A program made the translations under genes and the position numbers. Shown in pieces: positions 1 to 64,000 of a DNA stretch of 64,000 nucleotides. Every line of letters starts with the position of its first letter. Within the stretch, counting starts at the first letter, position 1. A model generated the notes under the pieces. That model was given only the letters and a program-made list of their open reading frames with translations. It did not search any database and was not told the origin of the DNA. Source of the DNA: Gemmatimonadota bacterium (GTDB lineage Bacteria > Gemmatimonadota > Gemmatimonadetes > Gemmatimonadales > Gemmatimonadaceae); contig JAJTGR010000038.1 of assembly GCA_021299375.1 (NCBI GenBank), positions 1-64,000 of the forward strand, read 5' to 3'.

Positions 1-53
1 ACGTGCGCTTGCGTCGCCGCGTCCAGCGATCGCCCGTCTACGCGTTTCACCAT
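1..53 (-). CDS. Possible 5' end of a further minus-strand gene (partial)
   Basis: Downstream of the stop of the short ATPase gene, an ATG at 53 opens a frame that stays open to the window edge and would begin MVKRVDGRSLDAATQAH. The spacing (15 bases after the previous stop) fits an operon, but no Shine-Dalgarno sequence precedes the ATG and only 17 codons are visible, so this is weak. Confidence 0.25.
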   Translation of the reverse strand, partial: MVKRVDGRSLDAATQAH

Positions 54-68
54 GGAGGCAATATAACA

Positions 69-602
69 CTACGCACTATTTAATGCCCGGGTCAGTAATT
101 GCCAGATGTCGCCCTGCTGCTGACGGGCGCTCATCGCATCGGGGGCGTCGGCGAAGATCGTGGTATCTATTTGCACGCAGGCCCGCAGAAGCGTGCGGGC
201 GCTCGCGCGCCAGAACGGATCGCGTGAGAACGGCGACGCCGCCGGGCTCAGGGCGAGTGCTTCGTCGAGAACGACGCCCGGATCACGGCCGTCAACAGTG
301 TTGTCGTAGAAGCGCACGGCAGCACTGCCGTGCCGCCCGAGGTGAATGACTTCGGGGTCGTCGGGCGCAACCAGTCCCAACTTTGGGTCGACGATCAAGG
401 CGGCTGGCCTTCCCGCAGCATCCGTTGCCCTCCATTGGCGTCGGATAGCGCTCAGAACAGGGAGCATGGCCGAGGCGGACTTCCCCGTTCCTGACGCCCC
501 GACCACTAAAACGCCTCGATTGAGGATGCCGGGCGTGACCGACAGACCGATCGACGCCAACTCCGGCACCTGAAACGTGCCGTCATATGTCTGTGCCATC
601 AC
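69..602 (-). CDS. Short VirD4/TraG-like P-loop ATPase, probably truncated
   Basis: The 177-residue product has a Walker A motif (GASGTGKS, about residues 35-42), then AALIVDPK about 30 residues later and DPFWRASARTLLRA near residue 128. This order (P-loop, D-P-K strand, D-P-F-W helix) is that of type IV secretion coupling ATPases of the VirD4/TraG class, which carry substrate DNA or protein to a secretion channel. Those proteins are usually 500-700 residues and have a later Walker B motif and, often, N-terminal membrane helices; neither is present, so only the first half of the motor domain is here before a TAG stop. The start overlaps the end of the upstream gene by 4 bases, so it belongs to the minus-strand operon 2792 to 69. 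It could be a decayed coupling protein or a stand-alone NTPase. The family is inferred from motif order; truncation is inferred from length. Confidence 0.6.
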   Translation of the reverse strand: MMAQTYDGTFQVPELASIGLSVTPGILNRGVLVVGASGTGKSASAMLPVLSAIRRQWRATDAAGRPAALIVDPKLGLVAPDDPEVIHLGRHGSAAVRFYDNTVDGRDPGVVLDEALALSPAASPFSRDPFWRASARTLLRACVQIDTTIFADAPDAMSARQQQGDIWQLLTRALNSA

Positions 603-976
603 CGACGCCCCCGTGTACGGCGGGGCGACTTTGCCGCCTCACCAAACCCGATGACTCGTCGCGTCTTCGCCTTCCTCAGAGCGGTTCCCTGCAACGCGGA
701 GGACAGGGCCGATGGCGCGTGGAGGTGCACCATGAGGCCGACGTCTTTCGCGGAGGACAGGTTCTGTTGCAGCAGCGTGCAGGCCGCGCGTGACGTGCGT
801 ACCGAGAGCAGGCGCAAATGAATCTCTCGAAGGTGGTAGTAACTATTGGCGAGGTGCAGCAGTTCACCGATCTCCACCGCCTGCGCGACGCGGAGCACGT
901 TCGTGCAGGTGATCTCGAGAGCGTCTGGGCGAAAGGCGACCTGCAGTGTCGCACCTAAAGTCATGTGCTGTCCCAT
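599..976 (-). CDS. Unknown 125-residue protein in the left operon
   Basis: The start chosen is the ATG at 976, which shares its A with the TGA stop of the preceding gene (TGATG arrangement), so translation is probably coupled. An ATG four codons in is an alternative. The N-terminal two thirds look like a small alpha/beta domain (LGATLQVAFRPDALEIT, then EIGELLHLANSYYHLREIHL), and the C-terminus is strongly basic (KTRR, then SPRRTRGRR). No membrane segment or signal peptide is visible. I do not recognise the family. It lies between a lipoprotein gene and the VirD4-like ATPase gene in a tightly overlapped operon, which suggests a soluble cytoplasmic partner of that membrane or secretion-associated set, but this is context only. 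Confidence 0.6.
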   Translation of the reverse strand: MGQHMTLGATLQVAFRPDALEITCTNVLRVAQAVEIGELLHLANSYYHLREIHLRLLSVRTSRAACTLLQQNLSSAKDVGLMVHLHAPSALSSALQGTALRKAKTRRVIGFGEAAKSPRRTRGRR

Positions 977-1770
977 CAAAGGAGGTTGGTCAGGGGTACG
1001 GTGACCACATCGCCGGCGCGAACGTGGGCCCCGAGATCGGTGAGCATTGTGATCCACCACCGTGTGAGTGCCTGGGTATCGCGCGCATGGCGCACGCCGA
1101 GGACACGTACGCGTAGCCCTGGCGTGTTGAGGTCGCATCCCTGCTCCTGCAAGCGCTTTACGAGTGCGCGCGTGACGGCAGGACCGGGCACTGCATGCGC
1201 GACGTTGACGATCGCGGATTCCTCACGGCCGTCGCTTAGCAACAGGGCTTCAATACGCGGGGCAGACCGAACGCCGCCATGATCCGCCGCGGTGGATCGC
1301 GCCACGTCGCCGGCGTGCCAAACTGCGTCGAGCAGCCGGGACTCGGCGGGGCGTCCTTCGCGTGTCACGGCGCCCTGAATCGCGCGGCGAACCCGGGCCT
1401 CGATAAGAGCGCGGCGCTTTGTGGTCAGCGCCGCGTTTCGGCCCGCTTCGAGGCCTGCAGACTGCACCCAGCTGTCGATCAGCGTACCTGGCAGGAGTGT
1501 GTCTATCACGGGGCGGAGATCGCCAAGCGGTCGACCGGCAGGAATCACCACCAGTCGGTCCCTAGCTCGCAGGTCGGCGACTATCGATCGCATCGCCGCT
1601 GAGTCGTCCGTGCTGCGGCGGCTTGCGGACACGTCGACGTAGAGCAGCACAGTGCGCGGCGCGAGGGGTGTATGCGCGCCAGCCTCAGTAACGTGAGACG
1701 GCTGGCATGCCGCCATCGCCCACGTGCCCGCGACGGCTAGCAGCATCAAGAAAAGCCGCCTCATCGCCAC
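976..1770 (-). CDS. Lipoprotein with a possible von Willebrand A-like fold
   Basis: The 264-residue product starts with a basic then hydrophobic signal sequence (MAMRRLFLMLLAVAGTWAMA) followed by a cysteine at residue 22 (lipobox AMAAC), so export and lipid anchoring are predicted. Just after it, the strand TVLLYVDVSAS resembles the D-x-S-x-S metal-binding motif of vWA domains, and a later strand EALLLSDGREES fits the fold's DG-containing strand. The rest is alpha/beta with basic helices. vWA lipoproteins serve as adhesion or assembly factors, but no specific role can be read here. The gene overlaps the upstream membrane-protein gene by 10 bases and couples to the next gene. The vWA reading rests on two motifs only. 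Confidence 0.6.
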   Translation of the reverse strand: MAMRRLFLMLLAVAGTWAMAACQPSHVTEAGAHTPLAPRTVLLYVDVSASRRSTDDSAAMRSIVADLRARDRLVVIPAGRPLGDLRPVIDTLLPGTLIDSWVQSAGLEAGRNAALTTKRRALIEARVRRAIQGAVTREGRPAESRLLDAVWHAGDVARSTAADHGGVRSAPRIEALLLSDGREESAIVNVAHAVPGPAVTRALVKRLQEQGCDLNTPGLRVRVLGVRHARDTQALTRWWITMLTDLGAHVRAGDVVTVPLTNLL

Positions 1771-2792
1771 GCTCCTCCGGCCATGCGATCACCAGTGTCG
1801 ATCGCGACGGGCGGCCGGTTTGGCGTTGGCCGATTTGGTAGCGAAACGGGGTGCTGCGTGTAGGCATATACCGCGACCCAATATTCAAGGGCGGCCAACG
1901 ATTCCGCGAGGCGCGCGTCAAGCCGCGCCGCGTTTCGGCGGTCGGCCTCAGCCCTCTCTTGAAGTGTGCGAACGGCCCGCGCGAGGCTCGCGGTCAGCTG
2001 TCCCGCGCGTCGGCGGGCGGTGCTGAGCCCTGGGACAGGATCTGCTCCGAGCCACCCGGAGATAGCGGGTACCCCCAAGAGGCAGGCCTGCAGCCCGGCC
2101 CCCACCGCGATGGCAGCAAGCAGGCCGCGCTGATCATGGGCGGGGATACCGTGGACCCGGCTCGCGACGATGCCGAGCCCCAGCACCATTGGCCCGGCGG
2201 CGCTGGCGGCAATGGCCCCAGCGTCAAACCACCGAAGCCGACCGGCCCACGCGCAGCGCCGGGCCATCGCGCCAGCCCGGTGAGCGAGGAGGGCCGCCAG
2301 CGGCGCGGCAACGATCGAAGACAGCAGGAGGGGGACGGTCTGCTCGGGGGCCACCTGGGCGAGTGCCGTATAGGTCAGCCATCCTTCGGCAATCATGGCC
2401 ACCCCCAGAAGGGCCGCCACCGCCACGCCGGGGCGCTCTGGAATCGCCCCTCCCGGCAGCGAGGCCTCCAGCCGCGACGTTTCCTCCTGTGCCTGTGCGA
2501 GGGCCTCACGAAGGTGGTCGACCCGGGCGACGGTACGTGCCCGCACCCACTCGCTGAGGCCACTGACGCCGGTCGCCCCCTCATGGGCGCGACGGTGGCG
2601 GATTTGGTCCCGAGCGGCTTCGGTCGCTGCGGGGCGGGCGGACTCCTGGGTCACGGCGAGTACCGCGGCGAGCCGACGGCCGGAGGCCGCAGAGAGGCGA
2701 ACCCCACGGGTGGCCAGACAGATGCGAGCCCACGCGGCGCGGACACGAACGGGGAATGAAATCCGTGGAACGGGCAATTCGGGGAATGACAA
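1761..2792 (-). CDS. Membrane protein with flanking coiled coils, function unknown
   Basis: The 343-residue product has a basic amphipathic N-terminus, a helical stretch around residues 85-112 rich in E, Q and A (HLREALAQAQEETSRLEAS), about four hydrophobic segments between residues 122 and 248 (for example VAVAALLGVAMIAEGWLTY and GPMVLGLGIVASRV), then a second predicted coiled coil (ARAVRTLQERAEADRRNAAR) and a proline-rich tail. This layout, a multi-pass core with long helical arms, resembles structural membrane components of conjugation or secretion loci, but no family is recognised. It is the first gene of the four-gene minus-strand operon; the region upstream to 3110 separates it from a divergent operon and contains two inverted repeats. 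Confidence 0.65.
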   Translation of the reverse strand: MSFPELPVPRISFPVRVRAAWARICLATRGVRLSAASGRRLAAVLAVTQESARPAATEAARDQIRHRRAHEGATGVSGLSEWVRARTVARVDHLREALAQAQEETSRLEASLPGGAIPERPGVAVAALLGVAMIAEGWLTYTALAQVAPEQTVPLLLSSIVAAPLAALLAHRAGAMARRCAWAGRLRWFDAGAIAASAAGPMVLGLGIVASRVHGIPAHDQRGLLAAIAVGAGLQACLLGVPAISGWLGADPVPGLSTARRRAGQLTASLARAVRTLQERAEADRRNAARLDARLAESLAALEYWVAVYAYTQHPVSLPNRPTPNRPPVAIDTGDRMAGGAWR

Positions 2793-2862
2793 AGGCGCTC
2801 CTTGGTGAAAGGCGCCCTACCCTAGCGGCCCCGCCAGCACGCGCCAGCGCCCCCCCGCCCGC

Positions 2863-2897
2863 GGATCCCTCACCGGAGGGGGAACGGTGAGGGGTCC
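2863..2897. repeat. Inverted repeat with GGATCCCTCACCG arms
   Basis: Two 13-base arms (GGATCCCTCACCG at 2863-2875 and CGGTGAGGGGTCC at 2885-2897) are complementary except for one base, with a 9-base loop. The left arm extended upstream (GCGGATCCCTCACCG) recurs at 18593-18607, and a related palindrome lies at 18900-18945. It sits between two divergent operons, so it could be a dispersed palindromic repeat or a regulator site; nothing here decides. Confidence 0.6.
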
Positions 2898-2929
2898 ACG
2901 GGGGCTCGCGCGCGCCTCCTTAGAAGCGT

Positions 2930-2959
2930 GTAGCGCCGGGCCGCCATTCCCGGCGCTAC
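2930..2959. repeat. Perfect 11-bp inverted repeat between divergent operons
   Basis: GTAGCGCCGGG (2930-2940) and CCCGGCGCTAC (2949-2959) are exact complements around an 8-base loop. There is no T-run on either side. Placed in the divergent intergenic region 2793-3110, it is a candidate operator or replication/transfer-type hairpin rather than a classic terminator. The rest of this 318-base gap shows no gene I can support. Confidence 0.55.
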
Positions 2960-3110
2960 GCACTCTAGGACCGGCCGATGCACGTAAGTCGTTGCTCAGT
3001 AATGTCGAGGGACGGCAACCGAAGTGGGAGGAAAGCGGCCAGTGATACGACGCACCCCCGAAAAATTCGGCGGGTATTCGGTTGGGCCCGACGTGCGGCT
3101 ACGGTAGTGC

Positions 3111-3722
3111 ATGCCCAGCCCACTTACCTCCCTTCCGACCTGGTCCTCGGTGCTGCAGTTCCTACGGCGCCTCCCCAGCGACTGCCCTGTCACGCTCCAT
3201 TCGTTCCGTAACGCCAACGGTGAGCAGTTGTGGCACTGGGCTGTTCGTCAGCGGGGGCCAGATGGCCCGACCGGCCCCCACCCTGGCCCTTCCCCGTGGA
3301 TCGCGTTCGTCTCGGGGCAGACCGTGCGCAACATCTCACGGCTACTTCCGCTCTGGCTCGCGGAACGCTGCCTCCCGGTAGTGGCAGCCAACGAGATCGC
3401 ACACGCGGCGATCCGGGACCCCGCCGTCCGCCGTCGCTATCAGCTCGCCAATGCCATCGCCGAGGCGATAGCCTCGGCCCCTGAGGACTGGGAATGGACA
3501 ACCGCGTTGCTCACCCAACTCAACCCCGACCCGTTCGCCGATGCCAATGCCGATCCATGGGCCGACGCCTACGTTCGCGGCGACCCGGCTCCGCGTCAGC
3601 GTCGCGAGCCACCGACCACTGCCTTCGCGCGCCCCGAACCCCCACCCAATTCCCCCGAACCAGCGAGCCCCCGCGGCTCCACACGTCCGGTTCTTCGGAG
3701 GTTCCGTGATGGCAAGTATTAG
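3111..3722 (+). CDS. Unknown protein, first gene of a two-gene operon
   Basis: The 203-residue product has an N-terminal globular part (residues 1-130; SVLQFLRRLPSDCPVTLHSF, then a helical stretch with LPLWLAERCLPVVAANEIA) and a low-complexity C-terminus rich in P, R, D and A (NPDPFADANADPWADAY). No signal peptide or membrane segment is visible and I do not recognise a family. It overlaps the next gene by 14 bases, so the two are probably co-expressed. Coding is supported by the length, the overlap and a consistent reading frame, although antisense frames of similar size exist; an upstream GTG or a later start cannot be excluded. Confidence 0.55.
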   Translation: MPSPLTSLPTWSSVLQFLRRLPSDCPVTLHSFRNANGEQLWHWAVRQRGPDGPTGPHPGPSPWIAFVSGQTVRNISRLLPLWLAERCLPVVAANEIAHAAIRDPAVRRRYQLANAIAEAIASAPEDWEWTTALLTQLNPDPFADANADPWADAYVRGDPAPRQRREPPTTAFARPEPPPNSPEPASPRGSTRPVLRRFRDGKY

Positions 3723-4380
3723 GCTTGGCCCGGTGATAAAGGCATGGCTTCGACGCAGAGCGCCGAACGAGACCATCGCTGCGGCCCCAGCATGGAGCGT
3801 CATAGAAATCATCGCGGGCGTCACGCTCGCAGGTGATGCGATTGCTGCGCTTCGCCTCGAGGCACCGGATGGTGCGGCAATGCCACCGCTGCGCCTCGAA
3901 ACATGGACCGCCGCGGCATGCGTCGACGACAGGACTCTCCGTTCGACGGCTACGGGAGACGGACACTTCACTGCCGCGGCGGTTTACAGCGACGTGGAGT
4001 TGCGGACCATCAAGTCGTGGCGGCTTACCGACCCAAGTGGCGCGGAGCTCGTCCTCCAGCGTGAAGACGTCGCAGCCGGCCGTCGTGCCTACTTCGTTCG
4101 TGTCGACCAACGAAAGATCTTGGTCCCAGGTGACCCGAATCTGCTCGTCGTATGGGGTCGAAAAACGTTGCACCACCGTTTCTGTCCCACGTTTGAGTAT
4201 TCGGGCGGGGCGAGCCGGCTTCCCCCCGCCGATCTCCAGTCGGAACTGGCCGAGCAGGTCAAGATTTGCAGGACCTGCTTGCCTCGCGCAAACGGCAGGA
4301 TTGCGGCTACGGCGAAAGAATCGTCGACCACAACCGCCTGGGAAGAATCAGAATCTGACGATGATTCCCTTCCGTTCTGA
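3709..4380 (+). CDS. Unknown protein ending in an SSB-like acidic tail
   Basis: The start is the ATG at 3709, preceded by GGAG with about 8 bases spacing and overlapping the upstream gene by 14 bases. The 223-residue product has a central beta-rich region (VELRTIKSWRLTDPSGAELV, then AYFVRVDQRKILVPG), a possible metal site (FCP near residue 161 and CRTC near residue 190), and a C-terminus that ends WEESESDDDSLPF. The last residues closely resemble the acidic tip of bacterial single-stranded DNA-binding protein (D-D-D-I-P-F), which binds RecQ, PriA, RecO, Exo I and other repair and replication enzymes. The protein is not an obvious SSB. It may be a divergent OB-fold protein or one that mimics the SSB tail to recruit or block host DNA-processing enzymes. 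The tail is seen; the role is inferred. Confidence 0.6.
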   Translation: MASIRLGPVIKAWLRRRAPNETIAAAPAWSVIEIIAGVTLAGDAIAALRLEAPDGAAMPPLRLETWTAAACVDDRTLRSTATGDGHFTAAAVYSDVELRTIKSWRLTDPSGAELVLQREDVAAGRRAYFVRVDQRKILVPGDPNLLVVWGRKTLHHRFCPTFEYSGGASRLPPADLQSELAEQVKICRTCLPRANGRIAATAKESSTTTAWEESESDDDSLPF

Positions 4381-4437
4381 TCCGAGATCTCGCGGGAACA
4401 TAGAGCCGACTCTGCCGGCCACTCCTCTGCGCAGATT

Positions 4438-5253
4438 TCAACGCCGCGCTATTCCTCCCAGCACGCCTTTCACGGTAAGGTCAAGCTGTGATCCGTCACC
4501 GTAATCGGCCGGGGCGACAAAGTTGACACGCTTCTCGGCGATTAGCCCGTGAAGGACTCGCTGCGCAGAGTCAGATCCAATCTTCTGGGGATCGTACACG
4601 GCGATTGAGCAGCCTCCTTGCATCCGTACCGTCCGCATCGCCGGGACGTCGGTCTCACCATCGCCAATGAAGATCATTCGGGAGAACGGGATCGGCCGCT
4701 CCTCCTCAGGAATCCACTTGTTGATATTGGAGTTATCCCAAATGGTCTTGATGCCTTTGTTGATCCGGAAGAGGTGCTGCGTCTTCGAGGTATAGTTGAT
4801 CCCCGTAGCGGGCCAAACGGCAACGTTGTTCTCGAATATGAACTTCGACGCGAATACGTAGGTGAACTTCGGAAAGATCGAGCATCCCCGAATGATCTCG
4901 TAGATCCCCGAGCTGATGATGTAGTGCTCGATGTGAAGGCCGCGTTCTGTCCCGTATAGGTTGATCCGATCGAACCAGGTATCGACACCTGGGAAGTAGT
5001 TCAACGTCGAGCCATGGCGCTTCAAATCGTCCTTAGAAACTTGCACGTTGTTCCGGCGGGCGATCTCGAGCATGCGCCACATGTATACGAGGATCTCGTC
5101 GGCATTGTGACTACGCGTGCGCTCCTTCACATCGGCCCAGAAGTCCGCGGCATTGATGCCGAGTGTCGGCAGGAATGAGTGTTCCTGCATGTTGCCGGGG
5201 GCGAGTGTCCCATCGAAGTCATACACAAGTCCGACTTTGAGCGGCTGAGTCAT
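4438..5253 (-). CDS. HAD-superfamily hydrolase, DISARM-adjacent
   Basis: The 271-residue product carries HAD motif I (YDFDGTLAP, residues 11-19, with the nucleophile and acid/base aspartates), a motif II candidate IISSG near residue 113, a motif III lysine in the helical region after it, and motif IV MIFIGDGETDVPAM near residues 194-207. HAD enzymes of this type are Mg-dependent phosphatases acting on small phosphorylated compounds or phosphoserine-like substrates. A helical cap lies between motifs I and II. The gene follows drmC by 77 bases on the same strand, so it may be read with the DISARM operon, but it is not one of the described DISARM components. Its base composition looks lower in GC than the flanking chromosome, like an acquired gene. 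The substrate is unknown. Confidence 0.85.
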   Translation of the reverse strand: MTQPLKVGLVYDFDGTLAPGNMQEHSFLPTLGINAADFWADVKERTRSHNADEILVYMWRMLEIARRNNVQVSKDDLKRHGSTLNYFPGVDTWFDRINLYGTERGLHIEHYIISSGIYEIIRGCSIFPKFTYVFASKFIFENNVAVWPATGINYTSKTQHLFRINKGIKTIWDNSNINKWIPEEERPIPFSRMIFIGDGETDVPAMRTVRMQGGCSIAVYDPQKIGSDSAQRVLHGLIAEKRVNFVAPADYGDGSQLDLTVKGVLGGIARR

Positions 5254-5330
5254 TGTGTTGTTGTCCTCTATTGAACGGATTGCGCGAGACGACGCGCGGG
5301 GGGCAGAATATCCAGCTTGAACGGCGCGAC

Positions 5331-6062
5331 CTAAAGCGGTCGAACGAAACCTTTTTCCCTGAGTTGCCGGAACTGCGACGCAAGCCTCGACGCAAGCAGG
5401 CGATCGTTGAGCAGGACCCCAGCCTCAATGTTGCGATACTGCGCCGCCTCAGTGAGGTTCGCCGATGTCACGAATCCTTTGCTGTCATCGACGATCACAC
5501 ACTTCGCGTGCAGGACCGACTTGGCTGCATCGCCAAGGGAGAGCGACCGGGGGTCGTAGAACACCTGCGGACGACGCTCCCATGGCCAGTCTTTCGTGAA
5601 GAATCGCTGCCGGTGCCGACTGACCACGACGTCCTCTGGATCAGTGTCGCCGCTCTTACGATCCACGTTGAGATAGAGCTCAACGACGAGATCTGGCCGC
5701 TCCGTCCATCTTTGCCAGAGCGCCTCAAAGATGCTGGCCCCATCGTATACGGCGTACCCAGAGACGAGCACGGAGCTGCCTGCTGATCGGAACAAGTCGC
5801 GCACGACCACCGCGGTATCCCGCGTAGCGGCCCCGTCGATCTCTGGCCCCGACCACACCAGCTCTACGCGCTGATCTGCCGTTCTCTCGCTGGCCTCACG
5901 GTCGGCCGCGAGAAGGTCCAGCATCTGCGCGACGGAATCGCGGCCGTACTTGGGGAGGAGTGCAATAACCTCCTCAGGAACCGCGCCCCGTTGCGCTCGT
6001 ATGTCTGCGGCGAGCGCACGAAGCGCGGCGTGCGACACGCCTGGCAACAGCCTTGCGCTCAC
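5331..6062 (-). CDS. drmC: DISARM protein DrmC, phospholipase D-like
   Basis: The 243-residue product has one PLD (HKD) catalytic motif: HAKCVIVDD at residues 185-193 (H185, K187, D192), followed by the usual SANLTEAA segment (N202) and a downstream acidic residue (E213). PLD superfamily enzymes cleave phosphodiester bonds through a histidine intermediate and many are nucleases; a single HKD motif implies dimer formation. It is the last gene of the DISARM operon and overlaps drmB by 4 bases. In the described class 1 DISARM, DrmC accompanies the DrmA-DrmB core and is the least essential part. Identification rests on the HKD motif plus its place in the operon. Confidence 0.92.
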   Translation of the reverse strand: MSARLLPGVSHAALRALAADIRAQRGAVPEEVIALLPKYGRDSVAQMLDLLAADREASERTADQRVELVWSGPEIDGAATRDTAVVVRDLFRSAGSSVLVSGYAVYDGASIFEALWQRWTERPDLVVELYLNVDRKSGDTDPEDVVVSRHRQRFFTKDWPWERRPQVFYDPRSLSLGDAAKSVLHAKCVIVDDSKGFVTSANLTEAAQYRNIEAGVLLNDRLLASRLASQFRQLREKGFVRPL

Positions 6063-7831
6063 AAGAAGAACTCGCAGCCGAGCTGTTCCACGGTTGACAC
6101 AACTAGCGAGCGATCAAGCAGCTCGTTGCGACGCTCACAGCTGGTTTCCGCGATGAGCAGACATCCATGACACGCGGCGCCAAGCGCGTACTTCTCCTCC
6201 AAGACTGCGCTGGGAGAGTGCTGCGCACAGACTGGATCGTTTGAGCAGAGCCGCCCGAGCTCGAGCGCCATCCGCAGATAGTGTTCGACGCGGCGCCCGG
6301 CGGCCACCAGCCCGCCAAGGGTGCCGTCCGCGTCTGTCGTACCGGTATAGATGAGGATTCCGCAGCCCTGTGGCGTGAGATAGATCCGCTCACGGAGCGA
6401 GCTGGCGTTGTACCCACAATCGAGTGCAACTGCTGCGATGAGCAGGTGCGCGAGCGAATGCAGCATGACATAGCGGACATCGATCGGGATCGAGCCGCCC
6501 GGCCTAGGCGCGGCGCGGAACGCAGCCTCACGCTCCTGGACCGCAGGCCTAGTTCGCCATTCGTTGATCGCGTCATCTCGGAAGGAGATGAAGATGCCTT
6601 CGCCCCGCGTTTCCATGGCCGGTACCCAACTGATCTCGGTACCGAGTGCAGCCCGACGAACCTCGAGGTCCAACTCTCCCTGAAGGTCGGGAACAACTGG
6701 TTCGAAACGCGTGAACCCGATGAGCGAGGTCACCTCACGGAGCCGATGGACCAGCACCACCCGATCAATCCCCTTGAGGACGTCCGGCACCGGCGATGGC
6801 AGCGGAAGGCAGCGCGCGAAGAAATCGCCGTCAGGACGGTCATCACCCATACTGTCCTTCGACGCGACCAGCGCCGAGAACTCCTCGATCTTGATGGGCG
6901 GACGCTTCGGGAGTGTGCCCCCCTTGATTGCCTCGATCATCTCCAGGACTGCGGTGTCGCTGTAGGGCTCCAGCGCTGTTTTGACCTTTGGGATCGCCCC
7001 ACGGAACGTGGTAAGGAGTGTGGCGTCGCCAACGTTGACCAAGACGTCCCACACGCTCTTCACAGCATCACGGAGCCCGCTGACCCCATCAGGCAATGAG
7101 AGCGCGGACAGCCGCTGTGGATAGTACGCGTTGGAGGCGGTACGAATCAGAAGACGCATCATCTGACCGTTCGCACCACCAGCTCCACAGCGCTCACCAT
7201 TCGGCAACCACGGACGGCGGCCCTTGCAAACGCCAAGCACAGATGGCTTTGTCGCCTGTGCGAGAGCGCGCTTTACGCCACATTCGCAACGCACTTGTTG
7301 ATCTGTCAGGTCGCCGCTGGTACCGAATTCGTCAAGCCAAAGACCGCGACGGCAGCTTGTTGGTCCTCCGTGAGCGAACTCGTACCACTCGAGGTCATCG
7401 AGGTGGCCGTTCAAGCACGCCTGAACGAAACGAACGGGCGTCGCATCGTAGCTCTTTCCGTCGATTTTGTACTTGAAACCCTTCTCCAGCGCCCGGCGAC
7501 TCACGAGCGGCCGGCTGCGCGCCGTACCGATCTTCACTACGTAATCCACGACGAACCAGTCCGGGAATGCCAACACCGGTATTCCCACCGGTGGCGTTCC
7601 AGGCATGTCTTCATCACGTGGTGGGAGCCGAAGGTCGACCGGCTTCGTAAGTCCCAGTGCTCGAGTCACGGCTTCCTGCAGTCGAGGCTCGGTGACAGTC
7701 TCGAGCTTGCTCTCTGGCCACCAATCAAGGCCACCCATGATGACCGATTCATCGGGGAGGTCGATGGTTGCACCCGGACCAAAGCTCGTGATTACCTGGC
7801 TGCGTCGCAGCTTTCCGTCTCCCCGTGCCAT
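6059..7831 (-). CDS. drmB: DISARM protein DrmB (DUF1998)
   Basis: The 590-residue product begins KLRRSQVITSFGPGATIDLP, typical of DrmB, and ends in the DUF1998 module: YVMLHSLAHLLIAAVALDCG with SSLRERIY, then a cysteine-rich tail (PVCAQH and ACHGCLLIAETSCERRN). Further cysteine pairs in the middle (for example CECG and CKGRRP...ERCG) suggest structural zinc. DrmB forms a complex with the helicase DrmA that loads on DNA with single-stranded 5' ends and is required for defence. The gene overlaps drmC by 4 bases, and its start touches the stop of drmA by 1 base. Confidence 0.95.
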   Translation of the reverse strand: MARGDGKLRRSQVITSFGPGATIDLPDESVIMGGLDWWPESKLETVTEPRLQEAVTRALGLTKPVDLRLPPRDEDMPGTPPVGIPVLAFPDWFVVDYVVKIGTARSRPLVSRRALEKGFKYKIDGKSYDATPVRFVQACLNGHLDDLEWYEFAHGGPTSCRRGLWLDEFGTSGDLTDQQVRCECGVKRALAQATKPSVLGVCKGRRPWLPNGERCGAGGANGQMMRLLIRTASNAYYPQRLSALSLPDGVSGLRDAVKSVWDVLVNVGDATLLTTFRGAIPKVKTALEPYSDTAVLEMIEAIKGGTLPKRPPIKIEEFSALVASKDSMGDDRPDGDFFARCLPLPSPVPDVLKGIDRVVLVHRLREVTSLIGFTRFEPVVPDLQGELDLEVRRAALGTEISWVPAMETRGEGIFISFRDDAINEWRTRPAVQEREAAFRAAPRPGGSIPIDVRYVMLHSLAHLLIAAVALDCGYNASSLRERIYLTPQGCGILIYTGTTDADGTLGGLVAAGRRVEHYLRMALELGRLCSNDPVCAQHSPSAVLEEKYALGAACHGCLLIAETSCERRNELLDRSLVVSTVEQLGCEFFL

Positions 7832-10800
7832 CAGTTACGCCCCCGCTTGATCAGTACAACCTCAGGCTCGACGTCACGCATCGAGCGCGCGGCGCGGAAT
7901 GCGCGCTCCTCCTTCGGGAGCACCGACAGGTCTCGGTCGAGCGGGTCGCGAAGCAATGGTTTTGCGGAGTCCACCTTCTCAAAGGGCTGATACTTGAGCG
8001 CCGCACCCGCGTGTGACTGGTTGTGCGCGAAGGTGCTCCACATGTCCAAAAGCTCCTCAGCGAGCCCGCGGATCTTGGTCCGAAGGGCATCGCGATGGGC
8101 GGAGTCCATGGCGGGGTCGTGCTCGGTGACGCGGGTAGCAAGTGTCTCGGATACGAAGTCCAGTCGCGGACGAAGCGCCTCGACGTCGATCGCTTTGGCC
8201 GCAGGCGTGAGCTCGCGAAGCCCATGTCGCGCAAGGGCCACCACGAGCGCCGGTAGGACACGATCAATGGCCCGGGGGGCGAACGGCGTGACGCTGGTGG
8301 CCTCGACCGAGCGATAGAACGTGCGGTGATAGAAAGCAAAGCGCTCGTAGTGCGATCGGTCACGCGGCTTATTGACACTCAGCAGCGTAACGACCAATCC
8401 TGGGCGATTCGGATCGCGCCCCACTCGACTCGTCGACTGGATGTATTCAGCGCTTCCCTTCGGCTGTCCGAGGACCACCATGAGACCGAGTCGCGTAATA
8501 TCGAGACCCACGGAGATCATGTTCGTCGCGAGGGCGACGTCGACACTTCGGTCCTTGGCCCCTGCAAGCCACGATTGCTCCAGCCGCTTCTTGGCTTGCG
8601 ACACCGCGGTGGTTGAGACACGTGAGGTGAGCTCCATCACCTCATAGGCAATATCTCGGTTCGCGAATAGCCCAACCGCTTCACCTACGCGCCGGCGATC
8701 CGCGTATGCGCGAACGCGGTCAATCACCTCGCCTTCCACGATACGGCGCGCTCCACCCAGCTCTCGCAGGGCGTTGAAGTAGCCAAGGAGAGAGAGGTAT
8801 GGATCCGCCGGATTGGTTCCGGCCTTTGCCGCGGCGTCCCCCCCGTTATCCAGATACGCCTTCATCGATGCGGCTAGAAGTGCTACATAAGTGCGCAACA
8901 TGACAACACGCAGGCTTCGCCCGGGCGCGGCAACACCCACGTACTCGCGCGGGGCCACTTCGCCTGGCGACGCCGTCACCGCGAAGAATGTGTCGCGGCG
9001 ATCCGGCGACGCTGGAGGGAAGAGCTCTACGGCCTTGCGCGCGAACAACGCTCGACACTGCGACTCAGCGCGTCGCACCGTGGCCGTTGACGCGACAATC
9101 TTCGGTCGGATGCGAGCATCACCGTCCTTCCTGCTCGCGAAGTGATCGATGGCCGTTTCGTACAGGCCCGCGATGGTCCCCAACGCGCCTGAGATGAGGT
9201 GAAGCTCGTCTTGAATAACAAGGTCCGGCGGTAGCAGCGATCCACCGGAGATAGGCGTGCCTATGCCTGGGTCGGACGCGCCGTAGAAGCCGGCGGCATC
9301 ATGCCGATCAACATGCCCAAAGAGAGCCCCCGCCCGCTCCTCAAATGGCAGACCAGCGAACTTATCGACAGTTGCGATGACGAAGCACGGCAGGCGGCGA
9401 TACAGCGGCTCGTCAACGACGATGAGCGGGAGTGGGCGATCTCCCGTAAAGTCACAGTCCTGATTGGCGCACAGTACCGCAAGGTCACCCGGATTGTCCG
9501 CGTTCGGCCGGAGATGGAAAGAGTCCTTGGTAAACTCTGTGCCACACCATGGGCACGTCTCCATCGGAAGCGGCGATCCGCCCTTGCCCTGCTTGAACTT
9601 GAGCGTGCGGGCACGAGCAGTATCGTCGCGCTGATCGCCCTTCCGCCCCATACGCAACGGTGTGGCCGCCTTGCCGACCCACAACCCGATCTCGAACGGC
9701 CAATCGCCCAGCTCACCGGGGTATGCGACGCGCAGTCGCTCGAGCGCGCAAATCAGAGCAGTCGCGCGGCCCAACTGATCGAGCGTGAGCAGACGGAGCG
9801 TATAACGCATTAACACAGACACGCCCGCGCCACGTACACCTTCGTTGCGTAAACGTCGCAGAGTTAACGTGAAAGCGGCGAGACCGAGATAGGCTTCCGT
9901 CTTGCCACCACCAGTCGGGAAGAAGAGGAGATCCACGATCTCGCGATCGTCATGTGTCGGCTCGGCGATCCCCCGGAGGTTGAGCAAAAAGAATGCGAGC
10001 TGGAACGGGCGCCACGCGGGCGCACTCACCGCCTCCGGCTTCTGCTTGAGGCGCGCCCCATCGCGATGTCGCGCCGCGTCAGCCATGGCGGCATTCGCCA
10101 GCTGGAAAGCCCGTCGTACGTCACTCGCTTTGAGGAGCGCGATACCGTCGGCCATCCTGGCACACGCGCGATCGGCGCGAGCCAGCAGGTCTTCGGCGGT
10201 CTTCCTCCTTTCCGGGTCTACAGGGAGCATGCTGCGACGTGCGGCGATCCATTCCGCGTACCGAGCGACGAGGGGGTTCAGCCCCTCCGCCAGCTCCTGT
10301 TCAGAGGCCGCAGCGAGCTGCTCCATACCGCGCATTACGTCAGCGATGTCCGAAGGACTGGTGAACGGCACCTCAGCGCACGGCTGCCACGTCGTCCACA
10401 CGCGCGTGCAAGTCCCGCCCGCGTCATCCCATGAGCAGGCGATATTGTGGCCAGTCGCGTACTCAAGGGTGTCCGCATACTGCAGGTCGGCGACCCGCTC
10501 GTCCCAATCGTCTGCCGTACCACGGCGCGGATCGGGGCGGCCCAGAAATCCCGCGTCGCAATGCAGTTCAACTGACGCTTGGAAGACGTACCCGGTGTCC
10601 GGCGACTCCTTATCGCCCGGAGTCCGCTCGTTCACCAGAAACACAGCAACCGACTGTGTCCCCGCGATGAGGCGCGACCCCGCAAAGTCCGCCGGCCGAG
10701 CGTAGGCGTACAGCCAAAGCCCGTTGCTGTCGGGAACCTGTACGCGCGTGGGCTTTGCCTTGGGCTTGGGGAGAGGGAGGACAACACCCTGTTCGTACCC

Positions 10801-11346
10801 CGTCCGCCGCCATACCTCGTCAGTTCGCACTTCCTCGCGCTTTTGACTGTCTGCGGTCGCTTGGCCCTCACTACGGTCGCCGGTCTTCGCGTCTTCGCCC
10901 GGGGGCTGCGCTTCGGGCGAATAATCACCCCAACGGACAACGGCCTTGATGGTGTCGGAACCAGCAGGCACGAGAACACTTAGCCCGATTGACGAAGGGA
11001 GAAAGACGCGCCGAGCCGCACTCTTTTCGGTGGCTGTGTCCTCGTCCGCAGATCCCTTATCATCGGCGAAGCCATCGATCTCCTCCTGAGAGGCCTCGTC
11101 GGACTTTTCTTCCTCGGGAGTCTCCCTCGGAACCAAGAAGCCTGTCAGGTACCAGCGCGACGGGCGCATTGGCAACCGTTCGGCGGCGTATTGAGAATCC
11201 TCAGAGAACCTTGCCGGTTCTGGTCCGACGAGATCAAGCCGAAGCGCTCGAATGAGCTGGTGGCGCACTCGGGGAGCGGACTGCTGGTTGAGGGGCATCA
11301 CAGAATTCGCCGCGTTGTCAGAAATGGAATTCTCAGGTTCGTTCAC
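7831..11346 (-). CDS. drmA: DISARM helicase DrmA
   Basis: The 1171-residue product has a long N-terminal region with an acidic insertion (residues 70-110), then a superfamily 2 helicase core: Walker A PTGGGKTEAY at 477-486, a Cys4-type site (CPWCG, later CANQDC), a Walker B-like QDELHLISGALG, SAT-like STATVRRAE, and the C-terminal motifs ATNMISVGLDITRLG and STSRVGRDPNRPG. This is the DrmA layout. With DrmB it forms the core of DISARM, engaging incoming phage DNA and translocating on it. It overlaps drmMI upstream by 4 bases and drmB downstream by 1 base, so the operon is likely translated as a coupled set. The start ATG at 11346 is fixed by the overlap. Confidence 0.96.
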   Translation of the reverse strand: MNEPENSISDNAANSVMPLNQQSAPRVRHQLIRALRLDLVGPEPARFSEDSQYAAERLPMRPSRWYLTGFLVPRETPEEEKSDEASQEEIDGFADDKGSADEDTATEKSAARRVFLPSSIGLSVLVPAGSDTIKAVVRWGDYSPEAQPPGEDAKTGDRSEGQATADSQKREEVRTDEVWRRTGYEQGVVLPLPKPKAKPTRVQVPDSNGLWLYAYARPADFAGSRLIAGTQSVAVFLVNERTPGDKESPDTGYVFQASVELHCDAGFLGRPDPRRGTADDWDERVADLQYADTLEYATGHNIACSWDDAGGTCTRVWTTWQPCAEVPFTSPSDIADVMRGMEQLAAASEQELAEGLNPLVARYAEWIAARRSMLPVDPERRKTAEDLLARADRACARMADGIALLKASDVRRAFQLANAAMADAARHRDGARLKQKPEAVSAPAWRPFQLAFFLLNLRGIAEPTHDDREIVDLLFFPTGGGKTEAYLGLAAFTLTLRRLRNEGVRGAGVSVLMRYTLRLLTLDQLGRATALICALERLRVAYPGELGDWPFEIGLWVGKAATPLRMGRKGDQRDDTARARTLKFKQGKGGSPLPMETCPWCGTEFTKDSFHLRPNADNPGDLAVLCANQDCDFTGDRPLPLIVVDEPLYRRLPCFVIATVDKFAGLPFEERAGALFGHVDRHDAAGFYGASDPGIGTPISGGSLLPPDLVIQDELHLISGALGTIAGLYETAIDHFASRKDGDARIRPKIVASTATVRRAESQCRALFARKAVELFPPASPDRRDTFFAVTASPGEVAPREYVGVAAPGRSLRVVMLRTYVALLAASMKAYLDNGGDAAAKAGTNPADPYLSLLGYFNALRELGGARRIVEGEVIDRVRAYADRRRVGEAVGLFANRDIAYEVMELTSRVSTTAVSQAKKRLEQSWLAGAKDRSVDVALATNMISVGLDITRLGLMVVLGQPKGSAEYIQSTSRVGRDPNRPGLVVTLLSVNKPRDRSHYERFAFYHRTFYRSVEATSVTPFAPRAIDRVLPALVVALARHGLRELTPAAKAIDVEALRPRLDFVSETLATRVTEHDPAMDSAHRDALRTKIRGLAEELLDMWSTFAHNQSHAGAALKYQPFEKVDSAKPLLRDPLDRDLSVLPKEERAFRAARSMRDVEPEVVLIKRGRN

Positions 11347-14300
11347 AGATTTCTCCCCGTTGCTCGCTCCCGGTTCAGTTCGAGCAGCTTCGCAAGCACC
11401 TCATCGCGCACCTCGTCAGGCCAGCGTAGGCGGTACTTACGCTTGGCGCGGGTGCCGGGCTCGATCTCGTCCTCGTCGAACTCGGGGATGAACTCAGCGA
11501 CCGGGTTGATGTCTGTCCAGCCGTACGTTTCGAGCGCGGCGCGATCCAGTGCCGCGTGCAGGTCGCGCAGGCGCTGTGTCTCGGCAGACTGGTCCTCGGG
11601 GTCATGGAACCGATTGTAGGTGTCGGTGAGCCCTTGGTCGCGGTTGACCATCAGCTCTGAGCGGTAGTCGTGGTACGCGCGGCCGGCACTCTCGAGCGCT
11701 GGTGATTCCTGCCAATCCACAGGGAAGGGGAATGTCTCGAAGCAGTCCGAAGGGGTGTACCGGAAGTCACTCTTCATGGTTGGCCCTAAGAAGAGCGCCC
11801 AAAGCTGATGAACCCGCGATTGAAGAACGGCGAAGCCGCTTTGCTGGTCGATCGCGAACAAAACGGACGTGTGCGAGAAGACCTGCCCAGCGTCAAGGAA
11901 TGCCATTGCTTGAGCATTACTGGTTTGCGCTGTGAAGAGCACATTGCTGTAGCCCCGCAACGCCCTCTGCATCTCGTTACGCCTCTCAGCAAACAGCCAC
12001 CAATTCTTTCGGTACGACGCCCGATTGTCATTGAGCCGGGACGGCCTGACCTTCGCCTCAACGATCTGCATCAACTCCGGCCAACCCGCCCGCGCCTCCG
12101 CTTCGGTCAAATCTCCGAAATTGATGACATACCGCCGATGCGCATGCGTCGGGCTATCGTTGACTTCTTCTCCGCCGATATACGGGAAGATCACCTCCTG
12201 ATTTCGCGGGTTCTCCGCGATCAGCCTGTGCATTTCCGCGATTGGCGTCGCGTCCGGGTTGTCATCATCGAACGTGAAGCCCATACCGAGCACGTAGCTC
12301 CCGATGAAGCTCTTACCCGCGTTCTCTGGTAGGGGGGCTGGATCGGCATCGCTGCCTGCATGAAAGAGGAACGCTGTGATGAGCGACGACTCCTTTCCAT
12401 CGATGCGATACGGTCCCCCGTATGCACCGCGGACGCCGTGCACCACCGAAACGACCACCGCCGCCGCACCGGGCCACCTGTAACGGCGCCGTGCCTCGTA
12501 GAGCGTGCACCGGTGCTCACGCAGCCAACGTAGGCCGGTCGCGCGCGTATCCCCTTGCGCGATCGTGTTCGTTGCGATCAACCCGAACGTTCCGCCCTCC
12601 CGCAGCAGGCCGTACACGCGGCGGAAGAAGTGCGCCACCAGATCGGCGTTGCCGTGCGCGCCCTCATGCAGCTCCTGCAACCACGGCAGGTAAAGCGGCG
12701 GGTTACCGTTGATAAGCGTGTTCTTGCCAGCGAAAGGCGGATTGCCCACAAACGCGTCGAATCCCGGTGTCGCGCGCCGGAATACTTCGGGGAACTCCAC
12801 CTCCCAGTGGAACGGCACGATGCCATGCGCACGAAAGTCGTCCGACAGGCGCGTGAGCGCTTCCACGTCGCGACGCCCGAGAGCATTTGCCGCCCGCATC
12901 TCGAGCGTCGATCGCAGTGACTCGCGTGCCTTGTCCTTCTCCGCGCCGAAGAAGGCTGTGAGCACCGCATCGCCTACCCGCCGCACCAGATCGAGCTGCG
13001 CGTCGGCCTCCCGCAGCAGCACCTGCTTCTCGTTGGTGTCGTCGGAATCGGCCATGGCCTCGATCTGGTCACGCCGACCGTCCGCCTGTACGAGGCAGTC
13101 TTCCACTACTGACGCCCACAGGTGCCGCTGTGCACTGCCTCCCGGCGCCCAGTGGAACGTAGTGATCTGCTGGTAGGTGAGCCCCACGAGCGAATCACCG
13201 TGCCGCAGCGCGTGATCGAGGAAGGTGAACGGATGCTCGCGCGCGAGGGTCACCAGCCAAAGCGAGAGCTTGGCGAGTTGTACGGCGTACGCGTTGCGGT
13301 CCACCCCATACAGGCATTGCTGGGCGACGAGCCGGCGGGCGTACAGTTGCGGGTCCTCGTCGGGCGGCATGGGAGGCATGTGCCCCTGCCGCTGCCACGC
13401 CTCAACAAGCTTGTCGCCAAGGTATCGGCAGGCGCCCACCAGAAAGGCCCCTGAGCCCATGGCCGGGTCACACACTTTGAGCGCAAGTATCTGCTCCGGC
13501 GTGGGCGCCCCGCCGAACGCCTCGAAGATTGGGCGCAGCGTAGTCGCCACGATCGGCTCTGTCAGCTCGCGCGGCGTGTAGTGCGACCCGCTGCGGCGGC
13601 GTTCTTCGGTGGGGTGCAGCACCAGCCCACCACGACGCACCTCCTGTGGCGTGAATGGTGACCGGCGCTTCTGAAGCGCCTCGAGCAACTCGGCCACGCC
13701 GGTGGCCTGCTTGAGGAGCGTCGCCTGCGCCGCCGGCAGCTCCACGTCGCAGTGCTCCTTGAGCCACTTCACACGATCGGCGCCTCGCTGACGCAGCAAC
13801 GCGTCCAGGTCGCACACGGGGTGCGCAGGCGCACCCTTGCCCTTGCTCTTGGGCACCAGCGCCACCGACGTGCCAAGGGCCGGCCTCACCTCGAAGCCCA
13901 TCATGGCCTCGTATACAGAGCCAATCTGCTCCACGTCGAGCGCGCGATACGAAAGCCGCTCGCCGTCGAGCACCAGCAGCCGCTCTAGCACACCCAGGAC
14001 GCAGCCGTCGCTTATCCGGGGAACGCTCGCGAGTCGTTCGCCCATGACACGGCGTGCACCCCACGGGCGGCCTTCGAGGAAAGGATATCGATCGGGGTCG
14101 AACAGCTCACCGGCGCGCGCAGGGATCCGCATGGCGCCGTGCCGCGCTCCGTCATGCAGGATGCGCGTGAGCGCGAGGAGGCGAGCCCACGCACCGTAGC
14201 GTTGCTCCATCGTATCGGGGTACCGCGCGCGATCGGCGGAGAGTTGCTCATACAGAGCGCCCACGCCGTAGTGCTGCACCCACGAGGCGTCCTGCGGCAG

Positions 14301-15194
14301 CATGCCGCGCTCTTCCGCGTAGAGCACGAACACCAGGCGCATGATGGTGGTGAGCAACCCGCCGTACACTTCCTGCGGCGCTTCAGCGAGCGTATCCCGG
14401 AGTACGTCGCCGTCTGCCGCATCGTCAGCAGCCTGAATCCCGCGCAGCAGCACGTACAGCCCATCGAGTACCTGCTCCGCGAGCTGCGTGGATACGTCGT
14501 TCTGGTATTTCCGAGATTCTCTCAGGAGGTGCCCGAGTCGCTGGCCGCTCGGGCACGCGCGCGAGAGGCGCCACCCGCTCAGCAACTGCGTCATGGCCAG
14601 GAACATCGGGCGCCCTGAGACTGTGCCCATGGCCGACACCGGGAACGACAGGTACCCCGACGACTCACCGCGCGGTGCGTATACGAACCGAATCACACGG
14701 TCCGTGACGAGAAGCCCGGCGCCGACCCCAGTCTCCCGCAGAAGCCGCTCAAACTGATCCTGCGGCGACGCCGTCCACGTGCTGTCGTTACTCGGGCGGT
14801 CAGGGTCCGCACCGTTGGCCAGCACGCGCACCAACAGTTGAAACGCGTCCTGCTCCGGGTCCGGGACCGCGAAGGTCGGCTCCAGCCGAACCTGCAATTC
14901 CGGAAGCGAGAGAACGAGCGAGTCCGGGATAGCGGGGCCGCCCGGCATGCCGGCGATACTCTGAGGGCGCCAGCGGAGGATCTGCTCAGCGAAAGCGACG
15001 AAGTCGACCAACGTCCGGTCGCCTCGTTCATCAGGCGCGGAGAGCAAGTCGCTATACAACCGCCAGCTGTCGCGGGCCGATTCATCAATCACAACCCCGG
15101 CCCGCATGAGGGCCTTGGGTACGACGACAAGTCCAACGGGCTGGATAAGTCCCAGCCACTCCTGATGCGCCAGCAACTCCCGATCAACCATCAC
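11343..15194 (-). CDS. drmMI: DISARM class 1 adenine-specific DNA methyltransferase DrmMI
   Basis: The 1283-residue product has the SAM-binding motif VCDPAMGSGAFLVGACRYLG at residues 574-593 and the catalytic motif NPPF at 818-821, preceded by a motif (RSGSHYTPRELTEPIV) typical of large N6-adenine methylases of the type IIG/PglX-like kind. A long N-terminal helical domain (1-530) and a C-terminal region resembling target-recognition parts (GYSNVLFTAQTSNAQAMAFL, then FRYTPSDCFETFPFPV) flank it. In class 1 DISARM this enzyme marks host DNA so that the system spares it. The recognition sequence cannot be read here. It overlaps drmD and drmA by 4 bases each. Confidence 0.95.
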   Translation of the reverse strand: MMVDRELLAHQEWLGLIQPVGLVVVPKALMRAGVVIDESARDSWRLYSDLLSAPDERGDRTLVDFVAFAEQILRWRPQSIAGMPGGPAIPDSLVLSLPELQVRLEPTFAVPDPEQDAFQLLVRVLANGADPDRPSNDSTWTASPQDQFERLLRETGVGAGLLVTDRVIRFVYAPRGESSGYLSFPVSAMGTVSGRPMFLAMTQLLSGWRLSRACPSGQRLGHLLRESRKYQNDVSTQLAEQVLDGLYVLLRGIQAADDAADGDVLRDTLAEAPQEVYGGLLTTIMRLVFVLYAEERGMLPQDASWVQHYGVGALYEQLSADRARYPDTMEQRYGAWARLLALTRILHDGARHGAMRIPARAGELFDPDRYPFLEGRPWGARRVMGERLASVPRISDGCVLGVLERLLVLDGERLSYRALDVEQIGSVYEAMMGFEVRPALGTSVALVPKSKGKGAPAHPVCDLDALLRQRGADRVKWLKEHCDVELPAAQATLLKQATGVAELLEALQKRRSPFTPQEVRRGGLVLHPTEERRRSGSHYTPRELTEPIVATTLRPIFEAFGGAPTPEQILALKVCDPAMGSGAFLVGACRYLGDKLVEAWQRQGHMPPMPPDEDPQLYARRLVAQQCLYGVDRNAYAVQLAKLSLWLVTLAREHPFTFLDHALRHGDSLVGLTYQQITTFHWAPGGSAQRHLWASVVEDCLVQADGRRDQIEAMADSDDTNEKQVLLREADAQLDLVRRVGDAVLTAFFGAEKDKARESLRSTLEMRAANALGRRDVEALTRLSDDFRAHGIVPFHWEVEFPEVFRRATPGFDAFVGNPPFAGKNTLINGNPPLYLPWLQELHEGAHGNADLVAHFFRRVYGLLREGGTFGLIATNTIAQGDTRATGLRWLREHRCTLYEARRRYRWPGAAAVVVSVVHGVRGAYGGPYRIDGKESSLITAFLFHAGSDADPAPLPENAGKSFIGSYVLGMGFTFDDDNPDATPIAEMHRLIAENPRNQEVIFPYIGGEEVNDSPTHAHRRYVINFGDLTEAEARAGWPELMQIVEAKVRPSRLNDNRASYRKNWWLFAERRNEMQRALRGYSNVLFTAQTSNAQAMAFLDAGQVFSHTSVLFAIDQQSGFAVLQSRVHQLWALFLGPTMKSDFRYTPSDCFETFPFPVDWQESPALESAGRAYHDYRSELMVNRDQGLTDTYNRFHDPEDQSAETQRLRDLHAALDRAALETYGWTDINPVAEFIPEFDEDEIEPGTRAKRKYRLRWPDEVRDEVLAKLLELNRERATGRNL

Positions 15195-18100
15195 CCGCTC
15201 ACCGGCCAGAGGTACACAACGCCGAGTGGCTCGACGCGGCTATGACGAATGGAGTACGACTCTCGGATACGCGCCGGTTCGCGCTGGCGCTCTCCCTGAA
15301 GCGCCTGCAACCGCGCTTCCCAGTGACGACGCTCGGACTGGAGCTGACGGAGCTCCTGGCTGTCGAGTCCAAGCTCAAGCTGCTGACTCTCACCAACCTG
15401 AGCGGTGATCCGGTTCACACGCTCAACGATGAGACGTTCGAGCTCACGGGCTTCCCGATCGCCGCGTTCTGCCAGCTTCAGACGGGCCTCCTCAGCGACC
15501 ACGTCGGCACGCGCCTCGAGGTGCGGGCGCAAGGCGATAACGTCGTCGTGAAGCGACTCCTGAAGGCGATCCATGACCTCCTTCGGCACGGGGCGCGTGT
15601 CTCCCTCAGGGAGCGTGCGGTCGAGAAGCTCCAGCGTCTTCGCCTCTCCCGTCCCGCCTTCCGTAAATGGTTCGAGTGCACCACCGCGCTGCGAGGGTGA
15701 GCGCCAACGCGCTGCCACCGCAATGATCTCGTCATGGAGGCGGCCCGCTTGCGGCCCATACAAAGACAGTCTCCCGAGGAGTACGACGCGAGGCACTGAA
15801 TCCTCGGTGTGCCCCACGCACGCCCTGGCCAGGTCGTATTGCACCAGTCCCTGCGCGGTGAAGCGACCGAGCAGGCGCTGCACTATGCGTTGTTCAAGGT
15901 GCAAATGCACGGTGTCCGGATCGGGGATACCGTGATCGCGGAATACGACCGGGCGCAGTGCGGTGCGGCTACGCCATTCAGCCACCGTCATCTTCTTCCG
16001 GTCCCGTGACGGACGGAGTGTGTCGAGTGTGTCCTGCCATGACGGATCGTTCGCCGGCAGTGGCACCTGCCAAAGCGAACGACCACGCTCCAGCGTTTCC
16101 TGCATTGGCTGTCCGCCAGACAAGACGAGGGCGCGATCAAGCGCGGCACGGAAGGCAGGCTCCCGGAAGTTCAGGTGCGCTTCGGCCTTCTCCCGCAACG
16201 ACTCAAGCCGCTCGATCTGACCTTCGAGGTCTTCACGCTTCGCGCGCGCCACCTCGAGTTCCTCCAGCATCTGTTGGCGCCTGACAGGATCCGCTTCGAC
16301 ATCTCGAATCTTCACGGTGAGGTCGTTGAGCCCCTTTCTAGTGATGCCATTTGCCAGCAGCCGCTCGACCTGACGTTCGAGTACCGGCGCCATCGACCCG
16401 AGCTGCGTGCGGATGCGCTCGGTCTTCAGCACCAGCGTTTCAAGGACGCGGTCTTCGGGGCGCTGTTCCAGCACGAAGTAATGGCAACGGACTTCTTCGG
16501 CGGGTTGTCCCTTTCGATCGATTCGGCCATTACGCTGCTCGAGGCGCGCCGGATTCCACGGGAGGTCGAAGTGGAAGAGATCCGCGCAGTAGGCTTGCAG
16601 GTTGAGACCTTCGCGTGCCGCGTCCGTCGCGATGAGAATGCGAACGGGGTGCTTCGCCGGATCGGTCGTAAACGCCTTCTTCACCGACTCGCGCGCATCC
16701 TCCCCCATCCCGCCGTGGTACACGAGGATGCGCTCATCCTCGCGGTCCGACCCGGCGATGGCCTGGCGAAGCTGCTGCTCGAGATAGCGCTTGGTATCCG
16801 CGTATTCGGTAAAGATGATCGCGCGGCGCGGCAACCACCCATACGGCTCCCCTTCCCGACGCAGCTCGTCCAACGCGGGGAGGGTGGGGCACTGATTGCT
16901 TCGGATCCAGTCTACCAGCTCCCGCACACGCGGATCGGACGCTGAGCGATGGCGATTGGCGATCTCGAGCATGTCGCGCACCAGTGCGACCTCGCGACGC
17001 AGGAGCTCCTGGGAGCCGTACGACGCGGCTTCGGTCGCTCTCGCCATCGCGTCGTCCTCCGACTTGAGGAGCTCCTCTTCGTTCGTCTCCGCCGCGTCGT
17101 CGTCCGCCCCCGGCGGGGTCAGATCATCCAGTGTGACACTTGACGCCTGCCCCTCAGGTGGCGCTTGCTCAAGCAGTCGCTCTAGCGTCCTAAGATGCAC
17201 GGCGGCCGTGCGCGCGAACGCTTCGATCGACGACAGCAGGCGTTTCTGCAGGCCGATGATCGTCAGTCGGCCTGCTGCTTGGGCTGTCTTCTTGGCTGTG
17301 GAGAGCCTCTCCTCGCGAACCGCGTTCAGGTCTTCCAGCATGTTCGCGAGCACCAGCTCCGGTGCGTCAGCTGGCAAGCCCTCGATGCTGACCTTCTCTA
17401 CTTTGCGAACGGCAAAACCGCCCTGAAGTTGGCGCAGGTCTTCCTTGAGGCGCCGCACCATGATCGGTTCGAGTTCCTTGGCACTCTTGACCGGCACCCC
17501 GCGGGTAAAGCGCTGAGGATCAAGCAGCTCGAGAAGCGCCGCGAAGCTGTTGGAATGCCCGTTGTGCGGTGTGGCCGACAGGAAGAGCCGATGCTCGAAG
17601 CGACCAGCCAAGTCTCGGATGACGCGCGTGAACTGCGAGTCGATCGCGTACTTGGACCCGGACGACGGCGCCGCATGGTGCGCTTCATCGAGAATGAGGA
17701 GCGTTCCGGGCGCCGACTCCCCAAGCCAATCTCTGAGACCGCTAGCATACGACTCGTCGGCCAGCAGCGAATGGGAAATGATGAACCGCGAGTGCGTGGT
17801 CCACGGGTTGATGGCGTGGCCGCGCTCCATTCGCTTCCGCTGCACGTACGCCCGATCGTACACCTCAAAGATCAGGCCGAAGCGCTGCTCGAGCTCTTCC
17901 CGCCACTGCGGGACGACCGACGGCGGCGCAGCGACGACCACGCGGTGCACTCGCTGGCGAAGCATCAGCTCGCGCAGGATCAGCCCCGCCTCGATCGTCT
18001 TGCCCAAGCCCACGTCGTCGGCCACGAACAGGTTGACCCGTGGCAGCTGCAAGGCCTTTCGGAGCGGCTCGAGCTGATACGCCATGACCTCGATCCCCGC

Positions 18101-18436
18101 CCGGAACGGCGCCTGGAAAAGCGTGGGATCCGTGGCCGTGACTGTGTTCCAGCGGATGGCGTTCAGGTAGGCCGCAAACAGGCCGGGGGCGTCGAAGCCA
18201 TGCTCCCCAATGTGCTGCCAGCCGGCGTCCGCGAGGATTTCAGCGTCCACCTCGCGCTCCCAGAGCACCTCGGTGACCATCCCCAACGCGTCGTCCTCGA
18301 TGCAGGAGAGACGCACCAAAGTGTCCACGTCGTCCATCTCTGGCGGGACGACTGCTTCGACAAGGTGCCGGCGGGTTCTGCAACGAACCAAGGCGCCGGG
18401 GGCAAGAGCTGCGGCTTCAATAAATGTGGGGGTCAT
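15191..18436 (-). CDS. drmD: DISARM class 1 SNF2-family helicase DrmD
   Basis: The 1081-residue product is an SNF2/HepA-like ATPase: Walker A DDVGLGKTIEAGLILRE (residues 140-156), DEAHHAA (250-256), LSATPHNGH, and the C-lobe motifs ATDAAREGLNLQ and PWNPARLEQRNGRIDRKGQ. The C-terminal third is rich in charged helices, likely coiled coil. DrmD is the marker of class 1 DISARM and is thought to move on double-stranded DNA. It is the first gene of the five-gene operon. ATG at 18436 is used; a 521-base gap separates it from the next gene upstream, and the operon promoter should lie there. Confidence 0.95.
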   Translation of the reverse strand: MTPTFIEAAALAPGALVRCRTRRHLVEAVVPPEMDDVDTLVRLSCIEDDALGMVTEVLWEREVDAEILADAGWQHIGEHGFDAPGLFAAYLNAIRWNTVTATDPTLFQAPFRAGIEVMAYQLEPLRKALQLPRVNLFVADDVGLGKTIEAGLILRELMLRQRVHRVVVAAPPSVVPQWREELEQRFGLIFEVYDRAYVQRKRMERGHAINPWTTHSRFIISHSLLADESYASGLRDWLGESAPGTLLILDEAHHAAPSSGSKYAIDSQFTRVIRDLAGRFEHRLFLSATPHNGHSNSFAALLELLDPQRFTRGVPVKSAKELEPIMVRRLKEDLRQLQGGFAVRKVEKVSIEGLPADAPELVLANMLEDLNAVREERLSTAKKTAQAAGRLTIIGLQKRLLSSIEAFARTAAVHLRTLERLLEQAPPEGQASSVTLDDLTPPGADDDAAETNEEELLKSEDDAMARATEAASYGSQELLRREVALVRDMLEIANRHRSASDPRVRELVDWIRSNQCPTLPALDELRREGEPYGWLPRRAIIFTEYADTKRYLEQQLRQAIAGSDREDERILVYHGGMGEDARESVKKAFTTDPAKHPVRILIATDAAREGLNLQAYCADLFHFDLPWNPARLEQRNGRIDRKGQPAEEVRCHYFVLEQRPEDRVLETLVLKTERIRTQLGSMAPVLERQVERLLANGITRKGLNDLTVKIRDVEADPVRRQQMLEELEVARAKREDLEGQIERLESLREKAEAHLNFREPAFRAALDRALVLSGGQPMQETLERGRSLWQVPLPANDPSWQDTLDTLRPSRDRKKMTVAEWRSRTALRPVVFRDHGIPDPDTVHLHLEQRIVQRLLGRFTAQGLVQYDLARACVGHTEDSVPRVVLLGRLSLYGPQAGRLHDEIIAVAARWRSPSQRGGALEPFTEGGTGEAKTLELLDRTLPEGDTRPVPKEVMDRLQESLHDDVIALRPHLEARADVVAEEARLKLAERGDREARELERLIVERVNRITAQVGESQQLELGLDSQELRQLQSERRHWEARLQALQGERQREPARIRESYSIRHSRVEPLGVVYLWPVSG

Positions 18437-18588
18437 CAGTACCGATTTTTGTTGCGATAAGCCGGTGGGGTACCATCGACAGTGCCCGTCATGGACAACT
18501 CCAACAGAGTACCCCTATCGAACATCGTGCGGAGTTTGCGCCCCGGCACCGACCGCGACAAGTGGAGAGGAAGTTCGCATCGGAGACC

Positions 18589-18617
18589 TACCGCGGATCC
18601 CTCACCGCAGGGGTAGG
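18589..18617. repeat. Second copy of the GCGGATCCCTCACCG repeat
   Basis: The segment 18593-18607 repeats the 15-base sequence at 2861-2875. It is framed by CTACC and GGTAG, which could close a short hairpin. It lies upstream of drmD, while the first copy lies between the two left operons, so the copies bracket the DISARM-HAD-SSB-tail block. Confidence 0.55.
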
Positions 18618-18899
18618 GCCAGCCAATTGTAATACTCGCTTCTTTATGGTATGACAGAATCGTCCGACGCCGATGCCCCCGATGTGGCCACCGGCGTGTG
18701 TACGATGCCGGAATGGTGCCCGCCCGGGGTCAAGGGCGGCCGGGGCGTACCGGGATCGGCAGTCACGGGCAGGAATGAGCGAGCGGCACCCTGCCTTACA
18801 CCTAATGTGTGGGGTTGCCTACCCTGGACTCTCTGGGGGATCGCCGTTCGCCGATTATCGACGGCGACTCGAAACTGAAGCTTGCCTCTTTGGGGACTC

Positions 18900-18945
18900 C
18901 CCGCGGATCCCTCGCCTCGGCCTTGGCCAGTGAGGGATCCGCGGG
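18900..18945 (-). terminator. Large palindrome, probable terminator of the 18958-19278 gene
   Basis: CCCGCGGATCCCTC (18900-18913) and GAGGGATCCGCGGG (18932-18945) are perfect 14-base complements with an 18-base loop. It begins 12 bases after the stop of the minus-strand gene. There is no U-run, so it may instead be a member of the GGATCCCTC palindrome family seen at 2863 and 18593. Confidence 0.5.
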
Positions 18946-18957
18946 CGGCGACCCCCC

Positions 18958-19278
18958 TTACAGTTTCGATGCGGCTTCGGCCACGGCGGCAAAGTTCTGG
19001 TCGTCGAGGCGGTACCAGAGCCGCCCCAAGTCCAGCGGAAGCACCTGCCCGTCGATGGGCACCTCGGCGATGGCCGCGGCAGCCTCCAGCACCAGCAACT
19101 CGCCGGTGCACCAGAAGCCGTACGAAAGGAGGCGCTGGTAGTCCGGGCCGCCAGTCTTGAGGAGAGCACTCCTGATGGTGGAGCTGTTGCGGGCGACCGG
19201 AGCCGACTCCAAGAGCTCTCTCGCGATCTGATGGCGGCGAGCGGCGGAATTCGAAGGGGCTGCGGACGAGGTAGTCAT
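18958..19278 (-). CDS. Small unknown protein upstream of DISARM
   Basis: The ATG at 19278 is preceded by GGGAGA with 7 bases spacing, which decides the start over a longer frame. The 106-residue product has a polar N-terminus (MTTSSAAPSNSAARRHQIA), then helices (SSTIRSALLKTGGPDYQRLL, ELLVLEAAAAIAEV) and an alanine-rich C-terminus. There is no signal peptide or transmembrane span. I do not recognise a family. It is transcribed toward DISARM but separated from drmD by 521 bases and a palindrome, so it is probably not part of that operon. Confidence 0.6.
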   Translation of the reverse strand: MTTSSAAPSNSAARRHQIARELLESAPVARNSSTIRSALLKTGGPDYQRLLSYGFWCTGELLVLEAAAAIAEVPIDGQVLPLDLGRLWYRLDDQNFAAVAEAASKL

Positions 19279-19626
19279 CTGGTTCTCCCGGTGAGCGCGA
19301 ATGTCCCGCGGCGGCCAATCCGCCGGGCGACCCGCCACCATAACGGAGCGAGCGTCGGCTGCCTCGTGGGGCCTGACTGCCGAGTTGACCCCAGCCAGCT
19401 GGGTCCTGGTGCGCTCCCGACCGGAAAAAGCCGCCCGCCGGCAACACCGAATCGATTAGAGAGGGCAGACCCGGGGAGCTACGTCGGGTCCTGGTGGATC
19501 AGTTCGAGGGCGGCAATCCCAAGGCACCGGGCGTCGGCTTGGTGGCGGGGGATGGGGGGGTTGGGCGCCGCGAAATCGCACCGTTATTGCGGAAGGGCCC
19601 CTAACAACAACGGAGACCCTGCCCGC
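19279..19626. other. Divergent intergenic region upstream of the recombinase operon
   Basis: This 348-base gap lies between the small minus-strand gene and the plus-strand helix-turn-helix/recombinase pair and should hold both promoters. I see no convincing gene, RNA or clear promoter boxes in it. Confidence 0.4.
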
Positions 19627-20049
19627 ATGCTGGCCGCTGCTTCCCTTGATCTCGCAGTAGAAAAGACCGCAACCCGCTCGCGCACCGACCAGCAAGAGCC
19701 GGTGGCCGAGGCCCCGGCGGGAAAGGTGCGATACCTGACCGACCTCGCCCTCCGCGAACGGCTCGCCGCTTGGGAAACGACGCTAAACGACGCTGCAAAG
19801 TTCGGACTTGATGTCCAATCTCAGCTTGCGATGGTTTCTCGCTTTCACAAGCTGATTGAGGAGCTGGCCAAGTCGCCCCAGCAGCTTTCCACGCGCGAGC
19901 TCGCAGCGGCAGAGGGGGTCTCCCAACGGACGGCGCAACGTCGTCAGCGTGATCTGTCGGCCCTCGGCCCGCGGTATGACCGTCAGAAGGCGCTCGCCGG
20001 TGCGGCACGTGCTGGCCGTAGCGCGCAGGTCGGGGGTATGAGCCGATGA
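19627..20049 (+). CDS. Helix-turn-helix protein paired with the recombinase
   Basis: The start is the ATG at 19627, with GGAGA about 10 bases upstream. The 140-residue product has a helical middle (LRERLAAWETTLNDAAKFGL, QSQLAMVSRFHKLIEELAK) and a C-terminal helix-turn-helix (STRELAAAEGVSQRTAQRRQ), followed by a basic tail. The HTH looks like those of DeoR/sigma-70 region 4-like or phage regulators. Its stop overlaps the ATG of the integrase gene (ATGA), so the two are translationally coupled. By analogy with integrase modules it may act as a recombination directionality factor or as a regulator of the integrase; this is inferred from position only. Confidence 0.65.
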   Translation: MLAAASLDLAVEKTATRSRTDQQEPVAEAPAGKVRYLTDLALRERLAAWETTLNDAAKFGLDVQSQLAMVSRFHKLIEELAKSPQQLSTRELAAAEGVSQRTAQRRQRDLSALGPRYDRQKALAGAARAGRSAQVGGMSR

Positions 20050-21527
20050 GCAACCATATCCTGACAACCTGGAAACTGCCCCTTTCGCACAAGCCCCGGG
20101 TCACCCTTTCCCTTAAGGCGAACGGCGCTGGCTATGTGGTGTGGACTAATACCAAGGGCACCGGCAAGGAGGAGCTGTCGACGCTACTCAGCCCGTTCGA
20201 AAACGGGATACTCAAACCCGAGTTGATGGCGCAGCTTGTCCACGTGGCTGCGGCCATGGCAGCCACCGTGGCGACCGACAAGTCGACGGGGGCTGTGGCC
20301 ACCGCTCGCGATCGAGCAATCGAAGCGTATGGAGCCCCGATGTCCTCACCCGCCGCACCGAGTTCGGGCTGGGATTTTGGGGAAGGCGTCGATCGTTACT
20401 TCACCGCTGGAGCGACAGCGAGCGCCGCTCAGCAGGCGGACGAGCGCAAGGCCGTCGAAGACCTGATCAAGCTGCTGACAACGCATTGCCACCTGAAGCT
20501 GTGGTCGCAACTGCGCTGGCCAGACGTGCAGTCGGCACTCAAAAAGTGGGCGGAACTTACCCACAAGAGGTACATGCTCGACATGGCCGGGGTAAAGCGT
20601 GACAGCACCGAGGGCGCATCCGCCCTGAAGGAAAATGCTTCCCGGTCAGGCCTGCCGGAGCTTCGGAAGGCAATACGCGCCGCGAACGTCGTTGTACGAA
20701 TCTCGGAATGGCTGCACGAGCATGAACCGTCATCCGGCGCTGTACCGGTTCGAGTGAAGAACGCCTCGAAGATCGTTCGCGGTATCTGGCAGGCGAAGTT
20801 CGAAGCCACTGGTCAGAGCGAACAGCCTCGACACTCGCCCGCGGAATTCGCCATGATCGTCAACGCGCTACACGACCCGCGCTTTAAAATGGATCCGCGC
20901 CTGCGTCTCGCCCTGCTGATCAACCTGGAGCGGCGCGCTGGTCAGGTTCTCCATGTACGTCGTAGTTATCTCCGAATCACCGACGACAAGAAGATCGCGT
21001 GCCGAATTCCTGGTCGCGGTACGAAGACGACCGCAGAGCTCTACTTCCTCGTGCCTAAAGCGGCCGATGCCCTCTTGGAAGCGATGAACACGGGCTACCT
21101 CTCCGAATTCGAGGCTGAATACCGAGCTGGCAAAATCAAGGATTACTGGATCTTTCCGAAGGGCAAGCTTGCCAAGGGCATCGCAAAGTTCACCGAGGAG
21201 AAGATCACAGGCAGCTCCTGGAACGAGCGCTCGCTGAGCGAGGAGTTCGATGACCTCGAAGCACGTTGCGGCGTAGAGTCGGTGCCCGGTCGCGGTTTCT
21301 ATGGCCTGAAGCGCGCTGCTACGGACATTCTCGATCACCTCGAGGATGACGAGGAGGTGAAGAACGCGTTCTTCTCGCACGCCACCACCGACGTGCGCTT
21401 GCTCTATCTGGACATTCTGCCACGTATGGTGCGTCAGGCCAAGAAGATGGCGGCGTTCCAAGAACGCCTGCGCGAGATCGCCGCGAGCGTTGACCTGAAC
21501 GCGCTCAGGGCTGAAGCTGGTGCCTGA
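20046..21527 (+). CDS. Divergent tyrosine recombinase (island integrase)
   Basis: The 493-residue product has an N-terminal arm, a core-binding-like helical part and a C-terminal domain matching the tyrosine recombinase fold. Box I is LLINLERRAGQVLHVRRSYL (arginine at 296/297). A lysine-bearing beta turn follows (IPGRGTKTTAELYFLV), then the box II region GFYGLKRAATDILDHLEDDE (R423), SHATTD with H445, and the candidate nucleophile Y454 in RLLYLD. The usual H-x-x-R of box II is Y-G-L-K-R here, so the family is divergent. Such enzymes cut and rejoin DNA at att sites, typically in tRNA genes. An integrated tRNA-Pro fragment lies 3 kb downstream, so this is the best candidate for mobilising the island. 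Confidence 0.75.
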   Translation: MSNHILTTWKLPLSHKPRVTLSLKANGAGYVVWTNTKGTGKEELSTLLSPFENGILKPELMAQLVHVAAAMAATVATDKSTGAVATARDRAIEAYGAPMSSPAAPSSGWDFGEGVDRYFTAGATASAAQQADERKAVEDLIKLLTTHCHLKLWSQLRWPDVQSALKKWAELTHKRYMLDMAGVKRDSTEGASALKENASRSGLPELRKAIRAANVVVRISEWLHEHEPSSGAVPVRVKNASKIVRGIWQAKFEATGQSEQPRHSPAEFAMIVNALHDPRFKMDPRLRLALLINLERRAGQVLHVRRSYLRITDDKKIACRIPGRGTKTTAELYFLVPKAADALLEAMNTGYLSEFEAEYRAGKIKDYWIFPKGKLAKGIAKFTEEKITGSSWNERSLSEEFDDLEARCGVESVPGRGFYGLKRAATDILDHLEDDEEVKNAFFSHATTDVRLLYLDILPRMVRQAKKMAAFQERLREIAASVDLNALRAEAGA

Positions 21528-21700
21528 GGATTCGTTCGCGTGCCGGGGGCCAGCAGGCATTGCGCATATCTTCGCGCTTCACCCGATGGATCGTGGGCAA
21601 CGGCCAGCTGATCCAGTGGATTCCACTGGCTATTTGTGCCCAACGGATTACGAAGAGGGGTAGCATGTGCCCTAATCGTTGGACCTGGCCAAAGCTGGAA

Positions 21701-23572
21701 TCAACTATCGGAGTCTCCCGAAACTCGAGGCGATTCGCCGCTTCTCCTCGTTGAACGAAAGAAGCTGGCGGCGTTCTCCGTTAGTTCCTCCCAACGCTCC
21801 TCGTGGTGGCGCGGGTAGGGGCGCGAGGGCAGCGGGCTTGGGAACTGGTTTATCGCGGACCACGATACCAAACTCACCGCCCTACCGACTTCACTGGATA
21901 CTTTGTCGGCCAGAACGTTCCCGGGTTGGTGGGACGTACTCTCAACAATCGTTTCTAGCCACTCAACATCCCGCGCGGAGAGGATCTCGAGGGGAAGCAG
22001 CTCGACTGGATCGCTTGGCTCTGCTTGCAACAGGCGCTCACGCTCAAGCTCGTGGTCAATCCATTTTCGCAGAGGTGGACTGAGCGGCACGGGATCGAGC
22101 GAGACGATGATCGGTAACACGCGCCGTACTCGTCTTGTGGTCAGGCCGATACCCGCCAAGGCCCCATCCCTCAGGTATTTCACCGTCTCGTTCAGCTGGT
22201 CTGCGCCGTCAATCACAATCTCTTTGAGCCTTGTCAAGAACCGGAGCTGTGATCGTCCGGTGCGGGCCTCGAGATCGAAAAACTTCCCCTTTACCTCCAC
22301 CAGCAGCAGATCAGAGCCAACGAGCAGTGCGACATCACAAGTTGACGGTGTGTTCTTTGCGCCCCTCTGCACCGCGGAGACTAGTTCTTCGTCCCGAATG
22401 AGGAAGACGGGCCCCGGGGGCCGCCGCTCGCGTGGGTGCCATGATCCGCGCGCAGACAGGGCGCGCTCCATCCGCTCGAATGATCGTTCGACGTAAGCTT
22501 GAAAGCGTAGGCCGACCTCGCGTTGGACTGCAGCACTGAATTTTCGGTCGTTGCTACCGTCCTTTCTCTTCGCGTTCAGCAAGGTGTGATACAGGCCTAC
22601 CGTAAGGCGTCGCTCAAGTTCTTCAATAGAAATGCAGATTCCGACCTCGCCCGTCCAAATGAACGGACTCGTCTCGATTGGCAGCCAATGGCGCGGCCGT
22701 GTTGCACCTTCAGGCCACGCCTCCTTCGCCCGCTCGCAGTAGAGGTCAATCGAGAGCCCAGTGAGCTCGTGAAATTGCTCTCTCGTGCGTTCGTCGAAGC
22801 CGTCGAGGTAGTTCCGACTGAGCATCGGCGTTTGCTCATGAACATTGCTCGAGTCTACCTCAAGCATCTTTCCAATGACCGCGATACAAATCAAGACGTA
22901 GGCACCGAGATCCAGTCCGGTGACGTCATTGAACACCGAAGCCAGATCAGGCCGTCCTCTTTCACCTTCATTCGTGGCAGGATCGAGGAACAGCTCGACC
23001 GCGCGTACGATGGCCGTGACCGTCGGCTCAACGCCGAACCGATAGGCTGCAACCGCGAAGTAGTACACCCATTCGGGATCTGGGGTGACGGCTCCGTCGA
23101 GAGCAGGTGGTTCTACCCCTTGTTCGTACAAGTCGTTCAGAATCAAGAGGGCCTCTCCCAAGAACACCGGAGAGGCCTCTGTATCCTCACGTTCGATCGG
23201 CATTGTAGCCCCAGCAAATATTGCGAGAGCCTTTGCTACGTGCGGATCGAACATAGCGTACGACTCTGCGCGATCTCCGCCGCCGTCCCTTCTCGCGGCC
23301 AGTTGTGCACGCGTCCTCAACGCGGCTAGCTGGGCGGGCGGAAAGAACGCATGGGCGAGTACTTCCTGCGTTTCATGAGCACTCGTGCTCTTATCGCGAA
23401 ATACCGCGCCGACCCGGCCGAGCATCGCCAAGACCTGCGGCAGCGAATAGTGCTCCAGCCGCCGCTGTACCTCGCCCATCGTAGGCTCGACCTTCAAAAG
23501 ATCTCGAGCGCCGACGCGCACTCCGATAAGTCGCGCAGGGTCGATCCGATCATGGCGATTCATTTGCGACAA
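21701..23572 (-). CDS. Large protein with C-terminal PD-(D/E)XK nuclease signature
   Basis: The open frame reaches 23617; I prefer the TTG at 23572, six bases after GGAGG, over ATGs at 23617, 23563 or 23479. Numbered from 23617, residues 1-360 are mostly helical without a known motif. Then comes a restriction-endonuclease-like core: helix REVGLRFQAYVERSF (366-380), STCDVALLVGSDLLLVEVKGK (425-445, with D428, E441 and K443), and helix QLNETVKYLRDGALAG. That D-(x)n-E-x-K pattern is the metal-binding centre of PD-(D/E)XK nucleases. The gene lies alone on the minus strand between integrase and toxin-antitoxin, typical of a cargo defence gene. I do not recognise the N-terminal domain; a defence role is inferred from fold plus location. 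Confidence 0.7.
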   Translation of the reverse strand: MSQMNRHDRIDPARLIGVRVGARDLLKVEPTMGEVQRRLEHYSLPQVLAMLGRVGAVFRDKSTSAHETQEVLAHAFFPPAQLAALRTRAQLAARRDGGGDRAESYAMFDPHVAKALAIFAGATMPIEREDTEASPVFLGEALLILNDLYEQGVEPPALDGAVTPDPEWVYYFAVAAYRFGVEPTVTAIVRAVELFLDPATNEGERGRPDLASVFNDVTGLDLGAYVLICIAVIGKMLEVDSSNVHEQTPMLSRNYLDGFDERTREQFHELTGLSIDLYCERAKEAWPEGATRPRHWLPIETSPFIWTGEVGICISIEELERRLTVGLYHTLLNAKRKDGSNDRKFSAAVQREVGLRFQAYVERSFERMERALSARGSWHPRERRPPGPVFLIRDEELVSAVQRGAKNTPSTCDVALLVGSDLLLVEVKGKFFDLEARTGRSQLRFLTRLKEIVIDGADQLNETVKYLRDGALAGIGLTTRRVRRVLPIIVSLDPVPLSPPLRKWIDHELERERLLQAEPSDPVELLPLEILSARDVEWLETIVESTSHQPGNVLADKVSSEVGRAVSLVSWSAINQFPSPLPSRPYPRHHEERWEELTENAASFFRSTRRSGESPRVSGDSDS

Positions 23573-23651
23573 CAAGTGCCTCCAGGTCTGATTGCCGCGA
23601 GTTCGATGCGCCCGCAACAGTCCGGTAACGCCCTACCCTGCGCTGTTCCCC

Positions 23652-23975
23652 CTAGTCGAGAACGCCGAGTCCGTGCTTCCTCACGACCGCCAACATCTTC
23701 AGCGCCACCCCGCTCGGCTTCTTGGCCCCGGTCTCCCACTTCTCCACCGTGCTGGCGCTGGTATTGAGCCGGCGCGCGAACACGGCCTGACTCACCTTGG
23801 CCTGCTCCCGGATTTTCTTGATCTGGGCCGGGGCGAGGGGCTCGGGAGCACTCAGCGCCGCCTCGTCGAACTGGCGCATGGTCGTCTTGCCGATGGCGCC
23901 GACACGATGAAGCGCAGAGGCGGCGGAATGGATCGCCTCGAAGGCGTCGCTCTTGTACTTAGGCTTGGTCGCCAT
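23652..23975 (-). CDS. XRE-family antitoxin (HigA2/RelB-like)
   Basis: The 107-residue product has a C-terminal Cro/CI-type helix-turn-helix (IKKIREQAKVSQAVFARRLN, then TSASTVEKWETGAKKPSG) after a 50-residue N-terminal extension likely to bind the toxin. Antitoxins of this kind neutralise a RelE-fold mRNA interferase and repress their own promoter. The gene overlaps the upstream toxin gene by 17 bases, the toxin-first order usual for HigBA-type pairs. It sits 34 bases from the end of the nuclease frame and about 570 bases from the tRNA fragment, where it may help stabilise the island. Confidence 0.85.
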   Translation of the reverse strand: MATKPKYKSDAFEAIHSAASALHRVGAIGKTTMRQFDEAALSAPEPLAPAQIKKIREQAKVSQAVFARRLNTSASTVEKWETGAKKPSGVALKMLAVVRKHGLGVLD

Positions 23976-24339
23976 GGCAGATCTCCTCGAGTTCCCTGGC
24001 CGTGAGCAGCTCGGTGAGCTGCGCGGCCGTCAGCTTCTCGTACCCTTTGGCGAGCTCCCGAAAGGTCGCGAGCTCGGCCGCATCGATATTGGCCCGGTCC
24101 TTCTTTGCGAAGAGGTAGGTAAGCACCCAGTGCCGACCACCCTTCGCCAGCACGATGCTCCGGTAGAGGTTCCGGCTCACCCGCTTCTTGTACACGCCAC
24201 CACCCAGGTCGTCACACTGCCCCGCCTGGGCCTGCTTTACGGCGCGGCACAGCTCGTCGTCGCCGATACCGGCTTTCCGGGCGGCTTTGACGAACCACGC
24301 TGTCTTGAACACGCGGGAAGCACCGGGCGATCGAGCCAT
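23959..24339 (-). CDS. RelE/HigB-like toxin (DUF1044-type)
   Basis: The 126-residue product (SRVFKTAWFVKAARKAGIGD, then LYRSIVLAKGGRHWVLTYLF, AKKDRANI) matches the RelE/ParE superfamily layout, with a basic face and the K-K-D-R-x-N-I element of the HigB2/RelE-type toxins. These cut mRNA on the ribosome. Its partner antitoxin follows with a 17-base overlap. The start ATG at 24339 fits the N-terminus of the family. Confidence 0.85.
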   Translation of the reverse strand: MARSPGASRVFKTAWFVKAARKAGIGDDELCRAVKQAQAGQCDDLGGGVYKKRVSRNLYRSIVLAKGGRHWVLTYLFAKKDRANIDAAELATFRELAKGYEKLTAAQLTELLTARELEEICHGDQA

Positions 24340-24545
24340 TGATGAAGTGTAGCACCAAGTGCTACACCCAGCAAGACGGGGCCAGACGGCGCGACGTCAC
24401 GTATGCTGCCCGCCCGGGTCCTCCCCAGAGCGCCCCCAGATGCTTCCCCAGAATTGGCGACAACGGCCCGTTCTGGGTGTCGCGCCTGTCGCACTCTCCC
24501 CTCTGCTGTGTCGCGGTTGTCGCGACCAGAATCGCCGGGCTCCGG

Positions 24546-24590
24546 CTTCGGGAGCAGGAGGTCGCTGGTTCAAATCCAGTCGCCCCGACT
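24546..24590 (+). other. 3' fragment of tRNA-Pro(CGG): attachment site
   Basis: The segment begins at the anticodon loop (TTCGGGA, anticodon CGG), continues with the 3' anticodon strand GCAGG, variable loop AGGTC, T arm (GCTGG TTCAAAT CCAGT) and the 3' acceptor strand CGCCCCG with discriminator A; no CCA is encoded. The D arm and 5' acceptor strand are absent: the bases upstream do not form them. A tRNA 3' piece starting at the anticodon loop is the classical att core left by tyrosine recombinases. This marks the right end of the island. Confidence 0.85.
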
Positions 24591-24597
24591 GACAGAC

Positions 24598-24639
24598 ATG
24601 AAAGCCCCGTATCGACTCTGGTCGGTGCGGGGCTTTCAT
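24598..24639 (+). terminator. Terminator of the interrupted tRNA-Pro locus
   Basis: ATGAAAGCCCCG (24598-24609) and CGGGGCTTTCAT (24628-24639) are perfect 12-base complements with an 18-base loop, ending in TTTCAT. It starts 8 bases after the tRNA fragment, the position expected for the native terminator of the tRNA gene, which supports the idea that sequence to the right is the original chromosome. The rest of 24640-24886 holds nothing I can support. Confidence 0.75.
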
Positions 24640-24886
24640 CGCTGGGCGTTCAGACGGTCCGACGGCTGGCGCCCGAACCGCGACGCCTGCGTGGAGCCCG
24701 AGGTCGGAGGCCAGCGCCGGCCTCCCCACCGTGCGTGCCGACGAACCGGCGTGCCGGACGCGGCTGGTGGCGCGGCGGCAGGTGTGCGCGCCGATGCCGC
24801 CCGTCGCCGAATGCATGCCGAGCCGTTACGACGGCGTCGTCGACTGGTCACCGCGTCGTCTCAGCGGGGCGCGAGACTGCCAGTCC

Positions 24887-25402
24887 ATGACGCCATGGCT
24901 CCGAGGTCTCGACGCGCGTGACCGCGCCCTGTTGGCTTGCTGCGCCCTCTCCCCGTCGTGCGCCCCGACTGCCCGGCGGTTCTGGCTCACCATCACCCAC
25001 GCGGGCGGCGCCCGGGCGAGCATCGGCGTGTGCCTCGCGTCGCTGCTCTTCCCCGCCGTGACGCTCACCACGGCGTGGCGCGCCCTGCTGCTGCTCGGGG
25101 TCTCGCACGCCGTGGTGCAGCTCGTCAAGCGCACCGTGGGCCGTCCGCGCCCCAGTGCGCAGCTCCCCATCGAGGCGATCGTGGCCGTGCCCGACCGCTT
25201 CTCGTTTCCCAGTGGTCATGCCTGTGCGGCCATGGCCGTGGCGGTGGGATTCGCCGCCGCCTTCCCCACGCTCACCGTGCCGCTGCTCGTGCTGGCGTGG
25301 CTGATCGGGTTCTCGCGGGTGATGCTCGGCGTGCACTACCCCGGCGACGTGCTGATAGGCCAGGCGATCGCGCTGGCCACGGCGTACCCGCTGCTGCGCT
25401 GA
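24887..25402 (+). CDS. PAP2-family membrane phosphatase
   Basis: The 171-residue product (ATG at 24887; no clear ribosome binding site, and ATGs at 24791 and 24815 are alternatives) has the three PAP2 signature motifs: KRTVGRPRP, FSFPSGHACA and SRVMLGVHYPGDV, which carry the catalytic and phosphate-binding residues. Hydrophobic segments between them predict about five membrane spans with the active site facing the periplasm. PAP2 enzymes dephosphorylate phosphatidate, PGP, undecaprenyl-pyrophosphate or similar lipids. It is followed after 8 bases by a glycosyltransferase gene, suggesting a role in lipid glycosylation or glycan carrier recycling. The substrate is unknown. Confidence 0.85.
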   Translation: MTPWLRGLDARDRALLACCALSPSCAPTARRFWLTITHAGGARASIGVCLASLLFPAVTLTTAWRALLLLGVSHAVVQLVKRTVGRPRPSAQLPIEAIVAVPDRFSFPSGHACAAMAVAVGFAAAFPTLTVPLLVLAWLIGFSRVMLGVHYPGDVLIGQAIALATAYPLLR

Positions 25403-25410
25403 CGCACCGC

Positions 25411-26643
25411 ATGGGCGTTGCCGTTCATCCGCAGCCCCGCGTTCACATCGGCGAGGGGGCGTTGCCGCCGCGACTGCGTCCGCAGGCGTCGCTCGGTGTG
25501 CTCGACATCACCGAGTGGTATGGCGACACCAGCGGCGGGATCAAGACCTACCTGCGGGAAAAGGCCGAGTACGTGGCGAGTCGGCCGTGGCTGCGCCACA
25601 TCCTCGTCGTGCCGGGCGACCGCGATCATATTCGCGACGCCGGCGGTGGTCGCACGTACCGCCTGCACGGCCCGCCGATCCCGCGCCAGCGCCCGTACCG
25701 GTTCATGCTGGCCACGCGGTCGGTGTCGCGCATCGTGCAGCATGAGCGTCCCGACCTGATCGAGATCGGGAGTCCGTTCATCGTGCCGTGGATCGTGCGG
25801 CACGCCACCCGCGCGCTCGACGTGCCGCTCGTGTGCTTCCACCACACGAACCTGCCGGAACAGTTCGCACCGCGCGACGCCGCGGCGGGGGTGCTCCATC
25901 GCGTCATGCACCGCGCAGTCTGGGACTACATGCGGCGGCTGGATCGCCTGTTTCCACTGACGATCGTGGCGTCGCGCGCGGCCGCGCGCGACCTGACCGC
26001 TGCCGGGATCGACCGGATCGAGCGCGTGCCGCTCGGCGTCGACCTGCAGCGCTTCACGCCGGCTCATCGCGTGCACTCGGCGCTCACCCGGGCACGACAC
26101 GGCCTGCCCGACGCCCCGCTCGCCGGGTACGTGGGCCGCTTCGCGCGCGAGAAGGAGATCGACGTGGTGCTCGATGGGTGGGCCGGAGTGGAGCGCGCTA
26201 CGGGCGCCCGACTGGTACTGATCGGCGCGGGCCCGATGGAGCGCCGGCTGCGCGCGCACCGCTACGGTGCGCGCGTGATCTTCGTGCCGTACCAACACGA
26301 TCGCGACGCCCTGGCCGACTTGCTTGCGGCGCTCGACGTGTACGTGGCCCCCGGGCCGATCGAGACGTTCGGTCTTTCGGCGCTCGAGGCGCTGGCCAGT
26401 GGTGTGCCGGTGCTGTCGGTGAACCGCGGCGGCGTGGCCGACCTGGTGACCGACAGCGGGGCCGGCCGGTTGTTCGAGTGGCGCACGCCGGCGTCAGTGA
26501 CCGCGCAGGCCGTGGCGCTCCTGCGCGATGACCTCGCCACGCTTGGGCAGCGCGCGCGCGCCTTCGCCGAAGCGGAGCACAGCTGGGAGACCGTCTTCGA
26601 CCGGCTCTTCGCCGTATATCGGCGCGTCCTCAGGCGTGCGTAG
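25411..26643 (+). CDS. GT4-family glycosyltransferase
   Basis: The start is the ATG at 25411, eight bases after the PAP2 stop; the open frame extends further upstream, but that part is in antisense-like shadow of the PAP2 gene. The 410-residue product has the GT-B layout: an N-terminal acceptor domain with DITEWYGDTSGGIKTYLREK, and a C-terminal donor-binding domain with GYVGRFAREKEIDVVLDG, LIGAGPMERRL and the E-x7-E motif PIETFGLSALEALASGVPVL. Such enzymes transfer a sugar from a nucleotide sugar to lipids or glycans with retention of configuration. Its last 150 bases overlap the end of the opposing GT4 gene. Confidence 0.88.
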   Translation: MGVAVHPQPRVHIGEGALPPRLRPQASLGVLDITEWYGDTSGGIKTYLREKAEYVASRPWLRHILVVPGDRDHIRDAGGGRTYRLHGPPIPRQRPYRFMLATRSVSRIVQHERPDLIEIGSPFIVPWIVRHATRALDVPLVCFHHTNLPEQFAPRDAAAGVLHRVMHRAVWDYMRRLDRLFPLTIVASRAAARDLTAAGIDRIERVPLGVDLQRFTPAHRVHSALTRARHGLPDAPLAGYVGRFAREKEIDVVLDGWAGVERATGARLVLIGAGPMERRLRAHRYGARVIFVPYQHDRDALADLLAALDVYVAPGPIETFGLSALEALASGVPVLSVNRGGVADLVTDSGAGRLFEWRTPASVTAQAVALLRDDLATLGQRARAFAEAEHSWETVFDRLFAVYRRVLRRA

Positions 26644-27789
26644 CTGGCGCGCCACGATTTCGCGGTAGCTCGCGTCGAGCCGCTCGAGCTCGCGCTCCCA
26701 CGACCGCGACTCGGCGGTACGGCGCGCGCCCGCCTGCAACCGCGTGCGAAGCGGTGCGTCGCCAACGAGGCGGGACATGGCGGCCCGGCACGCGTCGACA
26801 TCGCCCGCCGGATACGCGAGGCCATTGACGCCCGCCTCGAGATAGTCCGCCACCCCGCCAGCGGGTGCCGCGACCACCGGGAGTCCCGAAGCCATGGCCT
26901 CGAGGACCACGAGGCCCAGTGTCTCGGTGGCCGACGCATACACGAAGGCGTCGCTGCTTGCATACAGGGCGGGCAGATCACGCTCGCGGTCGACGGCCCC
27001 AAGGAACTGCACGTGGGGGCCGGCCAGGTCGCGCAGCCCGGCTTCGCTCGGGCCGCTGCCGGCCACCACAAGTCGCACCGCACTGTCGGGCATCGTCTGC
27101 TGGAGGGCGCGAAAGGCCCGCAGCAGCAAGGCCACGTCCTTCTCCGGGGCCAGCCGCCCCACGTGCAGGAAGGTGAACGCCTCACCGAGGCCGAGCTGGG
27201 CGCGCAGCGCCGCGGAACGATGTGCGGGGTGAAAGCGCGTGTGGTCGATGCTGCGGCCCCACAGCTCGATGTCGCGTACGCCGAGCCGGCGCAGGTCGTC
27301 GCGCGAAGGCGCCGACGGGGTGAAGACGCGGGCTGCGTCGGCGTGGAAACGCCCGATCCAGGCCGCGACGGCGCGCCGCAGCCACGGCAGGCCATAGCTT
27401 GCCGTATAGCGCACGAAGTCGGTGTGGTACGACGTGCACCACGGTACACCGGCGGCCTGCGCCGCGCGCTTGGCGCTGCGCCCGATGAGGAACTCCGTGG
27501 CACTGTGCACCACATCGGGGCGCACGTCGTCGATCACGCGCCGCAACCGCACGGCCGTGACCAGAGAGAGACGCAGGTCGGGGTACGGGGGCCAGGCGAC
27601 CGAGGGCACCGACAGGACCGGCACATCAGCCGGCACGGCCAGCGCCGTGCGCGTGCCGCGTGGATACGCCGGGGCGACCACCGTGCACTCCCAGCCGCGC
27701 GCCCGCAGCCCGGCCACCGTGAGAGCCGTGATGACGCTCACCCCGTTGAGCTGCGGCGGGTAGCTGTCGGTGCACATGAGCAGGCGCAT
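26494..27789 (-). CDS. GT4-family glycosyltransferase, convergent with the previous one
   Basis: The start is the ATG at 27789, giving MRLLMCTDSYPPQLNGVSVI, the standard N-terminus of PimB/MgtA-like mannosyltransferases (the longer frame starting at 27816 adds nine residues with no family match). The C-domain has FLHVGRLAPEKDVALLLRAF, VVAGSGPSEAGL and ATETLGLVVLEAMASGLPVV. Mannosylation of a lipid carrier or phosphatidylinositol-type lipid is the usual role; here the acceptor is not known. The C-terminal about 50 codons are read opposite to the other GT4 gene, an unusually deep tail-to-tail overlap, and that tail looks non-conserved. Confidence 0.87.
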   Translation of the reverse strand: MRLLMCTDSYPPQLNGVSVITALTVAGLRARGWECTVVAPAYPRGTRTALAVPADVPVLSVPSVAWPPYPDLRLSLVTAVRLRRVIDDVRPDVVHSATEFLIGRSAKRAAQAAGVPWCTSYHTDFVRYTASYGLPWLRRAVAAWIGRFHADAARVFTPSAPSRDDLRRLGVRDIELWGRSIDHTRFHPAHRSAALRAQLGLGEAFTFLHVGRLAPEKDVALLLRAFRALQQTMPDSAVRLVVAGSGPSEAGLRDLAGPHVQFLGAVDRERDLPALYASSDAFVYASATETLGLVVLEAMASGLPVVAAPAGGVADYLEAGVNGLAYPAGDVDACRAAMSRLVGDAPLRTRLQAGARRTAESRSWERELERLDASYREIVARQLRTPEDAPIYGEEPVEDGLPAVLRFGEGARALPKRGEVIAQERHGLRGH

Positions 27790-27867
27790 ACACGCAGTGT
27801 GGCGGCGTCGTGTCACCCCGCGGCGACGGCCCGGTCACGAGTGTGCCGGTCCCGACTGGTCGACGGG

Positions 27868-28947
27868 CTACGTCACCAACAGCCGCGTGACACGCCCGCG
27901 CGCGAGCAGGCGGACCGTGCACAGCGACAGTCCGAACACCAGCGCGATCTCGGCGAGGTCGGCCCACCCCGCATGGCGACGCGCGAACCACGGGCCGAGC
28001 AGGTCGATGAAGACGGGGTGGACCGCGTAGATGCCAAGGACCGACGGACCGAGCGCGGCGAGGCGCGGACGGCGCAGCCACGGGTGGTCGGACAGCGCGA
28101 GCAGGGCGGCGCCCACGCCCGTGGGGAGCGTGCCAACCACGAAGTCCTGGGCGAGGCTGCGTCCATGGTGGGTGCGCAGGAACGACAACTCGGCGGCCGA
28201 GAGCAGCACGCCGGCGAGCAGCAGGGCGGCCCCGTAGGTGGCCCACACCGTCTGCGGTGCACGGCGCGCGAGGGCGGCGCCGATCACGAAGAAGAGCAGC
28301 GCGAAGCCGGGACCGTTGCGGGGGTTGAACGGGACGCGGAACCCGAGCGAGCTCTTGATGTAGGGTCCGGCGAGCAACGAGGCGATGAACAGCGCGGCGG
28401 CGATCGCCCCCAACGGCCAAAGCGGCCAACGGCGCAGCCAGAGCGCGCTGATGGTCACGCAGCCGATGAGCGACGAGAGAAACCAGAGGTGCGTCTGCGT
28501 ACCCTGCAGCAGCACGGTGCCGGGGTGGGTGCGAATCCAGCGGACATTGCGCTGGAGCGCATCGAGAAAGCCGTGCGGTACATCGCGGAAGAGGCGATCG
28601 GCCTCGAAGGGGAGCGCGAACACCAGCGACCAGCCCACGAAGAGCACGAGGAGCCGCGGCAGCATGCGCCGCGTGGTCTCCACGAGGCGCGCGGGGGTGT
28701 CGGCACGACGCCCCCAGAAGAAGCCCGACAGCACGAGGAAACAGGGCACGGCGAAGCGCGCCAGCTGGTTGGCGATCGTGGCGGCGCTCCATCCGAGCCC
28801 CACGCGAACCGGTGGCGTCCCGTGGGTGAACGGCGCTGCGTGAATGACGATGACGAACACGATCGCGAGCACGCGCACCACATCGACGCTCATGATGCGC
28901 GGCGTGGCGGCGCCCGCCGGCGCCGTGGCCGGCGACGCGTGGCTCAC
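27868..28947 (-). CDS. Acyltransferase-3 family membrane protein
   Basis: The product (359 residues from the GTG at 28947; the ATG at 28893 is an alternative) opens with IMSVDVVRVLAIVFVIVIHA, where the D-x-x-R and histidine of acyltransferase-3 (OafA/NolL-type) enzymes appear, followed by about ten hydrophobic segments. FLVLSGFFWGRRA, LWFLSSLIGC and SVLGIYAVHPVFIDLL are typical. These enzymes O-acylate (often acetylate) sugars of glycans or lipids on the outer face of the membrane. The GTG start overlaps the stop of the PEBP-like gene by 4 bases, which decides it. The nearby glycosyltransferases suggest glycan modification. Confidence 0.85.
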   Translation of the reverse strand: MSHASPATAPAGAATPRIMSVDVVRVLAIVFVIVIHAAPFTHGTPPVRVGLGWSAATIANQLARFAVPCFLVLSGFFWGRRADTPARLVETTRRMLPRLLVLFVGWSLVFALPFEADRLFRDVPHGFLDALQRNVRWIRTHPGTVLLQGTQTHLWFLSSLIGCVTISALWLRRWPLWPLGAIAAALFIASLLAGPYIKSSLGFRVPFNPRNGPGFALLFFVIGAALARRAPQTVWATYGAALLLAGVLLSAAELSFLRTHHGRSLAQDFVVGTLPTGVGAALLALSDHPWLRRPRLAALGPSVLGIYAVHPVFIDLLGPWFARRHAGWADLAEIALVFGLSLCTVRLLARGRVTRLLVT

Positions 28948-29582
28948 TCCGGCGCCGGCCGCCGGTAGAGGCCCACCAGCACGCCCTTGCCCCGCACATG
29001 GCCAGCGATGGCGCGCAGCACCGCGTCGCGGGTGGCCGGTGGCGACATGCCCGCGGCCGGCACGTTCACCATGGTGTCGAGCGCGTAGAGCTCGAACACG
29101 TAGTGGTGGGGGGGGCCGGAAGCCGGCGCCGCCGGACCGCGGTAGTACGGCCCGCTCGCGCTGATCTGGCGCACGCCGCTCGCATCCTGCGGTACTCGCG
29201 GCACGCCTTCGGGGAGCGACGTGGCGGTGCCCGGGATGTTCCACACCAGCCAGTGCAGCACCTCGTCGGTGCCGTCGCCAATGGCGGCGTCGGCATCGTG
29301 CATGAGCAGCACGAAGCTGCGGGTCGAGTCGGGGGCGCCGCTCCACGCGAGGGGCGGTGACACATCACGTCCCGCCTGCGCATGCCGCGCGGGAATCGCC
29401 CCACCATCGGCAACGGCCGCCGAGGTGAGTGTCAGGACGCGCATCGGCGCGCGCGGTGCGGCACGCGGGGGCTGCGGTGGTTGCGCAGCGGCGATCGTCG
29501 CCTGGGCGGCCAGCGGCATCGCCCTCGGCGTCGCCATCGCCCACAGCGACGCGAGCATGAGAAACGAACGGGCCGTCGTCAT
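28944..29582 (-). CDS. YbhB/YbcL-like (PEBP) exported protein
   Basis: The ATG at 29582 gives a signal peptide (MTTARSFLMLASLWAMATPR with a cleavage region at PLAAQA) and a 212-residue precursor. The mature part has the PEBP/Raf-kinase-inhibitor-like signatures: GRDVSPPLAWSGAPDSTRSF, VLLMHDADA, LHWLVWNIPG and YYRGPAAP, followed by HHYVFELYALDT. Members bind anionic ligands in a small pocket; bacterial roles are poorly known. It is coupled to the acyltransferase gene by a 4-base overlap and sits 12 bases after the DUF1028 gene, so the three form one minus-strand operon. Confidence 0.88.
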   Translation of the reverse strand: MTTARSFLMLASLWAMATPRAMPLAAQATIAAAQPPQPPRAAPRAPMRVLTLTSAAVADGGAIPARHAQAGRDVSPPLAWSGAPDSTRSFVLLMHDADAAIGDGTDEVLHWLVWNIPGTATSLPEGVPRVPQDASGVRQISASGPYYRGPAAPASGPPHHYVFELYALDTMVNVPAAGMSPPATRDAVLRAIAGHVRGKGVLVGLYRRPAPE

Positions 29583-29593
29583 GGTCGGCGCCC

Positions 29594-30445
29594 TCACTGG
29601 AACGACCTGGGCTGCGCCCTGCGCCACGCGTCGTAGCGCAGGCGCAGCGTCTTTACCGGATTGAGGTTCTCACCCGGCTTGATGGCGTTGGGGCCGCCCT
29701 GCTCCGGCTGAACCACCGTGAGGTACATGGCGTACCGGCCATCGCTGTGCGAGGTCCCCACCGTATCGGTGCGGTTGGCCATCAGGATGTAGGCGATGTA
29801 CGACGTGCGCCCCTCGCACGGGATCGCCGGGCGGGCATTGTCGGCGGGGAGCGGCGGGCACACGCAGCGGCTGTCGCCACCGTACTGGTCGGCTGTTTCG
29901 AGGGCCGCCATCACGCGGTCCGTGAGCGACCCGGTCGTGTGCACGAACGCGCGCACCGCATTCGGCACCACCTCGCCGGGACGCAGGATGTTGCCCTGTA
30001 TGGAGTAGTAGATCTGCGTACCCGGCACCTGCCCCTGCAGGTCCTGCGACACGTAGCCGTTGGTGAGGCCGGAGTGCCCCGCACCACGCCCCTGCAGGTC
30101 CACAATGCCGAACTGCCGCGACTGGAATGCCGGGTCGGCCGAGAGCAGCTCGATGATGCGGGCGGGGTCGGTCCCCTTGTGCAGCTCGCGATAGACGAGC
30201 ATCTGATTGGCGTGGGTGCCGTCCACGGCAGCCTGACAGGCGGCCACCCCCCTGCCGGGGACCACGACGGCCTGGATGCCACGCAGGAAGGCGTCGTCAC
30301 GATCGACACAGGTGGCCGAGGCGATCACGACGCGGCCGGTGGCCATGTCGACGGCAATGACCGACCAGGTCGCATACGCTGCCCGAGGGGGGAGCAGCAG
30401 GACGAGGGCCATGAGCAGCGTGCGCAGGTGCGACATCCGGGACAT
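29594..30445 (-). CDS. DUF1028-family secreted protein
   Basis: The 283-residue product has a signal peptide (MSRMSHLRTLLMALVLLLPP, cleavage near YATW) and then TWSVIAVDMATGRVVIASAT, the start of the DUF1028 fold, an Ntn-hydrolase-like domain. ACQAAVDGTHANQMLVYREL, IELLSADPAFQSRQFGIVDL, GYVSQDLQGQVPGTQIYYSI and a late conserved YAMYLTVVQPEQGGPNAIKP follow. Two cysteine-containing stretches (CVCPPLP, IPCEG) may form disulfides after export. Enzymatic activity is not established for the family. First gene of the three-gene minus operon; its promoter should lie in the 220-base divergent gap with the TonB receptor gene (30446-30665). Confidence 0.85.
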   Translation of the reverse strand: MSRMSHLRTLLMALVLLLPPRAAYATWSVIAVDMATGRVVIASATCVDRDDAFLRGIQAVVVPGRGVAACQAAVDGTHANQMLVYRELHKGTDPARIIELLSADPAFQSRQFGIVDLQGRGAGHSGLTNGYVSQDLQGQVPGTQIYYSIQGNILRPGEVVPNAVRAFVHTTGSLTDRVMAALETADQYGGDSRCVCPPLPADNARPAIPCEGRTSYIAYILMANRTDTVGTSHSDGRYAMYLTVVQPEQGGPNAIKPGENLNPVKTLRLRYDAWRRAQPRSFQ

Positions 30446-30665
30446 TCCTCGGGGCAGGGACAGGACGCATCGGAACCACGATGGAGATGCAGCACAATCG
30501 TCCGTTTCGCCACCACCGCCGCAAGCGGGCCGTCACTGGCTGGTGCCCACCCGTGACTGATTGCCACTTACCGGAAGTTTGCGGGACCAGCCGATTGGCG
30601 GGATGTTGTTGTGACGTCCTGAACGACCCGGGCGCTCGCCCTCCCTCAAGTCCGGAGTGTATCGA

Positions 30666-33409
30666 GTGCACGCAGCGCGATGCGGTGTGACCACGTGGAT
30701 CACGGTCGGCATGCTGGCCGTCCTCGGCCGTGCCGTACCGGTGCAGGCCCAGGTAACGGGTACCGTCGCCGGCAAGGTCACCGTGGCTCCTGGCGGCGAC
30801 CCCTTGCTGGGCGCCTCGGTGGGTATCGTGGGGTCGCCGATCGGGGCCATAACCCGCGCCGACGGCAGTTATCGCTTCTCCCTTCGCCCCGGGACGTACG
30901 AGCTTCGCGTCCGCATGCTGGGTTACGCCGGCAAAGTGGAAACGGTGGTCGTGACGGCGGGGGGCACCGTCACCAAGGACTTCGTCCTCGAGAAATCCAC
31001 CACGCAGCTGGAGGCTGTAGCCGTCACCGGCTCGCGCGGTGGCGAGCGGACGATCGTTTCCAGTCCGGTGCCAGTCGACGTGATCAGCACCACCGAGCTG
31101 CGCGCGACCGGTCGCGTGGAAACCGCGCAGATGCTGCAGGCCGCGGCGCCGTCGTTCAACTTCCCGCGCCCGGCGGTTGCCGACGGCACCGACCATGTGC
31201 GCCCCGCCACGCTGCGCGGCCTCGCCCCCGACCAGGCGCTCGTACTCGTGAACGGCAAGCGGCGGTACACCAGCGCGCTGATCAACAACAACGGCACGGT
31301 CGGCCGCGGCACGTCGGCGGTGGACCTCAACGCCATTCCGGCGTCGATGATCGATCGCATTGAAATCCTGCGCGATGGCGCTGCCGCCCAGTACGGGTCC
31401 GACGCCATCGCCGGCGTCATCAACATCATCCTCAAGGGTGCGAGCCCCGGGGGGGCCTCCGTGCAGGCCGGTCAGTTCAACACCGACGTCGACGGGTTGG
31501 GCAGGCGCACCGACGGCGGGAACGTCACGGCGTCTGCCGATCAGGGCATCACGTGGTCGAACGGCGGCTACCTGCATGCCGGCGTCGAGTACCGCAACCG
31601 CGCCATGACCAACCGCTCCTTCGCCGATCCCCGGGTGCAGTTCGGCGCCACCGATCCGCGCGAAGCCACGGCCAACCGCCTTACGCACTGGTCGGGTGAC
31701 GCCGCCACCGCCGACGTGGTCGGGATGGTCAACGCCGCCCACAACGTGAACGAGTCGCTGCAGCTCTACGGCTTCGGGTCGTTCGGCCGACGGGACGGCC
31801 GCTCCACCGGCTTCTTCCGGCGCCCGGTCCAGACCACGCAGGTCGTGGCGAAGATTCACCCCAATGGATTCCTGCCGAACATCGAGAGCAACATCGACGA
31901 TCTCTCGGGCGGCATTGGTGCCAAGGGCTCGGCCAAGGGGTGGGATTGGGACCTCAGCCAGGTGTACGGCCGGAATGCCTTCCAGTTCATCATCAGCAAC
32001 TCGAACAATGCGTCGATGGGACTCAACAGCCCCACGACCTTCGACGCCGGCACCCTGGGCTTTGCGCAGGCGCTCACCAACTTCGACGTGACGCGCGAGT
32101 TCCAGGTGCAGAACCGCCCGCTGCGTGTGTCCAGCGGCGCCGAGGTGCGCTGGGAGAACTACACCATCACGGCGGGCGAGGAGGCGTCGTGGGTGAATGG
32201 CCGCCAGCCCGTGCTCGACGCCAACGGCGTGCCGGTGCGCAATTCCGCGGGCAACACCACCCCGGCACTGCCGGGGTCGCAGGTGTTCCCCGGGTTCACC
32301 CCCAACGACGCCACCGACCAGAGCCGCACGGCATTCGCCGGCTACGTGGACCTCGAGAGCGACCTGACGAAGCAGTGGCTGGTGGGCGTGGCCGGGCGCT
32401 TCGAGAACTTCAGCGACTTCGGCTCGCAGGCGACCGGCAAGATCACGTCGCGCTACGCCTTCACCGACCAGATCGCCCTGCGCGGCGCGGCGTCCACCGG
32501 GTTCCGCGCGCCGTCGCTGCAGCAGAGCTTTTTCACCTCCCAGGCCACGACGTTCGTGAACGGGCTGCCGGTGGACATCAAGACGCTGCCCGTGGCCAGC
32601 CGCGAAGCCCGACTGCTCGGCGCGCGTGATCTCACGCCGGAGAATTCGGTGAACCTGAGCGCGGGCCTGACGCTTCAGCCCACGAAGAGCTTCACGATCA
32701 CTGCCGACTACTACGACATCGCCATCAGCGATCGCATCGTGCTCTCGGAGAACTTCATCGGCACCGGCATCCAGGCGTTCTTTGCCGCCAACGGGTTCCC
32801 CTCGGTGAACGGGGGCCGGTACTTCACCAATGCCATCGACACCGAGACCACGGGCCTCGACGTGGTCGCTACGGGATCGACCTCAAGCGAAACGGCCTGC
32901 TGCGGCTGACGGCGGGCTACAACCAGAACAGGACGAAGGTCACCAAGGTGGTGGTGAACACCCCGCCGCAGCTCGGCAATCTCGACGAGCAGCTGTTCGG
33001 GCGCGCCGAGCGTGGGCGCATCGAGGTAGGCCAGCCGCGGAACAACCTGATCCTGAGCGGCACCTACGAGCGCCGGAACCTCACGCTGGTGGCGCGCACG
33101 CAGCGCTTCGGGGAAGTCACGTCGATCGCCGCGCGCGCCACCGGCACGGCACGACAGGTGCCCGACCAGACGTACAGCGCCAAGTTCATCACCGACGTGA
33201 GCGCCTCCTACAAGCTCATGCAGCGCACCACCATTACGATCGGCTCCGACAACGTGTTCGACGTGTACCCCGACGAGAACAAGGATCGCGGTGACCTGGC
33301 GACCAACTACTCGGGTCAGGGCACCTTCGGCGTGTTCCGCTACTCCGGGCTCTCACCGTTCGGTTTCAACGGGCGCTTCCTCTATGCGCGGGTGGGCTAC
33401 TCGCTCTGA
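30666..33409 (+). pseudogene. TonB-dependent receptor broken by one frameshift
   Basis: GTG at 30666 with GGAG eight bases upstream starts a signal peptide, a carboxypeptidase-regulatory-like domain (VTGTVAGKVTVAPGGDPLLG), a TonB plug (TLRGLAPDQALVLVNGKRRY, IEILRDGAAAQYGSDAIAGV) and most of a 22-strand barrel. After GLDVVA (codons ending 32870) the frame runs into a stop at 32907-32909. The next frame continues exactly where it should: YGIDLKRNGLLRLTAGYNQN from 32870, then the last strands to 33409, ending in the barrel C-terminal FLYARVGYSL. So one base (or four) has been lost around 32866-32872. The intact protein would be about 915 residues and would import a large ligand across the outer membrane. 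It is a real mutation or a sequencing error; the barrel without its last strands should not fold. Confidence 0.85.
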
Positions 33410-33440
33410 GTGACTCGCTCTGAGTGACTCGCTCTGAGTG
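33401..33440 (+). repeat. 14-bp tandem repeat over the stop codon of the TonB receptor
   Basis: The unit TCGCTCTGAGTGAC occurs at 33401-33414 and 33415-33428 and again, with the last two bases changed, at 33429-33442. The first copy encodes the final Ser-Leu and TGA stop of the barrel, so the duplications lie after the stop and do not alter the protein. Confidence 0.75.
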
Positions 33441-33465
33441 GCGCGTCCGTGGTGCAGGGCGGCCC

Positions 33466-33500
33466 GACGCCCCCCGGTTGCCTGGCAGCCGGGGGGCGTC
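33466..33500 (+). terminator. Terminator-like hairpin after the TonB receptor
   Basis: GACGCCCCCCGG (33466-33477) and CCGGGGGGCGTC (33489-33500) are perfect 12-base complements with an 11-base loop, 57 bases after the receptor stop. There is no T-run, as is common in very GC-rich genomes. The remaining gap to 33737 holds no supported gene. Confidence 0.65.
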
Positions 33501-33737
33501 GCGTGTGATGGAGGGGCCAACCGGCACGATTCCGGCGACGACCCGTGATGCCTCCCGGCCGAGCTCACCCTCGTCCAGGTCCCGTGGGTTTGACAACCGC
33601 AAGCGATGGCGGTAGCTCGGCGGGGACGGGCGTGTCGTTCCGTCCCCGTTCATCGCTGCCGGCGAGCTGGTTCTCGCCCTCTGTCCCACGGCGCCCGGCC
33701 TGCTACCCGGGCTGCCCGTCCCACAGGAGGAGTCCGG

Positions 33738-36700
33738 ATGCCCGTGCCTCGACCGACCTGCCGTCTGCTCGTCTCACTGGCCCTGCTCATGCTTGGTGGC
33801 CCCACCGCGCTCCGCGCACAAGGGCAAGCCACCATCAGCGGACTGGTGACCGACTCTCTGACCAAGCGACCGCTCGTCGGCGCCGAGGTGGCCGTGGTGA
33901 GCGACGCCGGCACCCTGAGCGGCAGCGCCCGCGTCGGCGAGAACGGCCGCTACAGCATCGTCACGACCACCGTGGGCCCGGTGATCGTGCGCGTGCGCCT
34001 CGTTGGCTACGCGCAGGCCGCTCGGCGACTGACGCTCAGGGCCGGCGACTCCTACACCGCCGATTTTCTGCTCACCGAACGCACCGCACAACTCGACCAG
34101 ATCGTCGTCACGGGAACGGCCGGCGTCACGCAGCGCCGCGCCATCGGCAACGTCGTCAACACGGTCGATGCTTCGAAGGTCCTCGAGACTGCGCCCGCCC
34201 GCAGCGTCGAACAACTTCTTGGCGCGCGGACCCCTGGTCTCATCGTCCTGCCGGCCACGGGGCAGGTCGGCACCGGCGCCCAGCTGCGGGTGCGCGGCGC
34301 CAGCAGCCTCTCGCTGAGCAACGATCCGCTGGTGTTCATCGACGGCATCCGCATGGACGCCTCCGCATCACGCGGGCCGGGCCAGCGCGGTGGCGCCGGC
34401 GCCAGCCGCCTCAACGACATCAACCCGCAGGACATCGAGAGCATCGAGGTCATCAAGGGCCCCGCCGCGTCGACGTTGTACGGTACCGAGGCGTCGAATG
34501 GCGTCATCCAGATCATCACCAAGCGCGGCAAGAGCGGCAAGGCGAAGTTCGACTTCACCACCCGGCAGGGCAGCAACTGGCTGGCCAATCCCGAAGGCCG
34601 CACCGGCCTGCTCTGGGGACGCACCCCCAGCGGCGAACTGTTCAGCGTCAACCTGTATGAGTACGAGAAGCAGAACGGCGCCGGGCCGATCTTCACCAAC
34701 GGGCGCAACAGCGGCTACAACGCGAACCTCAGCGGCGGCACCGACGCCAGCCGGTATTTTCTCTCGGCCTCGTACGATGACGACGTGGGCATCGTGCCGT
34801 GGAACTATGACAAGAAGTTCAGTGGCCGGGTGAACGCCGACGTCGTTGCCAGCAAGACACTCAACCTGTCGGGCTCGATCGGCTATGTGCGGGCGCGCAC
34901 ACGCCTGGCACAGCCGGCCATCGACGTCGACCCGTTCAGCCAGGTGGTGTGGGGCAATCCCCTCACGCTCACCAGCACCCGCCGTGGCTTCCAGGCGTCA
35001 CCGCCGGAGAGCTGGCGCACCGTCGAGAGCCGCGCCGACGTGGATCGTACCACGCTCAGCCTGCGGGCCAACTACAACCCGACGCCGTGGTTCACCCACC
35101 GCCTCACCACGGGGCTCGACATTGGTGCCGAGAACAACTGGCTGCTCTACCCACGCCAGCCGCTTGGCGCCAACGATGTGCTGGGCAGCAACGGACTGGG
35201 CACCAAGAACGTGAACCGCAATCTCCGCACGGTGCTCACCCTCGACTACGCCGGCTCGCTCAAGTACAACCTGGGCGAGAACGTCAACATGACGTCCTCG
35301 TTCGGCCTGCAGCACTACCGGAACGAACTCGCCGGCATCGGCGCCTCGGCCATCACCTTCCCGGCCGGCCCGATCACCACCGTCAGCGGCGGCGCGACAC
35401 GCGCCGGCACCGAGGATTACTTCGCCAACGCGTCGGTGGGCATGTTCGTGCAACAGGAGGCGGCGTGGAGGAATCGCGTGTTCCTCACCGCCGCCGTGCG
35501 CTCCGACGACAACAGCAGTTTCGGCAAGGACTTCTCGGCCATCTACTACCCGAAGTTCAGCGCCTCGTGGGTGATCAGCGAGGAGCCGTGGTTCACGCTG
35601 CCGTTCACGGAGTCGCTGCGCTTGCGCAGCGCCCTTGGCGCGTCGGGCACCCAGCCCGGCACCTTCGACGCTGCGCGGCTTTACGACCCCAGCGTCGGAT
35701 ACCAGAACCAGCCGGGGCTCGTGCCGGCCTCCTTCGGCAACCCCACGCTGCGGCCCGAACGCAGCACGGAATTCGAGGGAGGCTTCGAGGCCACCATGTT
35801 CGATGGTCGGACCACGATCGAATTCACCCGCTACTCGCGCAACATCACCGACGCCATCGTGAACGCCCCCATCCCGCCGTCGGTGGGCTTCCCGGGGTCC
35901 CAGGTCATCAACGTCGGCCGAGTGAGCGGCTGGGGCAATGAGCTGGCGGTGAACTACAACGCGCTCCGGGGCGAGCGCGTGCAGTGGGAGATCGGCACCC
36001 AGTGGTCGAGCAACCGCAACCGCATCGAGGACATGGGCGCCACCCAGTTTCTCACGGTCGGTGGGGGCGGCCAGGCGCAGAACCGGGTGGGATTCGGCAT
36101 CGCCGACATCTTCATGTACAAGGTGCGCTCCGCCACCCTCGACGCCAACGGCAACGTGCTCTCGTCGCTGTGCGACGGCGGCACCGGGCGGGCCGGACTC
36201 ATGCAGGGCGGGCCCGACGTGCCCTGCGCGCAGGCGCCTCGCGTGTTCTGGGGGCACACCCAGCCGGTGTGGCAGTTCGGCGTGAACAGCACCCTCACGC
36301 TCTGGAAGAACCTGCGCCTCTATGCCCGCGTGGACGGCAATGGCGGGCATGTGCAGTCCAACACGGAAATCCGCGCCCGGCACAACCAGGGCACCACGCA
36401 GGCGGTCATCCTGCGCAATGATCCGTTGCTTCAGGTCTATCGCGCCATCGAGGCTGACGCGCCGGGCACCTACAAGGCGGGCTTCCTGCGCCTGCGTGAA
36501 CTGTCGGCCACGTACACGCTCGCCCCCAGTTGGGCGCGTACGCTGCGGGCCTCGGCGGCCAGCATCAGCGTGGCGGGCCGCAACCTCTCCATGCTCTGGA
36601 CCGAGCAGCATGGGTGGAACACCTCACGCGATGGGCAGATCACGGTGGATGTCGCGAACATGACGTCCTGGGACCCCGAGATCCGCGCCGTTGGCCAGCT

Positions 36701-36770
36701 GTCGAACGGCTTCCAGACGATCTTGCCCCCGACGGCCAGCTTTGTCACCACGCTGCGCCTCACCTTCTGA
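33738..36770 (+). CDS. SusC/RagA-family TonB-linked outer membrane protein
   Basis: ATG at 33738 follows AGGAGGAG at good spacing; the open frame upstream is not used. The 1010-residue product has a signal peptide (MPVPRPTCRLLVSLALLMLG, cleavage near LRAQG), a carboxypeptidase-regulatory-like domain (ATISGLVTDSLTKRPLVGAE), the plug with QLDQIVVTGTAGVTQRR, VNTVDASKVLE, SIEVIKGPAASTLYGTEAS and NGVIQIITKRGKSGKAKFDF (the last characteristic of SusC/RagA), and a large barrel. SusC proteins import oligosaccharides or peptides with a SusD lipoprotein lid. The susD-like gene follows after 17 bases, confirming the pair. The ligand is unknown, but an S9 peptidase gene downstream hints at peptides. Confidence 0.93.
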   Translation: MPVPRPTCRLLVSLALLMLGGPTALRAQGQATISGLVTDSLTKRPLVGAEVAVVSDAGTLSGSARVGENGRYSIVTTTVGPVIVRVRLVGYAQAARRLTLRAGDSYTADFLLTERTAQLDQIVVTGTAGVTQRRAIGNVVNTVDASKVLETAPARSVEQLLGARTPGLIVLPATGQVGTGAQLRVRGASSLSLSNDPLVFIDGIRMDASASRGPGQRGGAGASRLNDINPQDIESIEVIKGPAASTLYGTEASNGVIQIITKRGKSGKAKFDFTTRQGSNWLANPEGRTGLLWGRTPSGELFSVNLYEYEKQNGAGPIFTNGRNSGYNANLSGGTDASRYFLSASYDDDVGIVPWNYDKKFSGRVNADVVASKTLNLSGSIGYVRARTRLAQPAIDVDPFSQVVWGNPLTLTSTRRGFQASPPESWRTVESRADVDRTTLSLRANYNPTPWFTHRLTTGLDIGAENNWLLYPRQPLGANDVLGSNGLGTKNVNRNLRTVLTLDYAGSLKYNLGENVNMTSSFGLQHYRNELAGIGASAITFPAGPITTVSGGATRAGTEDYFANASVGMFVQQEAAWRNRVFLTAAVRSDDNSSFGKDFSAIYYPKFSASWVISEEPWFTLPFTESLRLRSALGASGTQPGTFDAARLYDPSVGYQNQPGLVPASFGNPTLRPERSTEFEGGFEATMFDGRTTIEFTRYSRNITDAIVNAPIPPSVGFPGSQVINVGRVSGWGNELAVNYNALRGERVQWEIGTQWSSNRNRIEDMGATQFLTVGGGGQAQNRVGFGIADIFMYKVRSATLDANGNVLSSLCDGGTGRAGLMQGGPDVPCAQAPRVFWGHTQPVWQFGVNSTLTLWKNLRLYARVDGNGGHVQSNTEIRARHNQGTTQAVILRNDPLLQVYRAIEADAPGTYKAGFLRLRELSATYTLAPSWARTLRASAASISVAGRNLSMLWTEQHGWNTSRDGQITVDVANMTSWDPEIRAVGQLSNGFQTILPPTASFVTTLRLTF

Positions 36771-36787
36771 CCGACGGAGACGATCTC

Positions 36788-38047
36788 ATGACGTATACCA
36801 TCCGCGGCGTGGTGCTGGCGCTCTCGCTCACCGCTACCGGCGCCTGCAACAGCCTCCTTGAAGTGGACGTCCCGGGGCGCGTCACCGCCGACGCACTCAC
36901 CGATCCGGGTCTCGCCCCCATCCTGCACGCAGCCGCGTTGCAGTCGGCCCAGTGCGCCATCGCCCAATACGTGGCCACCGGCGGGATGCTTGCCGGCGAG
37001 TACATCTCCGCCAACGGTTTCGTCGACAACCATCCGTGGGAGTGGCGCGGCATCGTGGAGATCCAGAATGCGCCGGGCAGCTGTCCCGCCGGACGCAACA
37101 CGACCTCGATGGGTTTCTACACGCCGCTGCAGCAGGCCCGCTTCCAGCTGGAGGATCAGGCCTCGCGGCTCGCCTCCTTCACCGACGCCCAGGTACCGAA
37201 CCGGCAACTCATGCTCGCGGAGGCAAATGCGTACGCGGGCTACATGTACACGATGCTCGCCGAAGGCATGTGTGAGATGGCCATCGACAAGGGGCCGAAG
37301 ATGACGTCGGCCAAGGTGTTCGCCATCGCGGACCGGAAGTTCACCGAGGCCATCACCATCGCCACCGCCATCAACAACGCCAGCGTCCTCAGCATGGCGC
37401 GGGTCGGGCGGGCGCGCACGCGACTCGATCTCGGCAACCTCCAAGGGGCGGCGGCCGATGCGGCGCTGGTCCCGGCCGGCTTCGTGCGCAATGCCGAGTT
37501 CTCGGAGCAGGTGACCAACCGGGAGAACCGGCTGTTCAACCTGACGGTGCGCAACGACTTCCTCTCGGTACACCCGGATTATCGGGGGCTGACGGTGAAC
37601 GGCGTCCCCGACCCTCGGGTGCGGGTGAACGACATGCGTCGCATCGGGCCGGACAACGTGACGCCGATCTTCCAGCAGCAGAAGTACACGGGGAGTGGCG
37701 CCGCGCCGCTGCCGATCGCCTCGTACGCCGAAGCCCAGCTGATCGTGGCGGAAGCGTCCACGGGTCAGGCGGCGATCGACGCCATGAACCGGGTGCGGGC
37801 GCTCTCGAACATCGCGCCACTGCCCGCCTTCACGGCGGGCACTGATGTCGGGGCGCTGGTCATGGAGGAGCGGCGCCGCCAGCTGTTCAGCGAAGGACAC
37901 CGCTACAACGACATGCTTCGCAAGAAGATCCCGTTCCAGATGGGTACCAATGGCGTGAACCGCAAGGGACAGGCGTTCAGCACCATGACCTGCGTACCGC
38001 TGCCGTTCGTGGAAACGCGCAACAATCCGAACTTCCCTCCGACCTGA
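36788..38047 (+). CDS. SusD/RagB-family nutrient-binding lipoprotein
   Basis: ATG at 36788 lies 17 bases after the SusC stop, with GGAG upstream. The 419-residue product has a lipoprotein signal (ALSLTATGAC, cysteine near residue 20) followed by NSLLEVDVPGRVT, typical of the RagB/SusD start. The tetratricopeptide-like helices (QLMLAEANAYAGYMYTMLAE) and the C-terminal ASYAEAQLIVAEA and VMEERRRQLFSEGHRYNDML are hallmark SusD elements. It is the surface lid that captures substrate for the SusC channel. It is close to the short end of the family (usually 450-600 residues). Confidence 0.92.
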   Translation: MTYTIRGVVLALSLTATGACNSLLEVDVPGRVTADALTDPGLAPILHAAALQSAQCAIAQYVATGGMLAGEYISANGFVDNHPWEWRGIVEIQNAPGSCPAGRNTTSMGFYTPLQQARFQLEDQASRLASFTDAQVPNRQLMLAEANAYAGYMYTMLAEGMCEMAIDKGPKMTSAKVFAIADRKFTEAITIATAINNASVLSMARVGRARTRLDLGNLQGAAADAALVPAGFVRNAEFSEQVTNRENRLFNLTVRNDFLSVHPDYRGLTVNGVPDPRVRVNDMRRIGPDNVTPIFQQQKYTGSGAAPLPIASYAEAQLIVAEASTGQAAIDAMNRVRALSNIAPLPAFTAGTDVGALVMEERRRQLFSEGHRYNDMLRKKIPFQMGTNGVNRKGQAFSTMTCVPLPFVETRNNPNFPPT

Positions 38048-38343
38048 TCGCTCGGGCCGTGCACCTGCGCCCCCGCTCCGGCGACGGCCGAGGCGGGGGT
38101 TCGTGTTGACGGCCACCAATCGGCTGCACCCATAGCGCTCCGGATCGCGCCACGACATGGCGCGAGGGGTGGCCTCCACGACGCCCCGCCTCAGCGCGAG
38201 CACCCCGAGCGCGGCGCGAGGTGATCACGCTGCGCTCGATGTGCTCGGCACGATGGAGTACCCCGGCCGTCGTGAAGGACGCCTTGCGTGTGGGACATTG
38301 GCCAACAGCTTACCGACCGCACCCTTCACCCCACAGGCGCGTC
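38048..38343. other. Gap between the SusD-like gene and the S9 peptidase gene
   Basis: This 296-base stretch has an imperfect GC-rich hairpin (CCCCCGCT near 38070 against AGGCGGGGG near 38091), which may end the susCD transcript, but no convincing gene. A longer in-frame extension of the peptidase exists from 38221 but lacks a signal-peptide-like start. Confidence 0.4.
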
Positions 38344-40587
38344 ATGCTTCCTCGGTTCCTCACCATGCTCGCCGCCCTCACGGTCGGCGCCCAGCACCTT
38401 CCCGCCCAAGCCGCGGCCAGTCGGCTGTCGCTCGACGACCTGCTCGACGTGCGCACCACCGCGCTTGGTGCGCTCAGCGACGATGGCCGCTGGGCCGTGG
38501 CGCTCATGGCCCGCCCGCGGACGGGCATGGGCGTGGACTACAACCGCACCTTCGGCGACCCCACTTACGCCTCGCCGGCCAGGCGCGAGGCGTGGGTCAT
38601 CGACACCCGCAGCGGGGCGCGCACCGCGCTGTTCGCCGATCCGCGCGCGCTGGGACCGATGGCCTGGTCGCCCGACGGCGGCACGCTGGCGGTGCTGGTG
38701 CAGCGCGCCGACGACCAGCATGACGTGCTGCTCTGGGACCGAGCCACGCGGCGCACGAAGCCGCTGGCCATGCCCACCGGTCGCTATGCCTTTCCCGGTA
38801 CTCGGCTGCGCTGGAGCGACGACGGCCGTCAGCTCACGCTGTCGCTGCGCAGTAACACGTGGCGTACGAAAGCGGCCGCCGAATTCGCGCGGCTCACGGT
38901 GGGCCCGCGCATCGTGATGTCGAGCGAGGAGCCGTTTCTGGCGTGGAATGGCCTGCAACGCATGGGCACGATCGAATCGGTGGTGCGGCTCGACGTGCGA
39001 ACCGGGGCCACCACCGACGTGCTCCCCGAGGCGATGCGGCAGCAGTGGCAGCTCACGCGCGATGGTACCGCCGTGGTGTACACCGAGGATGCGACCACCA
39101 GGACGGACTATGACGTGATCGGTGGCAGCGAACAGCGGCTGCTCGTGCGGGATGTGGCGGGTGGGACGCCGCGCGAGCTGTTCCGCTCGCTCCGGAACAT
39201 CCGCCCGGTGTGGGATCGCGATGGGCGCCGCTTTGCGTACACGCGCGACGACCAGCTCTACGTGGGCAGCCTTGCCGATACGGTGCGTGTGCGGATTGCC
39301 GGTGACACCACCCCGCGCAGCGATACCACGGCGGGGGCCCGCACACGACGCAGTCGTGAGCGCTTCACGCCGGTGAGCTGGGTGCCGGCCAGCGCCGCAC
39401 AGGGCGCGGCGCTCGTGGCCACCAACCCCGACGGCGTGTGGCTCATCGACCCGGCCTCGCGCCAGCGTACCCTGATGGTGGCGAGCAGCGACTCGGTGCC
39501 ATCCACTCCGCGTGTGCGCGTTGCCGGTGTCCTGAATCAGGGAGCCGCGCTGCTGCTGGTCATGGAGTCGCGCACCAGCTGGAATCGCGGGCTGCTGCGC
39601 TTCGATCGCGCCACGGGCCGGCTGGATACCCTGTCGCAGGACACGCGGCTCGTGGGCAGCATCACCACGTCCGACGACGGCAGCACCGCCATCATCGCCG
39701 GCGGCCCGGGCAACCGCCCCGCCGACCTGTGGGCGCTGCACGGTGACTTCCGCCGCTGGCAGCCGCTCACCGACGCCAACCCCGTGCTCGCCCAACGCGC
39801 GCTGGGCGCCACCGAGCTGCTGTCGTACCTGGACGCCGACGGGGTGCGCGAGTGGGGCGTCGTGCACTATCCCGCCAACTATGTGAAGGGGCAGCGGTAT
39901 CCCACGGTGTTCCTCGTGTACGAGGACTTCTTCGCCGACAGCTGGGATGCCGTGGCCAACCTGCTCAACGCCCACGGCTACGTGGTGGTGAAGCCGTCCG
40001 TACGCTTCGACATCGGCTACCCCGGCGAAGCGTGGCTGAAGGGTGTCACGGCGGCCGCCAACAAGGTTATCGAGATGGGCCTTGCCGACAGCACGAAGCT
40101 GGGGGTGCACGGTACCAGCTACGGCGGCTACGCCACCAACCTGCTCATCACCCAGACCCGCCGCTTCAAGGCGGCCATCAACATCAGCGGCAAGGTGGAC
40201 GTGATCAGCTTCTACACCGATTCACCGCGCCTCGGTGTGCGCAACGTGCACGCCGCGGAAAAGAGCCAGGACCGGCTGGGGGCCACGCTCTGGGAGCAGC
40301 CGCAGAAGTACATCGCGCAATCGGCGGTGATGTTCGCCGACCGCATCACCACGCCGCTGCTGCTGCTCACCGGGGAGCAGGACCACAACGTGCCGGCCAT
40401 CAACACGCGCGAGATGTACTACGCGCTGCGGCGGCTCGGGAAGCCGGTCACCTGGGTGACGTACGCCAACGGCGGCCACGGCGTGCCCCTGTCGTCGCTC
40501 GAGGACTGGACCGACTTTCATACCCGCGTGGTGGGGTGGTACGAGCGCTACCTCAAGGAGGCGACGCGAGGCACGGCGACGCCCTGA
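38344..40587 (+). CDS. S9-family (prolyl oligopeptidase-like) secreted peptidase
   Basis: ATG at 38344 gives a clean signal peptide (MLPRFLTMLAALTVGAQHLP). The 747-residue product has an N-terminal beta-propeller (repeats such as LGPMAWSPDGGTLAVLVQRA and RLRWSDDGRQLTLSLRSN) and a C-terminal alpha/beta hydrolase: nucleophile in VHGTSYGGYATN, aspartate in LTGEQDHNVPA, histidine in ANGGHGVPL. It cleaves peptides, usually small ones entering through the propeller, in the periplasm. The upstream SusC/SusD pair suggests a peptide uptake and digestion locus. Its last 40 bases overlap the end of the opposing kinase gene. Confidence 0.92.
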   Translation: MLPRFLTMLAALTVGAQHLPAQAAASRLSLDDLLDVRTTALGALSDDGRWAVALMARPRTGMGVDYNRTFGDPTYASPARREAWVIDTRSGARTALFADPRALGPMAWSPDGGTLAVLVQRADDQHDVLLWDRATRRTKPLAMPTGRYAFPGTRLRWSDDGRQLTLSLRSNTWRTKAAAEFARLTVGPRIVMSSEEPFLAWNGLQRMGTIESVVRLDVRTGATTDVLPEAMRQQWQLTRDGTAVVYTEDATTRTDYDVIGGSEQRLLVRDVAGGTPRELFRSLRNIRPVWDRDGRRFAYTRDDQLYVGSLADTVRVRIAGDTTPRSDTTAGARTRRSRERFTPVSWVPASAAQGAALVATNPDGVWLIDPASRQRTLMVASSDSVPSTPRVRVAGVLNQGAALLLVMESRTSWNRGLLRFDRATGRLDTLSQDTRLVGSITTSDDGSTAIIAGGPGNRPADLWALHGDFRRWQPLTDANPVLAQRALGATELLSYLDADGVREWGVVHYPANYVKGQRYPTVFLVYEDFFADSWDAVANLLNAHGYVVVKPSVRFDIGYPGEAWLKGVTAAANKVIEMGLADSTKLGVHGTSYGGYATNLLITQTRRFKAAINISGKVDVISFYTDSPRLGVRNVHAAEKSQDRLGATLWEQPQKYIAQSAVMFADRITTPLLLLTGEQDHNVPAINTREMYYALRRLGKPVTWVTYANGGHGVPLSSLEDWTDFHTRVVGWYERYLKEATRGTATP

Positions 40588-42155
40588 GGCGACGGCAAGG
40601 CACCCGACGGTGCGGTGCCGGACGGTGCCGCACCGGGCACGGTGGCCGCCAGCCCGAAGTGCGACCGCAGCAGCTCGCGCATCGCGCCCGCCACGTCGTC
40701 CTCCATCGCGAACAGGTTGTCCTTCGTGCCTTCCATGCGGTCGGCGAACAGGGTGAAGCCGTCGCGGGCGTCCACCAGCCGCACCGTCAGCCGCACCCGG
40801 TTCCCCTGGACCTCGACCACGCCTTCCACCAGCGTGCGCACGGGCACGCGTGCGGTGTCGCCGGTGGCCAGCCGCCGCTGCAGCGCTTCCGCCGCCGAGC
40901 GTGAACTCACCTTGAGGCCACGTTCGCGCGCCAGCGCATCGGTGATGGCATCGGCAATGGCGGTGGCGGCGTAGGCCTGCGACGTATCGGCGCTGAGATA
41001 CGCAAACGGCAACACGGCCACGCTCGGCGTGGGGTCGGGTGGCAGCGCCGCGGCCGGAGTCGCGACGGCCTGCGGCGGTGCGCCCCGGGCCGTGCGCGCG
41101 CCTTCTCCCACCCCGAGCCACCAGGCCACGGCCCCGATGAGTACCGCGCCGATCGCCGCAATGCCGGCCCGCGCGCGCACCCACGTGCGCGGGGTGCCGT
41201 CGCGGGTTCCTTTGCCGGCCCGAAGCTGTCGCAACGCCTCGGTGCCGGACGGCGCGGCGGTGACCGGCGTGAAGCTGCCGCTCATCATCTGCGGGTCGTC
41301 GAACGCCTGCGCGAGCGCAGCGGCGCTCTCGGGCCGCCGCAGCGGGTCCTTTTCGAGGCACTGCATGACCAGCGCCGCGAGCGCCGGCGGCACGTCGGCG
41401 CGCTGCTGCTGCACGGGCACCGGCGTCTCGGTGATGTGCGCCGCCATGACCTGCTGCGGCGACCGGCCGCTGAACGGCGGAGCCCCGGTGAGCATCTCGT
41501 ACGCCATGACGCCGAGGGCGTAGAGATCCATGGGATACGAAGCCTGCGGATCGGCCGCCACCTGCTCGGGCGCCATGTACGCGGGGGTGCCCATGGACAC
41601 GCCGGCGGTGGTGGTCGCCCCCGCGGCCGAACCGCCCGCCACCAGAGCCTCGTGTTCGTGCCGGGCCTCGGCGAAGGCCTTGGACACCCCGAAGTCGGCC
41701 ACCACGGCGGCATCATTGGCCAGCAGCACGTTGTCGGGCTTGATGTCGCGGTGCACCACCCCGCGGGCATGCGCCACCGCCAGCGCGCGCGCCACGTCGC
41801 GCAGGATGCGCACCGTGTCCACCACCCGGAGCGGCCCGCCCATGAGCCTCGCCCGCAGCGACTCCCCCTCCACGAAGGGCATGAGGAAGTACGGCAGCCC
41901 GTGAATGTCGCCGGTGTCCAGCACCGGCACGATGAGCGGGTGTTGCAGTGCGGCGGCGGTACGGATTTCCCGACGAAAGCGGTCGGCGCTCACCCCGGCA
42001 CCGAGTTCCTCGCGCAGCACCTTGATGGCCACCCGCCGCCCCAACCGATGGTCGTGCGCCACGTACACCCGCGACATGCCGCCCCCGCCGAGCTCACGCT
42101 CGACGGTGAAATCGTCGCCAAGATGGCGCTGGACGGTGGCGAGCAGCGTGGACAC
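40548..42155 (-). CDS. PknB-type Ser/Thr protein kinase with TolB-N-like extracytoplasmic domain
   Basis: GTG at 42155. The 535-residue product has a full Hanks kinase domain: glycine loop LGGGGMSRVYVAHD, VAIK lysine (VAIKVLREE), HRDIKPDNVLL, ADFGVSKAF, activation loop ending GTPAYMAPEQ. A proline- and alanine-rich linker leads to one membrane span (AGIAAIGAVLIGAVAWWLGV), then a domain with SVAVLPFAYLSADTSQAYAA and VEGVVEVQGNRVRLTVRLVD, the FlgO/TolB N-terminal-like fold. This architecture is common in Gemmatimonadota and Acidobacteriota and is thought to sense periplasmic signals. Target proteins are unknown. A stop overlap of 40 bases with the S9 peptidase gene is seen. Confidence 0.92.
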   Translation of the reverse strand: MSTLLATVQRHLGDDFTVERELGGGGMSRVYVAHDHRLGRRVAIKVLREELGAGVSADRFRREIRTAAALQHPLIVPVLDTGDIHGLPYFLMPFVEGESLRARLMGGPLRVVDTVRILRDVARALAVAHARGVVHRDIKPDNVLLANDAAVVADFGVSKAFAEARHEHEALVAGGSAAGATTTAGVSMGTPAYMAPEQVAADPQASYPMDLYALGVMAYEMLTGAPPFSGRSPQQVMAAHITETPVPVQQQRADVPPALAALVMQCLEKDPLRRPESAAALAQAFDDPQMMSGSFTPVTAAPSGTEALRQLRAGKGTRDGTPRTWVRARAGIAAIGAVLIGAVAWWLGVGEGARTARGAPPQAVATPAAALPPDPTPSVAVLPFAYLSADTSQAYAATAIADAITDALARERGLKVSSRSAAEALQRRLATGDTARVPVRTLVEGVVEVQGNRVRLTVRLVDARDGFTLFADRMEGTKDNLFAMEDDVAGAMRELLRSHFGLAATVPGAAPSGTAPSGALPSPQGVAVPRVASLR

Positions 42156-42245
42156 CGGGGGTCAGGGCGGCAGATCGGAGCGCATCACCGGATTGGACAC
42201 CAGCACCGGTATGTTCGTTTCGTGCGCCCCGAAGTTCCGGGCACG

Positions 42246-42276
42246 AAAAAGCCCGGTGCGACGGGGTCGCCCGGGC
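42246..42276 (-). terminator. Rho-independent terminator of the small membrane protein gene
   Basis: On the minus strand, GCCCGG and CCGGGC (42271-42276 and 42251-42256) pair around a 14-base loop and are followed by TTTTT (42250-42246). It lies 26 bases after the stop of the 42302-42484 gene. Confidence 0.75.
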
Positions 42277-42301
42277 GTCTTTCGTGTGGAGGCCATCCGG
42301 C

Positions 42302-42484
42302 TCAGTGGTGCGCCGGCCCCATGATGTTCTTCGTGTAGATCGCGATCACGATCGCGATGAGCGCGATCTGCCCGATGGGCCCGATCGCCAGAATGCCGCT
42401 GAAGATCGCCGAGATGAGCGTGAGCGGGATCTTGATGATCGGCAGCAGGAAGTCGGCGTTCGCGGGATAGCTGAAGAACGGCAT
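42302..42484 (-). CDS. Small hydrophobic membrane protein (60 residues)
   Basis: ATG at 42484 with GAGG seven bases upstream and a clean intrinsic terminator downstream support this short gene. The product is almost wholly hydrophobic (FLLPIIKIPLTLISAIFSGI then IGQIALIAIVIAIYTKNIMG), giving two membrane segments and a histidine-ended tail. Function is unknown. The own ribosome binding site and terminator make it a stand-alone transcript. Confidence 0.7.
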   Translation of the reverse strand: MPFFSYPANADFLLPIIKIPLTLISAIFSGILAIGPIGQIALIAIVIAIYTKNIMGPAHH

Positions 42485-42580
42485 GCAATGGCCTCGTTTG
42501 GGGTCAGGCGCAGAAGACTAGCAGGGCTCGTCAGGCGGCGGTAGCGCCGCCCCCGGGTACCCCCCGTCAACGGCCGGGGT

Positions 42581-43450
42581 TCAGCTCCGGGTTCCGGTGG
42601 CCTCGGCCAGGGCGTCGCGGGCGATGACGCCGAAGTCCTGGTCGCCGAAGCCCTGGGCGATGACCGCGTCCATGCGGGCCGCGATCGCCGGCAGCGCCGC
42701 GAGCGGCCGGGCCCCAGCGGTCTCCAGCATCAGCCGCAGGTCCTTGCGGGCCATGACCAGTTCGAAGCTGGCGGCGAACTTGCCCTGCGACATGTTCCGC
42801 CCCCGGTTCTGCAGAATGGTGCCCGGGTTGAAGAACTCCAGCAGCTTGAGCGAGTCGGCGGCGCTGACATCGGTCCCCGCGGCCAGCGTGAACACGTCCG
42901 AGATGAGGGCGCCCAGTCCGATGATGAAGGCGTTCCCCATGAGCTTGTAGGCGGCCGCCAGGTCGGGGCGCTCACCCCAGTACTCCACCCGCTGGGCCTG
43001 CTGCTCGAGAGCCGGCTTGACGGCGTCGAAGAGCGCCTGCGGCCCAGCCACCATGATGATGCCCTGCCCCTGCCGCGCCGCCGCCGGTCCGATGAACACG
43101 GGGCAGTGCAGATACTTCACGCCCTCGGCATTGAGGCGCGTGGCCCGTTCGGCCGTGAGGGCCGGCTGCGTGGTGGTGTGGTCGACGATGATCGCCTCGG
43201 CCGAGAGCCCGGGGCGCAGCGCCGAGATGACCTCCTCGACCACCGCGTCATCCTTGAGCACGAGGTGCACCCGCTCCGCACCCCGGACCGCGTCGGCCGG
43301 GGTGTCGGCCACCAGCGCGCCGAAGGGAATGAGCGCCGCCGCCTTTTCGCGTGTGCGGTTCCAGACGGTGACCGAGTCGCCGCGCTGCAGCGCGGCCTCC
43401 ACGAAGCCGCTGCCGAGCAGCCCCGTGCCGAGATATGCGATGTGTGCCAT
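42581..43450 (-). CDS. Beta-hydroxyacid dehydrogenase-family NAD(P)-dependent oxidoreductase
   Basis: ATG at 43450 (the longer frame adds 19 residues with no family match). The 289-residue product has the Rossmann motif IAYLGTGLLGSGFVEAALQR, the substrate-region HTTTQPALTAERA (position of the family D-x-S-T-x-x-P element), and the conserved catalytic lysine in AAAYKLMGNAFIIG. The family covers 3-hydroxyisobutyrate, tartronate semialdehyde and glyoxylate/succinic semialdehyde reductases; this one cannot be placed more precisely. It is divergent from the cytochrome c gene. Confidence 0.88.
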   Translation of the reverse strand: MAHIAYLGTGLLGSGFVEAALQRGDSVTVWNRTREKAAALIPFGALVADTPADAVRGAERVHLVLKDDAVVEEVISALRPGLSAEAIIVDHTTTQPALTAERATRLNAEGVKYLHCPVFIGPAAARQGQGIIMVAGPQALFDAVKPALEQQAQRVEYWGERPDLAAAYKLMGNAFIIGLGALISDVFTLAAGTDVSAADSLKLLEFFNPGTILQNRGRNMSQGKFAASFELVMARKDLRLMLETAGARPLAALPAIAARMDAVIAQGFGDQDFGVIARDALAEATGTRS

Positions 43451-43538
43451 GGCGGGAAAATAGCGGGGCGCGCCGGGACGCTGCACATTCGGGCGTCCGT
43501 GCCTCATGGCCTGCGCCTTCCCTCAGCCCCACCCGCTC

Positions 43539-43961
43539 ATGCGTACGCTCGCCGCTCTCTCGCTGGTGCTCGTGGTCGCCACCGCCTGCCGCTCCGCCCA
43601 GGGCGGCGCCGGCGGGGCCGGCAGTGGCGCCGCCGCCAGGAACGCCACCCCCGCCGAGGTAACCCCGGCCCGCGTGGCGCTTGGTGACTCCCTTTTCAAT
43701 AATGGCGGCTGCATGCGCTGCCACGGGCAGAAGGGGGTCGGAGCGCAGAACGGGCCGGCGCTCAACGACAACACGTGGGACCAGCTGACCACCGGCAGCT
43801 TCGAGGAAATTCGCGCGCTCATCGTGAGCGGGGTCCCCAAGGAGAAGATCAAGGTGACGACGCGCCCGAACGCGATGGGGGCCCGTGGTGGACGCATGAA
43901 TCTGAACGACGAGCAGATCACGGCGGTCGCGGCGTACGTGTGGACGTTGTCGCACCAGTGA
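43539..43961 (+). CDS. Monohaem cytochrome c lipoprotein
   Basis: ATG at 43539 gives a lipoprotein signal (MRTLAALSLVLVVATAC). The 140-residue product has one haem-binding C-x-x-C-H (GCMRCHGQ), a flexible alanine/glycine linker before it, a candidate axial methionine (RPNAMGARGGRM) and a C-terminal helix (DEQITAVAAYVWTLSHQ). It is a class I type electron carrier tethered to the outer face of a membrane. No redox partner is encoded beside it; its neighbours are an oxidoreductase (divergent) and a toxin-antitoxin pair (convergent). Confidence 0.9.
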   Translation: MRTLAALSLVLVVATACRSAQGGAGGAGSGAAARNATPAEVTPARVALGDSLFNNGGCMRCHGQKGVGAQNGPALNDNTWDQLTTGSFEEIRALIVSGVPKEKIKVTTRPNAMGARGGRMNLNDEQITAVAAYVWTLSHQ

Positions 43962-43991
43962 TCGGCAGTACGGGTTCGACAGTACAACGCG

Positions 43992-44027
43992 CCGCACCCC
44001 GAACCCGGTGCTGGGTTCGGGGTGCGG
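43992..44027. terminator. Bidirectional terminator-like hairpin
   Basis: CCGCACCCCGAACCC (43992-44006) and GGGTTCGGGGTGCGG (44013-44027) are perfect 15-base complements around a 6-base loop, between the convergent cytochrome c and antitoxin genes. No U-run; strength comes from the long GC stem. Confidence 0.7.
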
Positions 44028-44057
44028 GGTACCCGCTCGTCGCTCCCGGGTGTCTCG

Positions 44058-44429
44058 TCAGCCTGCGCGCGACAAGGGCTTCAGCCGCGAGATCTGCGCC
44101 GCCGCTTTTGATCGGAGCGCATGCCACAGATCCCAGTCCTGCTGCAGGCCGAGCCAGAAGTCGGCGCTCATGCCGGTCACCTGGGCGAGTCGGAGCGCCG
44201 TATCGGGGGTCACGCTCCGCTTCGCGTTGATCACTTCGTTCAAACGCGGGAAGGACACGCCAAGCTGGATGGCGAACGCCGACTGCGAGATTCCGAGGGG
44301 CTTCAGGAATTCCTCGAGCAGCATCTCGCCTGGGTGCGTAGGCGGACGATGCGTCGGCAAGCGGCGCAGCACCAGCGGCGTCACATTGGCCGCCTTAGTG
44401 GTAGTCCGTGACTTCGACGTCGTCGGCAT
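44058..44429 (-). CDS. higA: HigA-family antitoxin
   Basis: The 123-residue product has the HigA signature THPGEMLLEEFLKPLGISQS, then a Cro/CI helix-turn-helix (FAIQLGVSFPRLNEVINAKR) and SVTPDTALRLAQVTGMSADF with WLGLQQDWDLWHA. It binds the HigB toxin and represses the operon. The start overlaps the toxin gene by 35 bases. An upstream basic extension (MPTTSKSRTTTKAANVTPLV) is longer than usual, and the true start may be nearer the HPGE motif. Confidence 0.9.
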   Translation of the reverse strand: MPTTSKSRTTTKAANVTPLVLRRLPTHRPPTHPGEMLLEEFLKPLGISQSAFAIQLGVSFPRLNEVINAKRSVTPDTALRLAQVTGMSADFWLGLQQDWDLWHALRSKAAAQISRLKPLSRAG

Positions 44430-44688
44430 GGCCTTCCTCCCACCGGAAGCAGATCCGGTGCTGATCGTTGATGCGAATGCTGTGCTGCCCGCGGCGCGCT
44501 CCCTTCAAGGCTTCCAACCGGTTCCCAGGCGGCACGGCCAACTCCCGGAGATCGCGAACCCGATTGAGCTGCGTCAGTTTCCGCGCGACGACGACCCAGA
44601 GCGCGCGGGGACACGCCTGCCGCGCGCGGCGGCTGTCGGTTCCGTTGAACAGATCCTCGGTTGCCGGATCGGCAAAGGAGCGTATCAC
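44395..44688 (-). CDS. higB: HigB-family toxin
   Basis: The 97-residue product (MIRSFADPATEDLFNGTDSR, then LRELAVPPGNRLEALKGARR, then GQHSIRINDQHRICFRWEEG, ending VEVTDYH) is a standard HigB/plasmid-maintenance killer protein: a RelE-fold mRNA interferase with the R-I-C-F-x-W core. It is the first gene of the higBA operon (toxin first, 35-base overlap). It starts 8 bases from the stop of the RND pump gene, on the same strand. Confidence 0.92.
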   Translation of the reverse strand: MIRSFADPATEDLFNGTDSRRARQACPRALWVVVARKLTQLNRVRDLRELAVPPGNRLEALKGARRGQHSIRINDQHRICFRWEEGHADDVEVTDYH

Positions 44689-44696
44689 AGCACCTA

Positions 44697-47600
44697 TTAT
44701 AACGGGACCTGTAATACCCCGCCACGCGGCGGCCCGACACGCCGACGATGCAGGTCGCGCCGCCGCCCCACCATCATCGCCGGCACGAACACCAGCACCG
44801 CGATGGTCCCGGCGAGCGTGCCGCCCGCCGTGGCCAGCGCGATGGCGCCGAACAGCGTGGTGGCGCCGGTGCCCACGCTGAGCGGCACCAGCGACGCCAA
44901 CGCCGCCAGCGTGACCACCACGATCATCCCGGCCCGGTCGCGCGTGGCGTGCACCACGTCGCGGGCGGTCAGCGAGCCCGTGATGCGCCGCCGCTCAAGC
45001 GCGGCGTCCACCAGCAGGATCGCCTGATTCACCGCCAGCCCCACCACCAGAATCACGCCGACCGCCGCCTCACGCGTGAAGGGTGCGCCGGCGAACAAGA
45101 ACGCCGCCACCACGCCGGTGAGCGCCAGCGGCAGTGACAGGAACACCACCACCGCGCCCCACACACTGTCGAACACCAGCGCCACCGCCAGCACCACGAG
45201 GGCAATGCCGATCGCGAACACCAACCACAGCCCGCGCTCGCTCTGGTCCTGTTCGAACGGCGTCCCTTCGCTCAGGTCCACGATGGCGTACCCCGCCGGG
45301 GCCGAGAGCGCCTTCATGAACGCGGTGTGCGTGCGGCGCGCCAGGCGTGCGGGGCCTCGAAAGTCGTAGCTCACCTGCCGTAGATACTGCTGGTCTTCGC
45401 GCACCACCGTGGTGAGCGCCTCGCGCTCCGAGACCAACGCCACGTCACCGAGTCGCACCGGCGCATTGGTGGCCGTGGGCACCTGGGCCACCTGCAGTTC
45501 GTCGAGGCTGCGCTCGCGCGCCCCCGCCGCCTTCACGGTCACCGGCAGTTCGTCACCGCCGATCTCCAGCAGCTGCCGCCCCACCGGCCCGCGCACTTCG
45601 CGTGACACGGCCTGGGTCAACTGCGCGGCGGTGAGCCCGAAGCGCGCCAGCGCCGCGCGGTCGGGGGTGAGCGTGACCTGATAGCCCTTCTCGCTACCGA
45701 ACCACCCGCCACTCGTGATGCGCACGTCGCGCACCCGCGTGATGCCCTCGAGGCGCGCCTTGATGTCCTCGGCGATACGCTGCACGCCGCTGTACGAAAA
45801 GCCCTTTACCTGCATGCGGAACGACGCAAAACCGCCGCCCCCGCCGCCGCTGCTGAAGCCCGGCCCCTCGCCGAACACGCTGACCGACGCCCCGCCCACC
45901 AGCACCGCGCGCTGCGTGAGCAGCTCCTGCAGTTCGAGCGGTACGGCCGTGAACCCGCCGGCCCTGGTGAACAGCACACTCATCTGCGCACTCGCCGCCC
46001 CGCGTGACGACGCGCGCACCTGCTCCACCTCCGGCCGTCCCACCACCAGCGTCTCGAACTCCCGCATCGCCGCGTCGAGGGTGGCCGGGTCGGAGCCGCG
46101 CGGAAACGACAGCCCCACGCTGAGCGTCGTGCGCCGGTCGCCCCAATTCCCGAAGCTCGACCGCGGCACCTTGGCGATGAACAGGTACCCACTGCCCGCG
46201 ACGAGTACCACCGCCGCCGTGAGCGTCACCCACCGCCACCGCAACGAACGAAGCACCACGCGCCGATACCAACGCGCGACGGCAGTCCTGCCCCCTCCTT
46301 CCTGACTCCCCCTCCTTCCTGCTCCCCTGTGGTTCACGTCCATCCCCACACGTGCCCCCACCGCCGGCACTATCAGGAGCGCCGCCACCACACTCCACCC
46401 CAACGCAATCACGAACGCCGCCGCAAATGGTACGAACGCCGCCCGCGCATTCCCCTGCAGATACAGAAACGGCACCAGCACCACCGCCGTCGTCAGCGTA
46501 CTCCCGATCACCGCCGGCGCCATCCGCCCCGCGCACTCGGCACGCGCGTCCGCCGTGCCCTCCACGCGCTGCAGCCGCTCCACCACCACGATGGCGTTCT
46601 GCACCAGAATGCCCACGCCCATCCCCAACCCCGCCAGCGTGAGCAGATTGGCCGGGACGCCCAGCACATAGAGCGTCAGGGCCGTGGCGGCGATCGCCAC
46701 CAGTGTGCTGCCCATGATCACCGCCACGGCGCGCCACCGCCGCATGAGCAGCGCCAGCACCAGCAGCACCGCCCCAAAGGCAATCGCTCCCCGCCGCGTG
46801 AGGTCGCCCAGGTCCTCCGCCAGCGCGGTGCTCTGATCATTCGACACCTTCAGCTGCACCCCCGGCGGCATCTGCGGCGTCAGCTCGGCCACGCTCGCGC
46901 GCAGCAACGCCGCCGTCTTGATGGCATCGGCGCCGGGATGCCGCGTGACCTCGATGGACACCGCCGGGGTGCCGTCGATACGAAAGAAACGCCCGCGCGC
47001 ATCCTCATCGGCGCGCACGGTAGCGAGATCACCCAGGCGGAAGAGCCGGCCGCCCGCCCCCACGATCGGCAACGCCTGCAACGCCTCGAGGCTGGCCGGT
47101 TGATCGCGCAGCACCACCGGTCGCACTGTGCGGTCGTCGCCAGCGCCACGCGACAGATCGCCGAGCGCCTGCACCACGCGTGCGCCGTTGATCGCGTCGC
47201 TGAGCCGCTGCGGCGGAATGCCCAACTGCCTCAGCCGCGTAGCCTCGTAGCTCACCGACACCCCGCGATCGATGCCGCCGCGCACTACCACGCCCGCCAC
47301 CCCCGGCACACTGGCCAGACGCGGCTGCACCTGTTCATCGAGCAGCTGCTGCAGCGTACCTGCCGTGTACGGCCCCGACACGGTGAGCGACAGCAGCGGC
47401 GTCTCCTCGAGCCCTTCGGGCACGAAGTTGGACACCGACGGCGCCGAGGCCCCCGGCGGCAGGTCGCCGCGCAGCAGCTCCAGCCGCTCGAGAATGGCCA
47501 GTCGCGCCATCTGCACATCGGCGCGCGGCTCGAGTTCCACCGTGAGGTTCGCGAAATCGTCGGCACTGGTGCTGGACACGCGCTTCACGCCACGTACCGC

Positions 47601-47810
47601 CTGCGCCGCCGCCTCGATGGGTGAGGTGAGATACGTCTCGATCACCTCCGGCGCCGCTCCCGGCCAGTAGGCATTGATGGAGAGCCGAGGCAGCTCCACG
47701 GAGGTGCGCGTGGCCAGCGGCAGGCGCGTGAAGGCGATGCCGCCGGCCAACAGCAGCGCCACACTCAACGCCCACATCACCGCCGGGCGCGAGGTCGCGA
47801 AGCGGATCAC
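44697..47810 (-). CDS. RND efflux pump subunit lacking the usual proton-relay acids
   Basis: GTG at 47810, preceded by GAGG eight bases upstream, gives a product beginning MIRFATSRPAVMWALSVALL; a TTG at 47870 is the longer option. It is a full-length (about 1037 residues) inner membrane RND protein with 12 membrane spans and two large periplasmic loops. In TM4 the usual D-D is replaced: GILVQNAIVVVERLQ, and in TM10 the usual K (or the E of CusA) is replaced: GLAVNQAILLVDAAL. Without those residues it is unlikely to move protons itself. It is the third gene of an adaptor-pump-pump operon, so it probably forms a mixed trimer with the second pump, as in MdtBC. Substrate unknown. Confidence 0.9.
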   Translation of the reverse strand: MIRFATSRPAVMWALSVALLLAGGIAFTRLPLATRTSVELPRLSINAYWPGAAPEVIETYLTSPIEAAAQAVRGVKRVSSTSADDFANLTVELEPRADVQMARLAILERLELLRGDLPPGASAPSVSNFVPEGLEETPLLSLTVSGPYTAGTLQQLLDEQVQPRLASVPGVAGVVVRGGIDRGVSVSYEATRLRQLGIPPQRLSDAINGARVVQALGDLSRGAGDDRTVRPVVLRDQPASLEALQALPIVGAGGRLFRLGDLATVRADEDARGRFFRIDGTPAVSIEVTRHPGADAIKTAALLRASVAELTPQMPPGVQLKVSNDQSTALAEDLGDLTRRGAIAFGAVLLVLALLMRRWRAVAVIMGSTLVAIAATALTLYVLGVPANLLTLAGLGMGVGILVQNAIVVVERLQRVEGTADARAECAGRMAPAVIGSTLTTAVVLVPFLYLQGNARAAFVPFAAAFVIALGWSVVAALLIVPAVGARVGMDVNHRGAGRRGSQEGGGRTAVARWYRRVVLRSLRWRWVTLTAAVVLVAGSGYLFIAKVPRSSFGNWGDRRTTLSVGLSFPRGSDPATLDAAMREFETLVVGRPEVEQVRASSRGAASAQMSVLFTRAGGFTAVPLELQELLTQRAVLVGGASVSVFGEGPGFSSGGGGGGFASFRMQVKGFSYSGVQRIAEDIKARLEGITRVRDVRITSGGWFGSEKGYQVTLTPDRAALARFGLTAAQLTQAVSREVRGPVGRQLLEIGGDELPVTVKAAGARERSLDELQVAQVPTATNAPVRLGDVALVSEREALTTVVREDQQYLRQVSYDFRGPARLARRTHTAFMKALSAPAGYAIVDLSEGTPFEQDQSERGLWLVFAIGIALVVLAVALVFDSVWGAVVVFLSLPLALTGVVAAFLFAGAPFTREAAVGVILVVGLAVNQAILLVDAALERRRITGSLTARDVVHATRDRAGMIVVVTLAALASLVPLSVGTGATTLFGAIALATAGGTLAGTIAVLVFVPAMMVGRRRDLHRRRVGPPRGGVLQVPL

Positions 47811-47876
47811 GCGCGAGGCCTCACGCGCATCGCCTCGCGCAGCGTGCGTCGCAGAGCGTGCGTCGCACAACGTCCC

Positions 47877-50800
47877 TCACGCCACCACCGCCGACGTGGC
47901 CGCAACCTGCTGCCGCTCCCGGCGCCCCTCCAGCGTGGCATAGGCCGTGGGCAGCAGGAAGAACGTCACCAGCAGCGCACTGATGCTCCCGCCGATGATC
48001 CCCGCCGCCAGCGGCTGGTACAGCGCGCCGCCGCTCCCCCACCCGAACACCAGCGGCAACACCCCGGTCACCGTGGTGATGCTGGTCATGGCAATGGCCC
48101 GAAGCCGCTGCACCCCGCCGGCCACGATGGCGTCGTGAATGCTCATTCCCTGTTCGCGGAACGTGCGAATGGCATCGAGCTTCACCACCGCCTCGTTGTC
48201 GGCCATGCCGATCATCACCACGATGCCGATCAGGCTCACAGCATTGATGGACTGCCCGGTAAGCCACAGAAAGACGATCGCCCCCGCGCCCGCCAGCGGC
48301 ACCGTGAGCATGACCACCACCGGAATGGTGAAGCTCGCGAACTCGCCGGCCAGCACCAGAAACATCAGCGCCGCCGCCAGCACGGCCACCAGCGTGAGTT
48401 CATCGCTGGTGCGTTTGCGCTCGGCGTCGGCCCCGCCTACCTGCCACGACACACTCGACGGCCAGGCCTGCTGCGTCATGAGCTGCTGCACGGCGTCGGT
48501 GGCCTTGGCGGTGCCGCCTTCCTCCACCAACCCTTCCACGATGCTCACCGGGCGCTGCCCCACCCGCACCACCTCCAGCGGCGCGCGTGTTTCGCGCACC
48601 TGCACCAGCTGCCCCAGCGGCACCCCACGAATGGGGGTGCGCAGCGCGGTGGCCAGGTCTTCGTTGGTGGCGCCGGCGTAGCGCACCACGATGGGCGTGC
48701 GACGATCGGTCTCGCGCAGCTCACTCGCTGCCACGCCCCCCAACGCCCCCGACAGCGCGCTCGCCACCAGCTGCGGCGCAATGCCACGCTCGGCCAGGCG
48801 CTGCCGCTCCAGCGTCACCTCCACCACCGGCTGCGTGCCGGCAAAGGCCTCGCGCACATCGGTGAGCTCGGGAATGCCGCGCAGCAACCGCCGCGCCGAG
48901 TCGGCCCACTGCTGCGAGGCGGCCAGAGTGCCCGCCGACAGCTCCACCCGCACCAAGCGCCCCTCGCGGCCAATGAGCGAGCCGAACTCCGACTGCCCCG
49001 CCAGGTCGATGGCCAGCGCGCCGTTGGCGAGGTCGGGCACCCGCGCCCGCAACCGCTGCGCGAAGGCGGCCGCCACCTGCCCCTCGGGCACACGCACGAT
49101 GAGCTGCGCCGTGGCACTCGACCCCGGATCGGCCCCGGCAAGAACTTCTTCGTTCGTCGCCTTGCCCACGCGCGCGTACACCTCGCGCGCCCCCAGCTGC
49201 GTGGCCGCCTGCTCCACCCGCGCCACCTGCCGCGCCGTGGCCTCGATGGCCGTGCCCTCGGGGAGCGCCAGCTGCGCCACCAGCATCCCCTCGTCCACCC
49301 GCGGCAGAATTTCCTTGGGCAGCCGCGCAATGAGCACCACCGTGACCGCCAGCGCCGCCAGCGCCATCCCGAACACCGCAAGCGGATGCGCCAACGACCA
49401 GCGCATGCCGTCCTCGTAACCCGCGGCCATTCGTGCGCCCACCACATCCAACCACCGTCCAAGGCGCCCGCTAGCTCGCGCCGTTCCGGCTCGCGTCGTT
49501 CCGGCTCGCGTCGTTCCGGCTCGCGTCGTTTCGGCTCGCGTCGTTTCGGCTCGCGTCGTTCCATCTCGCGCGGTTCCCGCTCGCGCAGTCCCGCCGTTCC
49601 CCCGTCCCCGCCGCCCCACCATCACTACCGGCATGAACGTCAACGCCAGCACCAGACTCGCCGCCACCGTCATCACCACACTCAACGACAAGTCCCGAAA
49701 CAGCGCTGCCGCCAACCCACGCACGAACACGATGGGCCCGAACACCAGCACCGTGGTGAGCGTGCCGGCGAACAGCGGCCCCGCCACTTCGTTTGTTCCG
49801 ACCACCGCTGCTTCGCGCAGCGGCATCCCTTCGTCACGCCGTCTCCCCACCGATTCGGCCACCACGATGGCCGTGTCCACCAGCAGCCCCGTGCCCAGCG
49901 CCAGCCCGCCCAACGACAGCACGTTGATGGACACATTCAGCGCCTGCAGGGCCACCAGCGCCATCAGCACCGACAGCGGCACCGTGAGCCCGATGGCCAG
50001 CGACAGGCGCCAGTCTCGCAGGAACAGCAGAATCACCAGCAGCGACAGCAGGCCGCCGGCCACGATCTCCTGCCCGAGGTTGGAGAGCGCGTCCACCACG
50101 AAATCCGCCTGCGCCGCCACCACCGTCACCGCCAGCACGGGGAACTCCGTGCCCAACTGCGCCACCGCCTCGGTCATGCGCCGCGTCACCGCCACCGTGT
50201 TCGCGCCGGCATCCTTGTACACCACCAACCCCACCGCCTCGGCGCCATCCAGCCGCGTGAGCGTCTGCGGGTCGGCCAAGCCGATCGACACCGTGCCTAC
50301 ATCGCGCAGCGTGAGACCGCGCTGTACCGGCCCCACCGGTGTGGCCAACAGTTCATCGGGCGATTGAAACTCGGTCAGCGCCCGCACCGAAAAGCGGAAC
50401 TGTCCGCGCCGAATGGTGCCGCCAGCCCCGCTCACGTTCTGCGCCCGAATGGCCGAAGCGACGTCTTCGGGGGTGAGGTCCTGCGCGCGCAGGCGGTCGG
50501 CATCGAGCGCCACGCGAATTTCATCCTGCGGCGCGCCCACCACCGCCACACTGGCCACCCCTTCGATCTGCTCGAGGCGCCGCGCATGCACCTCGGCCGC
50601 GGTGCGGGCCAGGCTGCGCAGGTCACCGCCACCCGGGCCAGGCGTTGCCCGCACTGCCAGCACGGCAATGGGCCGCTCCCCCGGGTCACTGGTGAGCAGC
50701 GTGGGCCGCTCGGCCTTGTCGGGCAGCGTACCGCGCGTGGCATCGAGCCGCTCGCGCACGGTGAGTACCGTGCCGCGCATGTCGGTGCCCCACGCGAAGC

Positions 50801-51080
50801 GGGCCGTGGTGGTGACCTCCCCGTTGCGGCTCACGCTGCGCAGCTCCACCAGCCCCGGCGTGGCGGCAATGGCCTGCTCGATGGGCTCGGCCACGAACCG
50901 CGACACTTCGGGCGCCGCCGCGCCGGGGTACACCGTGCGCACCGTGAGCACGGGCAGCGACACATCGGGGAGCAGCGAGATCGGCAGGCGTGTGAGCGAC
51001 ACCGACCCGAGCAGCAGCACCGCGAGGATCGCCGCCACGGTGGCCACCGGGCGGCGGACGGCCAACGCGGCGAGACTCAC
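47877..51080 (-). CDS. RND efflux pump subunit with pentapeptide repeat insert
   Basis: The 1067-residue product is a second, different RND pump protein (MSLAALAVRRPVATVAAILA, then PDVSLPVLTVRTVYPGAAAP). TM4 keeps one acid (LLVDTAIVVAESV) and TM10 reads GMADNEAVVKLD, an acidic pair like the CusA type rather than the D-D/K of AcrB. Between the two halves, after VVMVGRRGRGN, the cytoplasmic loop carries about eight copies of a T-R-A-G/E-T pentapeptide (residues 497-536) encoded by 15-bp DNA repeats. The loop is not conserved in the family. It overlaps the adaptor gene by 4 bases. It should provide proton-driven export for the pair. Confidence 0.93.
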   Translation of the reverse strand: MSLAALAVRRPVATVAAILAVLLLGSVSLTRLPISLLPDVSLPVLTVRTVYPGAAAPEVSRFVAEPIEQAIAATPGLVELRSVSRNGEVTTTARFAWGTDMRGTVLTVRERLDATRGTLPDKAERPTLLTSDPGERPIAVLAVRATPGPGGGDLRSLARTAAEVHARRLEQIEGVASVAVVGAPQDEIRVALDADRLRAQDLTPEDVASAIRAQNVSGAGGTIRRGQFRFSVRALTEFQSPDELLATPVGPVQRGLTLRDVGTVSIGLADPQTLTRLDGAEAVGLVVYKDAGANTVAVTRRMTEAVAQLGTEFPVLAVTVVAAQADFVVDALSNLGQEIVAGGLLSLLVILLFLRDWRLSLAIGLTVPLSVLMALVALQALNVSINVLSLGGLALGTGLLVDTAIVVAESVGRRRDEGMPLREAAVVGTNEVAGPLFAGTLTTVLVFGPIVFVRGLAAALFRDLSLSVVMTVAASLVLALTFMPVVMVGRRGRGNGGTARAGTARDGTTRAETTRAETTRAGTTRAGTTRAGTARASGRLGRWLDVVGARMAAGYEDGMRWSLAHPLAVFGMALAALAVTVVLIARLPKEILPRVDEGMLVAQLALPEGTAIEATARQVARVEQAATQLGAREVYARVGKATNEEVLAGADPGSSATAQLIVRVPEGQVAAAFAQRLRARVPDLANGALAIDLAGQSEFGSLIGREGRLVRVELSAGTLAASQQWADSARRLLRGIPELTDVREAFAGTQPVVEVTLERQRLAERGIAPQLVASALSGALGGVAASELRETDRRTPIVVRYAGATNEDLATALRTPIRGVPLGQLVQVRETRAPLEVVRVGQRPVSIVEGLVEEGGTAKATDAVQQLMTQQAWPSSVSWQVGGADAERKRTSDELTLVAVLAAALMFLVLAGEFASFTIPVVVMLTVPLAGAGAIVFLWLTGQSINAVSLIGIVVMIGMADNEAVVKLDAIRTFREQGMSIHDAIVAGGVQRLRAIAMTSITTVTGVLPLVFGWGSGGALYQPLAAGIIGGSISALLVTFFLLPTAYATLEGRRERQQVAATSAVVA
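49471..49590 (-). repeat. 15-bp tandem repeat inside the RND gene
   Basis: Eight consecutive 15-base units, core CCGGCTCGCGTCGTT (plus-strand reading), run from 49471 to 49590; the middle five (49486-49560) differ by at most one base and the outer ones diverge. Because 15 is a multiple of 3, gains and losses of units keep the frame. Confidence 0.9.
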
Positions 51081-52258
51081 GGCGCGCGGTCGCGATCGCG
51101 GGAGCGCGCGGCCGGTACCGCCACCCGCACCGGGGCGTCGTGCGTGAGCGTGAGGTGCCCGTCGACGATCACCGGGTCTCCGGCTTTCACCGGAATCTCG
51201 CCGCTGCTGCTGTCAGGGAGCACCTCGGTGTCCACGCCGTTGCTGCGCCCGGGCACGATGTAGGTCCACTGCGCGCGGCCATCGCGCACCACGAACACCA
51301 GCGGGCGCCCGTCGCGTTCGATCACGGCGCGCGCCGGTACCAGGCGGCGGTTTGGGAGTCGCGTGGCCTCGAGCTTCACATCGGCATACATGCCGGGGCG
51401 CAGCACGCCATCGCCGGTGAGCCGCACCACCGCCCGCCCGGCGCGGGCCACGCTGTCCACCAGCGGCAGCAGCGCGTCCACGCGCCCGCGCACCACGCGG
51501 CCCGGCGCCCCGGCGGTGGTGACCAGCGCTTCGCCTCCCACGCGCACCAGCGGCAGATCGTGCTCCAGCAGCTGCGCCTCCACGCGCAGGTGGCGCGTGT
51601 CCACCACGGTGGCGAGGGCCTGGCCTGCACTGAGCTTCTCCCCCACCGCCACCTCCACCGCCTGCACCACGCCAGCCACCGGACTGCGCACGGTGGCCCG
51701 GGCCAGTTCATAGCGAGCGCGTTCGAGCTGGAGCCGCGCCGCGGTCACGCCGGCCCGGTTCATCAGGGCGCGGCGCTGGTCGGGGGTGGGGCCACGGCCG
51801 GTCACGAGCGACTCCGGCACGAAGCTTTCCAGGAAGCGCTGTTCGGCCTCATCGGCGCGCGCCTGCGCCTCGCGCACGGCGAGATCGAACGGGTAGGCAT
51901 CGAAGGTCACCAGCACCGCGCCAGCCGCGACCTGTTGCCCCGGCCGTAGGCGCAGCTCGGCCACGGTGCCCGGCACTTCGGCACGCAGAGGGACGAGCGC
52001 GTCGGAGCGCACCTGCCCCGTGGTGGTGACGCGCAGAATGAGATCCCCGTCGCGGGCCTCTTCGGTGGCGACGGGGAGGGCGACGGCGGGTGAGGTGCTG
52101 GCCGTATCGGCCGACCCGTTGCCGGCGGCGGCCGCTGCGGTGTCGGCGGTGGCCCCGCCGGCCTTGTCACAGCCGGCGAGCAGCCCGAGGGCACCGGCCA
52201 GCGCGAGGAGCACCACCCGACGCGGGAAGGGACGAACAGCAATGGGCATACGACTCAC
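51077..52258 (-). CDS. RND periplasmic adaptor (membrane fusion) lipoprotein
   Basis: The product (393 residues from the GTG at 52258, or 390 from the ATG at 52249) has a lipoprotein signal (RVVLLALAGALGLLAGC), the barrel-sandwich halves (VPGTVAELRLRPGQQVAAGA and ATVRSPVAGVVQAVEVAVGE), a coiled hairpin between them (AVREAQARADEAEQRFLESF) and the beta-barrel and membrane-proximal domains (LRPGMYADVKLEATRLPNRR). It links the inner membrane pump to an outer membrane channel, not encoded here. First gene of the operon, 4-base overlap with the first pump gene. Confidence 0.93.
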   Translation of the reverse strand: MSRMPIAVRPFPRRVVLLALAGALGLLAGCDKAGGATADTAAAAAGNGSADTASTSPAVALPVATEEARDGDLILRVTTTGQVRSDALVPLRAEVPGTVAELRLRPGQQVAAGAVLVTFDAYPFDLAVREAQARADEAEQRFLESFVPESLVTGRGPTPDQRRALMNRAGVTAARLQLERARYELARATVRSPVAGVVQAVEVAVGEKLSAGQALATVVDTRHLRVEAQLLEHDLPLVRVGGEALVTTAGAPGRVVRGRVDALLPLVDSVARAGRAVVRLTGDGVLRPGMYADVKLEATRLPNRRLVPARAVIERDGRPLVFVVRDGRAQWTYIVPGRSNGVDTEVLPDSSSGEIPVKAGDPVIVDGHLTLTHDAPVRVAVPAARSRDRDRAP

Positions 52259-52358
52259 TCAGGGACGGAGCGCGGGGGACAGCGACCGGCGAGACCGCAC
52301 GAATTCATCGTCAGAATAACACGCGGGCGGCGTCAGTGCATCATCATTTGGGCGCGCG

Positions 52359-53153
52359 TCATCCACTTTTCGTTTTCGGCGCCCGGGCTGGCCGCAGCAC
52401 CACGCGCCACGTGCCGTCTTCCTGTTGGATGCCGACCGCTGTCGGACTGGAGGTGACCGCGATGACGACTTCGCCCGGTACCGTCCGGACTGCCGGGCAA
52501 ACATCACCGGGCGCGACGACGAGGCACTGCACATCATGGGTCAACCGGCTGGTATCACTGGGAGCGTACGCGGCGACGGTTCCGCGTGGGGTCGACATTA
52601 GCCGAAGAAATCTTGGGTGTTCCTGGACCCGCGGGACATTCGACTTGGCCGCCCGCACTCGGTCGCGAAACTCACGAGCCGAGCGGGCCACGATCGTGTC
52701 CCACCGTTCTTCCCAGTCCGCATCATCGACACGGAATGCCGGCAATGACAATGGAAGGGTGTCGATGCGGCCAGTCAGCGGATCGTGCATGTGTGCGTCG
52801 GAGTCGCGAGAGAACGCCCACACGAGCTTCTCTCAAGCCACGACGGCATCGCCTGCGCCGGCGAAAGGGAAGCCGCATGTCACCCGTTGAAAGCCGACCC
52901 CATGCGCGAACCCCTCGCTGAGCACGATCGAGTCCACGTCACTGACCTGCCGCGAGCTTGAATCGAAAACGATGAGTCGACTCCATTGCTGAACAAGCCC
53001 AGTTCGCGCCCGCGCGCGAGGCACGAAGGCCGTGCGGTCGAGAAAGAGAAACTGACCGCCGTCCGTCTGTCCAAGATATCGCGGCAACCAACCCGTAAGC
53101 TCCGCAAACCGCGTGTCCTGCACGATGGGTCCATCTCCAGCCGCTGACCACAA
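52359..53153 (-). pseudogene. Broken six-bladed beta-propeller gene (internal stop, no 5' end)
   Basis: Two open stretches lie in the same frame, 53153-52836 and 52823-52359, split by an in-frame TGA at 52833-52835 (…GDAVVA, stop, EKLVWAFSRDSDAHM…). The pieces read as one propeller protein (LPRYLGQTDGGQFLFLDRTA, then SGRIDTLPL-like blades and RVQEHPRFLRLMSTPRGTVA). At the 5' side an in-frame TAG (53154-53156) closes the frame, and the N-terminal half with its lipoprotein signal is missing or out of frame. Its order and endings resemble the intact neighbour at 53235-54437. It is read as a decaying paralogue; a read error could explain one stop but not also the missing start. Confidence 0.65.
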
Positions 53154-53234
53154 CTATAGGACTGGCAGCGACATGCAACGCGCACGACAAACCCTTGTGT
53201 CGTGTCAGTATCTCGGGCGCCTGCGATACTTGCG

Positions 53235-54437
53235 TTACCAGCGAAACTGACCGTAGCACCACCCAAGGCCGGTTCGTGCATCGTTGATTGATGCGTCGAC
53301 GCGAAACGCCGTGTACTTCGCCACCTCAAGGTCCGAGTCTACGGAGAGCGAGAGCAGGAATCTGGATCCGACTCGGTACGCTCCGGGGGCCAGGAAGCGT
53401 TGCCGTAGCTCCTGGCGATCAGCATACAACGCGTACGCGGTACCCCTCTTCGCTCCGGGACGCGGATACCAGATGATTCCACGGGCATCGATGAGCACGT
53501 GATTCATGGCGGAATCAACCTCCTGCCCTACTGCTCTGAGGGCCTCGCGTGTTTTCTCCGTAAGCACTCCGGGGACGACGTCGGCAAACTGCCGACTCAC
53601 GACCGCCTCGATGCCACCATACCGCTCGATGGACGTCCGTTGGAAAGGGTGCGACGCGGACCACACTTCCTTTCCCCCGACCGAAAGAAGTCGCACGCCC
53701 GTTGTATCGGCGAGAATCACGCCGCCTTCACAGACGGCACCTGCTCCCGCCGCAACCTCGTGCAAATCGAATCTGTACGAATTCCCTGACGTTACCAGAT
53801 CGACCTGCCTGACTCTGGCGATCGTCCCGATGGGCGACGGGGCAGCTTGGGGGACGCCCGCAAGCAGATGAATGGAATCCGCCCCAACGCGCACGCCTTC
53901 GCTGACCAACGGTCGCGGCTGCCCTGCGACAGCGACCCATCTGCCGTCGGCGAACCGACCAAGTAGAACCTGCCCGCGCTTGGCAGTGAACGGCCACTCA
54001 CGAAAATCGACTCGCCTGTTGGTTGCTCGGTATTCGTGATACAGGTAGCCGATCTGCCGCGTTCGGTCGAAGATCATGACCGTGTCGCCTGGCAGGGAGA
54101 ATACCCCCTCGATGTCCTCGAACTCCCCGGGACCCTGACCTCGTCGCCCGATCTGCGTAGTTGGACGACCGGTAGAATCGAAGAAGGCCACGCGCTGGGC
54201 GCGCCTATCCACCAAAGCCAGGTCGCCATGCCTCTGTTCAGCAACCAGATCCGGGTCCGTCGCGCCAAGGCCCACTTCATCGCCCGTGAGCGAGAAGATG
54301 CTATCGAGCTGAGATTCCTGCGGCGCCACCCTCCCTCGATCGTCGGCTTGGCTCTCCGAACCCTTCGAGTGATCGCAGCCCATGAGCAGGCACGGGAGGG
54401 CCAAGGTCGCGCACCAGAGACGGCTTCTCGTTCTCAT
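53235..54437 (-). CDS. Six-bladed beta-propeller lipoprotein
   Basis: ATG at 54437 gives a lipoprotein signal (MRTRSRLWCATLALPCLLMG then C); upstream ATGs at 54449 and 54443 are alternatives. The 400-residue product shows propeller blades with the family hallmark VAFFDSTGRPTTQIGRRGQG PGEF (about residues 80-103) and IEGVFSLPGDTVMIFDRTRQ. The fold resembles the NHL/6-bladed propeller family (often annotated as 6-bladed beta-propeller protein), common in Gemmatimonadota and Bacteroidota. A ligand-binding surface role is likely but unproven. It is the only intact member of the local family. Confidence 0.7.
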   Translation of the reverse strand: MRTRSRLWCATLALPCLLMGCDHSKGSESQADDRGRVAPQESQLDSIFSLTGDEVGLGATDPDLVAEQRHGDLALVDRRAQRVAFFDSTGRPTTQIGRRGQGPGEFEDIEGVFSLPGDTVMIFDRTRQIGYLYHEYRATNRRVDFREWPFTAKRGQVLLGRFADGRWVAVAGQPRPLVSEGVRVGADSIHLLAGVPQAAPSPIGTIARVRQVDLVTSGNSYRFDLHEVAAGAGAVCEGGVILADTTGVRLLSVGGKEVWSASHPFQRTSIERYGGIEAVVSRQFADVVPGVLTEKTREALRAVGQEVDSAMNHVLIDARGIIWYPRPGAKRGTAYALYADRQELRQRFLAPGAYRVGSRFLLSLSVDSDLEVAKYTAFRVDASINDARTGLGWCYGQFRW

Positions 54438-55028
54438 CGTCATGCCCATTGCTACGTGCACGGGAATGCTACGGCCGCATCGTGAGCATTGGTGCTCAAG
54501 TCAGCGTTCATGGCATTGAACCAAGAGGCGAAACCGAACCCGCTCGACGGGTGGTGAATCCAGGAGAAGCGGCGATCATCTCGACGATCCGTGCCACTGA
54601 GGGCGCTCCGCCGGACCGAAGCGGCACTGCCCCTCTCCGCTTCAGCAGCTGCTCGATCGTCGCTCCGCTTTCGTCTCCGAGCGCGGGGTCCAGCATTGTC
54701 CCTGACCTCACACTCGAATGGGAGATGTCGCCGGAGCCATTCACGGCATGCGACATTGGAAGTCCTTCGATGCCGGTGGCATCGATCTCCTGCATTACGC
54801 GAAACGATCGCCGATCGTGCCCATCACACGGCGTGTCCCGCCGACACCCTTCTACGATCGGTAAGCTCGCGACAGATACGCCGCAAGCGCGTTCCCGGAT
54901 GCCGTGATCAGTTCGCGTGAGCGAGTTGCAAGCCGATGCGCGGCGTGTCCCGTCGGCTCGCGCACCATCCCCACCGGCCGCGGTGCTTCCTTGCCGGCCG
55001 AGCAGGCGGCCGCTGCAGTTCGAGCCGG
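54438..55028. other. Gap between two beta-propeller loci, possibly decayed
   Basis: No gene is well supported in this 591-base stretch. On the minus strand, an open frame covering 54508-54900 encodes a plausible 120-residue segment (GCRRDTPCDGHDRRSFRVMQ, then ARIVEMIAASPGFTTRRAGS) with mixed codon use but no good start or ribosome binding site; the plus strand also has an open frame here. It may be a small gene or a remnant. Confidence 0.3.
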
Positions 55029-55779
55029 TCAGCGAGCCACGCGCGCCAACCCCGCCGCATCCCACCGCGCCCGCACAATGGCCGGGTACTCCTCGAGCGA
55101 CACCGCCACGAGATCCGCCATGCGGCCCGTGAGCACAGTGAGCCCGATCGGCAGGCGAAGGCTCGCCAGGTAGCGGCCGGTCGTGGCGACGTAGACATCG
55201 AGTGTGCGCCCGTCGAACGCCTCACCGGCCGGAAGCACGAACAGGTGTTCGCCCACGATCGCCACGTCACGAATGGCGGGCTTGGTGCCAGGTGGAAAGC
55301 CCGCCACCACCAGACCGTTGTCCCCGGCGAGTGGCACGCGTGGCGGGAGGGGCCGAGCGTCCAATCCGTCGACACCGGAATTCAGCGCGAGCGCACCAGC
55401 GCGGAGGAGAAAGATGCGCGCCGTGACCGTACTCACCGCCACCGCGCACGGCCAACAGCGAGGTGGGGTTCGCAAACTCACCCGGCCCCGGCCCGCGACG
55501 CCCGGCCCGCCAGAGCAATCGCCCGGTGGTGTCCATGGCGCTGAGTCGCCCGTCGCCGTCATCGAACCAGTAGATGCGTTGGTCGTCCGCTGTCAGCAAC
55601 AGCGGCCGCGCGAGCGTGTCGTCGCGGGCGCCGTCGCGCAGCGTGTCCACGCGCACGGGCAGTGTGACGTACCGGCGCGGCTGGAGATGCGACGTTGGGT
55701 GAGCAACCCTCGCGCCAGACAACAGGGCGGCGCATACCAGGGCGATCACGTGGGGCCTGACCACCGCAGTGTTGCGCAT
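55029..55779 (-). pseudogene. Frameshifted six-bladed beta-propeller gene
   Basis: ATG at 55779 starts a signal-like N-terminus (MRNTAVVRPHVIALVCAALL) and a blade with YWFDDGDGRLSAMDTTGRLL and GRRGPGPGEFANPTSLLAVR. The frame is then lost: after GGTGGCGGTG near 55435 the propeller continues only in another frame (VSTVTARIFLLRAGALALNS, VAIVGEHLFVLPAGEAFDGR, YLASLRLPIGLTVLTG), which runs to 55029. A gained or lost base in the GGTGGCGGTG run explains this. The joined protein (about 250 residues) is also shorter than the 400-residue neighbour. It is a second broken paralogue. Confidence 0.7.
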
Positions 55780-55953
55780 GTTTTGTTGAAGCTCATGATC
55801 GACGGTGAAGGACACCATAGACACGGTGAGGGTGCAGTGGTCCCCGCCAGGTGGCAAGCGAGCGCGACGACGGCGCAGGAGCACTCCGGGGCCGAGGAGG
55901 TGTGACGGCACCTATTGGCATACGTTTACTACAGCAAACACACGTACACGCCC

Positions 55954-56178
55954 ATGAAGACCAAACTGACCGTCACCATTGACCGCGACCTGCTCCCACG
56001 CGCCAAGCGATACGCGCGTGAGCGCGGCATGTCGCTCTCGGAGATCATCGAAGGGAGCCTGCGCCAGCTGAGCAGCAAGGGTGAGACGCCGTCGTTCTCG
56101 TCGCGCTGGCGTGGGCAGTTCGAACCTGCCCGCCATGATGACGCCCGTTTCGAGGCCTTGGCCAGGAAATACCTGTGA
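55954..56178 (+). CDS. Ribbon-helix-helix-type antitoxin (DUF6364-like)
   Basis: The start is the ATG at 55954 (a frame from 55915 is longer). The 74-residue product has a ribbon-helix-helix-like N-terminus (MKTKLTVTIDRDLLPRAKRY, then GMSLSEIIEGSLRQL) and a C-terminal toxin-binding tail. It ends with a GTGA overlap into the PIN-domain toxin gene. It is expected to repress the operon and neutralise the toxin. Confidence 0.85.
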   Translation: MKTKLTVTIDRDLLPRAKRYARERGMSLSEIIEGSLRQLSSKGETPSFSSRWRGQFEPARHDDARFEALARKYL

Positions 56179-56585
56179 TCGTCCTGGTGGACACGGATGT
56201 GCTGGTCGACCTCGCCCTTGGCCCTGCGCCCTGCGCCGATGACGCGGCCGCCCTGGTCGATGCCCTCGAGCGGGGCGCGGCCCGTGTGTTCGTAGCGTGG
56301 CACACCGTGTCGAATTTCTTCTCTCTCGTGTCGGCTCGGCAGGGCGCCACGGCGACCCGTCGATTCATCGATGATCTCATGCAGTTCATCGACATCGCCC
56401 CCGCGACCACGGTCCATCTGCGCGCGGCGTCGGCGCTGGCACTCAAGGATTTCGAGGACGCGATGCAGGTCGGCGCCGCCCTGGCGTGTGGCGCGGAAGT
56501 CATCGCGACCCGCAACACGCGCGACTCTCGCAAGTCACCCATCCCGGCGCTGGCGCCGGCGCAGGTGCTGTCGCGATTGCTGTAA
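56175..56585 (+). CDS. PIN-domain toxin (VapC-like)
   Basis: GTG at 56175 within a GTGA overlap. The 136-residue product has the PIN acidic residues: VLVDTDVLVDLAL at the N-terminus (D6, D8 and D12), then a central E-containing helix (the usual E is near DALERGAARV) and a C-terminal D in DFEDAMQVGAA, followed by ATRNTRDSRKS. PIN toxins are metal-dependent RNases, often cutting tRNA or rRNA. It is coupled with the antitoxin upstream. Confidence 0.88.
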   Translation: MIVLVDTDVLVDLALGPAPCADDAAALVDALERGAARVFVAWHTVSNFFSLVSARQGATATRRFIDDLMQFIDIAPATTVHLRAASALALKDFEDAMQVGAALACGAEVIATRNTRDSRKSPIPALAPAQVLSRLL

Positions 56586-56687
56586 CGTGTCGTCGCCACG
56601 GCCGCGGGAGAGCCACCGAAGGGCTCAGGACCCGTCGGCGTACCCACCGCGACCGTCCGACCTTGCACACCCTCACGCGCCAGTCCC

Positions 56688-57098
56688 TCACCACACCAAC
56701 CCCACCCCCGCACAACCGGCGATCGCCGGATCGCGCGTGATGAGCGGCAGCTCGAGCGCCATGGCCGTCGCCGCAATCACGCGATCACCCCGCTCAGGGA
56801 TCGCGAACAGCTGGTGGGCCGTGCGCACGATCTGGTCCGTCAACGGCTGCGCAATGAAACACGGATTGCCGAACACCCCGTCCATCCAGTCATCGAACGG
56901 TACCTGCAGCATGATCCTGCCGAGGTGCGCCAACTCGCTCACTTCAGCCAGGACGAGCGCCGGCACGTACACAGCTGCCTGACCCACATCGGCCCGCTGA
57001 AAGAGTGCGAGCGCGTGGCGCCCAAGCTTTCGATGTGCACGCGGCTCGCCATACCACAACAGACTGTGCGTGTCGGTGACCGCAATTTCCGCCGCCAT
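56688..57098 (-). CDS. PIN-domain toxin (VapC-like)
   Basis: ATG at 57098, in a TGATG junction with the antitoxin gene. The 136-residue product begins IAVTDTHSLLWYGEP, the classic D-T-H-x-L-L-W PIN start, and contains VLAEVSELAHLG (acidic residue) and RGDRVIAATAMALELPLITRD near the end. This second PIN toxin is convergent with the first pair, about 100 bases away. Different antitoxin types in two adjacent pairs suggest independent acquisition. Confidence 0.9.
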   Translation of the reverse strand: MAAEIAVTDTHSLLWYGEPRAHRKLGRHALALFQRADVGQAAVYVPALVLAEVSELAHLGRIMLQVPFDDWMDGVFGNPCFIAQPLTDQIVRTAHQLFAIPERGDRVIAATAMALELPLITRDPAIAGCAGVGLVW

Positions 57099-57484
57099 CA
57101 GAGCGCGTCGAACTTGGCCGTGGCACGCTCGGCCTGCGCCGCCCGCAGTGCCGCCAGGGAACGGTCGAGATCATCGCCTTCAGCTGACATCGTCAGCGAA
57201 CCCGCCAACGCGAAGCGCGGCCCCGCCGCCGGTCCGACCAGCGCCCGCACCGTGGCCTCCAGATCGCGGACGTACTGCTGGTAACGCTCGCTCACCAGCA
57301 TCGCACGTCCCGGCAGGTCCTTGTGTTCGACATAGACCACTTGGCGCCCGTCCTTGACCACCGACTCCAGCAGGGGAAAGAACTGCTCCCGCGCCTTGGT
57401 GGCCTTCACGGACGTTTCGCGCTCCTCATGGCTCGCCAAGAGGGCGAGCGCGGTGGCCGCGTTGATCTCGGACGGCGCGGTCAT
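57098..57484 (-). CDS. Phd/YefM-family antitoxin
   Basis: ATG at 57484 (ten residues of a longer frame are dropped; upstream CGCCATGAC follows a weak ribosome binding site). The 128-residue product has the Phd/YefM core SVKATKAREQFFPLLESVVK, then DGRQVVYVEHKDLPGRAMLV and SERYQQYVRDL. The C-terminal half is longer than usual and likely binds the toxin. It is the first gene of the pair. The operon sits about 230 bases upstream of tRNA-Arg in the opposite orientation. Confidence 0.85.
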   Translation of the reverse strand: MTAPSEINAATALALLASHEERETSVKATKAREQFFPLLESVVKDGRQVVYVEHKDLPGRAMLVSERYQQYVRDLEATVRALVGPAAGPRFALAGSLTMSAEGDDLDRSLAALRAAQAERATAKFDAL

Positions 57485-57712
57485 GGCGACACTCCTGTAC
57501 AGGTGTACGTACAACTGTACACAGTCCTCGGTGCAGATTCAATGCCGGGCCATCGAACCCGAGTACGTCTCGGCCTATGCACATTCCTTGCCGCCCGCCC
57601 CCCCGCCCCGTTAGGTTGCCCAGTCTGGCGGGCGATGGGTCGGTCAGTGTGGCCGACGCAGCACCCCCCAGGCGGCTTTCCTGGCAGCCCCACCGCCCGG
57701 TTCGCCCGCATT

Positions 57713-57786
57713 GCGCGCGTAGCTCAGTTGGATAGAGCGTCTGCCTCCGGAGCAGAAGGTCGCAGGTTCGAGTCCTGCCGCGCGCA
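57713..57786 (+). tRNA. tRNA-Arg(CCG)
   Basis: A complete cloverleaf can be drawn: acceptor GCGCGCG with CGCGCGC and discriminator A, D arm GCTC AGTTGGATA GAGC, anticodon arm TCTGC CTCCGGA GCAGA (anticodon CCG), variable loop AGGTC, T arm GCAGG TTCGAGT CCTGC. CCA is not encoded. No intron. It reads toward rho, and rho starts about 80 bases further on. Confidence 0.95.
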
Positions 57787-57867
57787 TGGCCTGGCCGTTC
57801 ACGCCACGCCGGATCGGCTCCGGCCGCAGTGCCGGTGGCCGCCCGCTCCCCATGTTCTCCTTGCCTA

Positions 57868-59121
57868 GTGCACGTCGCCGAACTGAAGCGGAAGTCGGTC
57901 CCGGAGCTGCTGGCACTCGCCGAGTCGCTGCAGCTCACGAGCGTGACCGGCCTGCGCAAGCAGGAGCTCATCTTTCGCATCGAGCAGGCGCTGCTCGAAA
58001 CCGAGACGACGCTCTACGGTGAAGGCGTCCTTGAGGTGCTGCCCGAAGGGTACGGCTTCCTTCGCGCGCAGGACTTCAACTACCTGCACGGCCCCGACGA
58101 CATCTACGTTTCTCCGTCCCAGGTCAAGCGCTTCGACCTCCGCACCGGCGACACGGTGATGGGCGAAGTCCGCCCCCCCAAGGAATGGGAACGGTACCTC
58201 GCGCTCCTCAAGGTGGAGCGCATAAACGGTGGTGACCCCGAGCAGTCCAAATTGCGCAGCGCTTTCGACAACCTGACCGCCAAGTACCCCGACGAGCGCA
58301 TCCGCCTCGAGCGAGCCAACGGGGAAGTCGCGACTCGCGTGTGCGACATCATCGCCCCCCTCGGCAAGGGGCAGCGGGCCCTCATCGTCGCGCCCCCCAA
58401 GGGCGGCAAGACGATTCTGCTGCAGCAGCTCGCCAACGCCATCGTCGAGAACCATCCGGAAATCACGCTCATCGTGCTCCTCATCGACGAGCGTCCGGAA
58501 GAGGTCACCGACATGCAGGCGAGCTGCCCGAAGGCCGAGGTGATCTGCTCCACCTTCGACGAAACCGCCGAACGCCACGTGCAGGTGGCCGGCATGGTGC
58601 TCGAGAAGGCCAAGCGTCTGGTGGAGAGCGGCAAGGATGTCGTCATCCTGCTCGACTCCATCACCCGCCTGGCCCGCGCCCACAACGCGGTGGCCCCGCA
58701 GGGTGGCAAGCTGATGTCGGGCGGTATGGAAGCCACCGCCATGCAGAAGCCCAAGGCGTTCTTCGGCGCCGCGCGCAACCTCACCGAGGGCGGTTCGCTC
58801 ACCATCGTGGCCACGGCGCTCATCGAGACCAACTCGCGCATGGACGAGCTGATCTTCGAGGAGTTCAAGGGCACCGGCAACATGGAGCTGGTCCTCGACC
58901 GCAAGCTGGCCGAGAAGCGCATCTTCCCCGCCATCGACATCAACAAGTCGGGGACGCGCCGCGAGGAGCTGCTCCTCACCCCCAAGGAGCAGCAGCGGGT
59001 GTTCCTGCTGCGCACGTTCCTTGCCGACATGCCGTCCGACGAGGCGATGCTCTTCCTGCTCAAGCGCATGGAGCGCGCGAAGAACAACCAGGAGTTCTTC
59101 GAGCAGATGGCCGAAGCGTGA
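57868..59121 (+). CDS. rho: Transcription termination factor Rho
   Basis: GTG at 57868 gives [20 protein letters not shown], aligning with the E. coli start MNLTELK...; the longer frame from 57829 has no family match. The 417-residue product has the N-terminal helical and RNA-binding cold-shock-like domains ([32 protein letters not shown]) and the RecA-type ATPase: P-loop APPKGGKT (175-182), [30 protein letters not shown] (Walker B), and the RNA-gripping Q and R loops. It ends untranslated genes and protects the chromosome. No insertion domain is present. It overlaps ruvX by 4 bases. Confidence 0.97.
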
Positions 59122-59603
59122 CGGCGACCACGGCGGGGCGACTGTTCGCCGTGGACTGGGGCGACAAGCGCATCGGTCTCGCCATCAGCGACGAACTCGG
59201 CATGCTCGCCTCGCCCGCCGGCGTGATCGCCCGCCGTGCCGGCAAGCGCCCGCCCATCGCCGAGCTCATGCGCCAGGCCGAGGAGCGTGGTGCGACCGGT
59301 TATGTGTTCGGGCTGCCACTGGACCCGTCGGGCAGCGAGACGGACCGCACGCGGGAAGTGCGCGAGGTGGCCGCCAAGCTGGCGGCGCGCCAACCGCTAC
59401 CGGTGCGCCTGGTGGATGAGCGCTTCACCACGTCATCCGCCCTGCGGAGCATTCGTGAGCAGGGCGGCTCCACCCGCGGCCGCAAGGCCGATGTCGATGC
59501 CATGGCCGCGTGTGTGCTGCTGGAGAGTGTGCTGCGCGCGACGTCGCAGGGGGTCGAGTTGGGTGAACCGGTCGTGGCGGCCGTTGAGTCGGGGCGGAAC
59601 TGA
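59118..59603 (+). CDS. ruvX: RuvX/YqgF family Holliday junction resolvase-like RNase H-fold protein
   Basis: GTG at 59118 overlaps the rho stop (GTGA). The 161-residue product has the RNase H-like start [37 protein letters not shown] (the family PL-x-x-x-G-S), [14 protein letters not shown], and [15 protein letters not shown]. Members process 5' ends of pre-16S rRNA in some bacteria. It is a short, well-conserved gene in many phyla; length fits the family. Confidence 0.92.
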
Positions 59604-59771
59604 TTGACGGAGCTTTGGAGGTGCGGAGGTAAAGAGGATTCCTCGTTTTTCCTCTCCACAGCTCCTGAGCTCCGAAGCTCCATCGTTCAGGGACGCAGTT
59701 CTCAGCCAATGCGATGTTGTTCAGCCCCACCACACGCCGCCGTCTCGTAATTCCCCGCACGTCCCACGCGC
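59604..59771. other. Gap between ruvX and mltG
   Basis: This 168-base stretch has two T-rich segments and partly matching AGCTCC/GGAGCT motifs that may form a terminator-like hairpin (GGAGCTT near 59609 and AAGCTCC near 59676). No gene. Confidence 0.35.
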
Positions 59772-60803
59772 ATGGCCCGTAAACGATCCAGGAACTCGCG
59801 CCTGCTGACCCTCGGCGCCCTCGCGGCGGCGATCGTCGTGGGCGCATGGGTGTGGCGGGAGATCGCCGGTGCCGCGAGCCCCACCGGCGAGCCGGCACGT
59901 GTGGTGGTGCCACGCGGCGCCAGCGTGCGGGTGGCCGCCGAATCGCTGTCGGCTCGGGGGGTGATCGGCTCCCCGCGTCTGTTTCGGCTCTTCGCGCGCA
60001 TGACCGGAGCGGAAACCACGATCAAGCCGGGCACCTATCAGTTCGCCACCGACGCCGGCTACCGCGACGTGCTCGACGCCCTGGTGACCGGGCGCGGACT
60101 CATGGCGACCGTGGTCATCCCCGAAGGCTTCGACCTGCGGGACATCACGCCGGCACTCAGCAAGGCCCTGCACGTGCCGGCCGACTCGGTGCGCGCGGCC
60201 GTGACCGACACCACCTGGCTGCGAAAGCTCGAGGTGCCGGTGCCCAGTCTCGAGGGCTATCTCTTTCCCGCCACGTACACGTTTCCGGCAGGCACCACCG
60301 CGCGTGATGCGGTCGACGCCATGATCGAGCGGTTCCTCGATGCGTGGAAGCCCGAATGGGATGCGCGCCTGCAGGCGATGTCCATTGCGCGCCACGACGC
60401 CATCACCATGGCGAGCATCGTGGAGAAGGAGGCCCGCAAGCCCGAGGAACGTCCCATCATCAGCGCGGTGTACTGGAACCGCGTGAAGAAGGGGATGCGG
60501 TTGCAGGCCGACCCCACCGTGCAGTATGCACTGCCGCAGCATGTGGCGCGCGTGCTGTACAAGGACCTCGAAGTCGACTCGAAATACAACACGTACCGGT
60601 ACGCTGGCCTGCCACCCGGCCCGATCGCCTCGCCGGGCGAAGCGAGTATTGCGGCTGCACTGTCGCCGGCCGATGTGCCCTACCTGTTCTTCGTGGCGCG
60701 CCCCGACGGCGGGCACGAGTTCCGCACCACATTCGCCGAGCACTCCAAGGCCATCGCCAGGATCAAGCAGGCGAAGCGGGCGGCGGCCCCGGCGCCGCGT
60801 TGA
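59772..60803 (+). CDS. mltG: Endolytic murein transglycosylase MltG
   Basis: The 343-residue product has a basic N-terminus (MARKRSRNSRLLTLGALAAA), a membrane anchor, a LysM-like region (RVVVPRGASVRVAAESLSAR), the catalytic glutamate motif MASIVEKEARKPEERP, SAVYWNRVKKGMRLQADPTV and the YLF-box VPYLFFVARPDGGHEF near the C-terminus. It cuts glycan strands during cell wall synthesis and sets their length. It lies directly upstream of a GT2 gene (2 bases between stop and GTG). Confidence 0.95.
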   Translation: MARKRSRNSRLLTLGALAAAIVVGAWVWREIAGAASPTGEPARVVVPRGASVRVAAESLSARGVIGSPRLFRLFARMTGAETTIKPGTYQFATDAGYRDVLDALVTGRGLMATVVIPEGFDLRDITPALSKALHVPADSVRAAVTDTTWLRKLEVPVPSLEGYLFPATYTFPAGTTARDAVDAMIERFLDAWKPEWDARLQAMSIARHDAITMASIVEKEARKPEERPIISAVYWNRVKKGMRLQADPTVQYALPQHVARVLYKDLEVDSKYNTYRYAGLPPGPIASPGEASIAAALSPADVPYLFFVARPDGGHEFRTTFAEHSKAIARIKQAKRAAAPAPR

Positions 60804-60804
60804 C

Positions 60805-61644
60805 GTGACCACACCCACCACGTCGCTGCTGTTGGCCACCTACAACTGGCCGCAGGCGCTCGCGTTGGTATTGGCCGCCGTGCGCCGGCAGACGGTACGG
60901 CCACTCGAAGTCCTCATCGCCGACGATGGATCGGGACCCGAGACGCGTGATCTCATTGCACGTGAAGCCGCGACCTTTCCGGTGCCGCTCGTACACGTGT
61001 GGCACGAGGATCGTGGCTTTCGTGCGGCCGCCATTCGCAATCAGGCCATCACCCGCGCGAACGGCGACTATATCGTGCAGATCGACGGTGACATCGTACT
61101 GCACCCGGGCGCCCTTGCGGCGCATGTCGCGTGGGCGCGTCGCGGTACGTTCGTGCAGGGCTCGCGGGCCTTGCTCACCGAAGCGCGCACCACCGAACTG
61201 CTTCGCACCGGCCTGGTGCCGCTGGGCCCGTTCTCGCGCGGCGTGCAACGCCGACTGAACGCGTGGCACGCGCCATGGCTGGCGCCCCTCTCGCGCGGAA
61301 CCCGCGACACCATCGAGCGCATCCGCGGCTGTCACATTGCCTTCTGGCGCGATGACCTGCTGCGCGTGAACGGCTACGACGAGGCCTACGAAGGCTGGGG
61401 CCGCGAGGACAGCGATCTCACGCTTCGCCTCGGCAATGCGGGCGTGGTGCGCCGCAATCTCAAGTTCGGCGCTGTCGCCTTTCACCTCTGGCACCGTCAG
61501 CAGAGCCGGGACGCTTTCGACCGCAACAGCGAACGCCTCGCGCAGGCGCGCCGTGAGGGGCGTGTGCGCGCGCAGCGCGGGCTCGACCAGTACCTCACCT
61601 CAACCCCCGCGGCGCCGCCGGCCGCGAGTCAGGAGTCGGCATGA
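60805..61644 (+). CDS. GT2-family glycosyltransferase
   Basis: GTG at 60805 directly after the MltG stop. The 279-residue product has the GT-A features: TSLLLATYNWPQALALVLAA, VLIADDGSGPETR, the D-x-D in IVQIDGDIVLHPGA, and the acceptor-region motif GYDEAYEGWGREDSDLTLRL (the conserved E-D). Soluble, no membrane span, so it probably acts on an intracellular acceptor or an intermediate of surface glycan assembly. The product is unknown. It overlaps the next gene by 4 bases. Confidence 0.9.
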   Translation: MTTPTTSLLLATYNWPQALALVLAAVRRQTVRPLEVLIADDGSGPETRDLIAREAATFPVPLVHVWHEDRGFRAAAIRNQAITRANGDYIVQIDGDIVLHPGALAAHVAWARRGTFVQGSRALLTEARTTELLRTGLVPLGPFSRGVQRRLNAWHAPWLAPLSRGTRDTIERIRGCHIAFWRDDLLRVNGYDEAYEGWGREDSDLTLRLGNAGVVRRNLKFGAVAFHLWHRQQSRDAFDRNSERLAQARREGRVRAQRGLDQYLTSTPAAPPAASQESA

Positions 61645-62924
61645 ACCGTGGGGAACGCCCACCGCGCAATGGGGCTCGTGGGCCCGCCCGGCCCGGACGC
61701 GCCAACGAGCCCGTGCGCGACCGCCGCCGTCATCCGCCCCGCGCGGCGGGCACCGTGGGCGGCGAGATCGCCGTCGTGAACCGCAAAGGCGCGCAGCGAC
61801 TCCGCGGCGGGCACCCGTGGGTGTTCCGCTCCGACCTCGAACGCCTGCCGGCGTTACCCGCCGGTATCGTTCGCGTGGAAGAGGCCAACGGCACACCGCT
61901 GGGGTGGGCGCTCTGGAGTCCGCAATCGGAAATTTCGCTGCGGCGCCTCGAGGCCGACCCGGCGCGCCAGCCCGATGCCGCGTGGTGGCACGAGGCGCTG
62001 CGCACCGCCATTGCCCGCCGCGCGCCACTGGCTACCGAAGCGAATGCGTATCGGCTCGTGCACGGCGAAGGCGACGGGCTGCCGTCACTCGTGGTCGACC
62101 GGTACGGCGATGCCCTCGTGGTGCAGTTGCTCTCGGCAGGCGTCGACGCGCATACCGGTACCATCGTGGAGAGTTTGCGCGAGCTGACCGGCTGCACCGG
62201 TATTCTCGCCCGCAACGATCCCGCCGCGCGCGACCGGGAAGGGCTGCCGCGCGAGGTGACGCTGCTGTACGGCGATGTGCCGCGCGTCGTGGAGGTGCTC
62301 GAGCACGGCGTGCGCTATCTGGCCGCACCGTGGGATGGGCAGAAGACGGGCGCGTTCCTCGACCAGCGTGAGAACCGCGTGCTCATCGGTTCGCTGGCGC
62401 GCGGGCGGGCACTCGACTGCTTCGCGTATCACGGGTCGTTCGCGCTGCACCTGGCAAAGCACGCCGACCACGTGTGCGCGGTGGACGTGTCGGCACCGGC
62501 GCTCGCGCGCGTGCACGAGCATGCCCAGCGCAACGGCCTCACCAACATCGAACCGGTGGAAGGCGACGCCTTCGACGTGCTGCGCGCCTGGCACCGCGAA
62601 GGGCGTCGCTTCGACACCATCGTCGTCGACCCGCCGGCGTTCGCCAAGACGCGTGGCGCCCTCGACGGCGCGCTGCGCGGCTACAAGGACATCAATCTGC
62701 AGGCCATGAAGCTGCTGGCGCCGGGCGGCCTGCTGTTCACGGCGTCGTGCAGCTTTCACCTGTCGCGTGGCCTGTTCTTCGACATGCTGAGCGAGGCGGT
62801 GGCCGACAGCGGGCGGCGCTTTGCGTTGCGCGCGATCACGGGGCAACCGCTCGATCATCCGGAGCTGATCAACGTGCCGGAGACGGGCTATCTCAAGGGG
62901 GCACTGCTCGAGGCGATGAACTGA
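61641..62924 (+). CDS. RlmI-like 23S rRNA methyltransferase
   Basis: The 427-residue product begins in the ATGA overlap of the GT2 stop. After a basic, proline-rich N-terminal tail it has a PUA-like RNA-binding domain (IAVVNRKGAQRLRGGHPWVF), a middle domain and a Rossmann methyltransferase: KTGAFLDQRENRVLIGSLAR, ALDCFAYHGSFALHLAKHAD (SAM motif), FDTIVVDPPAFAKTRGAL (motif IV), LLFTASCSFHLSRGLF. The family includes RlmI (m5C1962 of 23S rRNA); the acceptor base is not proven here. The unusual N-terminal 50 residues may include a later true start. Confidence 0.87.
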   Translation: MNRGERPPRNGARGPARPGRANEPVRDRRRHPPRAAGTVGGEIAVVNRKGAQRLRGGHPWVFRSDLERLPALPAGIVRVEEANGTPLGWALWSPQSEISLRRLEADPARQPDAAWWHEALRTAIARRAPLATEANAYRLVHGEGDGLPSLVVDRYGDALVVQLLSAGVDAHTGTIVESLRELTGCTGILARNDPAARDREGLPREVTLLYGDVPRVVEVLEHGVRYLAAPWDGQKTGAFLDQRENRVLIGSLARGRALDCFAYHGSFALHLAKHADHVCAVDVSAPALARVHEHAQRNGLTNIEPVEGDAFDVLRAWHREGRRFDTIVVDPPAFAKTRGALDGALRGYKDINLQAMKLLAPGGLLFTASCSFHLSRGLFFDMLSEAVADSGRRFALRAITGQPLDHPELINVPETGYLKGALLEAMN

Positions 62925-63229
62925 CCGGCGACGGGTCGGGCGGGCGGGGAGCGCGCGACATGTTCCTCGGGTGCCACCGGTGGAGGCGTGAGGTGCGGCG
63001 GTTTGCCCAACAGGATTGGCTGGCGCCGACCTCGGACTCCTCGCTGTTTCTCAACAGCGTCCATCTTGTGAACGCCGAACGTACCGGCGAGTGCATCGTA
63101 CGATCCTGTGGTGCATCCTGCCGTTGATCGCAACGGCCAAGCGGGCGCCCCCTCTCCAGTCCGCCCACCGACGGCCACCGACGGCCACCGACGGCCACCG
63201 ACGGCCACCAGCCGACGGCCAACACCGCG
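62925..63229. other. Gap before mutM with a short 10-bp repeat
   Basis: No gene is supported. At 63170-63210 four copies of ACGGCCACCG (the last with one change) run in tandem, and short open frames in both strands over them are artefacts of the repeat. Confidence 0.5.
63170..63210. repeat. 10-bp tandem repeat
   Basis: ACGGCCACCG occurs at 63171-63180, 63181-63190 and 63191-63200, then ACGGCCACCA at 63201-63210. It may expand by slippage. It is upstream-outside of any gene. Confidence 0.85.
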
Positions 63230-64000
63230 TCAGCGCTGACACCGCCGACAGTAGTATGTGCTGCGCCCGGCCTGCGTGAGCCGCGCGATGCGTGATCCGC
63301 AGCGACGACAGGCATCGCCCTCCTTGCCGTAGACGCGCCAGATCTCACGTTCGCTCACGTCGTCGCGCGCGTAGTACCGCCCCGTCGGTGCCGTCTCAAG
63401 CACGTGGCGGATGGCATCGCGCAGGCGCGCGAGGCGCTCGCGTGAGAGCGTGTTGGCGGGCGTTGCCGGATGGATGCGCGCCTCCCACAGCGCCTCGGAG
63501 GCGTAGATGTTGCCGACGCCGGCCACGACCTGCTGATCGAGCACCACCGGCTTGATGGGCCCGCGCCGACGCCCCAGCGCCGCGCGCAATCCCTCGACAC
63601 TGAACGCGTCGGTGAGCGGTTCCGGCCCCGCCGGGAGCGGCACGTACGCCCCCGGGGCATGCAGCCGGACGACACTCAGCGCCCGGCCGTCCACGAGGCT
63701 GACCCGTGTACCCTGGGCGGTTTCGAACCGCACCCGCTCGAGGCGCGGCGGGGAGTCGGCCACGGCGGTGAACTCCCAGTCGCCGGTCATGCGAAAGTGG
63801 ATTTCGAGGACGGCACCATTGCCGAGGTGGACCAGTTGGACCTTGGCCCGTCGCTCGATCCGGGCGATGACCTGACCGGCGACCGCCCGCTGGGCCTGGG
63901 GTGGGAAGTGCCGGCGCTGGGACGGGTGCAGCGCCTCAGCGTTGGCCAGCGTGTGCCCCAGGACCGCCTCGCGGAGGCGCTGGGCGGCGAATTCGACCTC
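63230..64000 (-). CDS. mutM: Formamidopyrimidine-DNA glycosylase MutM/Fpg, 5' end beyond window
   Basis: The frame is open from 64000 to 63230 (257 codons plus stop, the first about six missing). It opens EVEFAAQRLREAVLG, matching the family P-E-L-P-E-V-E start; the catalytic proline lies just outside. GNGAVLEIHFRMTGDW is the Fpg signature, then DQQVVAGVGNIYASEALWEA and the H2TH domain, ending in the zinc finger YGKEGDACRRCGSRIARLTQ (cysteines, then CRRCQ). It excises 8-oxoguanine and FapyG from DNA. It is convergent with the RlmI-like gene. Confidence 0.95.
   Translation of the reverse strand, partial: EVEFAAQRLREAVLGHTLANAEALHPSQRRHFPPQAQRAVAGQVIARIERRAKVQLVHLGNGAVLEIHFRMTGDWEFTAVADSPPRLERVRFETAQGTRVSLVDGRALSVVRLHAPGAYVPLPAGPEPLTDAFSVEGLRAALGRRRGPIKPVVLDQQVVAGVGNIYASEALWEARIHPATPANTLSRERLARLRDAIRHVLETAPTGRYYARDDVSEREIWRVYGKEGDACRRCGSRIARLTQAGRSTYYCRRCQR

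Follow-up and report, generated by a model that had tools for sequence, protein, structure and literature searches.

Class 1 DISARM, as reportedly described by Ofir et al. in 2018, has the gene order drmD-drmMI-drmA-drmB-drmC. The mechanistic account of such a system comes from Serratia sp. SCBI (PMC9142583), where DrmC was reported as non-essential. An N-terminal EVE-like domain has been reported for class 1 DrmA (PMC12458937). The locus analyzed here lies in a 64,000-nucleotide stretch of Gemmatimonadaceae DNA, called the window, and comprises five genes:

15191-18436, minus strand: drmD, SNF2-like helicase, 1081 aa (NCBIfam NF038317, PADLOC, motifs).
11343-15194, minus strand: drmMI, N6-adenine DNA methyltransferase with an MmeI-like target recognition domain, 1283 aa (PADLOC, Pfam, motif).
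7831-11346, minus strand: drmA, SF2 (YprA-family) helicase, short form, 1171 aa (NCBIfam NF038325, phmmer to 7s9v_A).
6059-7831, minus strand: drmB, DUF1998/MZB zinc-binding partner of DrmA, 590 aa (NCBIfam NF038324, 7s9v_B).
5331-6062, minus strand: drmC, phospholipase D-like nuclease, 243 aa (NCBIfam NF038319, PLDc_2, HxKx4D motif).

Based on the ORFs and on the PADLOC and NCBIfam profiles, the order, coordinates and strand given in the initial annotation were all recovered, and the junction overlaps, described there as 1-4 bases, measured 4, 4, 1 and 4 bases from drmD to drmC. The profile search proposed there gave DISARM as the PADLOC best match for all five proteins, and four of them passed their NCBIfam cut-offs: DrmD with 1054 bits against 610 for NF038317 (DISARM_DrmD; PADLOC DrmD E 0), DrmA with 1120 against 950 for NF038325 (DISARM_DrmAS), DrmB with 511 against 240 for NF038324 (DrmB_fam) and DrmC with 178 against 133 for NF038319 (DISARM_DrmC_I), the last also showing Pfam PLDc_2. 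The NCBIfam search gave no matching DrmMI model for DrmMI. This protein scored 1289 bits with the PADLOC DrmMI profile versus 549 with type IIG and 33 with PglX, and contains the Pfam domains Eco57I, MmeI_Mtase and MmeI_TRD; the PADLOC score and the Eco57I/MmeI domains identify the class 1 marker DrmMI, not DrmMII. The helicase, NPPF methylase, DUF1998 and HKD motifs, which had been called intact, were located in each protein: Walker A GLGKT, DEAH, SATP and QxxGRxxR in DrmD, DPAMGSG and NPPF in DrmMI, GGGKT and DELH in DrmA, the MrfA Zn-binding domain PF09369 (Pfam) in DrmB and HAKCVIVD (HxKx4D) in DrmC. Scans for Sigma-70 promoters and terminators from 4.3 to 20.1 kb gave nothing above shuffles. 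By its profiles and motifs, the operon is complete and belongs to the short-DrmA subtype of class 1 DISARM. It is ordinary and of a known kind, one more intact member from a little-studied phylum.

DrmA and DrmB align over most of the Serratia chains (DrmA with the cryo-EM structure 7s9v_A, E 1e-158 by phmmer; DrmB with 7s9v_B, E 2e-91). The Walker A of Serratia DrmA and the four zinc cysteines of Serratia DrmB (C-x5-C ... C-x2-C) are also present here, and an acidic low-complexity stretch occurs at about the place of the Serratia DrmA trigger loop. However, Serratia DrmA has 1325 aa and the present one 1171 (154 aa shorter); the alignment starts at Serratia residue 211, with the envelope from 131, and roughly the first 130 residues are absent. 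Our DrmA, an NCBIfam DrmAS short form, appears to miss the N-terminal part to which the EVE-like domain of class 1 DrmA has been assigned (PMC12458937). In addition, the DNA-contact residue R810 tested in Serratia is a glutamate here. By analogy with Serratia, DrmMI would methylate adenines of the host DNA as a self mark, a trigger loop would restrain the DrmA-DrmB helicase complex, this complex would load onto DNA whose 5' ends are single-stranded, as in the DNA of an invading phage, and the second helicase DrmD and the PLD nuclease DrmC would help to block or degrade the invading DNA. Because of the shorter DrmA N-terminus and the glutamate at R810, this mechanism may not carry over in full.

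Of 395 genomes from the phylum, 13 have a DrmD above its cut-off. The same gene order occurs in the Gemmatimonadota genomes G326, G169, G045, G225 and G328, as well as in G161, where drmC was undetected within the stretch read. The DISARM proteins of these six genomes show 41-65% identity to those of the window, and short DrmA ORFs, of 1147-1215 aa, are likewise found in G326, G169, G328 and G161. In G328, drmC matches in two pieces, and in G045 and G225 drmA is split into two ORFs, so that these genes appear broken. Such relatives, together with the insertion sequence that breaks an ATPase gene of the surrounding island (see below), lend something to the view that the operon of the window is complete yet inactive, a decaying passenger. 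We consider this unlikely, since each of the five genes has its full length, no internal stop and its catalytic motifs.

One further gene adjoins the operon:

4438-5253, minus strand: HAD-family phosphatase, 77 bp after drmC (PADLOC candidate PDC-S34, E 5e-107; Pfam HAD).

Its strand, shared with drmC, the 77 bp gap and its membership of a PADLOC candidate defence family would suit an added functional DISARM subunit, but this is improbable and was rejected: a DISARM operon adjoins none of 80 HAD relatives, type I restriction genes are among their sampled neighbours, and no HAD match was found alongside the DISARM loci read in other Gemmatimonadota, which also hold no copy of the island's repeat described below. 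Literature searches found no paper combining DISARM, drmMI and haloacid dehalogenase. Thus, of the non-canonical neighbours noted in the initial annotation, the HAD gene does lie next to drmC but, judging from the surroundings of its relatives, it is a passenger and not a part of DISARM.

The operon could also be asked to represent ARMADA, as DrmD and DrmMI by themselves cannot tell ARMADA from DISARM (PMC12458937); this is very improbable, because DrmA matches both Serratia DrmA and the DISARM models for this protein, and because a gene of its own, drmB, encodes the DUF1998 module, which is the DISARM arrangement according to the same source. That the operon only resembles DISARM and is in fact a restriction system of the BREX/Pgl or type IIG kind has next to no credibility. 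In its favour, DrmMI has a methylase core in common with PglX and the type IIG enzymes, and DrmD a helicase core in common with BrxHI/HII. Against it stand the 33 bits of PglX, no BREX hallmark genes among the island genes scanned, and DISARM models above curated cut-offs for DrmA, DrmB and DrmC, which refute it; neither of the outcomes named beforehand as fatal to DISARM, a BREX/Pgl assignment or absent DrmB homology, was observed.

The ordinary class 1 DISARM operon sits in a larger island, whose other genes and ends are listed here; G269 is a genome of the same genus with a sister island:

1-80, no strand: one end of an insertion sequence present in multiple copies, with CTACGCACTATT as terminal repeat (recurrence at contig ends).
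69-602, minus strand: N-terminal part of a TrwB/TraG-D-like backbone ATPase (54% identity to residues 8-174 of a G269 protein of 455 aa).
599-2792, minus strand: backbone genes 599-1138, 976-1770 (lipoprotein, DxSxS vWA-like motif) and 1761-2792 (membrane protein) (G269 homologues).
3111-4380, plus strand: two backbone genes, 3111-3722 (43% identical to its G269 counterpart) and 3541-4380 (31%), in equal order there.
18958-19341, minus strand: small conserved gene between the cargo and the HTH/integrase genes (53% identity over 92 aa to its G269 counterpart).
19627-20049, plus strand: small HTH protein, gene overlapping the integrase, start codon uncertain (weak HTH_11; 40% identity to its G269 counterpart).
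20046-21527, plus strand: divergent tyrosine recombinase, presumed island integrase, 493 aa (predicted fold, catalytic residues, tRNA-Pro linkage).
21701-23617, minus strand: candidate defence gene whose product weakly resembles GapS1 (NCBIfam E 5e-4, well short of the cut-off).
23652-24339, minus strand: toxin-antitoxin pair, HTH antitoxin 23652-23975 and RelE-family toxin 23959-24339 (Pfam RelE 124 bits, HTH_3).
24545-24592, plus strand: island attachment site, 3' half of tRNA-Pro(CGG), chromosome-side end (identity to the tRNA on contig C70).

The fragment at 24545-24592 is identical in 48 of 48 bases to the tRNA-Pro(CGG) at G000:C70:3058-3131 plus 3 bases beyond, and the terminator hairpin native to this tRNA comes next. 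The tRNA 3' end is therefore present as a 48 bp direct repeat, at C4:24545-24592 and in the C70 tRNA-Pro, with the adjacency of the two contigs inferred. Neither ARAGORN nor Rfam (gathering and E-value thresholds) identified a tRNA-Pro gene in the window, where a tRNA-Arg at 57712 is the only tRNA gene; the intact tRNA-Pro(CGG) is on C70, together with the first 3 kb of the island. The tRNA-Pro island of the initial annotation was hence right in substance, although the window holds only the 48-bp 3' fragment and the island consequently reaches past it onto C70. The boundary said to be visible is real: the relatives G055 and G181 show empty sites, in which tRNA-Pro is directly followed by its own terminator. 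By these comparisons the island is real and inserted at a proline tRNA gene, and it is about 27.6 kb long (roughly 28 kb) plus the unassembled interior of the insertion sequence, the join of C70 and C4 being deduced from one gene split over both contig ends, not from a continuous read. That gene encodes the backbone ATPase, whose residues 168-455 (G269 numbering) are encoded on C70; the G269 protein carries TrwB_AAD_bind and TraG-D_C. The first 72-75 bases of the window recur at three other contig ends with 100% identity, and an inverted copy of the terminal repeat is near the C70 tip. The ORFs at the other loci with this end gave no Pfam match that would name the family of the insertion sequence, whose peptide ends may be IS630-like. 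Because the insertion sequence splits the ATPase, this copy of the island may no longer self-transfer.

The predicted fold of the integrase matches Cre and XerH (E about 1e-5) and its invariant residues are R297, R423 and Y454, the placement of the second catalytic arginine being uncertain (K422/R423). Its relatives often adjoin tRNA-Pro genes; none were found in phages, and in plasmids only the Gemmatirosa kalamazoonensis megaplasmid has one, a match that supports the probable Gemmatimonadota origin given in the initial annotation. On this modelled fold, the protein is presumed to be the site-specific recombinase of the island, and it presumably carried DISARM between strains. The 18958-19341 product has no Pfam match, and relatives of the 21701-23617 protein, at 24-27% identity, are encoded by 9 further genomes from the phylum. 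A toxin-antitoxin pair 90-96% identical to that of the window sits between tRNA-Pro fragments in G079. Taken together, the complete short-DrmA class 1 DISARM is, with high probability, the cargo of an integrative element that entered a Gemmatimonadaceae chromosome within the 3' half of its tRNA-Pro(CGG).

The G269 island, of 24.2 kb, has the same tRNA, the same architecture and homologous flanking genes, and the homologues of the genes in 599-2792 have equal order there and in sister elements. Its cargo slot holds a Hma-like defence system in place of DISARM. Within one genus, the chassis at this tRNA-Pro thus holds DISARM in the genome of the window and an Hma-like system in G269, and the island appears to exchange defence systems between relatives. 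Since the same chassis bears different cargo, such exchange between strains becomes directly traceable.

A 17-bp repeat, CCSCGGATCCCTCACCG, occurs upstream of drmD and also at matching positions in the sister island:

2859-2901, no strand: inverted pair of the repeat, 2859-2875 plus and 2885-2901 minus, hairpin -38 kcal/mol (divergent gap between backbone genes).
18591-18607, plus strand: repeat CCGCGGATCCCTCACCG, matching the 2859 repeat exactly (upstream of drmD, about 155 bp from its start).
18901-18944, no strand: inverted pair of the repeat, 18901 plus and 18928 minus, hairpin -41 kcal/mol (same position in the G269 island).

Its 14-base core has only two exact copies genome-wide, at 2859 and 18591, and the 18901-18944 site is 84% identical over 57 bp to that of G269. 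The exact 17-bp repeat was found in only 8 of the 395 phylum genomes, all of the island's genus. One reading of these positions is a shared operator, for which speak the matching sites in the two sister islands, one of them just upstream of drmD, and the near-absence of the repeat outside such elements. Alternatively, it may be REPIN-like or serve in DNA processing; where sites fall between co-oriented backbone genes, as some do, an operator fits less well. We propose only tentatively, as a possibility rather against the odds, a new Gemmatimonadaceae element family whose members share a backbone, carry interchangeable defence cargo and have CCSCGGATCCCTCACCG as the private operator of an element-encoded regulator, which would tie DISARM expression to the element. 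In any case, the private repeat offers a sequence handle for finding more elements and for asking whether the element controls its cargo defence genes. The carrier is little described and of wider use than the DISARM operon itself. With the libraries used, no described system matched the 17-bp repeat or the backbone module of ATPase, vWA-like lipoprotein and membrane protein, and literature searches turned up no description of the island element.

Compared with the Hma-type helicase/DUF1156 methylase/DUF499 system of G269, the DISARM of the window occupies the same cargo slot, with a homologous backbone and the same tRNA, and differs in the defence genes. As in known tRNA-targeting tyrosine-recombinase elements, the insertion is in the tRNA 3' half, a tRNA fragment marks the far end and the recombinase gene is internal. 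The recombinase differs from those elements in giving no match in Pfam, NCBIfam and PHROG searches and in belonging to a family that favours tRNA-Pro.

All five ORFs of the class 1 DISARM operon (drmD-drmMI-drmA-drmB-drmC) reported in the initial annotation were found on the minus strand at window positions 5331-18436. As had been described, neighboring genes overlap by a few bases (4, 4, 1 and 4 at successive junctions). The Walker A, DEAH/DELH, SATP, NPPF, DPxxGxG and HxKx4D motifs are all kept. In the profile search that had been proposed, the top PADLOC match of each ORF was a DISARM protein (DrmA, E 2e-275; DrmC, E 6e-74; DrmB, E 2e-67; DrmMI, 1289 bits; DrmD, 1019 bits). Among NCBIfam profiles, DrmD (1054 bits), the short form of DrmA (1120), DrmB (511) and DrmC (178) scored above the curated cut-offs, and no model matched DrmMI. 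Pfam domains were SNF2/helicase in DrmD, Eco57I/MmeI methylase and target recognition in DrmMI, helicase C in DrmA, MZB in DrmB and PLD in DrmC; the solved Serratia DrmAB chains aligned with DrmA and DrmB of the window. A helicase or methylase better assigned to another system, or a lack of DrmB homology, was to count against this reading; DISARM profiles were the best throughout and DrmB was recognized. At the level of sequence, the DISARM assignment is far beyond chance.

The description of a tRNA-Pro island held as to the insertion site, but the window bears only a 48-bp tRNA fragment and, according to ARAGORN and Rfam, no tRNA-Pro gene. This fragment (24545-24592) is identical to the 3' half of tRNA-Pro(CGG), located on another contig of the genome (C70:3058-3131), plus three bases beyond. 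The visible boundary was borne out: past the fragment come a terminator hairpin and DNA of higher G+C, and in two relatives (G055 and G181) the terminator lies directly 3' of the same tRNA-Pro, which is the empty site. The window contig (C4) begins within the island. The gene for a TrwB/TraG-D-like ATPase, of 455 aa in G269, a genome of the same genus, is split into an N-terminal part at C4:75-578 and a C-terminal part near the C70 tip. An insertion sequence closes each of the two tips; the part of it at the C4 tip is found again, at 100%, at the ends of three further contigs. Because the ATPase gene is split over two contig tips that each end in an insertion sequence, we take the island to comprise C70:1-3057 and C4:1-24592. 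C70 would thus adjoin C4, as the split gene and the tRNA order indicate, and the island would measure about 27.6 kb plus the missing insertion-sequence interior.

G269 bears a 24.2-kb sister island after the same tRNA-Pro, closing with the same fragment (G269:C19 ~80495-104796; fetched stretches L204 and L205). The two genes at its left share 84-86% identity with those on C70, the two islands hardly differ in sequence at their tRNA-proximal ends, and the backbone genes, a small gene, an HTH gene and the integrase (45%) are homologous and collinear. The genes carried instead of DISARM encode an SNF2/PLD helicase, an HmaB-like DUF1156 methylase and an HmaC-like DUF499 ATPase. The backbone module, formed by the ATPase, a lipoprotein and a membrane protein, was found at further loci in G079, G331, G181, G269 and G336, and at three of these loci a tRNA-Ser or tRNA-Leu gene is within reach. 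In stretches L262, L263, L264, L265, L266 and L267 the module occurs without the tRNA-Pro integrase, in some cases close to tRNA-Ser or tRNA-Leu. PADLOC mad8 also matches the ATPase of G269 (E 7e-12), so the module may have a role in defense.

Searches of Pfam, NCBIfam and PHROGs gave no match for the window integrase (20046-21527). Its structure as predicted by AlphaFold (mean pLDDT 79.5, pTM 0.52) matched Cre, XerH and, more weakly, the Tn1549 integrase (best E 9e-6), and also viral integrases. Relatives occur in 17 of the 395 Gemmatimonadota genomes sampled, with R297, R423 and Y454 invariant, and the query also matched the Gemmatirosa kalamazoonensis record NZ_CP007129.1 at positions 115-788. 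By our own count, a tRNA gene or fragment lies at 14 of 29 integrase loci (~1.5 kb flanks), twelve of these 14 being tRNA-Pro; the chance expectation, estimated from tRNA density, is ~3% per locus.

A 17-bp repeat, CCGCGGATCCCTCACCG, is exact at 2859 and 18591, and its variants form inverted pairs (2859/2885 and 18901/18928) with folds of -38 and -41 kcal/mol.

Sites of the 17-bp repeat in the window and in the G269 island (L204 and L205 joined)
2859-2901, window, inverted pair 2859/2885
18591-18607, window, exact copy
18901-18944, window, inverted pair 18901/18928
8230, G269 island
20957, G269 island
20984, G269 island
23599, G269 island

Genome-wide, the only exact copies of the 14-base core are those at 2859 and 18591; a search with the 17-base form, allowing one mismatch, gave four places, each inside the island. 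Corresponding sites occur in the G269 island, both in the equivalent divergent gap and next to the equivalent small gene. The CCS form has 17 exact places in 8 of the 395 genomes, all of this genus; 13 of these places (own count) fall on contigs with a known ATPase module or island. No copy is present in 214 kb from other DISARM loci, fetched as thirteen stretches. The repeat belongs to the element rather than to DISARM and is private to the element family. Some copies in sister elements lie between co-oriented backbone genes. The repeat may be an operator, a REPIN-like repeat or a DNA-processing site.

Concerning the neighboring genes, the HAD protein at 4438-5253 corresponds to PADLOC candidate PDC-S34. 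None of 80 relatives lay beside a DISARM operon, single weak helicase or methylase matches appearing in three, and type I restriction and specificity genes were among ten sampled neighbors. The HAD protein is a common passenger of defense loci. The 638-aa protein at 21701-23617, between the integrase and a toxin-antitoxin pair, shows only weak GapS1 similarity (NCBIfam), and other genomes of the class encode relatives 24-27% identical to it. In G079:C8 (L200), the toxin-antitoxin pair between two tandem tRNA-Pro 3' fragments shares 90-96% identity with the one at window 23652-24339, which suggests that this pair moves as a small unit at the tRNA-Pro site. The native chromosome part at 44697-52258 holds two adjacent AcrB-type RND efflux pump genes and then an HlyD-type membrane fusion gene; GC skew is strong over 45-51 kb, and a 15-bp tandem repeat (7.5 copies, 49474-49585) lies inside the second pump gene.

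DrmD scored above cut-off in 13 of the 395 genomes. In the loci read, the gene order is drmD-MI-A-B-C for G328, G326, G169, G045 and G225 and D-MI-A-B for G161. Since drmC of G328 matches in two pieces and drmA of G045 and G225 appears as two ORFs, both possibly assembly errors, the window operon counts among the intact copies. Its DrmA, the short form, has 1171 aa compared to 1325 in Serratia, the alignment beginning at Serratia residue 211. The N-terminal part that it lacks is the one to which PMC12458937 assigns an EVE-like domain in class 1 DrmA. The Serratia trigger loop spans residues 176-232 (PMC9142583); by position and composition, an acidic stretch at about residues 74-110 of the window DrmA would lie at about the same place. 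Of the Serratia residues, K803 is conserved in the printed alignment and R810 is replaced by glutamate; the arginine nearest to R659 is numbered 658, an uncertain assignment. The window DISARM is a further example of an already known system, and its carrier element and private repeat merit follow-up.
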